A program made the position numbers and the translations under genes. Under the pieces are notes generated by a model that searched no databases, was not told where the DNA came from, and saw only the letters and a list, made by a program, of their open reading frames with translations. 64,000 nucleotides of DNA, taken from the NCBI GenBank assembly GCA_947625125.1, contig CANQNF010000008.1, positions 1-64,000 of the forward strand. The letters run 5' to 3'. Shown piece after piece: positions 1-64,000 of the stretch. Source of the DNA: an uncultured Clostridia bacterium (GTDB lineage: Bacteria; Bacillota; Clostridia; Oscillospirales; Ruminococcaceae). Each line of letters starts with the position of its first letter. Position 1 is the first letter of the stretch.

Positions 1-869
1 TTGTACGGGTCGCCCTCTCCCTGCGTTTCAATCTCGATTTCGGGATTTGCTATACCGCCGCCCGTGTTGCGGCGGGGTGCTTCGCCCGCTTTGTATCGAC
101 CTGTTGCGCCCGCTCTTTGTGAAAACTTTTCGGCGGAGGTTTCAACCTCGATTTCGTCGTCGCGGAGCGCTGCCATTGTGGAGCGTTCGGGAATAGTGCC
201 GACAAGCGGTGATTTGTACGGGTCGCCCTCTCCCTGCGTTTCAATCTCGATTTCGGGATTTGCTATACCGCCGCCCGTGTTGCGGCGGGGGTGTGTACCC
301 GTGTTATATTGCCCCGTCAATCCTATGTTGTAATGATACGCCGCGGCTTCTATCAAGATTTCGACGACCGTTGACATTTGAAAAATTACTTCGTCCAAAT
401 GTGCGGTTAATCGTTTATAAAACTCCGTCGCTTGCAATATTTCCCGCACATTGGCGGGAGCTTTTGCGTTTGTGAGGTCTAAAATAATTCTGAATCGGTG
501 ATGTGTTCCGCCATATTCAAACCATTCTTCGACCTCCGACGACGGGAATATGCTTCCGAGAGCCGTAACGACGGCGTACTTTGTGCCAAGTCGTTTATGG
601 ACTTTAACACTGTTTTTAATCGTTGAACGTTTGGCTTCTATGGGGTAACTGTCGTCGTACCAATCAATATGTAAATCGTTTGCCAATATATCAAGCGTGT
701 TTTCGTCCAACTCATCAATGCGGGGGTATATTATAGCAACACGGGCGAGCTTTATATTTTCTTGAAGCTCGGTCGCTATTGCCCGCCCCAAAGCAAGCAT
801 ATTTTCGTCGCTTCTAAGGTGGGAGGGGAGCGCTCGCGTAAAATCAATTTCGTATACATTATTATTCAT
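1..869 (-). CDS. Phage tail protein I (P2 GpI-like), partial, runs off left edge
   Basis: Open minus frame from ATG at 869 (overlaps the end of the J gene) to the window edge: MNNNVYEIDFTRALPSHLRSDENMLALGRAIATEL...; directly downstream of baseplate J, as in P2 (J-I). Missing from the ORF track because it is truncated. Confidence 0.8.
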   Translation of the reverse strand, partial: MNNNVYEIDFTRALPSHLRSDENMLALGRAIATELQENIKLARVAIIYPRIDELDENTLDILANDLHIDWYDDSYPIEAKRSTIKNSVKVHKRLGTKYAVVTALGSIFPSSEVEEWFEYGGTHHRFRIILDLTNAKAPANVREILQATEFYKRLTAHLDEVIFQMSTVVEILIEAAAYHYNIGLTGQYNTGTHPRRNTGGGIANPEIEIETQGEGDPYKSPLVGTIPERSTMAALRDDEIEVETSAEKFSQRAGATGRYKAGEAPRRNTGGGIANPEIEIETQGEGDPY

Positions 870-2025
870 TTTCCACGCCTCCGTATATGATGTTGCACCC
901 GCGAACAACCGCAACGGCGTTGTCCTCCACAACCTCAAATACGGGGCTTCTGATTTCGACGCGCTTAATTCCTGAACTCATAGCCAATTCATTTAATTTT
1001 GACGGGTTAATGTCGCGCCCCATATATTCGGTTTGCCATTTTTTATATTCCGCAACCGCTTTTTGCAATTCGGCTTGAATTAAAGCCGCACTGTTTTCGC
1101 GCGGCTTCGGTATATAATAAGTTATGTCGATGTCAAAAGGCTTCGGGTCTGGTGCCGACACTTTAACAAGGTCGGTAAACGGTCGCACATTCTCGGCGTT
1201 TATAGTGTCAAGTATCAATTGTTTCATTTGTTCATCGGGCAATTCCCCGTTTTCAAGCAATACGCGAATATCGGCGACGCCCGGTTCGGGGCTGTACGGC
1301 TTTACGTCCGTTATTCCTGCACTTGCGGTCTTTGTCCAATAAACATATGCGCCGAACGGTCCCGCGGTCGAAAAAGATTCCATACTGTCGCGCAAGCGGC
1401 TGTAAAATGCTTCGTCGGTTTCTCTGTCCGCTCCGCCGTTTGTTGTTGTGGTATTTTCGACGCGCTGATAAAACGGGAAAAGGTCGACAAGCTGTGATAT
1501 TTGCCCCGGCGTAAATCCGTTTCCCCTTGCGCCGATTGTGACTTCCTCGCCCGTTGTCGGGTCTGTTTCGGTTGTTATACATTTTGCCGCGACGTCAACG
1601 TATAAATCGCCCGGCGCGATTGTAGCCGCTTCAACGGTTGCAAAAGTAATTTCCCCGTCAACGGTCGCGCGCGTTCCCGCTGCGATTGTTTGCGCTGAGG
1701 GCTGAACGGCAGAAATATAAAAGCGCAATATCGTTGTTGCGGGCTGTGGCGGTATTCTTTCCGTGTCCTTGAATATTTCCGCGAGGGAATCCAAATATTC
1801 GCCCTCGGCATATCTCGGAACATTCTGTTTTGCTGATTCATTGATTATTACCCGCTCTTGCATAATGATGTCGGCAACCCAATAAATAAACTGTCTTACG
1901 GGGTCGGCGGGGTATAAAGTGCGCTCCGTTATCGCTTCATACGATTTTATCAAATTATTTACAAGCGATTCGGTGTTTGTATCAACAAAACTAATATCGG
2001 GATATTGTCTTACTTTGCTATTCAT
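862..2025 (-). CDS. Baseplate assembly protein J (GpJ/gp47 family)
   Basis: 387 aa; ...GARGNGFTPGQISQLVD...NGGADRETDEAFYSRLRDSMESFSTAGPFGAYVYW typical of the baseplate J family; synteny. Confidence 0.93.
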   Translation of the reverse strand: MNSKVRQYPDISFVDTNTESLVNNLIKSYEAITERTLYPADPVRQFIYWVADIIMQERVIINESAKQNVPRYAEGEYLDSLAEIFKDTERIPPQPATTILRFYISAVQPSAQTIAAGTRATVDGEITFATVEAATIAPGDLYVDVAAKCITTETDPTTGEEVTIGARGNGFTPGQISQLVDLFPFYQRVENTTTTNGGADRETDEAFYSRLRDSMESFSTAGPFGAYVYWTKTASAGITDVKPYSPEPGVADIRVLLENGELPDEQMKQLILDTINAENVRPFTDLVKVSAPDPKPFDIDITYYIPKPRENSAALIQAELQKAVAEYKKWQTEYMGRDINPSKLNELAMSSGIKRVEIRSPVFEVVEDNAVAVVRGCNIIYGGVENE

Positions 2026-2335
2026 TTTTTATTTCAACCTCCAATCGCGGCGACACCTTGCCCGTTAATTCGTCTTTTTCAAAAGTTATGTTTACGATTT
2101 CCGCTCTCGGCTCGTATTCCTCGATTGCGTCGTACAATTCGGACACTAAGACGGCTTCGGCGGCGGGCGTCGGCATATCGAGAAAACGAGAGGATAAACC
2201 AAAATCACGGTTGAGCGGGACGGTGTTTTTGACCGTTTCCAATATCATTGATATATTTTGCAAAACTTCTTCAACGACCGATTCGGGCGCGATATTGATT
2301 TTTTTATCCTCTCCCGCCGTTACTGTATATTTCAT
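2018..2335 (-). CDS. Baseplate wedge protein, GpW/gp25 family
   Basis: 105 aa; VLQNISMILETVKNTVPLNRDFGLSSRFLD..., gp25-like; next to J. Confidence 0.88.
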   Translation of the reverse strand: MKYTVTAGEDKKINIAPESVVEEVLQNISMILETVKNTVPLNRDFGLSSRFLDMPTPAAEAVLVSELYDAIEEYEPRAEIVNITFEKDELTGKVSPRLEVEIKNE

Positions 2336-2339
2336 ATGC

Positions 2340-2741
2340 TTACCTCCCGGCGTAAGCCGTCAAAGAAACATTTACTTTTGCCAACAATAAATTGCCTTTA
2401 TTGTCGAAACGTTCAAGCTCTTTTGACAAGCTCGTAATAACCCACTTGTTTTTTCCGTATGCCTTGTTCCCGATAACGAGCCGCAATATTTTTCCTGCTC
2501 TTTCCGCTGCCAATAGCTTTGTTATTTCTGTCATGGGGTCAACACCCAAATAAACGGATAAAGTCATAGAAAAAGAAATTTTATCGGCGGGAGAGCCGAC
2601 AAATTCAAGTAATTCGTCCTTTAAGTGCCTGTTATGCGAAGCGTATTGCGCCGAGCTTTCCCACCTCATACCGTCAAATGTCTTTATCTGACTGCGAGAA
2701 ACGGAAAATACTATATCGCCCAAACTTCCGATTGTTGCCAC
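2340..2741 (-). CDS. Phage tail protein U (GpU-like)
   Basis: Likely GTG start at 2741 preceded by GGGAGG; VATIGSLGDIVFSVSRSQIKTFDGMRWESSAQYASHNRHLKDELLEFVG resembles GpU. Confidence 0.85.
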   Translation of the reverse strand: MATIGSLGDIVFSVSRSQIKTFDGMRWESSAQYASHNRHLKDELLEFVGSPADKISFSMTLSVYLGVDPMTEITKLLAAERAGKILRLVIGNKAYGKNKWVITSLSKELERFDNKGNLLLAKVNVSLTAYAGR

Positions 2742-2743
2742 GA

Positions 2744-3226
2744 TTAAATACCTCCCAACACAAAACCGTCGCTTTCTCCGTTCGGTAAGAACAAACAAAG
2801 CACGAATTGTCCGATATACGGAAGCCACGGGTAAACTTTGACGGTTTCACGATTTAGCTTATTTTCCAAAACGCCCGTAAGGGCGCAAGAGGAAAGAGCT
2901 TCGGTTTTTTCGTACTTAATAATTTTTTTGTTTTCGATAACATCGGGAACGTCGGTTTTATATGTTTCTCCAAGTCCGAGCTTTCTATCGGCTGAAGCAT
3001 ATTGCGCGCTTAATTCCCACTTGTTTTCTGTCCCGCTCTCCATTACCCATTTTTCAATTGTTATAAGCGGCTGATTTTGAATTATTTTTAACGGTCCCGA
3101 TATAAGCGGTTTCCCCTCCGTGTCGAGCTTGTCGGCAAAAGCAACCCGCGCCGTGCGGTTTTCGACGTCAACCGAACTAACCGTCCCCGTGCGTACAATG
3201 TTTTCAAGTGTTGAATCATGCCCCAT
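2744..3226 (-). CDS. Baseplate assembly protein V (GpV/gp45-like)
   Basis: 160 aa; ...TGTVSSVDVENRTARVAF... and ...PYIGQFVLCLFLPNGESDGFVLGGI typical of GpV. Confidence 0.88.
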   Translation of the reverse strand: MGHDSTLENIVRTGTVSSVDVENRTARVAFADKLDTEGKPLISGPLKIIQNQPLITIEKWVMESGTENKWELSAQYASADRKLGLGETYKTDVPDVIENKKIIKYEKTEALSSCALTGVLENKLNRETVKVYPWLPYIGQFVLCLFLPNGESDGFVLGGI

Positions 3227-3228
3227 AT

Positions 3229-4632
3229 TTAATAATCCTCCAAAACCCGCCGAAGCGTAATTTGCGTTGTGTAGCCGCTTGCGGTGACATTGTGCGTTGC
3301 GGTTTCAATAATATATTTGCCGTCAAATATGCCGTACCCCACAACGTCGATTGTTACGCCCGCCACAAGCCGAACGTCGCCAACAAGCGAAAATTCCGCC
3401 GAATATTCCGCCTTGTTTTTTTGACGTAAACGCTTCATTGCAAGCTGTCGGGCTTCCTCACGGGTCGTTACCTTTTCGTTTATTTCGAGCGTTTGCCCGT
3501 CTTTCGGAGCATTGCGCGGGGTGTATGTATATTCGATTGTTTCTTTTGCCTGCGGGTCTGTATATATAACGTGACTGCTTTTATATTGAGTATCATTTGC
3601 AGACGTGCCGAAGCGGTATGATGTAACGTCGGCTTCGCCGCGCTTGATTTCTCTAATTGTGCTTTTGCTCTCGTATTCGTTTTCATCAAACAATACAATG
3701 ATTTTTGCCGTTACTTTTAGAGAAATTCCCGCGTCTTTACAAAGCCCTTGCAAAAAAACGATGTCGGAGGTCTGTATTTGCTCCCGCCTTGTATATATCG
3801 GGTCGTATGCCGACAAAAACATACAATCCATTCCGTTTTTGCTCGCAATTTCTGACGCAATGGCGGAGAGCTTTATTTTTTCCCACGCTTTCGTTTTCTT
3901 TTCAGTTCGGACGGTTGAGGAATAGGGAAGCGACGTCGCTTTTATTGATATTTGCGTCGGAGGTCCCGAAGCGTCTAAACTGTCAATTTCAAACACTCCG
4001 CAATCAAGCACACGGTCCGCCCCGTCTGATTCCCAATTTTCTTGTACTATGACGGCGGATATTTCAGCGCCTTTAATGCTTTCCCCCGATTCTGTAAGAC
4101 TTGCGGTTTTGTTTTCCGAACTTGTTGCGGCGTTTTTGCTTTGGCTTGCGCCCTCACCTCGGATTTGCTCTTTGTTTACCCACCCGTAAACGTTTGAATT
4201 GCCGCCTATTCCCGAATATGCGCCCCCGATAACGTGGTACGGGTGCAGTGCGTTTTTGGCGATATTTGTTATTTTTGCTTTGCCCGCCGTCCGATTCCCG
4301 CCCTTTGGCGTGTCTGCGACGGAATTGCTGTAATGATTTCCGCCCAAAAATTCAACAATATCTCCCGTTGTATATTCTTCGCTCGAAACGGGGACGGTTG
4401 CGGCTGTGTCCGAATCGGATACGCCGCCGAGCCAACCGCCGAGCCAAACGCCTTCGCGGTCGTCAATGTTGATTTGCAAATCGTCCGTTTTATCTTCCTC
4501 GTGGTCTGTATATGTGAATTGCAAAAGATATTTATTTATATCCTCCGAAACGTCCACGCCGCTGATTTTGACGTGAATTTCGGTACGCCTTGCCAATCCT
4601 CCGTTGCTCATATCGCGCCCCCTCTTTTCCAC
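3229..4632 (-). CDS. Late control protein D-like tail protein (GpD/XkdQ-type) with an inserted SH3-like segment
   Basis: 467 aa (true start may be MSNGG, about 4611); ISGVDVSEDINKYLLQFTYTDHEEDKTDDLQINIDDREGVWLGGW plus an internal GDIVEFLGGNHYSNS...HPYHVIGG...VYGWVNKEQIRG segment. Confidence 0.85.
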   Translation of the reverse strand: MEKRGRDMSNGGLARRTEIHVKISGVDVSEDINKYLLQFTYTDHEEDKTDDLQINIDDREGVWLGGWLGGVSDSDTAATVPVSSEEYTTGDIVEFLGGNHYSNSVADTPKGGNRTAGKAKITNIAKNALHPYHVIGGAYSGIGGNSNVYGWVNKEQIRGEGASQSKNAATSSENKTASLTESGESIKGAEISAVIVQENWESDGADRVLDCGVFEIDSLDASGPPTQISIKATSLPYSSTVRTEKKTKAWEKIKLSAIASEIASKNGMDCMFLSAYDPIYTRREQIQTSDIVFLQGLCKDAGISLKVTAKIIVLFDENEYESKSTIREIKRGEADVTSYRFGTSANDTQYKSSHVIYTDPQAKETIEYTYTPRNAPKDGQTLEINEKVTTREEARQLAMKRLRQKNKAEYSAEFSLVGDVRLVAGVTIDVVGYGIFDGKYIIETATHNVTASGYTTQITLRRVLEDY

Positions 4633-4823
4633 GGCGGCAAGAGTGGGGACGGGGTAGCCTTTATTTCGGGTATTTCAAGCACGATACCCGCGGGAAAAAT
4701 ATACAAATGCCGATATTTTCGGTTATGCGCTATCAACGTATCGGCATACATTTCGCTTCCAAGCGTCTTTTTTGATATTAAATCCCACATATCGCCCGAA
4801 ATTGTTGTATAAGTTTTAGGCAT
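4608..4823 (-). CDS. Tail protein X (GpX, LysM-like)
   Basis: MPKTYTTISGDMWDLISKKTLGSEMYADTLIAHN...FPAGIVLEIPEI. Confidence 0.85.
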   Translation of the reverse strand: MPKTYTTISGDMWDLISKKTLGSEMYADTLIAHNRKYRHLYIFPAGIVLEIPEIKATPSPLLPPWKRGGAI

Positions 4824-7800
4824 AACTCGTCCTCCGCTCTTTTTCTCTTTCCTGCCGCAAAAATTCTTTGAAGCGTTCAATAAGCGCGTCGTTGTTCTTT
4901 TTCAACTTTTCCTCCAAATCGCCCGGTTCTCCGTTTGTGTATATAGTAGGCGAATAATTTATATCGAAATGTACTTCGCCGTACTGCGGAACGGAGGGGC
5001 TTTTCGGAAGCGGTGTTATTGTAATTGGCGCGGGTATCGCTTTATAAGACGCTACAACGCTTTTTACGGCGTTTAACACGTTGCCCGCATAATTTGTCGG
5101 TGAAGCCGTTCCGTCGCTCTTAGACGGCAAAATAGCCGCCTTGACGGCGGTTATAACTTCGCCGAGCTTGTCGAAAAGATTTGCGGGGCGCTTGTCGTCC
5201 GAATTGCCCGGCGTTGTTGGCTTGACCGTTCCGCCGTTTTCTTTTCCGCTCGCCGTATCGCTTTTCTTTGAGCTTGCCGCGTCGCCCGCTCGGTGCGTTG
5301 TCGGCGCGGGATTTGCGGCTTTGGCGGTCGTAATTGCCGCTTTTATTGCCGTTACAATCCCGTCGAGCTTTCCGAGCATTGAAGTCGGTACTTTGTCGTT
5401 TGATGTTGACGGTGTTGTAACGGCTTTTGCGGGCGCTACAACGCTTTTTACGGCGTTTAACACGTTGCCCGCATAATTTGTCGGTGAAGCCGTTCCGCCG
5501 CTCTTAGGCGGCAAAATAGCCGTCTTGACGGCGGTTATCACTTCGCCGAGCTTGTCAAATATTGCCGCCCTGTTTTTGCGCTCCGAATCGGCGGCTTTTT
5601 CGGCGTTCACCTCGGCGCTGCCTGATTTTGCAATAGCTTTCGCCACGTTGATATTTTTAAGTATCTCGCTTGTTTCTGCCGCTGTGAAAACCTTTCGCCC
5701 GCGGGCATTGGCGACGATTTCGCCGCCCTTACCGTTCACATCACCCGCGATAAAGTTGTCGGGGGTGTATTCCGAGCCTTTTTCAAGTTTCGGAATAAGC
5801 GGAATATTTATGCCTTTTCCGCCGACGCCCGGCACCCAATCGGGAATTTTTAGTTTGTTAAGCCCGCTCAAAAATGTATTTATGCCCTCAATAATTAGGT
5901 TAATCGGGAATTTGAACACGGCAACAATTCCGTTAATAATATTTTTGAATATATTTTTGACGCCTTCCCAAGCCTTACCCCAATCGCCCGAAAATACGCC
6001 GACGACAAAATCAATTATGCCTTGCAGTATACCCATTAGAGCGTTTATTACGGGCTTTAATCCCTCAATCGCTGCGCCGAGTACATTGCTGAATAATGTT
6101 GCAAGTGCGCGAACAACGGGCATAAGAGCTTGTAATATCTGCATAAGAACGGGTAATACGGCGTTTACGAGGTCGCTAATCATCGGCAAAAGCATATTTA
6201 GAACGTCGGCAATAATCGGTAACACGCTTTGCGCGATTTGCGTTATTATCGGTAATAAGGTTTCTAAAAGCTGTGCAAATATCGGCAATACCGACGTAAT
6301 AATGTTCGTAAGTAGCGGCGCAAGCGTCGTTATTATATTAAGTATTACGGGCAATAGGCTTTTTACAAGCTCGGCAATTAGCGGGACAATGCTTTGTATA
6401 AGCTGAAGCACAACGGGCAAAATTGCCGTTATGATTTGCCCCAAAAGCGGCGCAAGGGTTTTCGCCGCATTAAGAATTAGCGGCAACATCTCGCTTCCCA
6501 ACTGCTTTAACTGCTCCAACGCCGTTTTAAGAACGGGTTTTAATGCTTCGAAGGCGTCTTTAAGCGGCGCAAGGAATCCCGATATATCGCCGCCGCTTAA
6601 CTTAACAAGAAGTATCGAAAGAGCGGAGATTATAGCTATAATCGGCATTACTTTTCCGAAAAGCCCGCCAAAAAGACTTGTAAGCCCTTTTAACGGTCCG
6701 CCGAGAGCTGCGCCCGCCGCACTTCCGACGCTCTTTAATACGCCGCCGAGCTTTCCGAGCGGTCCCGACGCAATCTTTTTCCCGATATTTCCGAAAACGC
6801 CCGATATTTTACCGCCCACGTTTCCCAACGCGCTTGATACTTTGCTTCCCAATCCTCCGAGCGGCTTTAATAGCTTGCTTTGAATCCCTGCTCCGATTTT
6901 TGAGAACACGCCCGATATTTTACCGCCCGCCAAACTGTCGATTGACTTTCCGACGCCGCCGAAAGAGCTTTTGACACCCTTAAAATAATTTGCGATACTT
7001 TTACCCATTTTGGCAAAAGTACCGCCTCCCGTCGCCGCTTCCGCTGCGCTCTCGGCGATATTGGCTTTGAATCCGATAAGCGTTTTTGCGACTTCCAAAA
7101 AGCCGCCTTTCATGCTGAGTAATCCGAGCTTTCCCGCGACGCTTCCGACTTTGAGAGCCGCAAGCCCGCCGCCGACTTTTACAAGCGACTTTATCAATTC
7201 GGGGTTTGCTTTTACAAATTCGTCAATTTTTCCAATTATGCCCGTGACGTGTTGAACGGCACCCCGCAAATTTGGAATAAACAAATCGCCGATTGTTGTT
7301 GCTAACCCGTCCCAAGCTGATTTTGCAAGCGTTAAGTCCCCGTTAAGGTTGTCTAAGCGTGTTTGCGACATTTTTTCCGCCGAGCCTGTCGCGTTGGCAA
7401 TAGCGTCGGCAAGTTTGTTGTAATCTTCTTCGCTTGAATTAACAATCGAAAGAAGACCCGCCATTGCTGTTTTGCTTGCAAGCATTTCGGCTTCGTGTAC
7501 CTTGCCCGCTTCCGTAAGCCCTTGTAAAGCGTCTTGCACCTCGGCGTATAATTCGCCCTGTGTTTTTAGTTCGCCGTTTTCATCATTCAGGGATATTCCG
7601 AGAGATTCGGCAGTTTCGGATAGATTTTTTTGAACATCGGCAATATCTGAAGCGGACATACCGTTAAACGCTTTACGCACATCGTCGATAATATCTTTTA
7701 AGCTCCGCATTGAGCCGTCCGCGTTTTGCGTGGTAATGGCAAGTGTTGAGCCGTCTTTTTGTGCAACCTCCAAAGTACCCGACAATGCTGTAAAGATTTT

Positions 7801-9030
7801 TCTTAGCGAAGTGCCGCTCTGACTTGCTTTAATGCCCGAATTTGCCATAAGTCCGAGCATTAACGCCGTATCTTCAACGGAGAATCCGAACGCGCCCGCA
7901 AGCGGCGCGGCATATTTGAAAGATTCTCCGAGCAAACCGACGTTTGTATTTGCATTTGCAGAAGTAGCCGCTAAAATATCCGCAAAATACGTTACATTGG
8001 CAACGCCGTTTGTTGTTCCTTTTGCGGATAATCCGAAGGCGGTCATGGCGTCCGTTACAATGTCGGAAACGCTCGCCAAATCTTCGCCGGACGCTGCCGC
8101 CAAGTCCATAACACCTTTAAGCCCGCCGAGCATATCTTCGGTTTTCCAACCTGCCATTGCCATATATTCGAGGGCTTGCCCTGCTTCAACGGCGGTAAAT
8201 TTTGTTGTGGCTCCCATTTCCTTTGCAAGAGCCGTTAATTTCGCCATATCAGCGCCCGAAGCGTTCGATATTGCTTTGACCGTCGACATTTGTTCTTCAA
8301 ATTCGGCGGCGGGTTCGATAAAGCCTTTATAAAAACCCGTTCCCGCTGCCGCCAATACGCCGACTGTCTTTGTTAGCTCGCTTTTAGTGGCTGAAATGGC
8401 TTCTTTGTTTTTTTCGATTGCCGCATTGACGCGCGCGTATTCCTCTTGACTTTTTCTTACGCGGTCATAAGCGGATTTTAATTTGTCTGTTTCCTGAGTA
8501 AGTTTATTTGTATTTACACCCGCCGCGCCGAGCGTTTGCGACAACGCGGAGAGTTTGTTTTCCTCCTGCTCAATCTTTTGCGTTGCGTTGGCGGTGGCGG
8601 TTTCATTTGCTTTAATCTGCCGTTCAAGGCTGTTTTTCTTTCCCGTCGTTTGTTCAAGCTCTTTTTGCAACTTGTCGTGTTCCGCTTCGAGCTTTTTATA
8701 TGTTTCAACGTCTTTTGCGGCGGCTTGATTCTCTTTTGCCTTTGCGACGGCGGCTTGCAATTCCTTTTCTTTTGTCAAAGTTTGTGCAAGCTCATTTTGT
8801 AATGAATCGTGCTTTTTTGTATAGTCCTGAACTTTGGCTTTTGTTGCGTTGATTGCTTCTTGCGTTTTCTGATACGCGGAAATATCGCCTTGAACTTTTT
8901 TTACGCTTTCAAGCGTACTTTGCATTTTCCGCGCGGTGTTCATAGCGGATTGAAACGCTGAGTTAAAGTTTGAGCCGAGAGCCGCCGACAATTTTAATGA
9001 TAATTCGTATTCTTTGCGTCCTGCCGCCAT
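4816..9030 (-). CDS. Phage tail tape measure protein
   Basis: 1404 aa; N-terminal coiled coil, TP901-type core (FEEQMSTVKAISNASGADMAKLTALAKEMGATTKFTAVEAGQALEYMAMAGW), hydrophobic repeats, repetitive C-terminus. Confidence 0.95.
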   Translation of the reverse strand: MAAGRKEYELSLKLSAALGSNFNSAFQSAMNTARKMQSTLESVKKVQGDISAYQKTQEAINATKAKVQDYTKKHDSLQNELAQTLTKEKELQAAVAKAKENQAAAKDVETYKKLEAEHDKLQKELEQTTGKKNSLERQIKANETATANATQKIEQEENKLSALSQTLGAAGVNTNKLTQETDKLKSAYDRVRKSQEEYARVNAAIEKNKEAISATKSELTKTVGVLAAAGTGFYKGFIEPAAEFEEQMSTVKAISNASGADMAKLTALAKEMGATTKFTAVEAGQALEYMAMAGWKTEDMLGGLKGVMDLAAASGEDLASVSDIVTDAMTAFGLSAKGTTNGVANVTYFADILAATSANANTNVGLLGESFKYAAPLAGAFGFSVEDTALMLGLMANSGIKASQSGTSLRKIFTALSGTLEVAQKDGSTLAITTQNADGSMRSLKDIIDDVRKAFNGMSASDIADVQKNLSETAESLGISLNDENGELKTQGELYAEVQDALQGLTEAGKVHEAEMLASKTAMAGLLSIVNSSEEDYNKLADAIANATGSAEKMSQTRLDNLNGDLTLAKSAWDGLATTIGDLFIPNLRGAVQHVTGIIGKIDEFVKANPELIKSLVKVGGGLAALKVGSVAGKLGLLSMKGGFLEVAKTLIGFKANIAESAAEAATGGGTFAKMGKSIANYFKGVKSSFGGVGKSIDSLAGGKISGVFSKIGAGIQSKLLKPLGGLGSKVSSALGNVGGKISGVFGNIGKKIASGPLGKLGGVLKSVGSAAGAALGGPLKGLTSLFGGLFGKVMPIIAIISALSILLVKLSGGDISGFLAPLKDAFEALKPVLKTALEQLKQLGSEMLPLILNAAKTLAPLLGQIITAILPVVLQLIQSIVPLIAELVKSLLPVILNIITTLAPLLTNIITSVLPIFAQLLETLLPIITQIAQSVLPIIADVLNMLLPMISDLVNAVLPVLMQILQALMPVVRALATLFSNVLGAAIEGLKPVINALMGILQGIIDFVVGVFSGDWGKAWEGVKNIFKNIINGIVAVFKFPINLIIEGINTFLSGLNKLKIPDWVPGVGGKGINIPLIPKLEKGSEYTPDNFIAGDVNGKGGEIVANARGRKVFTAAETSEILKNINVAKAIAKSGSAEVNAEKAADSERKNRAAIFDKLGEVITAVKTAILPPKSGGTASPTNYAGNVLNAVKSVVAPAKAVTTPSTSNDKVPTSMLGKLDGIVTAIKAAITTAKAANPAPTTHRAGDAASSKKSDTASGKENGGTVKPTTPGNSDDKRPANLFDKLGEVITAVKAAILPSKSDGTASPTNYAGNVLNAVKSVVASYKAIPAPITITPLPKSPSVPQYGEVHFDINYSPTIYTNGEPGDLEEKLKKNNDALIERFKEFLRQEREKERRTSYA

Positions 9031-9091
9031 GTTGTCACCCCTTCCGATAAAATGTATCGAGCGGGGAACGGTCCCCGCTCGACGAAGCGCC

Positions 9092-9675
9092 TTATTTTAT
9101 TTTTTGGCTTTTATAATCCTCGTTGATTGCTTCAGTTATGTTGTCACGCCAATATAAAAATTCGCTCAAAGGCAACGACGCATAAAATGTTATCGGCGTA
9201 TATGTTACCTTTGCAAGACGGTAAAACTCTTTGGCAAACCAACCTTTGGGGGCTTTTAATACCCCAAGTCGATTAAAAAATTACGGACGGCATTTGTGAT
9301 TATGTTGAACTCCCGAATCGGCAAAGCCGCAATTACGTCGCTCCCGACGCCCGACGCGCGGCTTGCTAACTTGCTTTGGAAGTTGCGGGACATAAGCGGG
9401 TCGATTGCATACTCGCTATTAGCCAACATCTCGTTTTCAACGGCAATCATATCGTTGCCCGTCAACCTCTTAAAATAGAAATTGAGAGAAACATATTTTT
9501 TGCCCTCATAAGTGAACGGCTCGGCGAATTTATGCACATAGACGTCTTGCGCGCCCTCTGCGGCTTTTTGCTTTCCGCCTTGTTTATCGGTCATTGTGAT
9601 TTCTTTTTCGCTTTCTGCGGCGTTTTCTGCGCTCTCTGCGGCTGTAATATCTTTTACTTCTTCGTTGGTGTTCAT
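9092..9675 (-). CDS. Predicted -1 frameshift product of the tail assembly chaperone (E+E'-type fusion, ~194 aa)
   Basis: Heptamer T_TTT_TTA in correct phase (plus 9274-9280), 6-nt spacer, then TTGGGG-N10-CCCCAA hairpin; -1 frame continues NRLGVLKAPKGWFAKEFYRLAKVTYTPITFYASLPLSEFLYWRDNITEAINEDYKSQKIK* to 9092. Join: complement(9092..9274,9274..9675). Confidence 0.85.
9256..9675 (-). CDS. Phage tail assembly chaperone, zero-frame product (P2 gpE-like position)
   Basis: 139 aa ORF between tail tube and tape measure genes; ends ...AVRNFLIDLGY*. Confidence 0.85.
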   Translation of the reverse strand: MNTNEEVKDITAAESAENAAESEKEITMTDKQGGKQKAAEGAQDVYVHKFAEPFTYEGKKYVSLNFYFKRLTGNDMIAVENEMLANSEYAIDPLMSRNFQSKLASRASGVGSDVIAALPIREFNIITNAVRNFLIDLGY

Positions 9676-9733
9676 ATATAAACCTCCATAATTTTTTTGA
9701 TAGAATAATCGGCGGGAAATTCCCGCCGATTGT

Positions 9734-10252
9734 TTACTTGCCTAACGCCTTGCGGACGGGTTCGAGATAATCAACGCCGTTTACAAAGCAAATGAAATTG
9801 AGTATATCAATTTCAAGCACTTTTTCGCCGTCAATCCACGTCGCCCAATACGACACGGCATATTCGCCGCTTGCGTCTGCCGCCGAAGCGGGGGCGACTT
9901 TGCCCGGCGCAAGTTTTTTCGGCTGAACGACGAAAACGTGCTTAACCGGGACAACGTTTGTCGTTCCCGAAACGGTGTCTTTGTCCTGCTGTGCAACGCG
10001 AAGGTCGATTTGGTGGTCGCGCGGCTCTGTGAGAGCAATGGCAGACTTTACGAGGGTGCGGAAATTGAGCGTAAGCGTCATTGCTTCGAGATGTCCCAAA
10101 ATGACGCTTTCAAGCGTGCCGCTTATGCCCGCCCCCTGAATCTCATTCACAATGTATGAAATTTCGGGAAGGCTGACTTCCGCCATGCCGTAATATTCGG
10201 TCGCGTTTTCGTACACCTGAAAATTTATTACAGACTGGTCGACTTTTGACAT
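9734..10252 (-). CDS. Phage major tail tube protein (P2 FII-like)
   Basis: 172 aa; MSKVDQSVINFQVYENATEYYGMAEVSLPEISYIVNEIQGAGISG...; next to sheath. Confidence 0.92.
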   Translation of the reverse strand: MSKVDQSVINFQVYENATEYYGMAEVSLPEISYIVNEIQGAGISGTLESVILGHLEAMTLTLNFRTLVKSAIALTEPRDHQIDLRVAQQDKDTVSGTTNVVPVKHVFVVQPKKLAPGKVAPASAADASGEYAVSYWATWIDGEKVLEIDILNFICFVNGVDYLEPVRKALGK

Positions 10253-10267
10253 ATTCTTTTACCTCCT

Positions 10268-11716
10268 TTACGCTGCAAGTGCCGCCGTGACATACGACGA
10301 ATCGTATTCAAGGACAAATTCGATTTCCTTTGCGGGGGAAGGCGGCGTAATGTAAATATGGAAAGTGGCTTTTCCTGCCATAAGCTCGGTTGTGGGGTTT
10401 TCACTTTCCAAGAACTCAACGCGCCCGCCTAAGAGCTTTTCTTCGGACGACAAGCCGTTAAGCCATATATTTATACTGTCGACAATGCTATCGACAAAAC
10501 GGCGCGTGAACTTGCTGTCAACCTTGCTCCAATAGGTAAGAATAAGGGAATTGCTCACCCACGCAAAAGTACGCGAAACGCAAAGGAAATAATCCTTTAC
10601 GTCGGTGTTGGCGGGGTAACAAGCCGTTTCGTTGCCCCACAAAACAAAGCCGCCGATAAAGTTAAGAGCGGTCACAATGCCGTTGCTGTTAAGATAATTT
10701 GCCTGTGTAATATCAAGCAAAACTTCAGTACCGTCTGCAAGTACGGTGCTGTCAATCTGCATTGTCTTGTTGGAAGCGCTTTCGCACGGGCAACCGTCGT
10801 TTTTGGCGTCAACCGTTGCAATAAGCCCCGCCCACTGTGTAGACATATGAAACAGACGGTCGCCGAGCTTGCACATCGGGAAGCAAAGGCTTTCGGTCTT
10901 TGCGCTGATGTTCTTTGACTTTTTCCACGCGGGAACGTCCGCATAATGCCGAACGGCGGTTGTGTCAACGTCGATAAGCGCATTTGCCTTGAACACTCCG
11001 TTAATGGTAGACTTTGCGTTCATTATAGCCGCAACTTCCGAATCCTGACTCCAACCGGGGCAAATGATAATATCGGGAACAACGCCGAACTTCGGGAAAA
11101 CTGCTTCGATAAGCTCAAATCCCGTTGTCTGCTTTGTTACGACATTAAAGCCGCCGATAATATCGGTTTTTGTAATCTGCGAAGTGTCGACTTTATCAAA
11201 GCCGATTGTAAGCTCCGCTGTTTCGGGCGGAATCGTCCCTTCGCCCAAAATCTCAACGGCAAGGTTTTCGCCGTCGTAATACACTTCGTAATCGTCGCCG
11301 AGCGTGTATTCATCAACGACGACCGTTTCGGCGATTGCTTCGAGCGGCAAAAGCACACGACCGTCCGTTACGGGATAACTTTGTTTTGCGACGGTTGCTT
11401 TGTGCTTTGAGGGGTCAAGGACATTGACGAAAATAACAGGAGCGGTGTTATATAATCTGAAATGATTATACATAACCTCGCAAAGCGTATATTTAGCCCA
11501 ATCATCACTATACCCCAAGGCGCTTACCGTTTCGGGATAATTCCCGCCGTACACGGGAACATTGACGTTTGCGTATGCGTCGCCGTCGCCGCTCTTGCCG
11601 AGCATATGCACTGGAGCGGTGCCGACGACAAACGTTATACCGCTATCGGCTACAACGGGAGTTGATACCGAGGTAGCGGCTTCACGCGATTTTACGCCGT
11701 GATAATATTCTGCCAT
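10268..11716 (-). CDS. Phage tail sheath protein (P2 FI-like)
   Basis: 482 aa; MAEYYHGVKSREAATSVSTPVVADSGITFVVGTAPVHM... typical contractile sheath. Confidence 0.95.
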   Translation of the reverse strand: MAEYYHGVKSREAATSVSTPVVADSGITFVVGTAPVHMLGKSGDGDAYANVNVPVYGGNYPETVSALGYSDDWAKYTLCEVMYNHFRLYNTAPVIFVNVLDPSKHKATVAKQSYPVTDGRVLLPLEAIAETVVVDEYTLGDDYEVYYDGENLAVEILGEGTIPPETAELTIGFDKVDTSQITKTDIIGGFNVVTKQTTGFELIEAVFPKFGVVPDIIICPGWSQDSEVAAIMNAKSTINGVFKANALIDVDTTAVRHYADVPAWKKSKNISAKTESLCFPMCKLGDRLFHMSTQWAGLIATVDAKNDGCPCESASNKTMQIDSTVLADGTEVLLDITQANYLNSNGIVTALNFIGGFVLWGNETACYPANTDVKDYFLCVSRTFAWVSNSLILTYWSKVDSKFTRRFVDSIVDSINIWLNGLSSEEKLLGGRVEFLESENPTTELMAGKATFHIYITPPSPAKEIEFVLEYDSSYVTAALAA

Positions 11717-11722
11717 GATTCT

Positions 11723-12049
11723 TTAATCTCCTTTCGTTCTGATTTTAGCGGCAACGTCCTGATAATACTTGCTTAAAGCGTTGCCGCCGTTCTGCAACTT
11801 TGCCTTTGCGTCTGCAAGACTTGAAACGGGTACAAAAAGCCGCTCAACGCCGGGATAACGGCTTACGGCTTCCTTGTGGTACTCCATTATTTCGGCATAA
11901 GTGCCGATTAAAACGGCATTGCTTTTAAGCCGACCGCCCGGCAAAGACGGTCCGACGTATACAAAATTCTTTACGCCGTTGTACTTTGCGGCTTCTGCCG
12001 CTTTTGCCGTGTCCGATTCGGACACAACGGGTATGTTATTCTTCGACAT
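11723..12049 (-). CDS. Hypothetical phage protein between sheath and tail-completion genes
   Basis: 108 aa ORF, tight operon spacing. Confidence 0.7.
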   Translation of the reverse strand: MSKNNIPVVSESDTAKAAEAAKYNGVKNFVYVGPSLPGGRLKSNAVLIGTYAEIMEYHKEAVSRYPGVERLFVPVSSLADAKAKLQNGGNALSKYYQDVAAKIRTKGD

Positions 12050-12575
12050 GGTGTATATGTACCTCCCTTTTTATTGTTGGCATTTCCCATTTTGTAAGCA
12101 TTTCGCCCAAGTAGTAAGGGCTTGTATCGTCTGGATATACGACAAATTCAAGCGGGCGACGAAGCAAGAATTGTTTCCCCACCTCTCCCGCTTTAAGAAG
12201 CGCCGTTTGTATGCGCGTGAGTACGTTTAATAGGTCAACCGCCCCTATTCCGCCGTCCTCCGAATACGTCGCAACCACAATCCGTATTTTGCATTCGCTG
12301 TCCTCTTCCTCTCCGGGCTGTTGGTCGTCCGTTTCGCTGAGAAATTGCAAGACTATATACGGAATCCTGTTTGTTTCCGCGTCTTTATCGGGTAAACGCA
12401 TAAGGTGAACTTCGGGCGCGCGCTCTGTTATGATTTCGCCCCCTGCCGTATCGACCGCCCCCGAATCAATGCCGGGGTAGGTCTTGTTCTTTACCGGGCG
12501 AACGGGCAAAATAATGTCCTTTGTGGCGTCCTCTATGAATTTTTTTAATTCTTGAAGCAATACAACCGCCGTCAA
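12036..12575 (-). CDS. Hypothetical phage head-tail/tail completion protein
   Basis: 179 aa ORF in syntenic position between tail Z-like gene and sheath. Confidence 0.7.
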   Translation of the reverse strand: MTAVVLLQELKKFIEDATKDIILPVRPVKNKTYPGIDSGAVDTAGGEIITERAPEVHLMRLPDKDAETNRIPYIVLQFLSETDDQQPGEEEDSECKIRIVVATYSEDGGIGAVDLLNVLTRIQTALLKAGEVGKQFLLRRPLEFVVYPDDTSPYYLGEMLTKWEMPTIKREVHIHHVEE

Positions 12576-12590
12576 TCGCTCGCCCCCTTT

Positions 12591-13145
12591 TTAGGTATAC
12601 CCGTTCAAAATGCGGGATATTTCGTGTTCGACACGTTTATTTATCGTTTCCATTGCGGCGGATTCCACTTTTTCAAGCACTTCTGCGTTTTCAACCATGT
12701 GCGCCGCTGACGGTCCGAAAAGCTGTACCGACGAATCGCGGGCGGCTGTTTCCCGCTCAAATACTCCTACACCGTGTCCCAAATCTGCGACAAAAGCGTG
12801 TAATAACCGCTGACCGCTGCCGTTCGCAAGAACGGAAACGGTAACGTGCTTTCGTTTCGGCTGTTTGGGGTCAACGTTGAATTTCATAAGGGGTATAAGC
12901 GTACCGCCGTAAGATATTGTCGCTTCGAGCTTTGACGGTCCCGCTCGGCTTACATTTATATTTCGGTTGCTTGTCAAATCTCCGTGCTTAATTTTATATG
13001 TCTGTCGGACGTATTTACTTGACTGCGAAACAACTGTACCCGTCGCACGATTCAGAACGTTATATATTACTTTTTGCGGCGCATTTTTTACGCCGCCAAG
13101 TAAAGTGTTTATTCTGTCGACCTGCTCGCTCGTTATTTCTATCAT
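12591..13145 (-). CDS. Minor tail protein Z-like (GPZ family)
   Basis: 184 aa; NVLNRATGTVVSQSSKYVRQTYKIKHGDLTSNRNINVSRA typical of GPZ-like proteins. Confidence 0.75.
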   Translation of the reverse strand: MIEITSEQVDRINTLLGGVKNAPQKVIYNVLNRATGTVVSQSSKYVRQTYKIKHGDLTSNRNINVSRAGPSKLEATISYGGTLIPLMKFNVDPKQPKRKHVTVSVLANGSGQRLLHAFVADLGHGVGVFERETAARDSSVQLFGPSAAHMVENAEVLEKVESAAMETINKRVEHEISRILNGYT

Positions 13146-13483
13146 TCGTCTAACATCTCCAAATCAAGCGTAATTTCGCCCATATCATAAGCGACATGGG
13201 CGATATTATAAGAAGTGCCGTCAAGCACAATGGGCGTATTTTTACGCGGCACGATTCCGAGGTCGTAAAAAGACATATACGCGGTAATATCAGCGGCAAA
13301 AATGCCCTCCGAATGGTCTGTTGAGGGTTTCACCCTCTCCCGCGCTTCTGCACTGTCAATAATAACGGATATGCTGTATTCTCTGCCGTTGTATTTGACG
13401 TTTACTTTGTCGGCGTGTTCATCTGCATTATTGAACACGGCGGCAATATCACGCTTGACTTGCTCTTTGAAGCCCGCCGCCAT
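13142..13483 (-). CDS. Head-tail joining/attachment protein (hypothetical)
   Basis: 113 aa; small ORF after the capsid gene, syntenic. Confidence 0.6.
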   Translation of the reverse strand: MAAGFKEQVKRDIAAVFNNADEHADKVNVKYNGREYSISVIIDSAEARERVKPSTDHSEGIFAADITAYMSFYDLGIVPRKNTPIVLDGTSYNIAHVAYDMGEITLDLEMLDE

Positions 13484-13486
13484 AGA

Positions 13487-14539
13487 TTAAAGCACGGTAG
13501 CGACGAACCAACTGTCGACTTCGTGCGGAACGGGAAGCGGAGAACTGTTAAGCTGCAAGAAACGACGCGCGGGCTTTCTTTCCGCCCAAGTGTCGGGTAC
13601 TCTTGCGCCCTCGATTGTAACGAAGGTTTCCTGCTCTGCTCCCTTGTTGCTGAGAATGGTAATCGCTCCGTAATACATGGAGTAATTCGCCGCCGTCGAA
13701 AGAAGCGCAACGGTCCCCGCGGGAACGAGGGGTTTGCTTTCGGGCTTGCCCGGCGTCGTCCAATCGTCTAAATACCACTCGTTATAAGAGTAGATGTCAA
13801 GCCCAAGCGCCGAAATTGTGCCGACGTAAGTTGCGCCGTTCGGAAGCTCGCGGGGCTTGATTGAAGCGACGTCGTATGCCTTTGTGTCGCAAACCTTCAT
13901 AACCTTTTCGTTTGCAAGGAAAACGTCAACAACATCGTCCGCCATTATGCAGACGTCGCAATTGACAAATCCCGTTTCCTGCACCTTTTTGCGCCAACGT
14001 TTCAAGTCGGCTATCGGGTCGGCTCCTGTAGCGTTCCACTTTTTCGATACGCTTTCCTTGTTGGTAAAGCCGAAGTCGATTTCCTCGTTGAGCGATTCGC
14101 CGATAATCGGGATTTTACCCGTGAAAATTGCTTGCGCGCACATCCATTCTTCACGGCGGGTTATCATTTCGTCAAGCTCTGCGAAGTCGTCCGCCATTTT
14201 GCGTACTGCTCTGTCGGCGGGCGTAAGCCCGTCGTAAAGCGATTCGCCCGGTGCGCGGGTCAAAATGTCGTCAACGGTTGTGATTTTGTCGGGCGCGATA
14301 TAAGGCGGGGTATAAGTGTTTGTTTTATATCCCGTGTTCGGTACGGTTTTGCCGCCTATACGCCTATTTACAAAAGGCGCAAGCGCTCTGTTGCCCTTTT
14401 TGAAGTCAACGTCGACACTAAGCGTTGAAAACGTCTTAATGTGCTTGAAAAAAGTTGACTTAATGAACGTGCGGACGGGGGGCATACGCTGCACGAGCTT
14501 CCCCATTGTGCGGGGGTCGTAAATGCTTATATTAGGCAT
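13487..14539 (-). CDS. Major capsid protein E (lambda GpE-like)
   Basis: 350 aa; MPNISIYDPRTMGKLVQRMPPVRTFIKSTFFKHIKTFSTLSVDVDFKKGNRALAPFVN typical. Confidence 0.93.
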   Translation of the reverse strand: MPNISIYDPRTMGKLVQRMPPVRTFIKSTFFKHIKTFSTLSVDVDFKKGNRALAPFVNRRIGGKTVPNTGYKTNTYTPPYIAPDKITTVDDILTRAPGESLYDGLTPADRAVRKMADDFAELDEMITRREEWMCAQAIFTGKIPIIGESLNEEIDFGFTNKESVSKKWNATGADPIADLKRWRKKVQETGFVNCDVCIMADDVVDVFLANEKVMKVCDTKAYDVASIKPRELPNGATYVGTISALGLDIYSYNEWYLDDWTTPGKPESKPLVPAGTVALLSTAANYSMYYGAITILSNKGAEQETFVTIEGARVPDTWAERKPARRFLQLNSSPLPVPHEVDSWFVATVL

Positions 14540-14557
14540 TGTGTCTTTTCCTCCTTT

Positions 14558-14920
14558 TTAGTCCTTTAAGTAGATTCCGATTTTGCGGAAATACGGCTTC
14601 ACCTTTTCGGCGGTGACTGTATCCGCCAAGCAAAGAGCGCTTGCGAAAAATTCGCCCGTGAGATAATAAACTACCTCGCCGCTCTCTTTTGCATTGTCTG
14701 CCGCAATACCGATAAGGTCAAACGGCTTCGGCTCCTCCTCCTGCTCCGCTGCGGTTATCATTTCCGCCGTTAGCTCCTCGATACCCGTTTCGCCCTGAAC
14801 AAGCGGCGCGTATTTGCGTATAGTTGCCGAAGGCTTGATTTTGCCGTGGTCGGTAACTATGGGAAAATCGCCCGCAATAAAGTTGTCGGGGGTCATTTCG
14901 CGTTTCTGAACTTCGTACAT
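14558..14920 (-). CDS. Head decoration protein D-like
   Basis: 120 aa; PDNFIAGDFPIVTDHGKIKPSATIRKYAPLV; just upstream of the capsid gene. Confidence 0.8.
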   Translation of the reverse strand: MYEVQKREMTPDNFIAGDFPIVTDHGKIKPSATIRKYAPLVQGETGIEELTAEMITAAEQEEEPKPFDLIGIAADNAKESGEVVYYLTGEFFASALCLADTVTAEKVKPYFRKIGIYLKD

Positions 14921-14935
14921 TGCAATACCTCCTTT

Positions 14936-16060
14936 TTACTTTGCGTCGCTGAACATACGGTCAATTGCTTTCCCGAAGGGGTCGTCGTCCTCTGGGACTT
15001 TTCCGCCCTCGCTGCCGCTTGACTGTACTTTGTCCGCGTTGCTGTCCTTTACGTCGGCGTCGACGTCGGCAAGATAATTCTTGCCCTGTTCTTTCTGTTT
15101 GGAAATAATCGCCATTGCAACATTGGCGGCGCTTTCGGGCTTCTCAAACTTTGCCTTGTTGATAATGTCCTCAAACCCCGGAATCGCCACGCTTTCAATG
15201 TCTTTTATGCGTGTGCGCTCTTCGGCGGCGGCGTCGGTGGCAACCTGTGCCACGAGCGCGGGATATGCCGCCCGTAATTCTTCCACGTTGCGGATTTCTG
15301 CATTGTTAGCCATGCTTTCAACTCCTTTTTTATTATTTATATTTGTAAAATCGCCGCCGCGGTTGTTGTGGCGATTAAACAACGATGTTGGTATGTTGGG
15401 ATATTCGCCCGTATCAATGGAAACGGAATTTACGACGATATGCGTTGCGTCCTCGACCTCTGTTTCGACGTTACCAAACATAATTTCATCACAAAAGCCG
15501 TTGTCGACCGCCTGTTGCCCGTCGTACCATGTTTCTTTATCCATTAACGCCGATATTTCGGATTGGTCCTTACCTGTTTTTAAGGCGTACCCCGTTATAA
15601 TAGAGTTTTTAATAACCTCCAATTCCTCGGAGAGTTTAGAGAACTGCGCGGCGTCATAATATCCGTAAGCCCCCATTTTGGGGTTATGAATCATAAAGAC
15701 GCCATTTGCGGGAATCAATATTTTATCGCCCGCCATTGCGATTATTGTTGCCGCCGACGCTGCCCAACCGTCTATTTTTACGGTTATTTTGGCGGCGTGG
15801 TCTTTTAGACGTGCATATATAGCATTTGCGGCGAACACGTCGCCGCCGCCGCTGTTGATTCTTACAATGATTTCGTCAACATTTCCGAGGGCGTTTAAGT
15901 CGTCGCTGAAGCTCTGCGGGGTTATATCATCGTCAAACCATGAATACGTTGAAATATCCCCGTACAATATCAATTCGGCGGGTTTGTTGTCTTTTGCGGC
16001 AACAAAATTCCAAAACTTGTTTATTTCCTGCACACTTTTAGGCTTTTTGATTTTTGGCAT
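14936..16060 (-). CDS. ClpP-like head maturation protease
   Basis: 374 aa; ILYGDISTYSWFDDDITPQSFSDDLNALGNVDEIIVRINSGGGDVFAANAIYARLKDHAAKITVKIDGWAASAATIIAMAGD. Confidence 0.93.
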   Translation of the reverse strand: MPKIKKPKSVQEINKFWNFVAAKDNKPAELILYGDISTYSWFDDDITPQSFSDDLNALGNVDEIIVRINSGGGDVFAANAIYARLKDHAAKITVKIDGWAASAATIIAMAGDKILIPANGVFMIHNPKMGAYGYYDAAQFSKLSEELEVIKNSIITGYALKTGKDQSEISALMDKETWYDGQQAVDNGFCDEIMFGNVETEVEDATHIVVNSVSIDTGEYPNIPTSLFNRHNNRGGDFTNINNKKGVESMANNAEIRNVEELRAAYPALVAQVATDAAAEERTRIKDIESVAIPGFEDIINKAKFEKPESAANVAMAIISKQKEQGKNYLADVDADVKDSNADKVQSSGSEGGKVPEDDDPFGKAIDRMFSDAK

Positions 16061-17567
16061 TGCTGTATACCTCCTGCAATAATGCTTCTTCTCGTTTAAG
16101 CTGACGGATATTTTTATAATAATCTCCGCCCGCTATTTCCTGTGCTTCCTTTGAACGTGTGGAAAAGCCGTTTTTTACCCTTAATTCCGCCGACGTAACC
16201 TCTTGAACGGGGTTTAATAAGCCTTGTGCCGGTCCGTTCCATTCCGCGCCGCTGTATGCTTTCCTTATAGCGGCGTCTGCAAAGAATCCCGGCGCTTTTA
16301 TGCGTCCTTTGGCAACCGCTTCGGCGAGCCATTCTTCGTATATAGGTTGGCAAAAATCGGTTGCAAGCCAATTTCGATACATACGAAACGACTTCCACGC
16401 TTCGAGCAACGCCCCGCGGGACGCGCTGTAAGACGACGTAAAATGCTTTACAAGTAATTCATACGGGATTTCAAGAGCCGCACCGATTTGTCGGCTTATA
16501 GAAACGACAAACGTATCAAAATTTGCGTTTGGTCTGCCGGGGCTTACCGCATTTGCGGTTTCGCCTTCTGCAAGGTCGATAATCGAGCCGTTGCCGATTT
16601 CAATATCGTTCGGCGCGTTGCTCACTTGCTCCGATTCGGGGATAACTTCGCCAATATCGCCGTCACCTGAATTTTCACTCTTTTGAATAAAAACGGCAAA
16701 CATTCCCGATACAACGGCGGCGACAAGCTCGGCGTCCGTGTATCGTCCAAGCTGTTTGAGGGCTTCAATCACGGGGGCAAGGAACGGAACGCCGCGCCGC
16801 TGCCCGATTCTTTCCCTGTTCATCAAGTGTAAGACATTGCGCCGCCCCGTTCTTTCTCCATAAGCCTTAACGCGCGTCCACTTTGGGGATTCAGTGCAAT
16901 CGTCTGACAACGGGTGTATATTAAGTATGTGATACGCAACTACCTCGCCCGCTTCGTTCGTTTCAACTCCGCCGATTATATTCGGGTTGTTTTCGCTTCC
17001 TAACGGGGTACACACACGGTCCGCTTCGATAAGCTGAATCCTCAAATCGTATGGCGTATTTTTTCGGGTCGTTTTTGGCAGAAGCGTAATAACATCTCCC
17101 GACATTAGCCAATTGAGAAAAACAAGTTGTTGAAGCTCGGCAAAATTGTCAAGCCGTTCAATATCGCACGATGTTGTTTCCGCCCATAAAGCAAACTCCC
17201 GCTCTATGTCGTTTTCGAGCTTTTCCGCCTGTTCCTCCGATATGCCTAAATGTTCATAATCAATTTGGCTTTTCAGAACAAGCCCGCGCCCGACAACGTT
17301 TGTACGCATTGTTTTTAACGCGCCCGCTGCGAGCGGTACACCCATATATAAATCACGGGAGCGTTCACGCAAAACGCTTAAATTGTTTTGTATATCCTCT
17401 TTGGCACTTCCGCCGTGATAGAGCCAACCCAAAAGCGATTTTTTCGTTCGTGAAGCTCCGTAATTGCTGTAACCGCTGTTAATGATTTGCAAGCGCTGTC
17501 GCGCTCCAACTCGCTTTAATCCCGCTTGCGGAGAAATGGCGGTTATTATCCTGTCAAGTACATTCAA
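16038..17567 (-). CDS. Phage portal protein, lambda family
   Basis: 509 aa; typical lambda-type portal motifs (FTSSYSASRGALLEAWKSFRMYRNWLATDFCQPIYEEWLAEAV). Confidence 0.95.
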   Translation of the reverse strand: MNVLDRIITAISPQAGLKRVGARQRLQIINSGYSNYGASRTKKSLLGWLYHGGSAKEDIQNNLSVLRERSRDLYMGVPLAAGALKTMRTNVVGRGLVLKSQIDYEHLGISEEQAEKLENDIEREFALWAETTSCDIERLDNFAELQQLVFLNWLMSGDVITLLPKTTRKNTPYDLRIQLIEADRVCTPLGSENNPNIIGGVETNEAGEVVAYHILNIHPLSDDCTESPKWTRVKAYGERTGRRNVLHLMNRERIGQRRGVPFLAPVIEALKQLGRYTDAELVAAVVSGMFAVFIQKSENSGDGDIGEVIPESEQVSNAPNDIEIGNGSIIDLAEGETANAVSPGRPNANFDTFVVSISRQIGAALEIPYELLVKHFTSSYSASRGALLEAWKSFRMYRNWLATDFCQPIYEEWLAEAVAKGRIKAPGFFADAAIRKAYSGAEWNGPAQGLLNPVQEVTSAELRVKNGFSTRSKEAQEIAGGDYYKNIRQLKREEALLQEVYSNAKNQKA

Positions 17568-17581
17568 TCATTATCACCCCT

Positions 17582-17818
17582 TTACAAATCGCGCGGCACG
17601 GCTCTGTAAAAACGGTTGCGTCCTTTTCCGCTGTTTATTTTTTCAAGCTCTGCAACTTTGTTTTGCCAAAATTTAATTTGTTCGCGCACCTCTCCCAAAT
17701 CGGCGCGTGTCAACGAGCGAGTGCCAATTTTATAGCTCTGACTTACTGCGATTTCCTGCTCGGCTGTTAGCCAAGCGTCAAGATGTTTTCTTGCAACCTC
17801 AATTGTTATTCCTGCCAT
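17582..17818 (-). CDS. Small head-tail connector (GpW/DUF6148-like)
   Basis: 78 aa between TerL and portal; ITIEVARKHLDAWLTAEQEIAVSQSYKIGTRSLTRADLGEVREQIKFWQNKV. Confidence 0.75.
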   Translation of the reverse strand: MAGITIEVARKHLDAWLTAEQEIAVSQSYKIGTRSLTRADLGEVREQIKFWQNKVAELEKINSGKGRNRFYRAVPRDL

Positions 17819-19686
17819 TACGAAATACCCTCCGAAATTGTTTTTCTTCCTCTACGCTTAACGGGCGCGGCGGGTTTGTCTGCTGATTCCTGCTTTTTTA
17901 GCACAACGCCCGAAATTTCTAACGCGGCTTGTGCATAATTTCGGCAGTCGAGCGGTTCGTTTCGCCGTGTGCCGTTTTCTTTGAGCTTCCAAACGTATTG
18001 TGCTTTGCCCTGCTTATATGTCAAAACCATTCTTTCGGCTGTAAGCCCTTTGAAATAGTCCTCCGTATAGCCCCGGTCTTTTTCTTTTGGAAAATGACAA
18101 TAGTTTGCGCCTTCCTCCGTTACTGCAAGCGATTGATATATCAACGCTTTGCCCGTATCAACTCCGAGAGTAAACAACGGCGTTTTTGCGCGGTTGTTTT
18201 TGGAGGGGCGCGGAATATAAGGGGCGTCAAACCCGCCTTTCCCTCGGATTGCAAAAACTCCGCGTGAGTATCGGGCTTTGCAAAAGGCGCATACCTGATT
18301 GAAAAAATGCCCTCCCGAATCCATACAAGTACGCATTATTTTTAATTTAGCGCCGTCCGCCCTTGTAAATGTCTGATTCAAAAAGGCGTCTAAATCCTCC
18401 CAAACCGCATTTTGTTTCGGGTCGCCATAAATGATTTGATATTTAATTCCCCAACTCTCACGGTCCGCGCCCCAACCGACAACTTCAACCTCGAATCGGT
18501 CGTCTTGCGTGTCAATGCCCGCCGTTAAATAAATTACCTCCGCGGGGACTTCGCAATTATACTTTTCTCGGCGATTATATAAAGCGTCGTGGTCGATTTC
18601 GTTGCCCTCTTCCTCCCACGTTTGCCCCATTTCTGTATTAGTCCACGCTTTGAGCAATTCAATATTGCCTTTTTTCTTTTCCTCGTTTGCTATCAAGAAA
18701 TTTTCAACAATTTCTTTCCAATCTGCGAATGGCGAAGCAAGGCTATTCAAATAAAATCCGCGTACTTCCCGTTCGGGAAAACGCGGTATAAATTTTCCTT
18801 GTATAAAGTTTTCTTTCCATTCGACTTCGCTGCTGATAACTCCGCATTTAGAACAAACATACGAGATTTCATTCAAATTTTCTTTATCAAATTTCACTTG
18901 CCCCCATTCGAGCGGCTGATATTCTCCGCAAGCCGGACAAGGCACTTGCCAAATCTCTTGTGTGCTGTTTTCAAATTCAATTTCGATTCTCGATACGCCT
19001 TTGATTGTTGGAGTTGAAATAAAAACTTCTTTTCTGTTCCAAAATGTAGTTAATCGCTTTGAAGCGAGCAAAAGCGGGTCGCCGTCTTTTCCTGCCGTTG
19101 CGGGGTATGCGTCTATTTCGTCCGCAAGCAAAACGCGAATCGGACGGGAGCGTAAACCCGAAGGGGAGTTAGCGCCGACAATAGTTATATGCCCGCCCGG
19201 AAATTCCTTGTGTAATATCGTGTTTCCGCTGTTTCTTGTTTTGTCGTTCACCTTTCCGCGCAACGCGGGGGTGTCGTTCAACATCGGAGTTAGTCTGTCT
19301 TTTGAAAACGATTCGCCGATTTGTAAATTCGGTTGCATTACCATTATTGGGGACGGGTCATAATCCATAAAATAGCCTATTGGATTTAATATAAACCCGT
19401 CTGTTTTTCCGATTTGGGCGGCGGACATTACAACGACCTTCGGCACGGATAAATCGGAAATTGCGTTCATTATTTCTTTTTGATACGGTGCTTTGCTCGT
19501 TTTCCAACGTCCCGGCTCCGCCGAAGATTTCTTTGACAAAACGCGCTTTGCGTCCGCCCATTCCGTGAGTGTCATATTTGGCGGAGGTTTCAAAACTGAA
19601 AAAATCCGCTCAAACAGTTTTGTCGTTTGCGCTTTCGTTGTCGTTTCCTCCCTCTCCGAACATACCGTCAAAGTCGGCAAGCTCAT
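17818..19686 (-). CDS. Terminase large subunit, GpA family
   Basis: 622 aa; TLTEWADAKRVLSKKSSAEPGRWKTSKAPYQKEIMNAISDLSVPKVVVMSAAQIGKTDG... Confidence 0.95.
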   Translation of the reverse strand: MSLPTLTVCSEREETTTKAQTTKLFERIFSVLKPPPNMTLTEWADAKRVLSKKSSAEPGRWKTSKAPYQKEIMNAISDLSVPKVVVMSAAQIGKTDGFILNPIGYFMDYDPSPIMVMQPNLQIGESFSKDRLTPMLNDTPALRGKVNDKTRNSGNTILHKEFPGGHITIVGANSPSGLRSRPIRVLLADEIDAYPATAGKDGDPLLLASKRLTTFWNRKEVFISTPTIKGVSRIEIEFENSTQEIWQVPCPACGEYQPLEWGQVKFDKENLNEISYVCSKCGVISSEVEWKENFIQGKFIPRFPEREVRGFYLNSLASPFADWKEIVENFLIANEEKKKGNIELLKAWTNTEMGQTWEEEGNEIDHDALYNRREKYNCEVPAEVIYLTAGIDTQDDRFEVEVVGWGADRESWGIKYQIIYGDPKQNAVWEDLDAFLNQTFTRADGAKLKIMRTCMDSGGHFFNQVCAFCKARYSRGVFAIRGKGGFDAPYIPRPSKNNRAKTPLFTLGVDTGKALIYQSLAVTEEGANYCHFPKEKDRGYTEDYFKGLTAERMVLTYKQGKAQYVWKLKENGTRRNEPLDCRNYAQAALEISGVVLKKQESADKPAAPVKRRGRKTISEGIS

Positions 19687-20119
19687 TCAATGCTTCATCA
19701 ACCGCTTCTTTCAAAATGCGGTATACCTCGGCTTTATCGGTCTTTTTTGCAAGAGTGGGAGAGAGCTTAGAGGGAATCGCCATTAAACGGCTTTTGAAAT
19801 TTATAAGCATATTTGTAAATACGCTTTCTATGTCCTCCGATGTGTGTAAGCTGCCTTCTTTTACTTTTAAGTCGTATTCCTCGTTAAGTCGTTTTGCTTT
19901 TACAAGCAACGCCCGCTCGGTGTTATAGTCTATATTTTCCGCACTTTCGGGATTTTTCTTGCGTAAATAATCAATATAGCCGTGTAAGGTCGGTAATAGC
20001 TCGTAAAGCCCCGGCATACCGTCGTATTCTCTGATTATGCCGTCGTCTTTTAATTGCCTTACGCGGCGTTCGGTGAGGTCAAGGAATCGGGCAATCGCCT
20101 TTACACTGTATAATTTCAC
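19610..20119 (-). CDS. Nu1-like terminase small subunit
   Basis: 169 aa; N-terminal HTH KLYSVKAIARFLDLTERRVRQLKDDGIIRE, overlaps TerL start. Confidence 0.85.
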   Translation of the reverse strand: MKLYSVKAIARFLDLTERRVRQLKDDGIIREYDGMPGLYELLPTLHGYIDYLRKKNPESAENIDYNTERALLVKAKRLNEEYDLKVKEGSLHTSEDIESVFTNMLINFKSRLMAIPSKLSPTLAKKTDKAEVYRILKEAVDEALNELADFDGMFGEGGNDNESANDKTV

Positions 20120-20298
20120 GATATACCCCCTTTTCGGCTAACTTTTTTGTCCTCCCCGTTACAAAATTTTGCGTCTAAGCGCGGAAGCGATTATTTTTCT
20201 TTTGTAGCTGAACACGCGCCGGGGTCGCCGAACCCGCGGCAGGTGCGCCGCGCTGAAAGAACCTACCACGCGAGCGTTAAAACGCCCGATTTTTTGAT

Positions 20299-21072
20299 TT
20301 ATATGTCGTTTTCGTCGCTCATATCTTCGGCGCTGTCGATGATTTCCCCCGCTTCGGGGTCGAAAGAAAACTCGCCCGCGGCTCGTTGCTTTGCAAAGTT
20401 GTATTTCCTTTCCTCTAAGTCAATACGCTTTCTGTCTATCTCGTGTGCGCGCATTGCGTCAATCAGCTTTAATATGCGCCCGTGTACCTTGCTGTACTCT
20501 GCTTCAAGCCTCATAGAGCGTTCAAACGGGCTTGCTTTTATGACGGTTTGCATTGACATTTTAAGCGAGCCGTTTTCCGATTTCTCCCCGTCCTGCTCGC
20601 CTTTATCTTTTTTGGGCGGCGGTGTGTTCATCTCAACAATGCGGTCAATATACATTGCGTCGGGTGCTGCCGTCTGATACTCATTTATTCGGCGGGCTAA
20701 ATCTCTTTCTTTCGCCGTAAGCAACTGCAACTCCCGTAACATATTTTCTTCGGCGTCGACTGTAAGGGCTTCTATATATTCCCGCTCGGATTCCGATAAA
20801 TTTTCAAGATGTACGCGGGAATATGCGCCGTGTGTTTCGGCGTTCTTGTTCCCCGTTGGCGCGCCGTGTCCCGCCGCGTTGCGGTTGCCTTTTTGCCCTC
20901 CACGGTGCTTTTTGCTCAATTCATCTTTCCATTTATCTTCGCTTTTCCATTTGCGGACGCGAGCTTCGGGAACGCCGTAAATGGTCGCAAGCTCTTTGGC
21001 GGTCAATGTGCCGCCGCTTTCGAGCCATTGTTTTTTTGCTTTGTCGCGGTTTGGATTTCTTCGCCTTGCCAC
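20299..21072 (-). CDS. YqaS/XtmA-like terminase small subunit-like protein
   Basis: 257 aa; NRDKAKKQWLESGGTLTAKELATIYGVPEARVRKWKSEDKW...RGGQKGNRNAAGHGAPTGNKNAETHG. Confidence 0.85.
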   Translation of the reverse strand: MARRRNPNRDKAKKQWLESGGTLTAKELATIYGVPEARVRKWKSEDKWKDELSKKHRGGQKGNRNAAGHGAPTGNKNAETHGAYSRVHLENLSESEREYIEALTVDAEENMLRELQLLTAKERDLARRINEYQTAAPDAMYIDRIVEMNTPPPKKDKGEQDGEKSENGSLKMSMQTVIKASPFERSMRLEAEYSKVHGRILKLIDAMRAHEIDRKRIDLEERKYNFAKQRAAGEFSFDPEAGEIIDSAEDMSDENDI

Positions 21073-21223
21073 GGTTTACGCACTCCTTTTCGTTTGTTTT
21101 TACATTTGCGCCCGTGATGATTTCAAAGAAGTGTAAAACAAAACGAACTCCAACCGTAAAAATTGAAGTCCGTTATATGTCTGCTGCTGTCTTTGGCGTC
21201 TTTTTTTGTTACCTTCCGACGAT

Positions 21224-21260
21224 AACATTTTATCATATAAAACGGACACTTGCGGACACT
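21224..21260 (-). promoter_or_regulatory. Candidate late promoter with tandem GTGTCCG direct repeats
   Basis: Minus strand: GTGTCCGCAAGTGTCCGTTTTATATGATAAAATG; two GTGTCCG repeats 10 nt apart (plus CGGACAC at 21243-21249 and 21253-21259) next to an AT-rich -10-like element. Confidence 0.5.
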
Positions 21261-21263
21261 CTT

Positions 21264-21734
21264 TCACAAAGGGTAATTGAAATTTGAAATTACCTCGTTT
21301 TGGTCGAATAATTTTCCGAGGTTATCGCACCCGCGATTTCGTATTTTTTTGCATTGTGTCGGGCTGTAATGAATCCGTTCCGAAATTTGTACCCATTGAA
21401 GCCCCCTTATGTAAAAGTCGTAAATAACGCTCCGTTGATAGAGCGGCAATTTATTAAGCTCATGCAGAACGGCGCTTTTTAATTCTTCAAGCCGGGTTAT
21501 TTTTAATCTTAAATCCTGCATATCATTACTTGCGGATTCGGGAATATGCAACACGATTGATTCGGTCGGGTTTGATACCCTGCCTTTTCCCCTTGATATG
21601 CCGTCAAGCACTTTTTCGCCGTTTAAAGTATAATAACGGTCCTCATAATCCCGCAAAATACGCTTGTTAAGCCGTATTTCGGCGTCGATGTCGCCACAAA
21701 ACCGCATTATTTTTTTCACGCCGTCCCGCTCCAT
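21264..21734 (-). CDS. Sigma-70-like/ArpU-RinA-type phage late transcription activator
   Basis: 156 aa; C-terminal region-4-like LNKLPLYQRSVIYDFYIRGLQWVQISERIHYSPTQCKKIRNRGCDNL, upstream of packaging genes. Confidence 0.8.
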   Translation of the reverse strand: MERDGVKKIMRFCGDIDAEIRLNKRILRDYEDRYYTLNGEKVLDGISRGKGRVSNPTESIVLHIPESASNDMQDLRLKITRLEELKSAVLHELNKLPLYQRSVIYDFYIRGLQWVQISERIHYSPTQCKKIRNRGCDNLGKLFDQNEVISNFNYPL

Positions 21735-21813
21735 AAATTACACACTCCCGTTTTTTGATTTTTTCTTTGCGGAGCGCCGAATAAACGGCGCTCACGCTTT
21801 TTCGCTCCCGTTC

Positions 21814-22821
21814 CTAATGACTTTGTATTGTTTCGAGCGTATCAATAATAAAGTCAAAAATTCTCGTGTCCTCGCCCGGTTTGAACAAATCAAACCGCTT
21901 TTCGTTCATAAAGTCGACCGCTGCGGCGGCTTTTTCCGAAGCCGTCATTTCCGCGAAGTCAACATCTGCGGGCGTTTCCTGCTCTGCGTCCTGCCCCTCG
22001 GAGAAATCGGGCGGCGTTTCCGGGTAAGATTTCGGCGGGGCTTCCTCCGAAGATACGGGCGCGGATTCCTGCTTTTTCTCTTTTACGTCGCCTATTGATA
22101 AACCGCCTTTTTCCCGATACTCTGTATAGGCTTCTTTTTGCTTTTCCCCGCTCATTCCCGATAATTCGTAAGCGGCTGACAATCCGAGCCGCCCGCCCTT
22201 AAATTCCTCGGTAAATTCCGGCGAGAGATTTTTTTCAATTACGCTCATACGCGCAATTTGTGTCGGAGATGTGTTGAGGGCTTCGGCGACTAAATCGCGG
22301 ACGCGCCCCGTCAAGCCGTCGCGTTTTTTGAGCGCTTCAAAGCATTTTCTCAATTCCTCCGCCTGTTTCATTTTTTCATAATCCGACAATTCGCGCGTTG
22401 TGGAATTTGTCATAATAAGCAAAATCCGTTCTTCTATTTCGTCCCGCTCCGACTGTACGCTACACGGTACATACTCAAATTCGGTTTTGCCCTCGTTGCA
22501 AAGCTCCATACAAGCGCGGTGGCGGCGGTGTCCTGCTATTATTTCATATTTGCCGTTCGGCAAGGGCTTGACAATCAAATTTTGTTGAACTCCGAATAGC
22601 TCAATAGAATTTTTCAATTCGTCTATGCTGTCCACGGAATAAAAGTTTGATTCAGAAGCTACAAGGTCATGTATATTAAGCGGTTTTATTATGCTTTTTT
22701 GCGGATAAAACGGAAAATCACCCTTTGCTTCTGCAACTGATGTTTTTTCGTCCGCCGTATCGCGCGGCGTCTGAAGTGATGTTTTGCTTAATAGCTCGTT
22801 TAGATTGAATTTTCCCGACAT
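21814..22821 (-). CDS. parB: ParB-like partition protein
   Basis: 335 aa; ...FGVQQNLIVKPLPNGKYEIIAGHRRHRACMEL... ParB N-terminal motif; directly downstream of ParA. Confidence 0.92.
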   Translation of the reverse strand: MSGKFNLNELLSKTSLQTPRDTADEKTSVAEAKGDFPFYPQKSIIKPLNIHDLVASESNFYSVDSIDELKNSIELFGVQQNLIVKPLPNGKYEIIAGHRRHRACMELCNEGKTEFEYVPCSVQSERDEIEERILLIMTNSTTRELSDYEKMKQAEELRKCFEALKKRDGLTGRVRDLVAEALNTSPTQIARMSVIEKNLSPEFTEEFKGGRLGLSAAYELSGMSGEKQKEAYTEYREKGGLSIGDVKEKKQESAPVSSEEAPPKSYPETPPDFSEGQDAEQETPADVDFAEMTASEKAAAAVDFMNEKRFDLFKPGEDTRIFDFIIDTLETIQSH

Positions 22822-22823
22822 GA

Positions 22824-23615
22824 TTATTTACCTCCCGTTGTGTCCGATTCGGACACGGATTCTAAATATTCCGAAACAAGCGCGATATAATCGCGCGACG
22901 CCCCGCACCACCTTGAATACTCAATAATCGGCAGATTCGCAAAGGTGCTTTCGTCGACCTTCGCCGTTCGCCTTATGTGAGTATTAAAAACGGGGTATTC
23001 GGTATTTTCTCTTAGCCAATTTTCGCCCTGCTTGTTGACGTCGTTATTTTGATACGAGGTTATAAAGCACCCCCGCAATGTCAACGACGGGTTGAGGTCG
23101 TCGCGCACTATGTCGATTTGTTCTTTTAACTCCGCCAAGCCGTCAAAAGCGAAATTGTCAATTTTTATCGGTATTATTACGTCGTCGGACGCCACAAGAG
23201 CGTTAATTGTGCTGATGTTTATATCCGGGGCGCAATCTATGACGCAATAATCGTATTCGTCTGAAATGCGCTTAAATGCTGCGCGCAACCGTGTTTGTTG
23301 CGGTCTGCCCGTATCTAAAAGCACTTGTAAATTTGCTTTTAACAACGTCATATTTGCGGGTATAACGTCAAGGCTCTTATACTGCGTCGGCTTTATGATG
23401 TCGTGTATCTCTGCTTCACGGTCGGTCAAAAGCTCGGCGACGGTCCGCGAATTATAGCTATGAAGCCCAAACATTTTTGAAATGTTCCCTTGCTTGTCGT
23501 TGTCTACAAGCAAAACGCGCTTTCCGTGCATTGTCGCCATGATATGGGCGATGTTGGCGGCGGAAATGGTCTTTGCAACTCCGCCTTTAAGGTTGATAAC
23601 CGATATTGTTTTCAT
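22824..23615 (-). CDS. parA: ParA-like partition ATPase
   Basis: 263 aa; ISVINLKGGVAKTISAANIAHIMA deviant Walker A; YCVIDCAPDINISTINALVASDDVIIPIK. Confidence 0.94.
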   Translation of the reverse strand: MKTISVINLKGGVAKTISAANIAHIMATMHGKRVLLVDNDKQGNISKMFGLHSYNSRTVAELLTDREAEIHDIIKPTQYKSLDVIPANMTLLKANLQVLLDTGRPQQTRLRAAFKRISDEYDYCVIDCAPDINISTINALVASDDVIIPIKIDNFAFDGLAELKEQIDIVRDDLNPSLTLRGCFITSYQNNDVNKQGENWLRENTEYPVFNTHIRRTAKVDESTFANLPIIEYSRWCGASRDYIALVSEYLESVSESDTTGGK

Positions 23616-24334
23616 ACGCTTTTTTCCTCCGATTCTGCGCCCGAACGCGGGAACGCCCCGGCGTCGTCAATTCCGATTTGCTGTTGTTCGTATATTTCGC
23701 CCGTTTGGGGGTCAATATCGTTTATGCGGACGGTTGCGGAAGATTCAACGTCAAAGCCTTTCAGAACGTCTGCCGCATTTGCGATTTGGTCTTGTTCCCT
23801 CTCCATTTGCCGCAAAAGCGAGGATATTTTATGTATGTCGTCGGTGAATCCGCTGTATGTGTGCAAAGCTGTCGGGGCAATTAAGGCGGTAAGCAATAGC
23901 CCGACTTTCAGTGCGAGCAAAAACCCGCCGTTGGACGTTGAGCGCTTATAAAACGATAGTGTTTCGTATTCGTCAAGAAGCGGTTTTATATAGCTTTCGT
24001 CAAAGGCATAAACCCGCGCTTTGTCTACAAAAAGCCAATACTTTTTTCCCATTGTAACGATATAGGTTTTTAACGGCTCGATTTCCTGCTCGCCCGGTAC
24101 AAAATCGTTTACGTCAAGCCCGCTCGTTATGTCCTTTTCCGAGCATTTCCATTCAACAAACTTGTCCGAGGGAATATCAAATATCCGCAATATATTTTCG
24201 GGTTTTAACAAGGGCATACCCGATAAAGAATACATAGCCGAGCCGTCGCAAATCCACTGTACGCCGTTCGGAGCGCTGAATAATATAAGCTGTTTGTATT
24301 TCTTAAAAATTGACGCAATGGCTTTGAGCTTCAT
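23612..24334 (-). CDS. Hypothetical protein with a predicted TM segment
   Basis: 240 aa; hydrophobic GGFLLALKVGLLLTALIAPTAL; overlaps the parA start. Confidence 0.7.
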   Translation of the reverse strand: MKLKAIASIFKKYKQLILFSAPNGVQWICDGSAMYSLSGMPLLKPENILRIFDIPSDKFVEWKCSEKDITSGLDVNDFVPGEQEIEPLKTYIVTMGKKYWLFVDKARVYAFDESYIKPLLDEYETLSFYKRSTSNGGFLLALKVGLLLTALIAPTALHTYSGFTDDIHKISSLLRQMEREQDQIANAADVLKGFDVESSATVRINDIDPQTGEIYEQQQIGIDDAGAFPRSGAESEEKSV

Positions 24335-24684
24335 TTGTTTACCTCCTTGTCGGTATTCTGCCCCTTGAATCTTGAATCATTGACAAGCACGGCGGCTTCG
24401 CTGCCGGTCCGCCCGACTGTCACATAGTCAACGGGCTTGATTCCGAGGATAATATACCCGCTCTTGCAATACGAAGGGTCGTTGAATATGTAGGTTATTT
24501 CAAACAACGCGCTTTGCCCGGTATAACAATCCTGCTCCGGCGCGTTTGCTTTGGGGACGTACACATTTAGCGCGAGAAAATCGCCGACGCGATAATCGCG
24601 GTCGTTTGCCCGAATCTCAAACGTCTTTTTGCCGCTTATTACGTCCGGGAAATACTTAGGTGTGATTTTTACTGCGTGAATCAT
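24331..24684 (-). CDS. DUF3850 (ASCH/PUA-like) protein
   Basis: 117 aa; HAVKITPKYFPDVISGKKTFEIRANDRDYRVGDFLALN typical of DUF3850. Confidence 0.88.
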   Translation of the reverse strand: MIHAVKITPKYFPDVISGKKTFEIRANDRDYRVGDFLALNVYVPKANAPEQDCYTGQSALFEITYIFNDPSYCKSGYIILGIKPVDYVTVGRTGSEAAVLVNDSRFKGQNTDKEVNK

Positions 24685-24740
24685 GGCTTGAAAACTCCTT
24701 TTTTGTTTAGAATTTATTTATTTCTTTTGATTTCGCGCCT

Positions 24741-24920
24741 TTATGTAGGCGGCTTTTTTGCGTCCCTCTCCCGCTTTCTCTCCGAGATTAACCGCGCCAC
24801 TGCTATAATCGGCTTCATACGGTTTATTTCCTCGGCGCGCTGTGTCAAGTAGCTTTTGGGGAGCGGGGCGGGGGAGCTTGCCCACTTTCGACGGCGTTTT
24901 GATTTTTTCTTTTTAGACAA
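24741..24920 (-). CDS. Small basic hypothetical protein, probable TTG start
   Basis: GGAGG then TTG TCT AAA AAG; LSKKKKSKRRRKW... Confidence 0.45.
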   Translation of the reverse strand: MSKKKKSKRRRKWASSPAPLPKSYLTQRAEEINRMKPIIAVARLISERKRERDAKKPPT

Positions 24921-25137
24921 TTCCTTTTTCCTCCAATCTGTATTTAACATTCAAAATACTTTCAATGGCGGCGCGCTGACTTTTGCCCGTTTCGCCTATA
25001 TTCAAAATATTTTCCATACATTGAACGACCGCCGCGGTGCCTGGGCTTACGCCCGCTTCGTGCATACATTCGGGGCATATTTCAAACTCGCTCGGAATCT
25101 CCGCGCCGCAATTCAAACAACGTGCGGACGCTTTCAT
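24913..25137 (-). CDS. Small zinc-ribbon hypothetical protein
   Basis: 74 aa; CLNCGAEIPSEFEICPEC two CxxC pairs. Confidence 0.7.
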   Translation of the reverse strand: MKASARCLNCGAEIPSEFEICPECMHEAGVSPGTAAVVQCMENILNIGETGKSQRAAIESILNVKYRLEEKGIV

Positions 25138-26615
25138 ATATCGCCCCTGACAACGGCTATAATGCCCCTAAAAACCCGCTCGGCGCAAAGCACAGTCAAA
25201 CTATTGCCGAGCGCCGTATAACGCGCCTTGTCGATGATTTCGCCGCCTGTGGAGGTGTATTTAGTCCAACGGTCCGGGAATCCCTGCAAGCGTTCACATT
25301 CAAGGGGTGTAAGCCGCCGCAACTCATATCGGATAAAACACGCAATGTTATGTATTATCGCTATAAACTCCCGCTCTTTGCCGCTGCGCGCTCCCGTTCC
25401 TCGGTAATAGTTGGCGTCAAGCGTTCCCGTTATGCCGTTGCCCGATGAATTTAACGCTAAAACGATATTTTCCGAGCCGCCCCCGTAATCTCCGCCGTTT
25501 GCCCTTAATGTTCCGCAACCCTCCCTATATCCGCTGCGGCTGTAATTCTCATACATTGAAACGACTAAATCCGACGAACTGTAACCGTGCTTTCCTGCGC
25601 TCGCTCGCATTGTCCCGAATCCTGCTTTATATGCGCTGTGTGTACTCGGCGTAAAGCATACGGCGGCGACGGCGGGACGTTCTGCAACTGTCAAGGTCAG
25701 CGCGGGGTCGTTTTCTTTCCCGATTATAAAGCCGTTTGCGTCGCGGTTTAACGAGGGGTCGCGTATCGGGTAAACCTCGTTCATAAAATACAATCCCGTT
25801 GGGGAGCCTCCCCCTCCGTCCGAAGCCGTTATTGTTCGTGATTTGTCGGGGTTAATATAGATTCTGTCGCCTGTTCGTCCAAAATCAACAACGGCGTTTC
25901 CGTTATTATCCCCGCTCGGAGCTTCAAAACTGCCGACAAAAGCGGCGGCAACGTCTTGTTTTTCCTTTCGGCTCTTTTTAATATACCCAAGCACGCTTTC
26001 GCGCTCAAAGAGTATTTGCGGGGCGCGGTTGGCTCTAAAATCTCCCACAAGGTAGATTCGTTTTCGACGTTGGGGTACTCCCCAATATTCACTATCGAAA
26101 AGTCGCCAAGCGATATTTGCCCCCCCTGCGGAACCTCCAACCATTCCGGCTGTCGCCCATTTTCCACTACAAGGCATTGAAATACGGGTCTTTGTGATTT
26201 CTTCAATAACGGTCCTGAAGTCGTTACCTCCGTTGCTCGAAAACGCTCCCGCGACGTTTTCCCAAATAATAAATGTCGGGTACTTTCCATTTGTCGCTTC
26301 CCTCATTTCGTAAATAATCCGTACTGCTTCGTGAAATAGCTTGCTCCGCTCTCCGTCGATTCCCGCTTGATTCCCCGCAACACTCAAATCCTGACACGGC
26401 GAGCCGAAAGAAATAATGTCGACGGGCGGAATCTCGCCGCCTTGCAATTCTGTGATGTCGCCTAAATGCGCCATGTGCGGAAAGTGGCGTTTTGTTATTT
26501 CAATGCAATTTGATTCGATTTCAGACGCCCAAACCGCTTTTATTCCGCAACGCTGCGCCGCAAGAGGGAAGCCGCCGATTCCGTCGAATAGGCTTCCCAA
26601 TGTTAGATTTTTCAT
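25134..26615 (-). CDS. DNA (cytosine-5-)-methyltransferase
   Basis: 493 aa; LGSLFDGIGGFPLAAQRCG, FGSPCQDLSVAG, WENVAGAF, RYTALGNSL motifs. Confidence 0.96.
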   Translation of the reverse strand: MKNLTLGSLFDGIGGFPLAAQRCGIKAVWASEIESNCIEITKRHFPHMAHLGDITELQGGEIPPVDIISFGSPCQDLSVAGNQAGIDGERSKLFHEAVRIIYEMREATNGKYPTFIIWENVAGAFSSNGGNDFRTVIEEITKTRISMPCSGKWATAGMVGGSAGGANIAWRLFDSEYWGVPQRRKRIYLVGDFRANRAPQILFERESVLGYIKKSRKEKQDVAAAFVGSFEAPSGDNNGNAVVDFGRTGDRIYINPDKSRTITASDGGGGSPTGLYFMNEVYPIRDPSLNRDANGFIIGKENDPALTLTVAERPAVAAVCFTPSTHSAYKAGFGTMRASAGKHGYSSSDLVVSMYENYSRSGYREGCGTLRANGGDYGGGSENIVLALNSSGNGITGTLDANYYRGTGARSGKEREFIAIIHNIACFIRYELRRLTPLECERLQGFPDRWTKYTSTGGEIIDKARYTALGNSLTVLCAERVFRGIIAVVRGDI

Positions 26616-26624
26616 GCTGTCCTC

Positions 26625-27614
26625 CTAAAAAAGCCTTGTTTGCAACTCTGCCTGACTTATTCGGCGCTCTGCAATGGCGGCATATTCTGGGTTGATTTCA
26701 AAACCTAAATAATCTCGCTCGTTTTCGACGGCCGCAACAGCTGTCGTTCCGCTGCCGATAAACGGGTCAAGTATTAAATCGCCCTTTTTACTTCCTGCCA
26801 AAATACAAGTTTCCGCAAGCTCTTTCGGATAAGCGGCGAAGTGTGCTTCTTTAAGCGGCCGCGTTGAAATGCTCCATACATCACGTTTATTTCTTTTTGG
26901 GCGGTAATCGTAAATATTACCCGATTTTGTTCTATAAAACGATTCAGGCGTTTCGGTATATTTGCGGCCGCCAAATCGCGGCTTTTTGGCTTGTATATTT
27001 TCATTTGTTGCGTTAGCACCTGCACAACGTCTTGCCGTGCTTTCAGATGTCGGCTCGCTGATTGCGTTTGCGTCAAAATAATATTTGGGGGATTTTGATA
27101 AAAGGAATATGTATTCATGACTTTTAGTGCAACGGTCCTTAACGGATTCGGGCATACAATTCGGCTTTTGCCATATTATATCCTGCCTTAGATACCAACC
27201 ATCGGAGCGCAACGCAAAGGCGAGCGCCCACGGAATACCGATTAAGTCTTTTACTTTTATTGTATCGTGCTTCCATTTTTGAGCAACTTTAATTTGTCCC
27301 AAGCTCCCGCGGTTGGAGCTTTGTTTTTCGGACATTCCTTTTTCACCGCCCCAACGGCCGCTGCCCCCTGCATAGCTATCGCCGATGTTGAGCCAAAGCG
27401 TACCGTTCGGCATTAGGACGCGCCGCACCTCGTGAAATACACTCACAAGTTTATCTATGTATTCTTCGGGCGTGCTTTCAGTCCCGATTCGCTCTTTGAC
27501 GTTATAATCACGAAGCCCAAAATACGGCGGAGAAGTAACGCACATATTTACTGTTTCGCTTTCTATGGCTCTAAGTCCTTCTAAAGCGTCTGATATTATT
27601 ATTTCGTTTCTCAC
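26625..27614 (-). CDS. Type II DNA methyltransferase (N4/N6 amino-methylase, TSPPY)
   Basis: 329 aa; MCVTSPPYFGLRDYN and DPFIGSGTTAVAA motifs. Confidence 0.95.
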   Translation of the reverse strand: MRNEIIISDALEGLRAIESETVNMCVTSPPYFGLRDYNVKERIGTESTPEEYIDKLVSVFHEVRRVLMPNGTLWLNIGDSYAGGSGRWGGEKGMSEKQSSNRGSLGQIKVAQKWKHDTIKVKDLIGIPWALAFALRSDGWYLRQDIIWQKPNCMPESVKDRCTKSHEYIFLLSKSPKYYFDANAISEPTSESTARRCAGANATNENIQAKKPRFGGRKYTETPESFYRTKSGNIYDYRPKRNKRDVWSISTRPLKEAHFAAYPKELAETCILAGSKKGDLILDPFIGSGTTAVAAVENERDYLGFEINPEYAAIAERRISQAELQTRLF

Positions 27615-27832
27615 GCTCTCATACCCCCGTTTACTGTAAGTTTATCGCTTTTCTTTTTTGCAACGTCCATATTGTGGGGCGGCTTTTTGGCGTCCTGCTC
27701 CAAAGCGGGCGCGCCGTTTTTTTCTTTTTCTGTCCTGCTCATTTCAATAATCCGCGGGGCTTCTTTTTGGCAATCGCAACTTTCGCCGGGGTCTAAGTTT
27801 GAGCCGCAAAGCGGACAAGTTTTGTAAATCAT
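27611..27832 (-). CDS. Small zinc-finger-like hypothetical protein
   Basis: 73 aa; CPLCGSNLDPGESCDC. Confidence 0.6.
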   Translation of the reverse strand: MIYKTCPLCGSNLDPGESCDCQKEAPRIIEMSRTEKEKNGAPALEQDAKKPPHNMDVAKKKSDKLTVNGGMRA

Positions 27833-27870
27833 TGTGTTTTTACCTCCTTAAAACTGAATAATTCATAACG

Positions 27871-28539
27871 TTAAAAATCAAGCCTTAATTGCGCCATTTC
27901 TCCGAGCAACCGCGCATTTGCCGCTTCGTAATATTCGCGGTCAATCTCAAAGCCTATAAAGTCCAATCCGAGGTTGTGACACGCAATAAGGCTTGACGCG
28001 CTCCCTGCGTGAGTGTCGATTATTTTGTCGCCCCTCTCCGCATAGTGTGTTAATATCCATTCGTAAAGCGCGACGGGCTTTTGCGTGGGGTGTATGCGGA
28101 TTTCCTTGTTTTTCATGTTTTCTTGTAACATACCGTGCCATTTGAATTTGAAACGGCGAACGGGGCTTGAAAATGACGTCCAAGCAAGCTCACAATCGGC
28201 GTATGTATTGTTTCCGTTGTCTTTATCCCATACAAGCCAACACGGGGAATCAAAGGGAATACGGCTTATAAAGTGATTCGCGCCCCATATTATTTGATTT
28301 TTGCTAACGCGCATAAGCTCGGCAAAATATTCGGCGGGCGGCGGGGATTTGTCCCAATTTTTACGGGTGTAAGCAACGGAAGGGGCTTTTGCGTTGCCGT
28401 CCTGCTTTCCTCCGCGCGGGTAATTGCTCGCGTTTATCCCATATGGCACATCTACAACGGCAAGCTCGAAATATTTATCGGGAAATTCCCGCATACCAAG
28501 CATACAGTCCATATTATAGAGCTTGTTTAATTCTAACGT
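27871..28539 (-). CDS. DNA adenine-type methyltransferase; possible non-AUG (ACG) start at 28539, otherwise ATG at 28512
   Basis: VDVPYGINASNY motif and C-terminal DTHAGSASSLIA; in-frame upstream TLELNKLYNMDCM with GGAGGG 8 nt before ACG. Confidence 0.85.
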   Translation of the reverse strand, partial: TLELNKLYNMDCMLGMREFPDKYFELAVVDVPYGINASNYPRGGKQDGNAKAPSVAYTRKNWDKSPPPAEYFAELMRVSKNQIIWGANHFISRIPFDSPCWLVWDKDNGNNTYADCELAWTSFSSPVRRFKFKWHGMLQENMKNKEIRIHPTQKPVALYEWILTHYAERGDKIIDTHAGSASSLIACHNLGLDFIGFEIDREYYEAANARLLGEMAQLRLDF

Positions 28540-28564
28540 GGCTTGTTCCCTCCGTTCCGAAACG

Positions 28565-29464
28565 TTATGTTTTTCGCCTTAATTTAAGATATAATCCCCA
28601 CCCGCGCGCTTCGCTGTAAACCGCTTTGAATCCGTACTCGCCGCCAATCAGTCTATAACCGGGGTATCGCTTTTCCCAATACTCCGATTCGGGCGGCGAC
28701 AACGCAATTTTGCGTACCTCTTTTCGGCTGAATTTGTGGTCGTTCGTCCTGCTCCACGGCTTTTGAAGATTTGCAGACGTTGAAAAGCGGCTCAATTCCT
28801 CTTTGGGCGGGGTGTCGGGGTCGATGATTTCTTTTTCGGGCTTGTCGAGGTTGTGCGACGGTCGCCAACACTTTTTACCGCTGCTTTGCTTTGCGAGGTA
28901 TTCACAAAGCGCCGCAAGCCCGCTTTCGTCCGGCTGTAATCGGTCGGCGTTGGCAAAGCCGATTTTATCGCCCTTTTTTTGCCCTTTTTTCTTTCTCTTT
29001 CTCCACAAATCTTCGATTTCGTCGCGCCCAAGCCCGCCGTTCATTACTATGTGATGATGTATGCGAGTGGGCGTTATGCCGTCTTTTTTGTATGTGCATA
29101 CGGGCGGGAGCGCCATATATTTTATTGGCGGCAAGCCCTCTTTTTTGCGCTTGTACGACACACGGCGGAGAAAATTGTTTAACTCGCGCTCGGCGTCCTC
29201 ATATGTGGGCGGCAAAGTCTTGTTTGTATACGTCAAAGTAACGTGCAAGTCGTTTTCGCCAAAGTTGGTATCAAGCAACTGCAAAAAATATCTTTTTGAA
29301 TTTATGTCGTTCAATTCCGCTTGCTTTGGGGTACTTTCGACTTTCTTTTTACTCCGAACCCCTCGCCGTGCGTTGTCCCGTTCACCCTGCGTATAATTGT
29401 AAATATCAACTTCCAAATAATCAGCGCCGCAATATATCTTTTTTTCTCGTACAAAATTTCTCAT
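28565..29464 (-). CDS. HUH-type rolling-circle Rep-like replication initiator
   Basis: 299 aa; HVTLTY, RIHHHIVMNGG (HUH), YLAKQSS (motif 3) motifs. Confidence 0.85.
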   Translation of the reverse strand: MRNFVREKKIYCGADYLEVDIYNYTQGERDNARRGVRSKKKVESTPKQAELNDINSKRYFLQLLDTNFGENDLHVTLTYTNKTLPPTYEDAERELNNFLRRVSYKRKKEGLPPIKYMALPPVCTYKKDGITPTRIHHHIVMNGGLGRDEIEDLWRKRKKKGQKKGDKIGFANADRLQPDESGLAALCEYLAKQSSGKKCWRPSHNLDKPEKEIIDPDTPPKEELSRFSTSANLQKPWSRTNDHKFSRKEVRKIALSPPESEYWEKRYPGYRLIGGEYGFKAVYSEARGWGLYLKLRRKT

Positions 29465-29465
29465 A

Positions 29466-29912
29466 CTATATCACCCCGTCGCTCTTGACAAGGTTTGTAT
29501 AATGCGCTTCGATTTCAAAAACCGAATTGTATAACGAGGTTTGGAGATAAGCGGTTTTGTTATAAATCCTCCGTGTTTGAGCTTTGAAATTATCAACAAC
29601 AAGCTCGACGTGGTCGTGCGTCAAGGCTTCAAACACTTCTTGCACGATTCTGACTTGCATATTTTCGCCGTGAATCCGCATATAACTTTCGGGGGATTTG
29701 ACGTATACTTCGGCGATAATCAAGCATAATTCTTTATAAATCGGGTCAATGTGCGGATTTCCTGCACCGTCGAACGTTGCGAAGCACTCGTATTCAACTT
29801 GTTCTTTGGCTTCTTTCAACGCTTGAAAAAGTGACGGGACGGGACGACGTGACGGACGGGACGGGACTTCATCACAAGAGAAATAATTTTTGTTTTCTGA
29901 CATTGTTTTCAC
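29466..29912 (-). CDS. DUF6017-like replication-associated protein
   Basis: 148 aa (start possibly MSENKN, 29906); ...RIVQEVFEALTHDHVELVVDNFKAQTRRIYNKTAYLQTSLYNSVFEI resembles the DUF6017 C-terminal module of mobile-element replication proteins. Confidence 0.6.
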   Translation of the reverse strand: MKTMSENKNYFSCDEVPSRPSRRPVPSLFQALKEAKEQVEYECFATFDGAGNPHIDPIYKELCLIIAEVYVKSPESYMRIHGENMQVRIVQEVFEALTHDHVELVVDNFKAQTRRIYNKTAYLQTSLYNSVFEIEAHYTNLVKSDGVI

Positions 29913-29976
29913 TCCTTCGTATTCTTGCGGGAGAGCGGGGGCTTCGTCGAAATGTTACTCCCCATTACAAGCCCGC

Positions 29977-30001
29977 AACGCCGTATAAAACGGCGTTTTT
30001 T
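29977..30001 (+). terminator. Intrinsic terminator-like hairpin (plus orientation)
   Basis: AACGCCGT-ATAAA-ACGGCGTT followed by a T run. Confidence 0.6.
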
Positions 30002-30015
30002 CAAGGTCAAGACTA

Positions 30016-30044
30016 TTGACTTTTCGCCGAATTTGTGATACAAT
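30016..30044 (+). promoter_or_regulatory. Strong sigma-A-type promoter on plus strand
   Basis: TTGACT (30016-30021), 17-nt spacer, TACAAT (30039-30044) with extended -10 TGA; opposite to phage transcription. Confidence 0.7.
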
Positions 30045-30050
30045 GTAAGA

Positions 30051-30132
30051 GGTTTGAAAACTCCGTTGTAATTTTTAATTCGGCGGTATCTTCCCGCGCT
30101 CGACTGTGCAATCGGGCGCGGGATTTTTCTTT
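30051..30132 (+). ncRNA. Predicted ~80-nt small RNA, possible counter-transcribed RNA
   Basis: Starts ~7 nt after the promoter, ends at hairpin TCCCGCGC(TCGACTGTGCAATCG)GCGCGGGA followed by TTTTTCTTTT (30092-30132); no ORF on plus strand. Confidence 0.6.
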
Positions 30133-30166
30133 TGTCAAGGTACCGGGGCGCGGCGCGTTTCATTGT

Positions 30167-30184
30167 GGGCGGCTCCCGCCGCCC
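30167..30184 (-). repeat. GC-rich hairpin with GGGA tetraloop just downstream of VR-like sequence
   Basis: Minus strand GGGCGGC-GGGA-GCCGCCC, 6 nt after the stop codon of 30191..31162; no T run follows. Confidence 0.75.
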
Positions 30185-30190
30185 GCTCGG

Positions 30191-31162
30191 TTATTCGGTC
30201 GCGCGGTTAGCTGTTTTGCGGTAAAAAGCGGCACGGAAGCCGACGAGGGTGTCGACGCGGGAGCGCAAGTTGTTCAAGTAGAGAGCGAACACGCCCGCGT
30301 GCGCCGAGTTGAGCCAACTCCCGCCGCGAATCGGCAACCGCTCGCCGTTTTCGTCGGCAAATAAATACGATTCCTTGCCGCCCTCTCCGAGAGGATAAAT
30401 TGCAAGCGCTTTGACGATTTCGGGCGGGTCAATATCGAATTTTACGTTTTCCCACGGGTCGCCCCACCAAGTCGGCGAGCCGCTTTTCGGGACGTTGGTA
30501 ATTTTCAAGCCCTGATTCCGCGAAACGTCTACCCTTACGGGCTTACCGTCGCAAAGAATCGGCTTCCATAACGGGCTTGTCCTGCTCGCGTCAATACGAT
30601 TTGCGGCGTTGTTGTTTTCGATGATTTCAAAGCGCCCGTCCATAAGGCGCAATCCTGCGAGCATTTCCCACACATTGCCGCAAAGGTCATAAACCCCGAA
30701 CGGCGTACCGTCGTGCGCCCACGTCGACGGTCCGCTTCCCGCAAGCGTTTTCCCGCCGCCGCATACCGTTCCGCTTTCGTCGGGGCAACTGTGGCTTTTG
30801 CCATAATCCGTATTGCCGCGCGGCAACTCTCCGCGGGCGCTTTCAAGTGTGACAAGTCCCCATTCGGGAGCGGTCATTAAATGCCAACCCTCGCCCTTTT
30901 CAAAGCACATTTCCGACGCTTTTTCTAAGGAAATATCCGTTGCGGGCGGCATATACGGCAAGCTATAAGGCAAGCCGTTTATAATCGTGCAAGGGTATTT
31001 CGATATGTAAATTTCGTCGACTTCCTCGCCGTCGATTATAAAAGCGGGGTGCGTCTGATTTGAGCCGCCGAATAAGTCGGCGTTTGTTCTCTTTTCAAAC
31101 TTCACCATGATTGACGGTATACCCGCCTTGTCGAACACGACAACATTTTTTGCGTTAATCAT
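30191..31162 (-). CDS. FGE-sulfatase/C-type-lectin-fold protein, candidate DGR variable protein
   Basis: 323 aa; GTPFGVYDLCGNVWEMLAGLRLMDG and C-terminal LPIRGGSWLNSAHAGVFALYLNNLRSRVDTLVGFRAAFYRK, the signature of DGR target proteins. Confidence 0.88.
   Translation of the reverse strand: MINAKNVVVFDKAGIPSIMVKFEKRTNADLFGGSNQTHPAFIIDGEEVDEIYISKYPCTIINGLPYSLPYMPPATDISLEKASEMCFEKGEGWHLMTAPEWGLVTLESARGELPRGNTDYGKSHSCPDESGTVCGGGKTLAGSGPSTWAHDGTPFGVYDLCGNVWEMLAGLRLMDGRFEIIENNNAANRIDASRTSPLWKPILCDGKPVRVDVSRNQGLKITNVPKSGSPTWWGDPWENVKFDIDPPEIVKALAIYPLGEGGKESYLFADENGERLPIRGGSWLNSAHAGVFALYLNNLRSRVDTLVGFRAAFYRKTANRATE
30227..30325 (-). repeat. Candidate DGR variable repeat (VR)
   Basis: GGCGGGAGTTGGCTCAACTCGGCGCACGCGGGCGTGTTCGCTCTCTACTTGAACAACTTGCGCTCCCGCGTCGACACCCTCGTCGGCTTCCGTGCCGCT; expected variable codons nearly all NNC, consistent with mutagenised AAC codons. 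Confidence 0.65.
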
Positions 31163-31237
31163 TGTTTGAATCCTCCGTTTTTTAATTATTTTTAAGGCTT
31201 GCGCCTATGCGGGCGGTTTCTGCCGCCTGCTTGATTA

Positions 31238-31600
31238 TTAGGTTATACGAACTCCGACGCCAATATCGGCGTTGGGGTGCAAGCCGCTCGAATCAAGAGC
31301 AAATACGCCCGCGCCCGTCGAGCCGCTCAAATACCCTTCGGCGGCGGAAAACCGCAAAATTGTTTCCGTAAATTCGTTAATCGTGACGGTCGCGTTTCTT
31401 ATTGCGCTTGATAATCTTAAAGCCGCTATTTCAAGCGCATATGCGTTTATTCGCCCGCTCCGCATATCGTTGTAAAGGTCGTAATAACTGCGCGAATCTT
31501 CCGCCGCTGCGTTGTCAAGGATTCTTTGTTCTGATTTGTTGTACTGACATTCTGCAATCAGCTTTAAGCGGTATTTTGATTCCCTTTTTGTTAATCTCAT
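31238..31600 (-). CDS. Hypothetical protein with VR-like C-terminus
   Basis: 120 aa; C-terminal GSTGAGVFALDSSGLHPNADIGVGVRIT aligns without gaps to NSAHAGVFALYLNNLRSRVDTLVGFRAA of the neighbouring protein (13/28 identities by eye). Confidence 0.7.
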   Translation of the reverse strand: MRLTKRESKYRLKLIAECQYNKSEQRILDNAAAEDSRSYYDLYNDMRSGRINAYALEIAALRLSSAIRNATVTINEFTETILRFSAAEGYLSGSTGAGVFALDSSGLHPNADIGVGVRIT

Positions 31601-32232
31601 TTTTTATCACCCCTCATTTCGTTAATAACCGCTTCAAAGATTATGTAAAAGAGGGGCAACAAGATGAAAAAGAACTCCCCGCCGATAGCTTTATAACCTC
31701 TCATGTTGTTTGCAATCTTGTTGAACGCAAAAAACATTGTTATACCGACCGCCGTTAAGTTAAAGCAAACGAGCGCGTTTATAAGGTTTATGCCCCTGCC
31801 TTGACGGCGGGCGCGCTTGTTTTGCCGCCGCTCCCGATTCCTTTTTTGCCGCATTGCTCTTTCAATTTGAGCGGCATTTACGGCGCGGTCGTCGATATAC
31901 AAATCGGCGCTTACTTTCCGAACTTCCCCGTAAGTCCCGAATTGTTCAATATACGGGTTATCGGGATTATTGTTGACGGCGTGAATCGGTACGCCATATT
32001 CGCCGCAAAAGGCAATCGCTTCGTCGAGTAACGCCCGACGCGCTCCGTTCTCTCGACAAGTATGCAAAATGATTTTTGCACCGTGCGCCGCTTGCCATTT
32101 CAAATACTCGATAACAAGGAATTTCGGCTCTCCGATGTCGGGGAAGCGGTTTTCGCATATCGTCCCGTCAAAGTCGACGGCGATTGTTTGATATACTGCG
32201 AATTGCTTACAAGCGTTTTTGTTGCTTTCCAT
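31597..32232 (-). CDS. HAD-like phosphatase domain with C-terminal TM segments
   Basis: VYQTIAVDFDGTICENRFPDIGEP...IILHTCREN...YIDDRAVN; start MESNKN at 32232. Confidence 0.8.
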   Translation of the reverse strand: MESNKNACKQFAVYQTIAVDFDGTICENRFPDIGEPKFLVIEYLKWQAAHGAKIILHTCRENGARRALLDEAIAFCGEYGVPIHAVNNNPDNPYIEQFGTYGEVRKVSADLYIDDRAVNAAQIERAMRQKRNRERRQNKRARRQGRGINLINALVCFNLTAVGITMFFAFNKIANNMRGYKAIGGEFFFILLPLFYIIFEAVINEMRGDKK

Positions 32233-32236
32233 TGCT

Positions 32237-32470
32237 TTATACCTCCGTTTGCTTTCGGGACTTTGCGCCCGCTTTTTTCCGCGATTCCTCGCGCGCTCTG
32301 AATCCTGAAACGTCCTCAACGTATTTTATTTCGACATAACAACAACCGTCGCTTAATGCGTCATAGAATTGCCGTGCTTCGCTCTCCGAAAGAAATAACT
32401 TGCAGTTTATCCACCCTGTCGTACCGACTGAATAATAAACGCACCATACAAACCCGGTTTTACTGCTCAT
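32237..32470 (-). CDS. Hypothetical phage protein
   Basis: MSSKTGFVWCVYYSVGTTGWINCKLFLSESEARQFYDAL... Confidence 0.6.
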   Translation of the reverse strand: MSSKTGFVWCVYYSVGTTGWINCKLFLSESEARQFYDALSDGCCYVEIKYVEDVSGFRAREESRKKAGAKSRKQTEV

Positions 32471-32696
32471 TTTTCGCCCTCCGTTCGGGCGGCAAGCTCG
32501 CAACGGTCCGCACGGCTTTGTATTTCCCGTTTTCCTTTTTTATTGCCATTCCGTAACATTCCGTCAAGATGTTTGCAAGCGCGCATTTATACCCGGTCAC
32601 ATATCCGTAACAAAATTCCGTTGAAGTCGGCTCGCTTGCCAACTTCTCGTATGTCTTTATGATATACTCAACATTTGATGAATTGCACATAATCAA
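32460..32696 (-). CDS. Hypothetical phage protein
   Basis: 78 aa ORF in operon. Confidence 0.55.
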   Translation of the reverse strand: MIMCNSSNVEYIIKTYEKLASEPTSTEFCYGYVTGYKCALANILTECYGMAIKKENGKYKAVRTVASLPPERRAKNEQ

Positions 32697-32702
32697 GCCC
32701 CC

Positions 32703-33721
32703 TTAATACGGAATCCCGATATAATCAAGGACGTGCGCCATACCAAGCCCGTTTTTATCGGGCTTCCATATTCCTTGTTCGTCATGACAACCGCCGCGCA
32801 AACAATAGTCGTATAATTTGGGGTGCGTCTGCTTCATGCGCTGAAAACGGTTAGGCGATTTATCGCAAGCGATACCAAAGCAACAAAACATACAACCCGT
32901 TCTTTGATAGCCCGTTAATTCAAGCGCGTCGGTTTCGCTGTCAAAAAGCGTCATTTGACAATCGCGTTTAACGATGTCGCCGTATATCGGCGAATACGGT
33001 ATGTCGGTGTCTTTTAAATAATGTAAAACGTCCTGCTCCGTCCAAAAGCTCATTGGATTTGAAACGGGATATTTTGCTTCAAAAGCGTTGCAACCGTTTT
33101 TTAACCAAGTTTTTTGCCGTAATTGGCTTTCCTCTGTCATAGTTGCAAGAATGGGCTTCCGTTTTGTGCGCGAATTGTATGTATGCGCGGGCGATTTTTT
33201 ATAATACTGCAACAATTATCAGATATTGGAAAATCGGCATTGATTAAATATTCGTACTTTTTGAATCTCTTGTTGAATTTGGAGATTGTGCCGTCTGCAT
33301 TGAAGCCCGACAATTGTTTTATCGCCCAATCTTTACCGTGTTGAGCGTAATAAACACTGTGAGCGACATTTTTTCCAAAAATAGGATAGCCATATTTTGA
33401 AATAACGTCTTTGAATGTCATTTTAGGACGCAAAACAATAACGTTTTCTTTCGTCTTAACAAATGCTTTTATTTCGGGATATTCAAGCCCGGTGTCGATA
33501 AAAACGGCGGGTATGTCCGAGCGGACACGGCGCGCAAGGTCGAGCAAAACCGTACTGTCCTTTCCTCCGCTAAAAGAAACGTAAACGTTACCGTTATTTT
33601 TTATGTACCACTCTAAAATTCGCGTTTGCGTCACTTGTATTTTGCGCTCTAAGCTCCAACCTTGCATTTCGCGCAAATCCTCGGTTGTATATTTGTTCGG
33701 GGCGGGTTCTGACATAGGCAA
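32703..33721 (-). pseudogene. PAPS reductase-family (CysH/DndC-like) gene in two frames: frameshifted, or expressed by -1 frameshifting
   Basis: 33137..33721 (VYVSFSGGKDSTVLLDLARR ... SDNCCSIIKN) and 32703..33215 (YYKKSPAHTYNSRTKRKPILATMTEES...GCMFCCFGIACD) join as CCSIIK|KSPAHTYN by a -1 shift at A_AAA_AAT (plus 33194-33200). Confidence 0.75.
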
Positions 33722-33727
33722 TTATAT

Positions 33728-33997
33728 TCAACTCCTGTTTGGCGATTTTCTGTTTACTGCCCGATTGTGTCCGCGGCGGCGCATACTGTCTAATAATTCT
33801 TCATGCGCGTATACGGCGTTGTACCCTCTCCGCCCGTTGTCGTCAAGCTCTCCCGTGTACCCTCTTGCAAGCTCGCGGTATATCGTGGCAAGATGTACGC
33901 CAATTTCGGCGGCTATGTCGTTAGGCTTTGAGCCTGACGCATAGAGGGCTTCAATTTTCTTTCGGTCTTGAAGCGAAAGATACTTTTTGCAAGTCAT
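33728..33997 (-). CDS. HTH protein (IS30-like HTH_38 type)
   Basis: 89 aa; YLSLQDRKKIEALYASGSKPNDIAAEIGVHLATIYRELARG. Confidence 0.8.
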   Translation of the reverse strand: MTCKKYLSLQDRKKIEALYASGSKPNDIAAEIGVHLATIYRELARGYTGELDDNGRRGYNAVYAHEELLDSMRRRGHNRAVNRKSPNRS

Positions 33998-34011
33998 TTT
34001 TCAACCCCCCT

Positions 34012-34287
34012 TTATAGCTTTTCTTGATATAAAATATCCCGTCCCGATTCTTTTGCAGTAAATCCAAAGTCTTTGAGCGTCTTTAATCCTCTTTCCAAGC
34101 ACTCAAAGGCACATTTCGCTTCAATAAGCGTGTCAAAAGTGCGCTCGGCTCTGAAGGTCGCGCCGTAACGGTCCCTCGGATATGCCGCAATCGTCCTTTT
34201 GCAATTAAGAAAAGAATAATTGCCGCTCCAATCCTCGATTTGAATTTTTGTGCCGTCCTGCATAGCCGATTTTTTGACAATTTCCAT
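34012..34287 (-). CDS. Hypothetical phage protein, first gene of minus-strand operon
   Basis: 91 aa, GAGG upstream of ATG. Confidence 0.6.
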   Translation of the reverse strand: MEIVKKSAMQDGTKIQIEDWSGNYSFLNCKRTIAAYPRDRYGATFRAERTFDTLIEAKCAFECLERGLKTLKDFGFTAKESGRDILYQEKL

Positions 34288-34305
34288 TTCGTTTTACCTC
34301 AATTC

Positions 34306-34339
34306 TTTTGTTTGAGCGGTTGCAACCGCTCAAACAAAA
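34306..34339. repeat. Perfect 34-bp palindrome at prophage end
   Basis: TTTTGTTTGAGCGGTTG|CAACCGCTCAAACAAAA. Confidence 0.9.
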
Positions 34340-34350
34340 AGCTATAAAAA

Positions 34351-34388
34351 AATAAGTGCAAGAGGTTTCGCAACCTTTCGCACTTATT
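34351..34388. repeat. Near-perfect 38-bp inverted repeat
   Basis: AATAAGTGCAAGAGGTT-TCGC-AACCTTTCGCACTTATT, 15/17 arm matches. Confidence 0.85.
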
Positions 34389-34488
34389 GTAATACTTTTT
34401 ATTCTCAATTCTGCCCTCTGTTTGCCCTTGATTTTTCCTCCGCTTTATGGTATTATAATTATATATTGCCCGAAAGGAGGCGGCGGGG

Positions 34489-34686
34489 ATGTCGCCGGAA
34501 AAAATCAAGCGGATAAACTTTTTGGCGAAAAAATCGAAGCTGTCCGGCCTCACGCCCGAGGAAAAGGCCGAGCAGACCGCCCTGAGAAACGAGTACAGGG
34601 CCGAGGTGAGGGCGAGCCTTACGGCGTCGCTGGAAAAAATCGAATTTGTCGACGGCGCAGGACCCGAAAGGAGGCAGGGCTCATGA
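34489..34686 (+). CDS. DUF896 protein (YnzC-like)
   Basis: 65 aa; MSPEKIKRINFLAKKSKLSGLTPEEKAEQTALRNEYRAEVRASLTASLEKIE. Confidence 0.93.
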   Translation: MSPEKIKRINFLAKKSKLSGLTPEEKAEQTALRNEYRAEVRASLTASLEKIEFVDGAGPERRQGS

Positions 34687-35675
34687 GCGAGCCGAGAGTC
34701 AAACAGAAGCAGAAGCTTCTCTATCTTCAGAAAATTCTTTTGCAGGAGACCGACGAAAGCCACAAGCTGACCGGGCCCGAGCTTATCTCGAAGCTTGAGC
34801 TCTGCGGTATCTCTGCCGAGAGAAAGACAATCTACGACGATATCAACGCGCTCATCGACGCGGGTCTCGACGTCTGCATTGAAAAATCCGGGCACTCCAA
34901 CGTCTACTATGTCGGTTCTCGGCTTTTCCAGGAGGAGGAACTGTTCGTTCTGGCAGACGCGGTCGCTTCCTCGAAATTCCTGACAAAAAAGAAGTCGGAC
35001 GAGCTTATTAAGAAGCTTCAGCAGCTGACGAGCCGCTATTGCGCGCAGCACCTTAAAAGGGCTGTCTATGTCGGCAACAGGGCCAAGACCTACAATGAAA
35101 AAATTTATTACACCACCGATAAAATTCACCGGGCATTCTCTAAAAACTGCCAGATAAGTTTTAAATATGTCGAGTATGACATCTCGAAAAACAAGCGCTT
35201 TAAGCACGGCGGCGAGGTCTACACCGTTTCGCCGTATTATCTGATATGGGAGAGCGAATGCTACTATCTTGTATGCTACTGCAACAAGCACGACAAGATA
35301 TGCCGGTATCGGGTAGACAGAATGGCGGAAGTTTCGCTCCTTGACATTAAGCGCCGCGAGCTGAGCGAAGCCGAAGAAAAGCTTGCCAAGAGCGTCCGTT
35401 CGTCGTTTAACATGTACGGCGGCTCCGAGACCTCGGTGGTGCTTGAAATGTCGAATAATTTGATCAACGTCATCATCGACCGCTTCGGCGAAAGCGTGCA
35501 CCCCAACCCGATAAACGGCGACCGCTTCACGGTTCGGGTCGACGTCCAGATAAGCCCGACTTTCTGGGGATGGCTCTTCCAGTTCGGCGGCGACGCCAAG
35601 GTAATAGCGCCCGATTGGGCGGTCGAACAGGCCAAAAAGGAGCTTAAAAAAATACTCAGAGAATACGCGGACTGA
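34683..35675 (+). CDS. WYL-domain transcriptional regulator
   Basis: 330 aa from ATG 34683 overlapping the DUF896 stop; HTH N-terminus and WYL-like ISFKYVEYD...YTVSPYYLIWESECYYLVCYC. Confidence 0.92.
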   Translation: MSEPRVKQKQKLLYLQKILLQETDESHKLTGPELISKLELCGISAERKTIYDDINALIDAGLDVCIEKSGHSNVYYVGSRLFQEEELFVLADAVASSKFLTKKKSDELIKKLQQLTSRYCAQHLKRAVYVGNRAKTYNEKIYYTTDKIHRAFSKNCQISFKYVEYDISKNKRFKHGGEVYTVSPYYLIWESECYYLVCYCNKHDKICRYRVDRMAEVSLLDIKRRELSEAEEKLAKSVRSSFNMYGGSETSVVLEMSNNLINVIIDRFGESVHPNPINGDRFTVRVDVQISPTFWGWLFQFGGDAKVIAPDWAVEQAKKELKKILREYAD

Positions 35676-35712
35676 TGTCAAAAAACAAAAACCCGATTTT
35701 TAGGAGAGATGT

Positions 35713-35886
35713 ATGAGCGATTACAAAACAGCTCAAAAAAAGGCCCGTATAAAGGCCCTCATGGAGGAAAACCGCCGCCTTGAGGAAAGCCTCGACGGCT
35801 CGGATATTCCCGAGGCGAAAAAGGGCAGGGCCGCCATAATCAAAAACGAAAATCTTATCGAGGAGCTTGAGGAGGATATCAGATGA
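35713..35886 (+). CDS. Small hypothetical protein
   Basis: 57 aa, MSDYKTAQKKARIKALMEENRRLEESLDG..., ATGA overlap with next gene. Confidence 0.65.
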   Translation: MSDYKTAQKKARIKALMEENRRLEESLDGSDIPEAKKGRAAIIKNENLIEELEEDIR

Positions 35887-36494
35887 CCCAGGCCGAGAGA
35901 ATGAAAAAGGGGCTTTTATACCTGCCGCTTGACGAGGAAATATTAAAGGTCCAGCTTGACGCGCAGGAGCTTTTGTACGACTACAACCGCACGCGCCCCC
36001 ACGAGACCGAGAAACGCCGAGAGCTTCTTAAGAAAATGTTCGGGGAGATAGGCGAGAATTGTTACATAGAGCCGCCTCTTTACGCAAATTGGGGCGGGAA
36101 AAACTGCCGATTCGGCTCAAATATTTATGCAAATTACGGCCTGACCCTTGTCGACGACGAGGAAATTTCGGTCGGCGATTACACGATGATAGGTCCCGGC
36201 GTGGTCGTTTCCTCGGCAGGTCATCCGGTCCTGCCGGAGCTTCGCGAAAAGGGCTACCAGTACAACCTCCCGGTCAGGATAGGCCGCAACTGCTGGATAG
36301 GCTCGGGCACGATAATCAACCCGGGCGTGAGCATCGGCGACAACACGGTCATCGGCGCGGGCAGCGTCGTGACAAAGGACATCCCCGCCAACGTCGTCGC
36401 GGTCGGCGCGCCCTGTCGGGTAATGCGGGAGATATCCGAGCGCGACCGGGAATTCTACCGCCCCGGCCGGAGGATAGACTGGGAGGAACTCTGA
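35883..36494 (+). CDS. Sugar O-acetyltransferase (Maa/LacA-like)
   Basis: 203 aa; hexapeptide repeats, NYGLTLVDDEEISVGDYTMIGPGV. Confidence 0.94.
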   Translation: MTQAERMKKGLLYLPLDEEILKVQLDAQELLYDYNRTRPHETEKRRELLKKMFGEIGENCYIEPPLYANWGGKNCRFGSNIYANYGLTLVDDEEISVGDYTMIGPGVVVSSAGHPVLPELREKGYQYNLPVRIGRNCWIGSGTIINPGVSIGDNTVIGAGSVVTKDIPANVVAVGAPCRVMREISERDREFYRPGRRIDWEEL

Positions 36495-36618
36495 CAGGAA
36501 AAATTTTTCACGTGCAAAAGCCGGGGGAGTTTTCTATCCTCACGGCCGCAAGGCTCCTGCCGAAAGACGCATAAAGTCGAAAATCGTTTTCCCCCCCTAA
36601 AAATTTTCCAAAACCCCT

Positions 36619-36646
36619 TGCATTTTTCAAAAAGTGTGGTATAATA
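36619..36646 (+). promoter_or_regulatory. Promoter of the rimP-nusA-infB operon
   Basis: TTGCAT, 16-nt spacer, TATAAT. Confidence 0.65.
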
Positions 36647-36664
36647 TACTCAATAAGTATCATG

Positions 36665-36695
36665 AAAGGCTGGATGAATGATTCCTGCCTTTTTT
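36665..36695 (+). terminator. Leader terminator/attenuator-like hairpin upstream of rimP
   Basis: AAAGGC-TGG...CCT-GCCTTT followed by T run, between promoter and rimP start. Confidence 0.55.
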
Positions 36696-36719
36696 GTTTA
36701 AGACATTAAGGAGGGAAAA

Positions 36720-37211
36720 ATGGCCGAAAGCAAAGCTGTTAAAACCGTGAGGGAGCTCGCTCAGCCTCTCTGCGACGACCTCGGGCTGTTCCTTTGGAAC
36801 GTAAAACTTGAAAAAGAGGGCGCGAACTGGTACCTGCGGGTCTATATCGACAAGGACGGAGGCATTTCCGTCGACGACTGCGAGGCGCTCCACAGGCCCC
36901 TTGACAAGCTTCTTGACGAGTACGACCCGATACCCCAGAGCTACGTCTTTGAGGTGTGCTCGCCGGGACTTGAGAGAAAGCTTGAGCGGCCCGAGCACTT
37001 CGAGGTCTGTATCGGCGACGAGGTAAAGGTCCGCTTCATTCGTCCGAAAGACGGCGTAAAAGAGATCAATGGAATTTTGTCGGGGTATCATGACGGCGAG
37101 ATAACCGTCGCATGCGGCGGCGACGAAAAAAAGATACAGCTCGGCGAGACGGCGTTTGTAAAATTAAACGACGCCGTGGGCTGGGAGAACGATCTTGAAA
37201 GCGAAATATAA
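36720..37211 (+). CDS. rimP: Ribosome maturation factor RimP
   Basis: 163 aa; LRVYIDKDGGISVDDCEALHRPLDKLLDE...FEVCSPGLERKLERPEHF. Confidence 0.95.
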   Translation: MAESKAVKTVRELAQPLCDDLGLFLWNVKLEKEGANWYLRVYIDKDGGISVDDCEALHRPLDKLLDEYDPIPQSYVFEVCSPGLERKLERPEHFEVCIGDEVKVRFIRPKDGVKEINGILSGYHDGEITVACGGDEKKIQLGETAFVKLNDAVGWENDLESEI

Positions 37212-37249
37212 TGAACATAAATTTTTAAGAATCGAGGTAATCAGGAAAA

Positions 37250-38404
37250 ATGAGCAAGGAAATATTTGAGGCCCTTAAAAGCCTTGAGCAGCAGAACGGC
37301 ATAGACAAGGAAGCGCTTATCGACAAAATCAAGCTCGGCCTTACAAGAGCCATCAAGCACGACTATCCCTACACCGAGAATATCAGGGTAGAGATAAACC
37401 CGGACGAGGAAATTTTCTCGATGGGAATTATCAAGACGGTTGTGGAGGGCGTCCCCGAGGACCCCGACAACGAGATCTCCATCGACGAGGCGCTGACCCA
37501 CGATACTACCGCCCACGTCGGCGGAGTCGTAGAGATCGCTATCGACCCTTTGCATCTTCACAGGGTAGCCGCAAGCTCCGCCAAGCAATCTATTCGTTCC
37601 GACATCAAACAGTACGAGCGCGAGAGGCTTATAGAGCAGTACCGCGACAAGGAGCATGAGCTCGTCATGGCGACGGTCCAGAAAGTAGAACCCGCCACCG
37701 GCAACGCGGTCATCATGATAGACAAGGACGAGATATACTTCCCGAGGGGCGAGCACATCCCCGGCGAATATTTCCGTCCCGGCGACCACATAAAGGTGTA
37801 TGTCATAAGCATCCAGCCCGAGAAAAAGCCCTATGTAAGGGTCTCGAGAGCGCATCAGGACTTCGTCAAGAGGCTTTTGGAGCTTGAAGTCCCCGAGATA
37901 CAGAGCGGCGCCGTCGAGGTAAAGGCGGTGTCCCGCGAGGCGGGTTCAAGAAGCAAGGTCGCGGTATATGCCTCCGACCCGAACGTCGACCCGATAGGGG
38001 CATGCATAGGTCCGAAGCGCGCAAGAATAAACGCCGTTACCCAGGAACTCCACGGCGAAAAGATAGACCTTATTTTATACAGCGAGAACGACGCCGAGTT
38101 TATCGCAAAGGCCCTCGCGCCCGCCGAGGTCAAGCACGTCGACATCACCATAAACGGAGAACAGAAAAACTGCACGGCGGTGGTGCCGGACAATCAGCTG
38201 TCCCTCGCCATAGGCAACAAGGGCCAGAACGCAAAGCTCGCCGCAAGACTCACGAAATTCCGCATAGACATCATCTCCGAGACGGACTATAAGGCCAAAA
38301 AGGCCGAGGCCGGGAGCGCTCCCGAACCCGAACCCGAGACCGAAACCGAGCCGGCGGCTGAGGAGCCCGTGCAGGACGTTTCCGAGGAGGAGACCGCCGA
38401 GTGA
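37250..38404 (+). CDS. nusA: Transcription termination/antitermination protein NusA
   Basis: 384 aa; S1 and KH motifs (DPIGACIGPKRARINAVTQELHGEKIDLI). Confidence 0.97.
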   Translation: MSKEIFEALKSLEQQNGIDKEALIDKIKLGLTRAIKHDYPYTENIRVEINPDEEIFSMGIIKTVVEGVPEDPDNEISIDEALTHDTTAHVGGVVEIAIDPLHLHRVAASSAKQSIRSDIKQYERERLIEQYRDKEHELVMATVQKVEPATGNAVIMIDKDEIYFPRGEHIPGEYFRPGDHIKVYVISIQPEKKPYVRVSRAHQDFVKRLLELEVPEIQSGAVEVKAVSREAGSRSKVAVYASDPNVDPIGACIGPKRARINAVTQELHGEKIDLILYSENDAEFIAKALAPAEVKHVDITINGEQKNCTAVVPDNQLSLAIGNKGQNAKLAARLTKFRIDIISETDYKAKKAEAGSAPEPEPETETEPAAEEPVQDVSEEETAE

Positions 38405-38679
38405 TAAAACAGCGAAAAGTCCCGATGAGGACCTGCGTAGGCTGCATGGAGTCAAAGCCGAAAAAGGAGTTCATCCGTGTGGTCAGAGCCCCCGACGGAA
38501 CGGCGTCCTTGGACCGCACCGGCAAATCCCCCGGCAGAGGAGCATATCTCTGCCGAAACCCGGAATGCCTGAAAAAAGCGGCCAAGGCGAAAAGACTTGA
38601 AAGAAGCCTTGAGTGCGAGATATCCGAGGAGATATATAAAAAGCTCGAGGAGGAAATGCTTGAGGAGGCGGCGAAATGA
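38401..38679 (+). CDS. ylxR: YlxR/DUF448 protein
   Basis: RTCVGCMESKPKKEFIRVVRAPDG...GRGAYLCRNPECLKKAAK. Confidence 0.95.
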   Translation: MIKQRKVPMRTCVGCMESKPKKEFIRVVRAPDGTASLDRTGKSPGRGAYLCRNPECLKKAAKAKRLERSLECEISEEIYKKLEEEMLEEAAK

Positions 38680-38987
38680 GCGCAGTCATGGGAACGCTTT
38701 CGATGTGCCGAAAAGCGGGAAAGCTTATTCTCGGCATGGACGAGGTAAAAAACACCGTCCGAAAAAGGGAAGCAAGACTTGTTTTGCTGACAAGCGACCT
38801 CTCCGAAAAATCCCGGCGCGAGATGGAATTTTTGTGCGGCCGTTTCGGCACGCAGATACTCACCCTGACCGACACGATGCTCGATCTTGCCGACGGCGTG
38901 GGAAAGCGCTGCGGGATACTTTGCGTGACCGACAAGGGGTTTGCCGATTCTATTCGCAAAAAGCTCGGCACGCAGTCAAAAATCTGA
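38676..38987 (+). CDS. ylxQ: L7Ae-family ribosomal-like protein YlxQ
   Basis: 103 aa; LSMCRKAGKLILGMDEVKNTVRKREARLVLLTSDLSEKSRREMEFL. Confidence 0.92.
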   Translation: MSAVMGTLSMCRKAGKLILGMDEVKNTVRKREARLVLLTSDLSEKSRREMEFLCGRFGTQILTLTDTMLDLADGVGKRCGILCVTDKGFADSIRKKLGTQSKI

Positions 38988-39002
38988 CATCTGAAAAGGA
39001 GT

Positions 39003-41555
39003 ATGCCTATGATAAAAAAATATAAACTGACCGATCTTGCAAAGGACTTAAAGCTCAGCTCGGCGGAGATATGCGAGGCCCTCGGCCCGCAGTTCGGCCC
39101 CAAGAAGCCGAGCGCTTCTCTGCTGCCCGAGGAGGTCAACTACCTCTTCGAGCTCTACACCCAGAAAAACCAGGCCGAGAGTTTTGATAAATATTTTGCA
39201 GACAAGACCCCATCCCCCAAGCCGGAGCCTGCGAAGCCCGAGCCTAAGCCCGAACCTAAATCCGAGCCTAAGCCCGAGCCTAAGCCTGAGCCTGAGCCTA
39301 AGCCTGAGCCGAAACCCGAGCCCAAGCCTCAGCCCAAGGCCGAGAAAAAGCCGGAACCGAAGCCCGAGCCTGCGAAGCCCGAGCCGAAGCCCGAGCCGAA
39401 ACCCGAACCTAAGCCTCAGCCCAAGCCGGAGCCTAAGCCTGAGAAGAAGCCCGAGCCTAAGCCTCAGCCGAAGCCTGCGCAGCAACCCCGAAAAAAAGAG
39501 GAAAAGAAGCCTGCCAAGAAGCAGGAGCACGGCGAGCGCCAGAAGCTCGTCTCGACCGGGTCGGCCTCCGTCGCCGAGAAGCAGCAGAGAGTCGTCGACA
39601 CGAGGGGCAGCTATGTCAACATAGACAAGTACAACGAGCGCTATGACAATCTTGCCGAGAACGGCCGCAAAAATAACGACAACTACCAGAAGAAGCAGAA
39701 GCTTGTCCAGAAGTCCAAGCAGCAGAAGAAGCAGCAGCTCTCCTCCAAGCGCGAGACCGAGGCCGAGAAACTAAGGCGCTTAGAGCTTGAGCGCGCAAGA
39801 AAGCAGCAGCTTCGGGTCATGATACCCGACGAGATAGTCGTTTCCGAGCTTGCCACGCGCTTAAAGGTCACGGCCTCCGAGGTCGTAAAGAAGCTGATGG
39901 GTCTCGGGGTATTCGCGACCCTCAACGAGACTATCGATTTCGACACGGCCGCGCTTGTCGCCGAAGAATTGGGCGCAAAGGTCGAAAAAGAGGTCGTCGT
40001 CACGATCGAGGAGCGGCTTATCGTCGATGAAGAGGATAAGGCGGAGGACCTTGTAGAGAGAAGCCCGGTCGTCGTCGTCATGGGCCACGTCGACCACGGA
40101 AAAACTTCGCTTCTTGATAAGATTCGTCATGCAAACGTCACCGCCACCGAAGCCGGCGGCATCACTCAGCATATCGGCGCTTACCGCGTGAACGTCAACG
40201 GGCGTGAGATAACGTTTCTTGACACTCCCGGCCACGAGGCCTTTACCGCCATGCGCTTAAGAGGCGCCATGGTCACGGATATCGCGATACTCGTAGTCGC
40301 CGCCGACGACGGTATCATGCCCCAGACCATCGAGGCCATAAACCACGCCAAGGCCGCAGGGGTATCGATAATCGTCGCCATAAACAAGATGGACAAAGAG
40401 GGCGCAAACCCCGACAGAATTATGCAGCAGCTGACCGAGCACGATTTGGTCGTTGAGGCATGGGGCGGCGACGTGGTCTGCGTTCCCGTCTCGGCAAAGA
40501 CCGGCGAGGGAATCGACGAGCTTTTGGAAAACGTTCTTTTGGTCGCGGACGTACTGGAGCTCAAGGCCAACCCGAACCGCCTTGCAAAAGGCTCTGTCAT
40601 CGAGGCAAGACTGGACAGAGGCCGCGGGCCTGTGGCGACGGTTTTGGTGCAGAACGGCACGCTCCGCATGGGCGATATAATCATCGCCGGAACATCGGTC
40701 GGCCGCGTGAGGACGATGACCGACGACAAGGGCAGATCCGTTACTGAGGCAGGACCCGCCGTACCGGTCGAGATAACGGGACTTGACGAAGCTCCGTCCG
40801 CGGGCGATACATTCAACGCCGTCGCCGACGAGAAGCTTGCAAGAGAGCTTGTCGAGCAGCGCAAGCAGGAACAGAAAGAAGAAATCTTCAAGCAGTACCA
40901 GAAAGTCACGCTCGAAAACCTGTTCAGCCAGATATCCGAGGGCGAGATGAAAGAGCTGCCCATCGTCGTAAAAGCCGACGTTCAGGGCTCGGTAGAAGCC
41001 GTAAAGCAGTCGCTTGAAAAAATATCCAACGACGAAGTGCGGGTCAAGGTCATCCACGGCGGCGTGGGCGCAGTATCTGAAAGCGACGTCATGCTCGCCT
41101 CCGCGTCTAACGCTATAATCGTAGGATTCAACGTCCGCCCCGACCCCGTCGCTAAGGCGAACGCCGAGCGCGACGGCGTGGATATGAGATTATACCGCGT
41201 CATCTACGACGCCATAGAAGAAATTCAGACCGCTATGAAAGGCATGCTCGCCCCGAAATTCAAAGAGGTCGACACCGCAAGAGTCGAAGTCCGCCAGGTT
41301 TATAAGATCACCGGCGTCGGAGCGGTCGCGGGCTGCTACGTTCTTGACGGAAAAATTTCCCGTAACGATCAGGTTCGGGTCGTTCGCGACGGCATCGTCA
41401 TCGCCGACGACAAAATGTCGAGCCTCAAAAGATTCAAGGACAACGTCAGAGACGTCGCCGCAGGCTTCGAGTGCGGCATAACTCTTGAAAAATTCAACGA
41501 CTTCAAAGAGGGAGATATCTTTGAGGGTTATATCATGCAGGAGGACGAAAGATAG
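39003..41555 (+). CDS. infB: Translation initiation factor IF-2
   Basis: 850 aa; [38 protein letters not shown]. Confidence 0.98.
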
Positions 41556-41587
41556 TCCTTTTAAGGGTATTTCAGAAAGGATGAATT

Positions 41588-41974
41588 ATGGCTGATTTCA
41601 AGGCCGCAAGGCTTTCATCGGACATCCAAAGAATAATCGGCGGCAAGCTTCGGGACTTAAAAGACCCCCGAATCGATGCGGAGAGGCTGACGGTAGTAAG
41701 AGCGGAAGTCTCACGCGACCGCTCGGTTGCAAAGATCTATGTGTCGAGCCTTGACGGCATGGCGGGCGCAAAGGAGGCCGTAAAGGGCCTTGAGAGCGCT
41801 TCCGGTCTTTTAAGGCATGAGATAGTCGCGGTTCTGGGGATAAGAAAAGCCCCCGAGCTGAGATTTATCGCCGACGACTCCGCGGAATATTCCGCTCATA
41901 TCTCAAAGCTGCTTCGGGACTTAAACATTCCCGACGACGGCGGGACGGAGGTACAAGACGATGAAAAGGATTGA
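41588..41974 (+). CDS. rbfA: Ribosome-binding factor A
   Basis: 128 aa; typical RbfA, synteny. Confidence 0.95.
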   Translation: MADFKAARLSSDIQRIIGGKLRDLKDPRIDAERLTVVRAEVSRDRSVAKIYVSSLDGMAGAKEAVKGLESASGLLRHEIVAVLGIRKAPELRFIADDSAEYSAHISKLLRDLNIPDDGGTEVQDDEKD

Positions 41975-42917
41975 AACGTTAAAGGAGCTCGCCGAAAGGG
42001 TTTCGGAGCTTGAAGACGCGCTTATTCTGACCCACGGCCACCCCGACGGCGACACCATGGGAGCGGGCCTCGGGCTGTGCTACTATTTAAGGGACAGGGG
42101 CGTGCGCGCAAATCTTAAAAACTCCGACGGCTTCCCGGAGATGTTTTCCTACATTTCCGACAGCTACCGTGATCTTGACTTTGAGCCAAAGACGGTAGTT
42201 TCGGTGGACGTCGCCGACACAAAGCTTTTAAGGTCCCCTCTTGAGGAGGAATACAAGGATAAAATAGACCTTTGCATAGATCATCATTCCTCGAACAGGC
42301 TTTTTGCCAAAGAGGGCTATGTTGACGGCGGCTGCTGCGCCACCTGCCTTATAATTTACGAGGTGATAAATATTTTGGGGGGACGGTTCACGCCGCTTAT
42401 CGCCGACTGTCTCTACACCGGCATCGCCACCGACACCGGCTGCTTCATGTACGAGGGCACGAGTCCGGAAGCTCACCGCGCCGCCGCAAAGCTCATAGAA
42501 TCGGGCGCGCATGCCGCCGCAATTAACAGAAAGATGTTTCAGATAAAATCCCGGGGCAGGATTTTGGCGGAGCAAAAGGTCATCTCCACCATGGAATTCT
42601 CCGAGGATGAAAAGATAGCGGTCATCACCATCACGAATGAAATGATAGACAGTTATCACATCGACCGCTCCGAGCTCGACGGCTTTGCGGGAATTCCCCT
42701 TACCGTCGACGGCGTGGAGATTGGCATGACCTTAAAACAGCAGGCCGAGGACCCGGGCGTCTACAAGGTCTCGGTGAGAACGGTCTCTGCGGACGCAGCT
42801 GCGATAGCTTCCAAATTCGGAGGCGGAGGACATATCCGTGCGGCGGGATGCTCGGTCCCGGGGACTGCCGAAGAGGTCGCCGAAAAGGTGATCAAAGCCG
42901 CAAGGGAGTTTCTATGA
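41961..42917 (+). CDS. DHH/DHHA1 phosphoesterase (NrnA-like)
   Basis: 318 aa; THGHPDGDTMGAGLGL, DHHSSNRLF, GGGGHIRAAGCSV. Confidence 0.94.
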   Translation: MKRIETLKELAERVSELEDALILTHGHPDGDTMGAGLGLCYYLRDRGVRANLKNSDGFPEMFSYISDSYRDLDFEPKTVVSVDVADTKLLRSPLEEEYKDKIDLCIDHHSSNRLFAKEGYVDGGCCATCLIIYEVINILGGRFTPLIADCLYTGIATDTGCFMYEGTSPEAHRAAAKLIESGAHAAAINRKMFQIKSRGRILAEQKVISTMEFSEDEKIAVITITNEMIDSYHIDRSELDGFAGIPLTVDGVEIGMTLKQQAEDPGVYKVSVRTVSADAAAIASKFGGGGHIRAAGCSVPGTAEEVAEKVIKAAREFL

Positions 42918-43789
42918 TAGGGGTCCTGCCCGTCGACAAGCCGGAGGGCTTTACCTCGTTTGACGTTATCGCCAAGCTTCGGGGCATTCTAAAAATAAAG
43001 CGCCTCGGGCATTCGGGAACGCTTGACCCGATGGCGACGGGGGTCCTGCCGGTGTTTATCGGCAGGGCGACAAGGGCTATTGATCTTTTGCCGGACATTG
43101 AAAAGCGCTACATCGCGGGCTTTGCGCTCGGTTATTCTACCGACACCCAGGACGTCACGGGCGCTGTCCTTGAGCGCTCCGAAAAAAGGGCGGCGGAGGA
43201 TGAAATAAACAAAATTCTTCCTCGGTTTACGGGAAAAATTTCGCAGCTCCCGCCGATGTATTCTGCGGTAAAAGTCGGCGGCAGGCGGCTTTACGACATA
43301 GCCCGCGAGGGAAAAACGGTCGAGCGCGCTCCCCGGGAAATAGAAATTTTCGGGCTTGCTCTTACTCGGTTCGACGGGAAGTCCCAAACCGGCAGCCTTG
43401 AGATACGCTGCTCAAAGGGAGCCTACGTCCGAACGCTTATAAACGACGTCGGCGAGGCCCTCGGCACTTTAGGCGTCATGAGCAGTCTTCGCAGGACTTA
43501 CTCCCAAGGCATTGACATATCGTCATGCATTTCGCTGCCCGAGATCGAGCGCATGGCCAAAGAAAACAGTCTTGAAGATATGATACTGCCGGTAGATAAA
43601 TGCTTTGAAAACTTCGACAGATTGGAGCTTGCCGGGGAGCTGTCCCGAAAATACAAAAACGGACAGAGAATAGCTTACCCCGCCCCCGACGGCAGATACA
43701 GGATATATTCTATTGACGGATTCTTAGGCCTTGGGGAAATAAATAAAAACGAGCTTCGGGCCGTTAAAAACTTTTTCGGAGATGATTGA
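42914..43789 (+). CDS. truB: tRNA pseudouridine synthase B
   Basis: MIGVLPVDKPEGFTSFDVIAKLRGILKIKRLGHSGTLDPMATGVLPV. Confidence 0.97.
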   Translation: MIGVLPVDKPEGFTSFDVIAKLRGILKIKRLGHSGTLDPMATGVLPVFIGRATRAIDLLPDIEKRYIAGFALGYSTDTQDVTGAVLERSEKRAAEDEINKILPRFTGKISQLPPMYSAVKVGGRRLYDIAREGKTVERAPREIEIFGLALTRFDGKSQTGSLEIRCSKGAYVRTLINDVGEALGTLGVMSSLRRTYSQGIDISSCISLPEIERMAKENSLEDMILPVDKCFENFDRLELAGELSRKYKNGQRIAYPAPDGRYRIYSIDGFLGLGEINKNELRAVKNFFGDD

Positions 43790-44480
43790 AATGGGCCATG
43801 TCTGCGTGCTGCTCGGGCTGTTCGACGGGCTGCACCTCGGGCATATGAGCGCCGTGAACGAGCTTTTGCGCTTTGGCGGCGAGCGGGTCGTCTACACGTT
43901 CGACTCTTTGAGCGTGAGCACCAAGGGCGGCCGAAAGCTTCTCATGACCGACAAAGAAAAGCGGGAGGCGCTGATAAAACTCGGCGTTGACAGGGTAATT
44001 TCGGAGGATTTTTTAAAGATAAAGGACATCCCGGGGAGGGAGTTTGCGGAAAAAATACTGTGCCGTGAGCTTAATGCCGAAAAAGTCATCGTCGGGGAAA
44101 ATTTTCGGTTCGGAAAAGGCGCTTCGGACGGAGCGCAGGAACTGAAAAGCTACTGCGAAGCCTTAAATATCGGGTTTTCGGCGGTGCCGGTCTTAGAGGA
44201 CGGCGGCGAGCCGATCTCCACGACAAGAATACGAAAGCTCATAGAATCGGGCGATTTAAAAGAGGCCGCCCACCTTTTGGGCCGCAGCTACTCGGTCGGA
44301 GGCATTATAAAGCGCGGAGCGTTTTGGCCGAGCGCCGAAAAAGCCCTGCCGAGGCCGGGCGAATATAAAGTATCGATCAGAATGAATGACGCCGCCGAGG
44401 CCGTTGAAGCCCTGTTTGACGGGACTAAGGCATATGCCGGCAAAGGTTTGTCGGGCACGGCGGAGATGATTTTTGAATGA
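43782..44480 (+). CDS. ribF: RibF-like FAD synthetase with short/degenerate riboflavin kinase region
   Basis: 232 aa; LGLFDGLHLGHMSAVNELL, VGENFRFGKGASDG, ISTTRIRKLIESGDLKEAAHLLGRSYSVGG. Confidence 0.88.
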   Translation: MIEMGHVCVLLGLFDGLHLGHMSAVNELLRFGGERVVYTFDSLSVSTKGGRKLLMTDKEKREALIKLGVDRVISEDFLKIKDIPGREFAEKILCRELNAEKVIVGENFRFGKGASDGAQELKSYCEALNIGFSAVPVLEDGGEPISTTRIRKLIESGDLKEAAHLLGRSYSVGGIIKRGAFWPSAEKALPRPGEYKVSIRMNDAAEAVEALFDGTKAYAGKGLSGTAEMIFE

Positions 44481-44499
44481 TAAAACAGGAGGTATAATT

Positions 44500-45942
44500 A
44501 TGGAAGTCAGAACAAGGTTTGCGCCGTCGCCGACGGGATATCTTCACGTCGGGGGCCTGCGAACGGCGCTCTTTACCTACGCCATCGCCAAAAAGGCGGG
44601 AGGTAAATTCATCCTGCGAATTGAGGACACCGACCAGGAGAGATACGTCGAGGGCGCGAACGAGGTCATCTACAGGACCTTAAGAGCAGTCGGCATGGAT
44701 TGGGACGAGGGCCCCGACGTCGGCGGCGACTACGGGCCGTATATCCAGACCGAGCGCAGAGAGATCTATAAAGAATACGCAAAAAAGCTTGTGGAGCTCG
44801 GCGGAGCATACTACTGCTTCTGCGACAAGGAGCGCTTACAGGAGCTTAAGGCCGTGCAGGAGGCCTCGGGCGTGAATCCGATGTACGACAGGCACTGCCG
44901 CAGCTTATCCCCCGAAGAGGTAAAGGAGAAGCTTGAGGCGGGAGTTCCGTACGTCATCCGCCAGAAGATACCCCTTGAGGGCACTACGACGTTCCACGAC
45001 GTGCTCTACGGCGACATCACGGTCGAAAATTCGACCCTTGACGACCAGATACTTCTTAAGACCGACGGCCTGCCGACATATAATTTTGCAAACGTCATAG
45101 ACGATCACCTGATGAAAATTTCGCATGTGGTCAGGGGCAACGAATATTTGGCGTCCGCGCCGAAATATACGCTTTTATATAAGGCGTTCGGCTGGGAAGA
45201 GCCGATGTATATACACGTCGAGCATATCATGCGCGACAAGCAGCACAAGCTTTCCAAGCGCGACGGCGACGCGTCCTATGAGGACCTGATAAATAAGGGC
45301 TATTTAAGCGACGCGATAGTCAACTATATAGCGCTTTTGGGATGGTCCCCCAAGGGCGAGAGAGAAATTTTCACGCTTCCCGAAATCGTCGAGGAGTTTG
45401 ATATTTCGGGCATCTCAAAGTCCCCGGCCATCTTTGACCCCTTAAAGCTTCGGGCGATGAACGGCGAGTATATAAGGGCCATGACCCCCGAGGAATTTGC
45501 AAAAATCGCCGAGCCGTATATCCGAAAGACATGCAAAGGCGATTTTGACATATTGAAAATCGCCTCGCTGTTGCAGCCGAGGACCGAGGTCCTCACCGAA
45601 ATTCCCGAGCAGGTCGACTTCTTCGACGAGATGCCGGACTACAGCCTTGAGCTTTATTCCAACAAAAAGATGAAAACCAGCCCCGAGACCGCTAAGATCG
45701 CCCTTGAGAGAGCGCTGCCGGCGCTTGAAAATATTACGGACTGGAATTTTGAGAGCTTACATGACGCTCTGTTTAATTTGATTGCCGAGATGGAGGTCAA
45801 AAACGGCTACATCCTCTGGCCGGTCAGAGTCGCGATAAGCGGCAAGCAGTTCACCCCGGGAGGGGCTTTGGAGATAGCCGAGATAATCGGCAGGGACGAG
45901 ACCCTTAAAAGGATGAAAAAATCGCTTGACATGCTCGGATAA
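44500..45942 (+). CDS. gltX: Glutamyl-tRNA synthetase
   Basis: VRTRFAPSPTGYLHVGGLRTALF; KLSKRDGD. Confidence 0.98.
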   Translation: MEVRTRFAPSPTGYLHVGGLRTALFTYAIAKKAGGKFILRIEDTDQERYVEGANEVIYRTLRAVGMDWDEGPDVGGDYGPYIQTERREIYKEYAKKLVELGGAYYCFCDKERLQELKAVQEASGVNPMYDRHCRSLSPEEVKEKLEAGVPYVIRQKIPLEGTTTFHDVLYGDITVENSTLDDQILLKTDGLPTYNFANVIDDHLMKISHVVRGNEYLASAPKYTLLYKAFGWEEPMYIHVEHIMRDKQHKLSKRDGDASYEDLINKGYLSDAIVNYIALLGWSPKGEREIFTLPEIVEEFDISGISKSPAIFDPLKLRAMNGEYIRAMTPEEFAKIAEPYIRKTCKGDFDILKIASLLQPRTEVLTEIPEQVDFFDEMPDYSLELYSNKKMKTSPETAKIALERALPALENITDWNFESLHDALFNLIAEMEVKNGYILWPVRVAISGKQFTPGGALEIAEIIGRDETLKRMKKSLDMLG

Positions 45943-45955
45943 GGGGGCATAAAAA

Positions 45956-46957
45956 TTGATCGAAGTAAAAAATCTTGTAAAATCCTACGGCGACAAGCAC
46001 GCCGTCGCGGGTATAAGCTTTAAGGCCAACGACGGCGAGATCCTGGGGTTTTTGGGGCCTAACGGCGCGGGCAAGTCCACGACGATGAATATTCTGACCG
46101 GGTATTTATCGTCGACTTCCGGCGAAGCCTACATCAACGGCCACGACATCTTGGAGGACCCCATCGCCGCCAAAAAGGAGATAGGGTACCTGCCGGAGTT
46201 CCCGCCGCTTTACATGGATATGACCGTAAAGGAATACCTGTGCTTTGTGTATGAGCTTCGGGGATGCAGGCTGCCGAGAAACACGCATTTAAAGGAGATC
46301 TGCGAGCTTGTAAAAATCGACAACGTCTACAACCGCCGTATCGCGAACCTCTCAAAAGGTTATAAACAGCGCGTGGGCTTAGCGCAGGCTTTGGTCGGAA
46401 ATCCGAACGTTTTGATACTTGACGAGCCGACGGTAGGCCTTGACCCGAAGCAGATAATCGAGATACGAACGCTTATAAAAAAGCTCGGCAAGAACCATAC
46501 CGTGATACTTTCTTCGCATATTTTAAGCGAGGTGCAGGCCGTCTGCGACCGAATCGTCGTCATAAATCAGGGAAAGATAGTCGCCGACGACACCGCCGAC
46601 AACCTTTCCCGCGAGCTGACCGCCGACCACAAGCTTATAGCCCGCATCGACGGACCCAAGGACGAGGTCATAAAGCTTGTCCAGACCATCCCGGGAGTCG
46701 TGTCGGTAGTCGCGGATATGCAGAGAGAAAAGGGAGTCTGGGAGTACAACATCGAGGCCGTCGAGGGCACCGATATAAGGCGGGAACTTAACCGCAGGCT
46801 CATGTCGAGAAACTGGTATATCTTAGGACTTCGTTCGAGCGAGCTTTCGCTTGAGGATATATTCCTAAAGCTTACGATGGGCGAGAGCGTGACCGAGTTC
46901 TTAGCGGACAAGGCCGAGGACCTTGCCGAGCATTACGAGGAGGCGGAAAAACAGTGA
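45956..46957 (+). CDS. ABC transporter ATP-binding protein (GldA-like)
   Basis: 333 aa, TTG start; GPNGAGKSTTMNILTGYLSS, NLSKGYKQRVGLAQAL. Confidence 0.95.
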   Translation: MIEVKNLVKSYGDKHAVAGISFKANDGEILGFLGPNGAGKSTTMNILTGYLSSTSGEAYINGHDILEDPIAAKKEIGYLPEFPPLYMDMTVKEYLCFVYELRGCRLPRNTHLKEICELVKIDNVYNRRIANLSKGYKQRVGLAQALVGNPNVLILDEPTVGLDPKQIIEIRTLIKKLGKNHTVILSSHILSEVQAVCDRIVVINQGKIVADDTADNLSRELTADHKLIARIDGPKDEVIKLVQTIPGVVSVVADMQREKGVWEYNIEAVEGTDIRRELNRRLMSRNWYILGLRSSELSLEDIFLKLTMGESVTEFLADKAEDLAEHYEEAEKQ

Positions 46958-47658
46958 GCGCAATTTTCAAACGTGAGGCGAGAGCCTATTTCGACTCCCT
47001 CATCGGCTATATTTTCCTGACGGCTTTCTTCGCCGCCTCCGGGATTTTATTCAGCATAACTTCCCTGCAATTCGGCTCCACCGATATGTCGGGGATGTAT
47101 TCGGGGCTGTTCTACATTCTTTTGGTGCTCATCCCGATTTTAACGATGAGAACGCTTTCGGAAGAAAAGCGCCAGAAGACCGACCAGCTCCTGCTGACCG
47201 CGCCCCTGAGTTTGTCCTCTTTGGTCATCGGCAAGTTTTTGGCGGCCATAGTCATATATTCCATCGGAGTATGCATGACCCTTGTCTACGCGGTCGTGGC
47301 GTCGTTCTTCGGCTCGGTCGCATGGCTGACGGTAGTCGGCAACGCTGTGGGCCTTGAGCTTTTAGGCGCCGCGTTCATCGCGGTCGGCATATTCGTCTCA
47401 AGCCTCACCGAAAACCAGGTCATTGCCGCCATAGGGGGCTTTGCGGCGATGTTGGCGCTGTTTCTTATCGGCTCCATCTCGTCGATAATCCCCGTCCCGT
47501 GGATAGCGAATATTTTGCAGGGGCTGTCGTTCTCGGCGCGCTACAACCCGTTCACATACGGAGTATTCGACTTCTCGAACGTGCTGTTCTTTATAAGCGC
47601 CATGGCGATATTCCTGTTTCTGACGGTGCGCGTTTTAGAGCGCCGCAGATGGTCGTAA
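46954..47658 (+). CDS. ABC transporter permease (GldF-like)
   Basis: 234 aa, six-TM permease, coupled to ATPase. Confidence 0.9.
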   Translation: MSAIFKREARAYFDSLIGYIFLTAFFAASGILFSITSLQFGSTDMSGMYSGLFYILLVLIPILTMRTLSEEKRQKTDQLLLTAPLSLSSLVIGKFLAAIVIYSIGVCMTLVYAVVASFFGSVAWLTVVGNAVGLELLGAAFIAVGIFVSSLTENQVIAAIGGFAAMLALFLIGSISSIIPVPWIANILQGLSFSARYNPFTYGVFDFSNVLFFISAMAIFLFLTVRVLERRRWS

Positions 47659-47670
47659 GGGGGCGAGCGT

Positions 47671-49218
47671 ATGAATATAAAAGAAACATTCAACAAGCGC
47701 CGCTTAAAATACGGCTCGTTCGCTACGGCTCTGACGGTCTTTGTCATCGCGGCGATAGTTTTACTGAACATCGTGGCTACCATGCTCTTTGACCGGTTCC
47801 CGATAACCCTCGACCTCACGTCCGGCAGCATCTACACCGTCTCCGACGAGACCGCCGAGTATATCGAAACGGTCGAGACCCCGGTCGAGATAACGGTGCT
47901 CGATACCGAGGATGAATACCGTTCCATATCGGATTACACATCCCAGACCGCGGAACTCCTCAAAAACTACACTCAGCACAATTCCGGCATAACGGTAAAA
48001 TATATCGACATGCTCTCAAACCCCGACTTTGTCGCAAACTACACCCAGACCCTCTCGGCAGGCGATATAATAGTAGAGCCCGCCGGAGGCGCGCACGAGC
48101 GGGTAAAGGTGGTGTCGCTCACGGACATTATAAGCGTGCCGGACGACTATGTCAGCTATCTCAGCGGGGCCGAACAGGCCTACGGCGCCGAGTATGCCCA
48201 CTCTATGTTCGTGGCGGGCGAGCAGAGCCGCCAGATAGAGCTTAAATCCAATGCCGAGCAGGCCATCACCTCGGCCATAATGACCGTCACCGACAGCGAC
48301 CCCATCACCGTGGCGGTGCTCAGCTACCCCGGCGCCAACGAGGCCGACGTATCGGGCCTCACCGACCTTTTGGACGTCAACGGCTATCTTATAACGAACA
48401 TCGACATCCAGTCGGGCGAGATTTCGGACGACGTGGACCTTGCGATAATCCCGGCCCCGAAGGTGGACTACACCACCGCCGAGATAACAAAGCTCGAAAA
48501 CTGGCTTCAGGGCGGCGGCATGCTCGAAAAGGACCTCATTTATGTGGCGTCCGCTCAGCAGCCCGCAACGCCTAACCTCGACGGCCTGCTCTATAAATAC
48601 GGCGTGACCGTCGAGCCGAAGATAATCTATGAGACCGACACGTCCCGCTGGATGGGTCAGGACACCCCGAGCTACACCTTGCAGGACATCGTCACCGAGA
48701 ACTATCTTGAGGACGTGACGAATCTGAACCGTTCATTCTTCGTTCCGGATGCGAGGGCGCTGACCCTAAGATTTGAAAACGTAGATTCGACATACGCATG
48801 CGAGCCGATAATCGCTTCGAGCCAGTCGGCGGAACTGCGGGACATGTACCGCACCGAGACCGAGACGTCGGAGCGCGGAAGCTTCACGTCGGTGGCGGTC
48901 GCAAAGCAGGAGAGAATAAACCAGGACACCCACATCTCCACCTACACCTACGTCGTGGTGTTCGGCTCGGAGCTCATCCTTGACCCCACCGTCATCAAAA
49001 ACCCCGGCTTCAATAACGGCGACCTGATAATATCGATGCTCAACGAGCTGACCGGAAAATCCGAGGGAATAACCATCAAGCCGAAAGCCGTGGCCTCCGA
49101 CACGTTCGAGATAACCACCGCTCAGACGAGGACTCTGACCCTTGTGTTCGCGCTGATAATCCCGGTCGTAGTTTTAGCGCTCGGCACGTTCGTCTGGATA
49201 AGGAGGAGGCATAAATAA
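47671..49218 (+). CDS. GldG-like ABC-type auxiliary transport component
   Basis: 515 aa; N- and C-terminal TM, large extracytoplasmic domain, synteny. Confidence 0.88.
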   Translation: MNIKETFNKRRLKYGSFATALTVFVIAAIVLLNIVATMLFDRFPITLDLTSGSIYTVSDETAEYIETVETPVEITVLDTEDEYRSISDYTSQTAELLKNYTQHNSGITVKYIDMLSNPDFVANYTQTLSAGDIIVEPAGGAHERVKVVSLTDIISVPDDYVSYLSGAEQAYGAEYAHSMFVAGEQSRQIELKSNAEQAITSAIMTVTDSDPITVAVLSYPGANEADVSGLTDLLDVNGYLITNIDIQSGEISDDVDLAIIPAPKVDYTTAEITKLENWLQGGGMLEKDLIYVASAQQPATPNLDGLLYKYGVTVEPKIIYETDTSRWMGQDTPSYTLQDIVTENYLEDVTNLNRSFFVPDARALTLRFENVDSTYACEPIIASSQSAELRDMYRTETETSERGSFTSVAVAKQERINQDTHISTYTYVVVFGSELILDPTVIKNPGFNNGDLIISMLNELTGKSEGITIKPKAVASDTFEITTAQTRTLTLVFALIIPVVVLALGTFVWIRRRHK

Positions 49219-50690
49219 TGCAGAAAAAAACGAGAACTCTCCTTGTCATCGGGCTTTTTATCCTGAGTATGGCGATAGTGCTGACGGTTTTGGTGCTGAC
49301 CCAGCCGAAAGAAGAGGCGGAGGAAGTGACCGAGACAAGCGAGCTTCAGGTTCTGAATCATGTTCGGGACGACGTGCTTATCCTTAAAGTCACAAACGAA
49401 AACGGCGATTTTACCGTCCGAAACGGCGCTCAGGGCTTTGTCATCGACGACCTTTCGGATTTCAACCAGAACTCCACCGTCATGGGGGCCATGGCAAGGT
49501 GTGCGGCCGAGCTTAAGGCGCAGGCCCTTGTCGAGGAAAACGCCTCCGACCTTGATAAATACGGCCTGTCGGAAAGCGCTCCCGTCGCACGGGCCGACGT
49601 TTCCCTTAAGGACGGCACCGAATACACCATCTTCTTCGGGATAGACGCCCCCGACGGCAGCACCCGCTATGTGCGGCTTGGCGGTTCAAACGACGTCTAT
49701 ACGGTGCTCCTAAACAGCTCCGGGTACTTTATGTACGACGACACCGATTTTCTCAGCCTTATAGTCACCGAGGAGATAACCAACAACAACACCGCCCCGA
49801 CGATAGACTGGATGACCGTAACGAGAAAGGACCTCGACTATGACATAAAATTCGAGGACGACTCGAAAAACTACGCCTCCGACGAGGTCTCGATGGCCTC
49901 TTCGCAGGTCATGATAGAGCCGGTTTACGCATATCTTGATATAACGAATTCAAACGCCATCATGTACGGCATGTGGGGTCTTACCGCGGCCGACGTCGCC
50001 GCCGTTCACCCGACCGAGGAAGATTTTAAGCAGTACGGCCTCGACGACCCGTTCTGCACTGTCGATATAGACGCGGAGCTGCAAAACTATCACCTCGACA
50101 TAGGAAACGTGGCGGCATACAAGCTCGACGAGACCGGCAGCGAAACCTCCGACCCGGCACAGTTCTACTGCTATTACAGGGGCATCGACCTGATTTATGT
50201 TTTCGACGCTTCGGAGGTCCCCTGGACGAGCTTCATGCCGATAGACATTCTCTCGTCGATGATGACTTCAAACTATATCTATAAGCTTGATACCATCGAT
50301 ATAGACTACTACGGCGACGACCCCTGGGAATACCGATTCAAGATAAGCGGCGACGAGGAAGCGGCGACCGTGTCGGGCACCATGGACGGCGAAATATTCG
50401 ACGGCGAGGAGTTCAAAATTTTATATCAGTTTATCCTCAGATGCCCGATAGACGACCTCTGTTTCGACGACCCGCCCGAGGACGCGCTGATTGCTAAGAT
50501 GGACATAAGAAAAGGAGACGGCGGGGGAGATCTGGTAGAGTTTTACGACGCGGGCGCCAACCGCGTGACGGTAAAGCTCAACGGCCACACGAGCTTCTCC
50601 CAGCCGATAGGTTATTTGCAGGTGCTCCGCCAGAACCTCGACGCCTTTAAAAACGGCGCCAAGGGCAGCGAGCTTAAGACCGTGTGGTGA
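49218..50690 (+). CDS. DUF4340-type protein
   Basis: 490 aa, N-terminal TM; follows GldG-like gene. Confidence 0.82.
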   Translation: MQKKTRTLLVIGLFILSMAIVLTVLVLTQPKEEAEEVTETSELQVLNHVRDDVLILKVTNENGDFTVRNGAQGFVIDDLSDFNQNSTVMGAMARCAAELKAQALVEENASDLDKYGLSESAPVARADVSLKDGTEYTIFFGIDAPDGSTRYVRLGGSNDVYTVLLNSSGYFMYDDTDFLSLIVTEEITNNNTAPTIDWMTVTRKDLDYDIKFEDDSKNYASDEVSMASSQVMIEPVYAYLDITNSNAIMYGMWGLTAADVAAVHPTEEDFKQYGLDDPFCTVDIDAELQNYHLDIGNVAAYKLDETGSETSDPAQFYCYYRGIDLIYVFDASEVPWTSFMPIDILSSMMTSNYIYKLDTIDIDYYGDDPWEYRFKISGDEEAATVSGTMDGEIFDGEEFKILYQFILRCPIDDLCFDDPPEDALIAKMDIRKGDGGGDLVEFYDAGANRVTVKLNGHTSFSQPIGYLQVLRQNLDAFKNGAKGSELKTVW

Positions 50691-50715
50691 TAAAAATTAA
50701 GACAGGAGGATAATT

Positions 50716-50991
50716 ATGGCGGAATATTTTGAGTACAGGGGCCTGCCGCTTGTGAGAAAGGGCAGCGAGATCTATTACGGAAGAATGGGCGACCCGGAGG
50801 TCGTTTATATGCAGCTCTCCGGCAAGGAAAAGGTCGGAGAGGTCGAGTGCGCGACCAAGGTCAGGCTTTATAGGATGCTGACCGACGAGAGCGTGCCGCC
50901 GATGCAGCGCATAACAAAGACCGCCGAGAAGCCGACGCTTTACGAAGCGCTCGACCTCGCCTGCGACTGGATCGGAAACCGCAAGAAGTAA
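50716..50991 (+). CDS. Hypothetical protein
   Basis: 91 aa, AGGAGG RBS. Confidence 0.8.
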   Translation: MAEYFEYRGLPLVRKGSEIYYGRMGDPEVVYMQLSGKEKVGEVECATKVRLYRMLTDESVPPMQRITKTAEKPTLYEALDLACDWIGNRKK

Positions 50992-50992
50992 T

Positions 50993-51028
50993 TCCGATTT
51001 CCGACAGTCTGTTTTCTGACATCTGACA
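50993..51028 (+). repeat. 7-bp-periodic TCYGNNN array
   Basis: TCCGATT TCCGACAG TCTGTTT TCTGACA TCTGACA, unit starts 50993/51000/51008/51015/51022. Confidence 0.75.
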
Positions 51029-51030
51029 GC

Positions 51031-51065
51031 GTGCGCCGGGGTTTTTCCTTGGCGCACGGGTTTTT
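51031..51065 (+). terminator. Intrinsic terminator
   Basis: GTGCGCC...GGCGCAC GGG TTTTT. Confidence 0.8.
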
Positions 51066-51392
51066 ATCAGGCCTTATGATATGTTAATTTTTGAGCGTTA
51101 GCTTGTATTTCCGGGAGTAATCCCGCAGGCGCTTTAGCGGCCTAAATGTTGAAAACTTATGTTTCACGGGGAGATTTATCCCCCGAACCGAGGGCTTTGT
51201 CAACATTTTCAACCGAGTTTTCAACACAAAACGCGGTTATACTATTTGTAATGTTGAAAATAACGCGGGACATGGGAAGTGAATTTGGGGGAGGATATGT
51301 TAAAAACAGCGCTTTATCGGCCCCTCATTTTAAATGCGCCCATCCCGCACGCATTATTTTAAAAATCGTCGCTGCAAGCGCCCCCCTGAAAT

Positions 51393-51427
51393 TCTGTCAT
51401 CTAATTTCTGACATCTGACTTCTGTTT
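51393..51427 (+). repeat. 7-bp-periodic TCTGNNN array (5 units)
   Basis: TCTGTCA TCTAATT TCTGACA TCTGACT TCTGTTT at exactly 7-nt steps. Confidence 0.85.
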
Positions 51428-51494
51428 TTCAGCCCTTGACTATCTCCGAAAAAGATGGTACAATAATTATATCTGCGTAAAAGGAGAGCTTTCA

Positions 51495-52271
51495 ATGTCT
51501 TTTAAATACGAAACGCATATGCACACCTCACAGGGCTCCGACTGCTCATCGACAAGCGGCTCGGAGATGGTCAGGCGGCTCCACGCCCTCGGCTATGCGG
51601 GCTGCTTTATCACCGACCACTTCTTCGGAGGCAACACCGCCGTCAACGGAGACTTAAGAAAACTCCCCTGGGAGGCCCGTATCAGGCTCTTCTGCCAGGG
51701 GTACGACGACGCCAAAAGGGCGGGCGACGAGCTTGGTTTTCAGGTGTTTTTCGGGCTTGAATTCGGCTGGCGCGCCACCGAATTTCTGACATACGGAATA
51801 GATATGCAGTTTTTGATAGATCATCCCGAGATCGAAAATATGCCGCTTCCGGAATTTTCCGATCTTGTTCATGCGTGCGGCGGATTTGTCATACATGCTC
51901 ATCCGTTCCGTGAAGCCGACTATATAAGCACCATCCGGCTTTTCCCGCATAAGGTCGACGGCGCCGAAGTCTATAACTGCAACAACCGCGACGAGTATAA
52001 CGCCCGCGCGCGTTGGTACGCCGAATCCTACGGCATTCCCGCAACAGGGGGCTCCGACTCTCACCACTGGTGGTGCCACCCGAACGGCGGCGTGGAGGTC
52101 GAAAAGAAATTCGAGTCGCCCTTTGATTATCTTGAGGCGGTAAAGTCGGGGAGCGTGAAAATTCTCGCCCGCGACCATTCCACCGACCTCGACCCCGGCG
52201 AAAATCCCTGGAAAAACTGCGTTCGGCCGAATCCGGAGCTTTTGCCCGAGGGACTGTTAAAAAAGGAGTAA
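51495..52271 (+). CDS. PHP-domain phosphoesterase
   Basis: 258 aa; YETHMHTSQGSDCSSTSGSEMV...GGFVIHAHPFRE. Confidence 0.9.
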   Translation: MSFKYETHMHTSQGSDCSSTSGSEMVRRLHALGYAGCFITDHFFGGNTAVNGDLRKLPWEARIRLFCQGYDDAKRAGDELGFQVFFGLEFGWRATEFLTYGIDMQFLIDHPEIENMPLPEFSDLVHACGGFVIHAHPFREADYISTIRLFPHKVDGAEVYNCNNRDEYNARARWYAESYGIPATGGSDSHHWWCHPNGGVEVEKKFESPFDYLEAVKSGSVKILARDHSTDLDPGENPWKNCVRPNPELLPEGLLKKE

Positions 52272-52273
52272 AG

Positions 52274-53167
52274 ATGATTTCGATTGTTGTTCCCTCTTAT
52301 AATGAGGAGGAAAATGTCCGGGACTGTTCCGAGGCGCTCGAAAGGGTCCTTGAGGGCGAGGAGCATGAGATAATTTTCGTCGACGACGGCTCGCACGACC
52401 GCACATGGGACGAAATTCTGTCCGTATCGTCGGAAAATATACGGGGCGTACGGTTTTCCCGCAATTTCGGCAAGGAACCCGCCATCCGCGCAGGCCTTGA
52501 CCAAGCCTTGGGCGAGGCCGTGATAGTTATTGACTGCGATTTGCAGCACCCGCCCGAGGTCATCCCCGAAATGCTTAAAAAATGGAGAGCAGGCGCCGAC
52601 GTCGTCGAGGGCAAAAAGTCGTTTCGGGGCCGTGAGAGCCGCTCCCACGGGCTTTCCGCAGCGCTGTTCAACAAAATGATGTCCCGCGCCACCGGCTGCG
52701 ATATGTCGGGCGCTTCGGACTTCATCCTGCTCGATAAAAAGGCCGTCGAGGCAGTCAGGAGCTACAACGAACAGGGCAGCTTTTTCCGGGCGCTCGCGCA
52801 GTTCGTCGGCTTTAGGCACGAGACCGTCTACTACGAGGTCGGCGAAAGAAAAAAGGGCAAGGGCAAATTCACGCTCAAGATCCTCACCGAGTATGCCTTA
52901 AAAAACATCGCTTCGTTCACGGCCGCTCCCCTGTTTATAAGCCTGATTTTGGGAATAATTTCTGTTTTTGTAGCGATAATACTCATAATTTTAAAACTTT
53001 TCGGCATAAATTTAGCTTCTATTACAGCCGGTATAATTATTCTCATCCTTTTGGGCGGCATGATACTTTGCTGCCTCGGGATAATCGGCTTCTATCTTTC
53101 GAGGATATACGAGGAGATAAAGAGGCGGCCGAGATATATTATTTCAGAAAAAACGGGAGGCAGATAA
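52274..53167 (+). CDS. Glycosyltransferase family 2 (GtrB/DPM-like)
   Basis: 297 aa; ISIVVPSYNEEENVRDCSEAL, two C-terminal TM. Confidence 0.95.
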   Translation: MISIVVPSYNEEENVRDCSEALERVLEGEEHEIIFVDDGSHDRTWDEILSVSSENIRGVRFSRNFGKEPAIRAGLDQALGEAVIVIDCDLQHPPEVIPEMLKKWRAGADVVEGKKSFRGRESRSHGLSAALFNKMMSRATGCDMSGASDFILLDKKAVEAVRSYNEQGSFFRALAQFVGFRHETVYYEVGERKKGKGKFTLKILTEYALKNIASFTAAPLFISLILGIISVFVAIILIILKLFGINLASITAGIIILILLGGMILCCLGIIGFYLSRIYEEIKRRPRYIISEKTGGR

Positions 53168-53168
53168 A

Positions 53169-55958
53169 ATGAGCGACGAAATTTTAGAGCAGCTGCCCGA
53201 GGAGTATGCTCCCCCTAAAAAATGGTATTCAAGAATTTCAGAGGACACCCACGTCGGCCGCTTTATATATAAGCACCGCTTGGGGCTCGGGCTTTTCTTC
53301 CTGCCGGTGTTTCTTATGTGGCTGACATATACCTGTTTCGGGGTACACCCGTTCGGCGATATGTCTGTTCTGGTACTTGACCTCAACGGCCAGTACGTCA
53401 GCTATTACGAAATGCTCCGGGACGCGATTTGGGGAGACAGAAGCCTCATCTACAGTTGGTCGCGAAATTTAAGCGGCGAGACCCTCGGCATTTTCGGCTA
53501 CTACCTTGCAAGCCCGTTTATGTGGATAGTGGTACTGCTGCCGAGGAGATTTCTCCTCGGGGCTTTGGAGATAATGGAGCTTGCAAAGGTAGGCTGCTGC
53601 GGGCTGTCGATGGGGTATTATTTAAGAAAAAGCAGGGGCGCTAAGGAATCGTCCCAGATAATCTTCGCCACGTCATACGCCATGATGACCTATATCGTGG
53701 TGGAACTGATGAACCCGATGTGGATAGACGGGATGATATGGCTGCCGGTGATACTTTACGGCATAGAACGGCTTGTCGACGAGGGCAAGATGCTTCCGTT
53801 CATACTTCCGCTGACCGTGATGTTCATATCGCATTTTTACATCGGCTACATGATCGGATTTTTCTGCGCGCTCTATTTCATCTATTATATATTCTCCCGC
53901 CCGGGCCATGCCATAGCCCCGCGCTGGTTTATTTCGGGGCTTAAATTTGCGGCGTCGGCGGCGATTTCGGTGCTCGGGTCGGCGATAGTTTTAATACCGG
54001 TGTATAATTCGCTGAGCCTCGGCAAGCTTGAATTTTCCGACCCGGACTTCACCCCGAAAGCGCAGTTTGACATAGTGCAGTTCCTCTCGAAACTCTTTGC
54101 GAACAGCTACGACACCGTAAAGCCCGAGGGTCTGCCGATGATAGCCTGCGGCACTATTATAATGATACTCCTGCCGCTGTTCTTCTTAAACACAAAAATC
54201 AGACCCAAGGAGAAGCTGTCGGCGGCGGGGCTTATGCTTGCGGTGTTTTTGTCGATGTATGTTTCCACCGTCGACATCGCCTGGCACGGCTTCCAGGTGC
54301 CCAACTGGCTGCCATACAGATATTCGTTCACGCTCTGTTTTCTGATGATAGTCTGCGCGTTCCGGGCGTTTGAGAATTTAAGCGGCATAACATATAAAGA
54401 GATATGCATGACCGCCTTTGCCTGGATAGTCACGCTTGCGTATATAAATCAGCAGCACTACGAGCACATATATCTCGTCGAGACGGTCTGGTACAACATC
54501 GGCGCGCTTATAGTCTTTGCGGGGGCTGTGTACTTCGTTAAAAAATACCCGAGAAAGGCCGCGATATTTGCCTGCGCGGGACTTATGTGCGCGGACATAT
54601 TCATAAACAGCCTCTGGACGGTGTATTCAATAGATTACGACGTGGTATATTCGACATACTCGTCATATGTTCCCTATACCGAAAACGGCCGCGAGATAGT
54701 CTCTCAGCTGAGCGAGCGCGACGGCGGGCTGTACCGCGTCGAAAAGACTTTCCACAGGACCGTGAACGACCCCATCGGCATGGGGTATGCGGGAATATCC
54801 CACTCAAGTTCCACCATGAACACCCCGGTCCTACAGATGCTGAAATCCCTCGGGTACGGCATGCAGGGGCACTTCACGAAGTACATGGGCTATACCATGG
54901 CGACGGACATGCTCTTCGGGATAAAATATCTCATGTATAAAGAAAACAAACCCGACCCCGAGGCAGCGCAGTCTGAGGACGATATAAAGCGCATAGGATA
55001 TGAAAATAAAATAAAGCATCCGAATAAGCTTTACGAGAAGATAATGGACCCCGAGACCACGGGAGTGGAGGACATAGAGGTCTATCAGAACCCCTACGCG
55101 CTGTCGATAGGGTACATGGCGGATGAAAAGATAAAGGATGTAAAGCTTGAGTCAAACGACCCGTTTAAGAATCAGGAGTCCCTTATAGCGGGGCTTTTGG
55201 GGGATCGCTCAAATAAGGTCTTCCGGCAGATATACCCCAAATTCACCGATTCGACAAACTGCACTACCGGCACGACGGGAGATCACATCATGTATACTAC
55301 AGCCGTCGAGGGCAAGGACAGCTACGTCGAATTCACCGTCGAAGCCGAGGACGACAGACCCGTCTACGCGTTCTTCCCGACAGTATATCAGCGCCAGTGC
55401 AATATGTGGCTAAAGGCGGACAGCTGGGACATTGTGAATTACGCCTTTGTCGACTATTTCTTCCGCGGCGAAAACTACAGCATTTTAAATCTCGGCAGCT
55501 TCGAGCCGGGCGAGGAGTTCAAACTGAGGATGACCCTTGCAAACGGCGAGGCAATATTCTCCGACGTTCTGTTTTACAGCATTGACACCGACGCCCTCGC
55601 AGAGGTGTATTCAAAGCTTTCGCCGGGAAACTGGAACATAACCGAGCACACCGACACTCATCTTAAGGGCGCCGTGACCGCGTCTGAGGACGGAGTCCTG
55701 TTCACGACGATACCGCAGGAGCCGGGCTGGACCGTAAAGGTCGACGGCGAAGAGGTCGAAACGGTAACGCTCCTTGATTCGCTCATCGGAATAGAGCTAA
55801 AAGCCGGCGAGCATGAAATAGAGATGAAATTCTTCCCGGATTATTTAAAGCTTGCGATAATAGTCGAGCTGATAGGGCTTAGCTTCATCGCTCTGATAGC
55901 CGTTTTTGAGGTAAAAGACGGCGCTCTTATAAAGCGCATACTTAAAAAAACGGCTTGA
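53169..55958 (+). CDS. YfhO-family membrane protein
   Basis: 929 aa, multi-TM plus C-terminal beta domain; VHPFGDMSVLVLDLNGQYVSYYEMLRDAIWGDRSLIYSWSRNLSGE. Confidence 0.92.
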   Translation: MSDEILEQLPEEYAPPKKWYSRISEDTHVGRFIYKHRLGLGLFFLPVFLMWLTYTCFGVHPFGDMSVLVLDLNGQYVSYYEMLRDAIWGDRSLIYSWSRNLSGETLGIFGYYLASPFMWIVVLLPRRFLLGALEIMELAKVGCCGLSMGYYLRKSRGAKESSQIIFATSYAMMTYIVVELMNPMWIDGMIWLPVILYGIERLVDEGKMLPFILPLTVMFISHFYIGYMIGFFCALYFIYYIFSRPGHAIAPRWFISGLKFAASAAISVLGSAIVLIPVYNSLSLGKLEFSDPDFTPKAQFDIVQFLSKLFANSYDTVKPEGLPMIACGTIIMILLPLFFLNTKIRPKEKLSAAGLMLAVFLSMYVSTVDIAWHGFQVPNWLPYRYSFTLCFLMIVCAFRAFENLSGITYKEICMTAFAWIVTLAYINQQHYEHIYLVETVWYNIGALIVFAGAVYFVKKYPRKAAIFACAGLMCADIFINSLWTVYSIDYDVVYSTYSSYVPYTENGREIVSQLSERDGGLYRVEKTFHRTVNDPIGMGYAGISHSSSTMNTPVLQMLKSLGYGMQGHFTKYMGYTMATDMLFGIKYLMYKENKPDPEAAQSEDDIKRIGYENKIKHPNKLYEKIMDPETTGVEDIEVYQNPYALSIGYMADEKIKDVKLESNDPFKNQESLIAGLLGDRSNKVFRQIYPKFTDSTNCTTGTTGDHIMYTTAVEGKDSYVEFTVEAEDDRPVYAFFPTVYQRQCNMWLKADSWDIVNYAFVDYFFRGENYSILNLGSFEPGEEFKLRMTLANGEAIFSDVLFYSIDTDALAEVYSKLSPGNWNITEHTDTHLKGAVTASEDGVLFTTIPQEPGWTVKVDGEEVETVTLLDSLIGIELKAGEHEIEMKFFPDYLKLAIIVELIGLSFIALIAVFEVKDGALIKRILKKTA

Positions 55959-56037
55959 CATTTCATATGACATATGATATTATGAAAGAAGAAGAGCCGG
56001 CCGGATTTAACGTAATCCCGTATAGGAGGAGATTTAT

Positions 56038-56574
56038 ATGAACGTCAGCAGAATTCTAAACATCACTTTAATATTTATTCTTACCATTGTCCTCTTCTCC
56101 TCATGCGGCGACTCCGGCAACGTACCCACATCGGGCAACGGATGGGCGTTTGACGAAAACGGCAACCTTTTGGGCAAGCAGTGGATGCTCGATGAAAACG
56201 GGACTTTGATAGGAAACGGCTGGAAGTTAGACGAAACAGGAGTAATGACGGGACAAGGTTGGACGATAGATGAAAACGGGACGCTGTCGGGAAACGGTTG
56301 GTATATGGACGACGACGGCCGACTCATAGGCGACGTTTGGTTTGTAAACCTTCAGGGAACACTGATCGGCTACACGTCCACAGAAGACCGAGACAAATAT
56401 CTCAGCGAAAACGATGATACAATTCAGAATGCCAATTGGTATGTTGTGAACGGCGTTTTGACAGGAGATACTTTTTATATGGATCCTATGACCAGAGATA
56501 TCATAATACTGTATGACCATCCGCTTCCGGGCATAGATTATGACGACGAAGAAACAGAATCGACAGAAGAATAA
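56038..56574 (+). CDS. Small lipoprotein with six 13-residue tandem repeats
   Basis: Lipobox LFSSC; W(x)2DENG(x)L(x)G(x)2 repeated every 13 aa. Confidence 0.85.
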   Translation: MNVSRILNITLIFILTIVLFSSCGDSGNVPTSGNGWAFDENGNLLGKQWMLDENGTLIGNGWKLDETGVMTGQGWTIDENGTLSGNGWYMDDDGRLIGDVWFVNLQGTLIGYTSTEDRDKYLSENDDTIQNANWYVVNGVLTGDTFYMDPMTRDIIILYDHPLPGIDYDDEETESTEE

Positions 56575-56604
56575 AAAAATTTGAGATAAAAGAAGGTAAA
56601 CGAA

Positions 56605-57180
56605 ATGAAATTCATTGTTGAAACCTCGGCGAGGCACGTTCATGTGACCGAGCAGGACCTTAAGACCCTCTTCGGCGAGGGCCATGAACTCACCAAGAAA
56701 AAAGACCTCTCCCAGCCCGGGCAGTATGCCTGCGAGGAGAGAGTCACCGTCGTCGGCCCTAAAAAGGAGCTTGCAAACGTCTCCATCTTAGGACCCTGCC
56801 GCAAGGCCACTCAGGTCGAGCTCTCCGCCACCGACGCACGCTCCATCGGCATTTCAGCCCCCGTCCGCGAATCGGGAGATTTGGCCGGCTCGGGCGCCTG
56901 CAAGCTTGTAGGCCCCTGCGGAGAGGTCGAGCTTTCGGAGGGCGTTATCGTCGCCAAGAGACACATCCACCTCACTCCCGAGGACGCCGATAAACTCGGA
57001 GTCAAGGACAAGGACGAGGTCTGGGTAAGGATCGACACCGACGGCAGAAGCGCCATTTTAGGCGACGTGGTATGCCGCGTAAGTTCGTCCTACGCCACCG
57101 CCATGCACATCGACACCGACGAATCAAACGCCGTCGGCTGCGGCAGAGACCAGCTCGGCGAGATCGTCACCGTAAAGTGA
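56605..57180 (+). CDS. pduL: PduL-like phosphate acyltransferase
   Basis: 191 aa; ETSARHVHVTEQDLKTLFG..., AKRHIHLTPEDADKLGVKDKDEV. Confidence 0.94.
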   Translation: MKFIVETSARHVHVTEQDLKTLFGEGHELTKKKDLSQPGQYACEERVTVVGPKKELANVSILGPCRKATQVELSATDARSIGISAPVRESGDLAGSGACKLVGPCGEVELSEGVIVAKRHIHLTPEDADKLGVKDKDEVWVRIDTDGRSAILGDVVCRVSSSYATAMHIDTDESNAVGCGRDQLGEIVTVK

Positions 57181-57199
57181 TAAATCAAAGATAATCCGT

Positions 57200-57247
57200 A
57201 AGACCCGCCCAAGGCTCCCCGCAAAGAGGTCCCCCGGCGGGTCTTTT
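57200..57247 (+). terminator. Intrinsic terminator
   Basis: AAGACCCGCC...GGCGGGTCTTTT. Confidence 0.75.
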
Positions 57248-57273
57248 GGAAACGGACAAATAAGGAGTAGAAA

Positions 57274-59094
57274 ATGCTTGACGAGATAAAAAAACTTGAG
57301 CAGTACCCCCTCGGCTCCATCGTGGCGGACGACGTGTATTCCCGGAACGCCGTGAAAAAGGAGTTTGAATATCTTGAAAAATTCGACAGCGAGCGCGTGC
57401 TTGCGGGCTTTCGCATAAACGCGGGCATAAAGACCTCCGCCGAACCCTACGGCGGCTGGGAGAATATGCTCATCGGCGGGCATGCCGTGGGACATTATCT
57501 CTCGGCGCTCTCACAGGCGACGGTGTACGCCACCGCTCCCGACGATGAAAAAGAAGCATTAAAGGCGAAGCTTGACGGGATTTTGGACGGTCTGGCCGAG
57601 GCGCAGTTCCCGAACGGTTTTCTTTGGGGAGCAAAGCCGCTTGACCTTAAAAAGCCCGAGCTTCAGTTCGACAACGTCGAAGAGGAAAAGACCGACCTCT
57701 TTAAAGAGGCATGGGTACCGTGGTACACCATGCATAAAATCCTTGCGGGACTTTTGTCGGCATACGAAGTCGCAGGCTCAGAAAAGGCGCTTTCCATCGC
57801 CGTAAAGCTCGGAGATTGGGTATGCTCCCGCACGGGCTCGTGGGATGAAAAGACCCATAAGACGGTACTTTCGACCGAGTACGGCGGCATGAACGACGTC
57901 ATGTACGAGCTGTACCGCTGCACCGGCGAGGAAAAATACGCAGAGGCCGCCCACGCCTTTGACGAGGAGGATTTCTTCGACGACATCCTGACCGGCCGCG
58001 AAAATCTCCTGACCGGCCGCCACGCCAACACGCATATCCCGAAAATTATCGGCGCGCTGAGAAGATACCAGATAATGGGAGATAAAACCGACTGCACGAG
58101 ATATTTAAACGTCGCCAAGGTCTTTTGGGAAAACGTCATCGCCCATCACACCTACCACACCGGCGGTAATTCCGAGTGGGAGCATTTCCGTGAGGACGAT
58201 ACCCTCGACGCCCACCGCACCGACGCAAACTGCGAGACCTGCAACGTATATAACATGCTCAAACTCACAAAGGAGCTCTTTAAGATAACCGGCGAAAAGA
58301 AATACGCCGACTACCTCGAGACCGCCTACATAAACCACATTCTCGCCTCACAGAACCCCGACACCGGCATGACCACCTACTTCCAGGCGATGAGAACCGG
58401 CCTATTTAAGGTGTTCTCCAGCCCCTGGGACGACTTCTGGTGCTGCACCGGCTCCGGCATGGAAAACTTCACGAAATTGGGCGAGTGCTTCGCGTTCCAT
58501 TCGGGCAAGACCGTCACGATTTTAAGCTACCTGCCGTTTACGCTCAAGGCGGACGGCGTGGAGCTGTCGATAGACCGGGACGTCGTGCGGGACGGAAAGA
58601 CGTTTTTGAAGATACGCTCCGGCGAGAAGCTTAAAATAAGGCTTCGGGTGCCGGATTGGTGCTCCACCTCGGACATGGAAATTCTTTTAAACGACTTCCC
58701 GGCGGGCGCCATTTTCCGGGGAGGATTTGCAGAGCTTGAAATGCCGCTGTCTAAGGGCGACAAGCTCGAGATCCGAATACGCTGCTCATTAAAGGCATTA
58801 AGCCTTTCCGACAACAAGGACGTTTTGGCGTTCAAGTACGGGCATTTCCTTTTGGCGGCATGCCTCGGCAACGAGGACATGCAGACATATCGCGGCGGGG
58901 TCTCGGTGGCGTTTGCCAAAAACAGCTGCTCCGACGGCGTGCTTTATCTCGGCGCGACCGCTGATGAAGTAAAGCGCGACCCCGGAAAATATTTAAAGCG
59001 CACCGGCGACATCGTATATGAGGCCGCGGGACTTAGGTTCATACCCTACTACCTCATCAAGGACCGCTACGGCATATACTGGACGATTTCCTGA
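57274..59094 (+). CDS. GH127-family glycoside hydrolase (beta-L-arabinofuranosidase-like)
   Basis: 606 aa; GGWEN...GHAVGHYLSALS, YGGMNDVMYELY, CETCNVYNMLKLTKELF, CCTGSGMENFTKLGE. Confidence 0.93.
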   Translation: MLDEIKKLEQYPLGSIVADDVYSRNAVKKEFEYLEKFDSERVLAGFRINAGIKTSAEPYGGWENMLIGGHAVGHYLSALSQATVYATAPDDEKEALKAKLDGILDGLAEAQFPNGFLWGAKPLDLKKPELQFDNVEEEKTDLFKEAWVPWYTMHKILAGLLSAYEVAGSEKALSIAVKLGDWVCSRTGSWDEKTHKTVLSTEYGGMNDVMYELYRCTGEEKYAEAAHAFDEEDFFDDILTGRENLLTGRHANTHIPKIIGALRRYQIMGDKTDCTRYLNVAKVFWENVIAHHTYHTGGNSEWEHFREDDTLDAHRTDANCETCNVYNMLKLTKELFKITGEKKYADYLETAYINHILASQNPDTGMTTYFQAMRTGLFKVFSSPWDDFWCCTGSGMENFTKLGECFAFHSGKTVTILSYLPFTLKADGVELSIDRDVVRDGKTFLKIRSGEKLKIRLRVPDWCSTSDMEILLNDFPAGAIFRGGFAELEMPLSKGDKLEIRIRCSLKALSLSDNKDVLAFKYGHFLLAACLGNEDMQTYRGGVSVAFAKNSCSDGVLYLGATADEVKRDPGKYLKRTGDIVYEAAGLRFIPYYLIKDRYGIYWTIS

Positions 59095-59122
59095 ACTCCT
59101 CTCTTTGTATATTTGCATACGG

Positions 59123-59169
59123 AAAACAGACCCTCGGGGAGAACCCTCCTCCCCAAAAGGTCTGTTTTT
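59123..59169 (+). terminator. Intrinsic terminator
   Basis: AAAACAGACC...GGTCTGTTTTT with inner GGGGAG/CTCCCC. Confidence 0.85.
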
Positions 59170-59313
59170 CGGTTTTAAGCCTGTTTTTTTCGGATTTCCT
59201 ATTGCAATCTTATGAATTTTCTGATATTATATTACTGTATGTGCACGACCGGGAAATTTTAAAAATGCCACCGGAAAAAACTGTATAATATTCCACACAG
59301 GAGGTTTTATATC

Positions 59314-60585
59314 ATGAACACAGCAATAGTCGGAGTAAACTGGGGCGACGAGGGCAAGGGCAGAATGGTCGACCTCATTTCCTCCAAGCACGACGTCGTC
59401 GTCAGATTCCAGGGAGGCGGCAACGCGGGCCACACCATAATCAACGAGTACGGAAAATTCGCGCTCCATCTTCTCCCGTCGGGGATTTTCACAAAAGGCG
59501 TTGTAAACATCCTCGGCAACGGCGTTGCGCTCGACTGCGAGAACCTCTTTAAGGAGATCGAGGAGGTCCGTTCAAGGGGCGTTTCGGTCACTCCCGAAAA
59601 TTTAAAGATAAGCGATAGGGCTTCGCTTTTGCTGCCGTGGCACCGCGATCTTGACTCTTTGGAGGAGGCCCGCCTTGCCGATAAAAAATACGGTTCGACA
59701 AAACAGGGCATCGCGCCTTTCTATGCCGATAAATACTCCAAAAAGACCGTCATGGCGGGAGAACTCAACTATCCCGAGCATTTAAGAGCGCACCTTAAAG
59801 ATCTGCTCGAATGGAAAAACCTCACGCTCACACGGGTCTACGGCGCTCCCGAGGTTACGATGGGGGACATGGAAAACTGGATAGAAAATTACGCCGAAAA
59901 AATCCGTCCGTTCGTATGCGACACCGGAGAATATATGCAAAAGGCTTCGGCAGAGGGCAAGAACATCCTCTTTGAGGCTCAGCTCGGTGCGCTCAGAGAC
60001 CTTGACTACGGCATTTACCCCTACACCACCTCCTCAAACACCATCGCCGCATACGCCCCCGTCGGCTCGGGTCTTCCCGGAGGAAAAATCGACGAGGTCA
60101 TCGGCGTTGTAAAGGCCTATTCCTCCTGCGTGGGAGAGGGGCCGTTTACCTGCGAATGGTTCGGAGAGCAGGCCGAAAAGCTCAGAGAGGCGGGCGACGA
60201 ATACGGCGCCAAGACCGGCAGACCCCGCCGAGTCGGCCCTATCGATATAGTCGCGACAAGATACGGCGTAGAATGCCAGGGGGCGACGAACGTGGCGCTC
60301 ACAAAGCTTGACATTCTTTCGATGATGGATGAGATACCGGTCTGCGCGCACTACGAGCTCGACGGAAAAATTATAGACCGCTTCCCGTTCCCGACTCTTT
60401 TGGACTCCTGCAAGCCCGTGACCGAGTACATGCCCGGCTGGAAGACCGATATATCAAAGTGCCGCAGGTGGGAAGACCTGCCCAAGCAAGCGCAGGACTA
60501 TGTTTTATATATCGAGAAGCAGATAGGCTGCAAGATAGGCTACGTCTCGGTAGGACCCGAAAGAGACAGCATCATTATAAGATAA
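59314..60585 (+). CDS. purA: Adenylosuccinate synthetase
   Basis: 423 aa; GVNWGDEGKGRMVDLIS. Confidence 0.98.
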   Translation: MNTAIVGVNWGDEGKGRMVDLISSKHDVVVRFQGGGNAGHTIINEYGKFALHLLPSGIFTKGVVNILGNGVALDCENLFKEIEEVRSRGVSVTPENLKISDRASLLLPWHRDLDSLEEARLADKKYGSTKQGIAPFYADKYSKKTVMAGELNYPEHLRAHLKDLLEWKNLTLTRVYGAPEVTMGDMENWIENYAEKIRPFVCDTGEYMQKASAEGKNILFEAQLGALRDLDYGIYPYTTSSNTIAAYAPVGSGLPGGKIDEVIGVVKAYSSCVGEGPFTCEWFGEQAEKLREAGDEYGAKTGRPRRVGPIDIVATRYGVECQGATNVALTKLDILSMMDEIPVCAHYELDGKIIDRFPFPTLLDSCKPVTEYMPGWKTDISKCRRWEDLPKQAQDYVLYIEKQIGCKIGYVSVGPERDSIIIR

Positions 60586-60612
60586 AAAATAAAGTCAAGA
60601 AAGGAACAGCAT

Positions 60613-62037
60613 ATGCCTACAAATATTTACGAATCACCGCTTTCTTCGCGCTACGCTTCCGATTATATGCTCAGGCTCTTTTCGATGGACACGCGCATCC
60701 AGACCTGGAGACGGCTTTGGGTCGCGCTCGCGAGGGCCGAAAACAAGCTCGGACTTCCCGTCACTCAGGCCCAGGTCAAGGAGCTTGAGGAGCACATCTC
60801 CGATATAGACTACGAGGTCGAGCACACCCGTGAAAAGGAGGTCCGCCACGACGTAATGGCGCATATCTACGCCTACGGACAGGTCGCTCCCTCCGCCGCA
60901 GGAATAATACACCTCGGCGCTACGAGCTGCTATGTCACTGACAACGCCGACCTTATCCTCTACCGCAAGGGCCTTAGGTATCTTCGCGGGGAGATAAAAA
61001 AGGTGCTTGAAAATCTCTGCAATTTTGCCGAAAAATATAAGTCCCTCCCGACCCTCGGCTATACCCACTACCAGCCCGCCCAGCTCGTCACCGTCGGAAA
61101 AAGGGCCGCTTTATGGGCGCAGGACTTCATGGCGGACCTTGAGGAGCTTGATTTCGTCTTCGACAGCTTTAAATTCCTCGGCTGCCGGGGAACGACCGGA
61201 ACCGAGGCCAGCTTCATGGACCTCTTTGAGGGCGACGGCGAAAAGGTGGACGAGATGAACCGCCTCATCGCCTCGGAATTCAACTTCAAAAAATGCTTCA
61301 CCGTTTCGGGCCAGACCTACCCGAGAAAATTCGATTCGAGAATTTTAAACGTTTTGTCATCCATCGGTCAAAGCTGCTACAGAATGGCGAACGATTTAAG
61401 GCTTTTACAGCATGACAGGCAGGTTGAGGAGCCTTTTGAAAAGAATCAGATAGGTTCGTCGGCGATGGCGTATAAGCGCAACCCAATGAGATGCGAAAGA
61501 ATATGCTCGCTCTCAAGATATTTGATGGCGGACGCAATGAACGCCCCGATGACGGCTTCTACGCAGTGGCTCGAAAGAACGCTTGACGACTCGGCGAACC
61601 GCAGAATTTCCATTCCCGAGGCATATCTTTGCGCGGACGCGGTGTTAAGACTTGCCCAGAACGTCACCGACGGCCTGCACGTCAACGAAAAGATGGTAGA
61701 CAGGGCCGTCAGAGAGTATCTTCCCTTTATCGCGACGGAAAATCTCATGATGGAGGGGGTCAAAAGAGGCGGCGACCGCCAGAAGCTCCACGAGATAATC
61801 CGCAAGTGCTCGATGGAGGCGACGGCGAGAATGAAAGAGGGAGAGAATTGCGACCTGCTCTTAAGGCTCAGCTCTCACCCCGAATTCGGAATGACCGAGG
61901 CCGAGATGGAGGCCGTTTTGGAGCCTACGCTCTATACCGGCCGCTGCTCCGAACAGGTCGACAAGCTTGTTTCGGAGATAAGGGCCGCCATAGAAAACGT
62001 CGAGGTCTATGAGACGAAAGATGTAGAAATACTTTAA
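60613..62037 (+). CDS. purB: Adenylosuccinate lyase
   Basis: 474 aa; IGSSAMAYKRNPMRCERICSLSRYLM. Confidence 0.97.
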   Translation: MPTNIYESPLSSRYASDYMLRLFSMDTRIQTWRRLWVALARAENKLGLPVTQAQVKELEEHISDIDYEVEHTREKEVRHDVMAHIYAYGQVAPSAAGIIHLGATSCYVTDNADLILYRKGLRYLRGEIKKVLENLCNFAEKYKSLPTLGYTHYQPAQLVTVGKRAALWAQDFMADLEELDFVFDSFKFLGCRGTTGTEASFMDLFEGDGEKVDEMNRLIASEFNFKKCFTVSGQTYPRKFDSRILNVLSSIGQSCYRMANDLRLLQHDRQVEEPFEKNQIGSSAMAYKRNPMRCERICSLSRYLMADAMNAPMTASTQWLERTLDDSANRRISIPEAYLCADAVLRLAQNVTDGLHVNEKMVDRAVREYLPFIATENLMMEGVKRGGDRQKLHEIIRKCSMEATARMKEGENCDLLLRLSSHPEFGMTEAEMEAVLEPTLYTGRCSEQVDKLVSEIRAAIENVEVYETKDVEIL

Positions 62038-62051
62038 AGCCGGAGGCGCAT

Positions 62052-62927
62052 ATGTTCAAGCTCACATCCTCTCATCCTACCCGTGAGGCCGAAGCGCTGT
62101 ATGAATACATACAGAAAAATTACGGCGTTAAAATGATAGCCGCCGCTCAGGAATGCCCCGGCCGCCGGCACGACCTCGAGGTCGATTTTCTTAAGCAGGA
62201 GACCGGCGCTCTCCCGGCAATGCGGGGGCTCGACTTTATCCATGACGACTACGACGGCGTGACCGAGCGCGCAATTGCCTGGTCAAAGCTCGGGGGCATC
62301 GTGACGATATGCTGGCACACCGGCGTCATCGAAAACACATACCCCGCTTCACAGAGCGAGCTGCCGGATTTTGATAAAATCCTGACCCCCGGCAGTCCCG
62401 AAAATATGCTCATGCTGTCCCGATGGGAAAGGGCCGCGAATGCTCTTTATCGGCTTAAAGAGGCGGGCATACCGGTGCTCTGGCGGCCGTTCCACGAGTT
62501 CGACGGGCAGTGGTTCTGGTGGGGAAAGGGCGGCCCGGAATTTTTTAAGGAGCTCTGGAAAACGATGCACAAAAAATTCACCGGGGAATACGGGCTCGAC
62601 AACCTGATCTGGGTGCTCGGTTATTCGGGGGCGGTGAAGCCGGGCTGGTACCCGGGCGACGGGTTTGTCGACGTCGCCGGCTCGGACAACTACGACGCCA
62701 CGACGAATTTTTCGGCATATAAAAAGCTTTTGGAGATAACCCAAAAGCCGCTTGCGTTCCACGAGGTCGGAAAGATTCCCGATATCGACGAATTTTTCCG
62801 CGAGGGCTGCGTGTGGAGCTGGTTCATGACCTGGCACACGAGGTATCTTATAGAGGACAACGGCCCGGAAGCGATGAAAAAAATCTACGCCGACCCAAGG
62901 GTCGTGACGATGGAGAAACTGAAATAA
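62052..62927 (+). CDS. GH26-family beta-mannanase-like protein
   Basis: 291 aa; RPFHEFDGQWFWWGKGG...LIWVLGYSG, no signal peptide. Confidence 0.9.
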   Translation: MFKLTSSHPTREAEALYEYIQKNYGVKMIAAAQECPGRRHDLEVDFLKQETGALPAMRGLDFIHDDYDGVTERAIAWSKLGGIVTICWHTGVIENTYPASQSELPDFDKILTPGSPENMLMLSRWERAANALYRLKEAGIPVLWRPFHEFDGQWFWWGKGGPEFFKELWKTMHKKFTGEYGLDNLIWVLGYSGAVKPGWYPGDGFVDVAGSDNYDATTNFSAYKKLLEITQKPLAFHEVGKIPDIDEFFREGCVWSWFMTWHTRYLIEDNGPEAMKKIYADPRVVTMEKLK

Positions 62928-62931
62928 AAAA

Positions 62932-62968
62932 AGAACCCCGCCGGTAATTTCCGACGGGGCTCTTTATA
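62932..62968 (+). terminator. Intrinsic terminator
   Basis: AGAACCCCGCCGG-TAATTT-CCGACGGGGCTCTTT. Confidence 0.75.
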
Positions 62969-62994
62969 TAGGGAAATTATGGGGTATGGCCGGT

Positions 62995-63027
62995 CAGATG
63001 TCAGAATTCAGACAATCGGAATTCAGA
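62995..63027 (-). repeat. 7-bp-periodic TCTGNNN array, minus orientation
   Basis: CAGA/CGGA at 62995, 63002, 63009, 63017, 63024. Confidence 0.75.
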
Positions 63028-63075
63028 ACCGCTTTTAATACTTTGATACGCCGCCGACAGGCGGCACATTGAATG

Positions 63076-63107
63076 TCTGTTTTCTGACCTCTGTATTCTG
63101 TTTTCTT
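63076..63107 (+). repeat. 7-bp-periodic TCTGNNN array
   Basis: TCTGTTT TCTGACC TCTGTAT TCTGTTT TCTT at 7-nt steps. Confidence 0.8.
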
Positions 63108-63120
63108 GACGCGAAGCGTC

Positions 63121-64000
63121 TTAGTCGCGTTCTTTCTTGGAGCTTTCAACCTCTCCCGAGACGGCGTTGATAACATAGTCGTATTCATATCCCGCCGAAT
63201 CGAAGCTTACCTCATACACCGAGGAATTCAGGCGGTGCTCAAGCTCTACCTCAAGCCCTCTTACGTCCGAAGCCGAAAGACCGGCATGCTCAAGGGCCGC
63301 GGCCTTAGCCTTTTCGCTGCCGATATAGTCGGCGGAATTGAGCGCAGGGTCGGGCTTGTAGTCGTTGTCCCACTGCTTATCCGAGCGAAGAATCTCGCCG
63401 GTGTACGCGTCGATCTCATAATCATAGTCATAATCGTCTGCGTCAAAGCTTACGTCATAGACCGCCACTCCGCGTTCGCGGTCGAGCTCATACTCAAGGT
63501 CATAGACCTGGTTCGACTTATATCCGGCATGCTCAAGAGCTATGTCCCTCGCCTTTTCACCGCCGATATATTCCTTTGCAGCGGCAGTCGTGGCGGCGGG
63601 CTGAGTTTCTGTCTTGGTCTCGGCCTTGGCAGTGGTGACGGCGACGTGGTGCTCGTCGTCATGGTGCTCCTCCTCGGCCCTGCTTCTTAAGACCTCGCCG
63701 GTGTAGGCGTCTATTTCGTAGTCGTAGTCATATCCTCCGCAGTCGAAGCTTATGTCATAGTATCTGCACTCGCCGCTGTGGCCCTCGTGTCCGCAGTGGG
63801 CAGAGGTCTCGATTTCGCAGTCGTAGTCGTAGATGTCGGCTTCCGCGCAGCCGGCGTGGTTAAGAGCGGCCAGTTTTGCGGCGGGCTCTCCGATATATTC
63901 GGGCGCTGCTGCCTTGGTCTCGGGGGCCTTTTCGGTCACGGGTGTTTCTGTGGTGACGGCCTCCGCGGCAGGCGTCTCGGCTTCGGTATCGGCAGGGGCC
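63121..64000 (-). CDS. Multi-PepSY-domain protein, partial (runs off right edge)
   Basis: Frame stays open to 64000 (APADTEAETPAAEAVTTETPVTEKAP...); three repeats ending in (F)D.. YDYEIDAYTGEILRS. Confidence 0.88.
   Translation of the reverse strand, partial: APADTEAETPAAEAVTTETPVTEKAPETKAAAPEYIGEPAAKLAALNHAGCAEADIYDYDCEIETSAHCGHEGHSGECRYYDISFDCGGYDYDYEIDAYTGEVLRSRAEEEHHDDEHHVAVTTAKAETKTETQPAATTAAAKEYIGGEKARDIALEHAGYKSNQVYDLEYELDRERGVAVYDVSFDADDYDYDYEIDAYTGEILRSDKQWDNDYKPDPALNSADYIGSEKAKAAALEHAGLSASDVRGLEVELEHRLNSSVYEVSFDSAGYEYDYVINAVSGEVESSKKERD

Follow-up and report, generated by a model that had tools for sequence, protein, structure and literature searches.

Phage diversity-generating retroelements (DGRs) are usually explained as diversifiers of tail tips. 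How, then, does a gene that looks like a DGR target come to lie among the early genes of a prophage, and what might its product bind? The question is raised by a stretch of 64,000 nucleotides (the window), namely positions 1-64000 of contig C8 (96,429 bp) from the genome of an uncultured Clostridia bacterium (3.17 Mb, 101 contigs). An earlier note, drawn from the sequence alone, had described the gene at 30191-31162 as an orphan DGR target in the early module of a prophage, with no reverse transcriptase (RT), Avd or template repeat (TR) recognisable in the 64 kb. The gene is a real DGR target and does lie in an early module (Table 1). The window itself yielded no intact TR, RT or Avd: scanning it and the remainder of its contig for the TR returned the variable repeat (VR) and one decayed copy, nothing else, and all RT matches in the genome are on other contigs. 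The target is nevertheless no orphan, since its TR, Avd and RT are found on contig C76, which appears to belong to the same prophage.

Table 1. Features of the window that bear on the DGR target (all on the minus strand)
Feature	Position	Strand	Remark
Contig end within the gene of repeat-containing tail protein I	1..248	-	putative join to C76
Structural module, large terminase to tape measure	4816..19686	-	collinear with the relative G129:C8
ParB-like and ParA-like prophage genes	21814..23615	-	
DNA cytosine methyltransferase, early module	25134..26615	-	
DNA methyltransferase (type II-like)	26625..27614	-	
DNA methyltransferase (type II-like)	27871..28512	-	
Replication initiation protein, REP_ORF2-G2P, phrog_3584	28565..29464	-	recurrent neighbour of early-type targets
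Hairpin GGGCGGC-GGGA-GCCGCCC, GRNA tetraloop	30167..30184	-	42 nt after VR end, 6 nt after stop
Early-type DGR target gene	30191..31162	-	323 aa; FGE/C-type-lectin fold, PHROG 2889, TaqVP fold
Variable repeat (VR), 116 nt	30227..30342	-	11 mismatches to TR, all at TR adenines
Decayed hairpin GGCGG-CAGAAA-CCGCC after fossil VR	31212..31227	-	
120-aa ORF, no known family	31238..31600	-	3' end is the decayed VR
Decayed third VR	31247..31336	-	67-69% over 90 nt to TR and tail VR, AGVFAL frame
IS30-type HTH DNA-binding protein, start of early module	33728..33997	-	52% to Lagaffe gene near its early target

The target protein ends in ...RGGSWLNSAHAGVFALYLNNLRSRVDTLVGFRAAFYRKTANRATE. The fold comparison bears out its description as FGE/C-type-lectin-like, though against the FGE model of Pfam it scores weakly (21.4 bits, cut-off 23.3); the match to PHROG 2889 is unambiguous (1e-99). 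The AlphaFold model (pLDDT 92, pTM 0.92) has as best structural match PDB 5VF4, the DGR variable protein of a Thermus aquaticus prophage (TaqVP, TM 0.89, 34% identity), which it also matches in sequence over the full length (profile E 5.6e-101). The VR encodes residues 275-312 or so of the 323, which is the ligand-binding end of a protein of this fold. TaqVP differs in its setting: according to its description (PMC6328139), it is encoded in a cassette with its avd and TR and is not a second target in an early module.

A search of the genome with the VR returned two strong matches, both on C76 (6,750 bp). One is the TR (C76:3105-3220), which is 91% identical to the window VR over 116 nt (105/116); the other (C76:3694-3809) is the VR of a second FGE-type target. 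Adenines make up 24 of the 116 nt of the TR, and yet they account for 11/11 mismatches with the window VR (p=3e-9 against random placement), while 92/92 non-A positions are identical. The VR of the C76 target departs from the TR at 14 sites, all of them adenines (p=5e-12), and a comparison of one VR with the other gives 15 differences, again all at TR adenines. The changes in the window VR fall at codon positions 1 (seven) and 2 (four) and never at position 3, with AAC/AAT codons of the TR read as AGT, CTC, CAC, TAC, CGC, GAC and CTC. This is the mutation of AAC codons at A that the earlier note had expected; the 99-nt TR that it had reconstructed differs from the real one at a single base. 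It had also proposed a TR search of the genome, which led to the repeat on C76 next to a DGR-type RT, and had named three outcomes as contrary to a DGR target, none of which came about: TR and RT exist, variation is limited to A sites at codon positions 1 and 2, and the hairpin is kept in position in homologous genes. The near-identity of VR and hairpin in the two genes could suggest an ordinary paralogue with a recently duplicated VR end, which no DGR acts upon. This is hardly conceivable given the A-specific differences, which refute it in substance: only sites of TR adenines distinguish one VR from the other, the window VR departs from the TR solely in the first two codon positions, the genes are only about 40% identical outside the VR, and the early VR of each related phage matches its own TR and not those of others.

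In the direction of transcription, C76 carries tail genes, the tail-type target (356 aa, 3682-4752), a hairpin, Avd, TR, RT, two small genes and an amidase-like gene, the last named by reading its sequence; C76 thus holds lysis genes as well. The 124-aa Avd matches NF033474 (97.8 bits, cut-off 80) and also PF22296. The RT (1791-2822) has the motifs IGNLTSQ, which fits the DGR-type GxxxSQ pattern, and YMDD, and it matches RVT_1 (1.6e-20); in NCBIfam and PADLOC it is met by other or generic RT models only, with the NCBIfam matches below cut-off.

The high end of C76 overlaps the low end of C8, exactly over 35 nt at their tips and with 96% identity over 191 nt, and the overlap sequence has no other match in the genome. 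The assembly breaks there within the gene of tail protein I, which contains tandem repeats (window 1-333, L035:6100-6750). In the closest relative, the prophage of Clostridia bacterium PG1894_111 (G129, BNZC01000008.1), a single contig holds RT, Avd, tail target, tail genes, capsid, terminase and ParAB, collinear with C76 followed by C8. Its early target is 64% identical to that of the window, and both its VRs derive from one TR, with 17/17 (early) and 16/16 (tail) mismatches at adenines. Since the assembly keeps C8 and C76 apart, we infer the join; the unique overlap and the collinear relative place the DGR just left of the window, about 34-35 kb from the target. The earlier note had suggested that the DGR acts in trans or lies left of the window, and the latter part holds, C76 probably extending the prophage past position 1, whereas action from another element is not needed. 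It is very unlikely that C76 comes from a different prophage, whose DGR would act in trans on this one. C8 and C76 are indeed separate contigs and the genome has several DGR cassettes, but the overlap sequence is unique to C76 and the left end of C8, the gene order of PG1894_111 is collinear across the join, and the tail module of the window stops where C76 starts. The trans reading was rejected on the unique join and the collinearity. The arrangement would thus be a single prophage whose one DGR has two targets: the first lies beside the RT, the second some 34 kb off in the early/replication module.

The prophage probably ends near 34.0-34.3 kb of the window, beyond which there are a WYL-domain gene and then rimP/nusA/infB-like genes, the latter read from sequence. 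This integrated prophage encodes ParA/ParB as well as a REP_ORF2-G2P-type replication initiator. The prophage of PG1894_111 has a 362-aa IS30-HTH-like protein past its lysis genes (L261:169-1257), and Faecalibacterium phage Lagaffe has an IS30-family integrase. The bacterial genome is rich in DGRs, as judged from at least four further A-biased repeat pairs near RTs (L036 on C15, L039 on C36, L041 on C55 and L042 on C40), with 16/16, 26/27 and 15/15 mismatches at A, and 82% for the C15 pair, which is on the other strand.

The DGR of Bordetella phage BPP-1 transfers TR to VR with A-specific changes, and has an Avd and a hairpin after the VR; its target Mtd, a single tail protein whose gene adjoins the cassette, shares the FGE-type lectin fold with the window target (weak Foldseek match). 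Very probably, the window gene is one of two targets of a phage DGR of the standard type, and the remote one of the two. The DGR RT, with Avd, would copy TR RNA that originates at the tail/lysis end of the prophage, the bases opposite adenines being randomised during copying, and the cDNA would be homed into two VRs, that of the tail-type receptor-binding protein near the RT and that of the early-module paralogue about 34 kb off. Each VR would be marked by the shared sequence at its 3' end and by the hairpin with a GRNA loop downstream. This degree of confidence applies to the remote-target mechanism and not to the role of the early protein.

The putative homing signals are present on the VR side. 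The identity of VR and TR ends at GCCGCT, after which both VRs go on with TTTTT and the TR with CTACC. The perfect hairpin reported 6 nt after the stop is there and, folded as a single DNA strand, it is modestly better than shuffled sequences (z -1.7). Hairpins with a GRNA loop follow the VR at a distance of 37-45 nt (34-36 in a few cases) in 8/14 targets of the early type and 46/74 of the tail type, compared to 0.07% of shuffles. The stems differ (GGGCGGC, TTGGTGCGT, GGGGTGC, AGGGAGGCT and others), so what is conserved among homologues, as the earlier note had asked, is the position of the hairpin and not its sequence. The standard downstream hairpin was not found in 6/14 early-type targets, including two of the Lagaffe type (L173:31798-33060 and L131:8092-9390), where the VR is internal and the ORF runs about 100 aa beyond it.

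The early placement, which the earlier note had called unusual, recurs in the related phages examined, and distal second targets are already published (PMC11792537, PMC12629997). With the RT as bait in IMG/VR and then the target profile, a second, separate target was found in 9/30 records (8/15 of the records that measure 45 kb or more), and both Lagaffe and Dulem virus 37 have one as well. These relatives in viral contigs were reached through the RT bait and the family profile, the window target as a query of the same contigs having given no confirmed relative. In 19 phages and prophages including that of the window, 237/260 mismatches between the early VR and its own remote TR are at A: G100 13/13, G113 9/9, G105 15/16, G109 12/12, G111 12/12, G108 11/11, G128 16/17, G114 12/21, G103 16/16 over 112 nt (16/20 if extended to 121 nt), Lagaffe 11/11, Dulem virus 37 16/20, G048 10/13, PG1894_111 17/17, Paenibacillus sanguinis 9/10, P. 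popilliae 10/11, Gemmiger An50 9/10, Sporofaciens musculi 15/17, Blautia MSJ-19 13/13 and the window 11/11. The weaker A-bias in G114, Dulem virus 37 and G048 suggests that some early VRs may be drifting. On a single contig, TR and early gene are about 39 kb apart in Sporofaciens and about 16 kb in Blautia; the targets are nearer each other in G128 (about 9 kb) and Gemmiger An50 (about 6 kb). At L105:9584-11050, an ORF runs in frame out of the TR region (LPIRGGNWNNGSSAGVFALNLNNARSN) and on into a long frame downstream, which overlaps the RT match.

The early VRs track their own TRs, with which they share 90-100% of non-A sites (at least 99% in 9/12, the others being G103 with 96%, Dulem virus 37 with 95% and G114 with 90%), compared to 47-90% with the TRs of other phages, except for the sister pair G108/G111 (98%). 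Between these two sisters, 14/16 early-VR differences are at TR adenines. Because early and tail genes are only about 40% identical elsewhere, the identity of VR and TR must be renewed by homing. The tracking and the G108/G111 differences may be taken as comparative rather than direct signs of homing activity, and homing is probably still active in this lysogen.

To judge by their sequences, early-type and tail-type targets are anciently separate paralogues. In a tree built without the VR, 13 early-type and 64 tail-type targets are split by one branch (UFB 100, SH-aLRT 98); the tree is unrooted and some of its branches are long, that of the window among them. As the early type is defined by position, the agreement of clade and position is a result and not an input. 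The tail-type N-terminus, scored as a simple motif, is found in 0/61 early proteins and in 69/97 tail proteins; some early proteins carry another N-terminal segment, and those of the Lagaffe/G048 type have about 100 aa after the VR. A scan of genomes at the species level, biased by its early-type query, contig ends and a single RT bait, gave 51 early-type targets (two from Paenibacillus being borderline), for 50 of which no RT was detected in the fetched ±10 kb, the remaining one having an RT 6.7 kb away; the tail-type targets of the same scan have an RT within 4 kb in 20/30 cases. Frequent neighbours of early targets are Rep, RecU-like, SSB and exonuclease genes (names except Rep read from sequence), and methyltransferase genes flank the window target. 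Among the 20 frequent neighbour families, only one was found beside a tail-type target, and once. The early protein of the window turns out to be a member of a separate family that is both old and widespread.

Upstream of the target, the 120-aa ORF ends in ...AGVFALDSSGLHPNADIGVGVRIT, encoded by a decayed VR with an in-frame score of 34, compared to a maximum of 14 in 400 codon shuffles. Around the decayed hairpin that follows, 36 nt share 78% identity with the post-VR region. Only 14/35 mismatches of this fossil are at TR adenines and they are spread across all codon positions, so that homing into it has ceased. What is left may derive from a duplicated early target, since two such targets stand in tandem in an uncultured Lachnospiraceae genome (L216:8664-9653 and 9977-10966). 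The idea that it is the target of another DGR of this genome was dropped, as only C76 and the window VR match it among the RT-bearing stretches fetched. The decayed-VR gene is absent upstream of the early target of PG1894_111, and no relative of the ORF was found in viral contigs and phages.

Phage DGRs with two VRs have been described before. Two VRs with homologous targets were reported in 2024 for Lagaffe_CP (PMC11792537). Lagaffe (MG711461; PMC5883640, PMC11792537) resembles the window's prophage in having a single RT/Avd/TR cassette, placed after the tail genes, and two homologous targets, of which one is tail-type and FGE/MTD-like and the other lies in the early region close to an IS30-type HTH gene. 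Its annotated early genes are different, its early protein continues for about 100 aa after the VR, and the two early proteins are only 43.5% identical, in a comparison that covered the target and HTH proteins. In 2025, four inducible gut prophages were reported with a second VR distal to the RT cassette and near DNA methyltransferase genes (PMC12629997, Extended Data Fig. 3c), a likeness drawn from the published description. The window adds another case, and the pattern of an early clade at the level of the class may be new: no paper treating early-type targets as one ancient clade was found in the open-licence literature.

The early product is probably a binding protein that is diversified, is expressed early during infection or lysogeny and is not anchored to the tail. 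It is possible, if rather doubtful, that it is a second receptor-binding protein of the virion, two diversified adhesins widening the host range. Fold and family are common to both targets, no signal peptide is evident when the sequence is read by eye, and the authors of the Lagaffe study suggest a doubled host-range adaptation (PMC11792537). On the other hand, the gene sits in the replication/early module and almost no frequent neighbour families are shared with tail-type loci, the tail-type N-terminus is missing from every early protein scored, and in some members the N-terminal segment is a different one or about 100 aa extend the C-terminus beyond the VR; the missing N-terminus is not proof of absence from virions. 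Nearly an even chance can be given to a protein that acts in or on the host cell (anti-defence, superinfection exclusion, binding of a host factor), with the DGR diversifying a non-structural protein. The target's neighbours, here and in relatives, are methyltransferase and replication genes, the early targets form an ancient separate clade, and a second VR was noted near counter-defence genes in the four inducible gut prophages (PMC12629997). However, position alone is weak evidence, and a PADLOC search gave no family that matches the early protein. The preferred but unproven reading is that the early protein binds a variable intracellular or surface partner (a factor of defence, exclusion or a competing phage) and is not a second tail tip.

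Roux et al. state that their own survey would not detect remote targets (PMC8144416). We tentatively propose, as a possibility rather than an expectation, that early-type targets are an ancient and widespread class of non-structural DGR substrates, antibody-like phage binders that would work in or on the infected cell in anti-defence, exclusion or competition between phages, and that would mostly have escaped notice because DGRs are detected by looking beside the RT. Here, two protein families of ancient separation are served by a single TR, and in many lineages the second family stays in register with its TR. The search rule that follows is to look for the early-type clade and not only near the RT, and the early-type set provides concrete, testable proteins for asking what else phages hypermutate.
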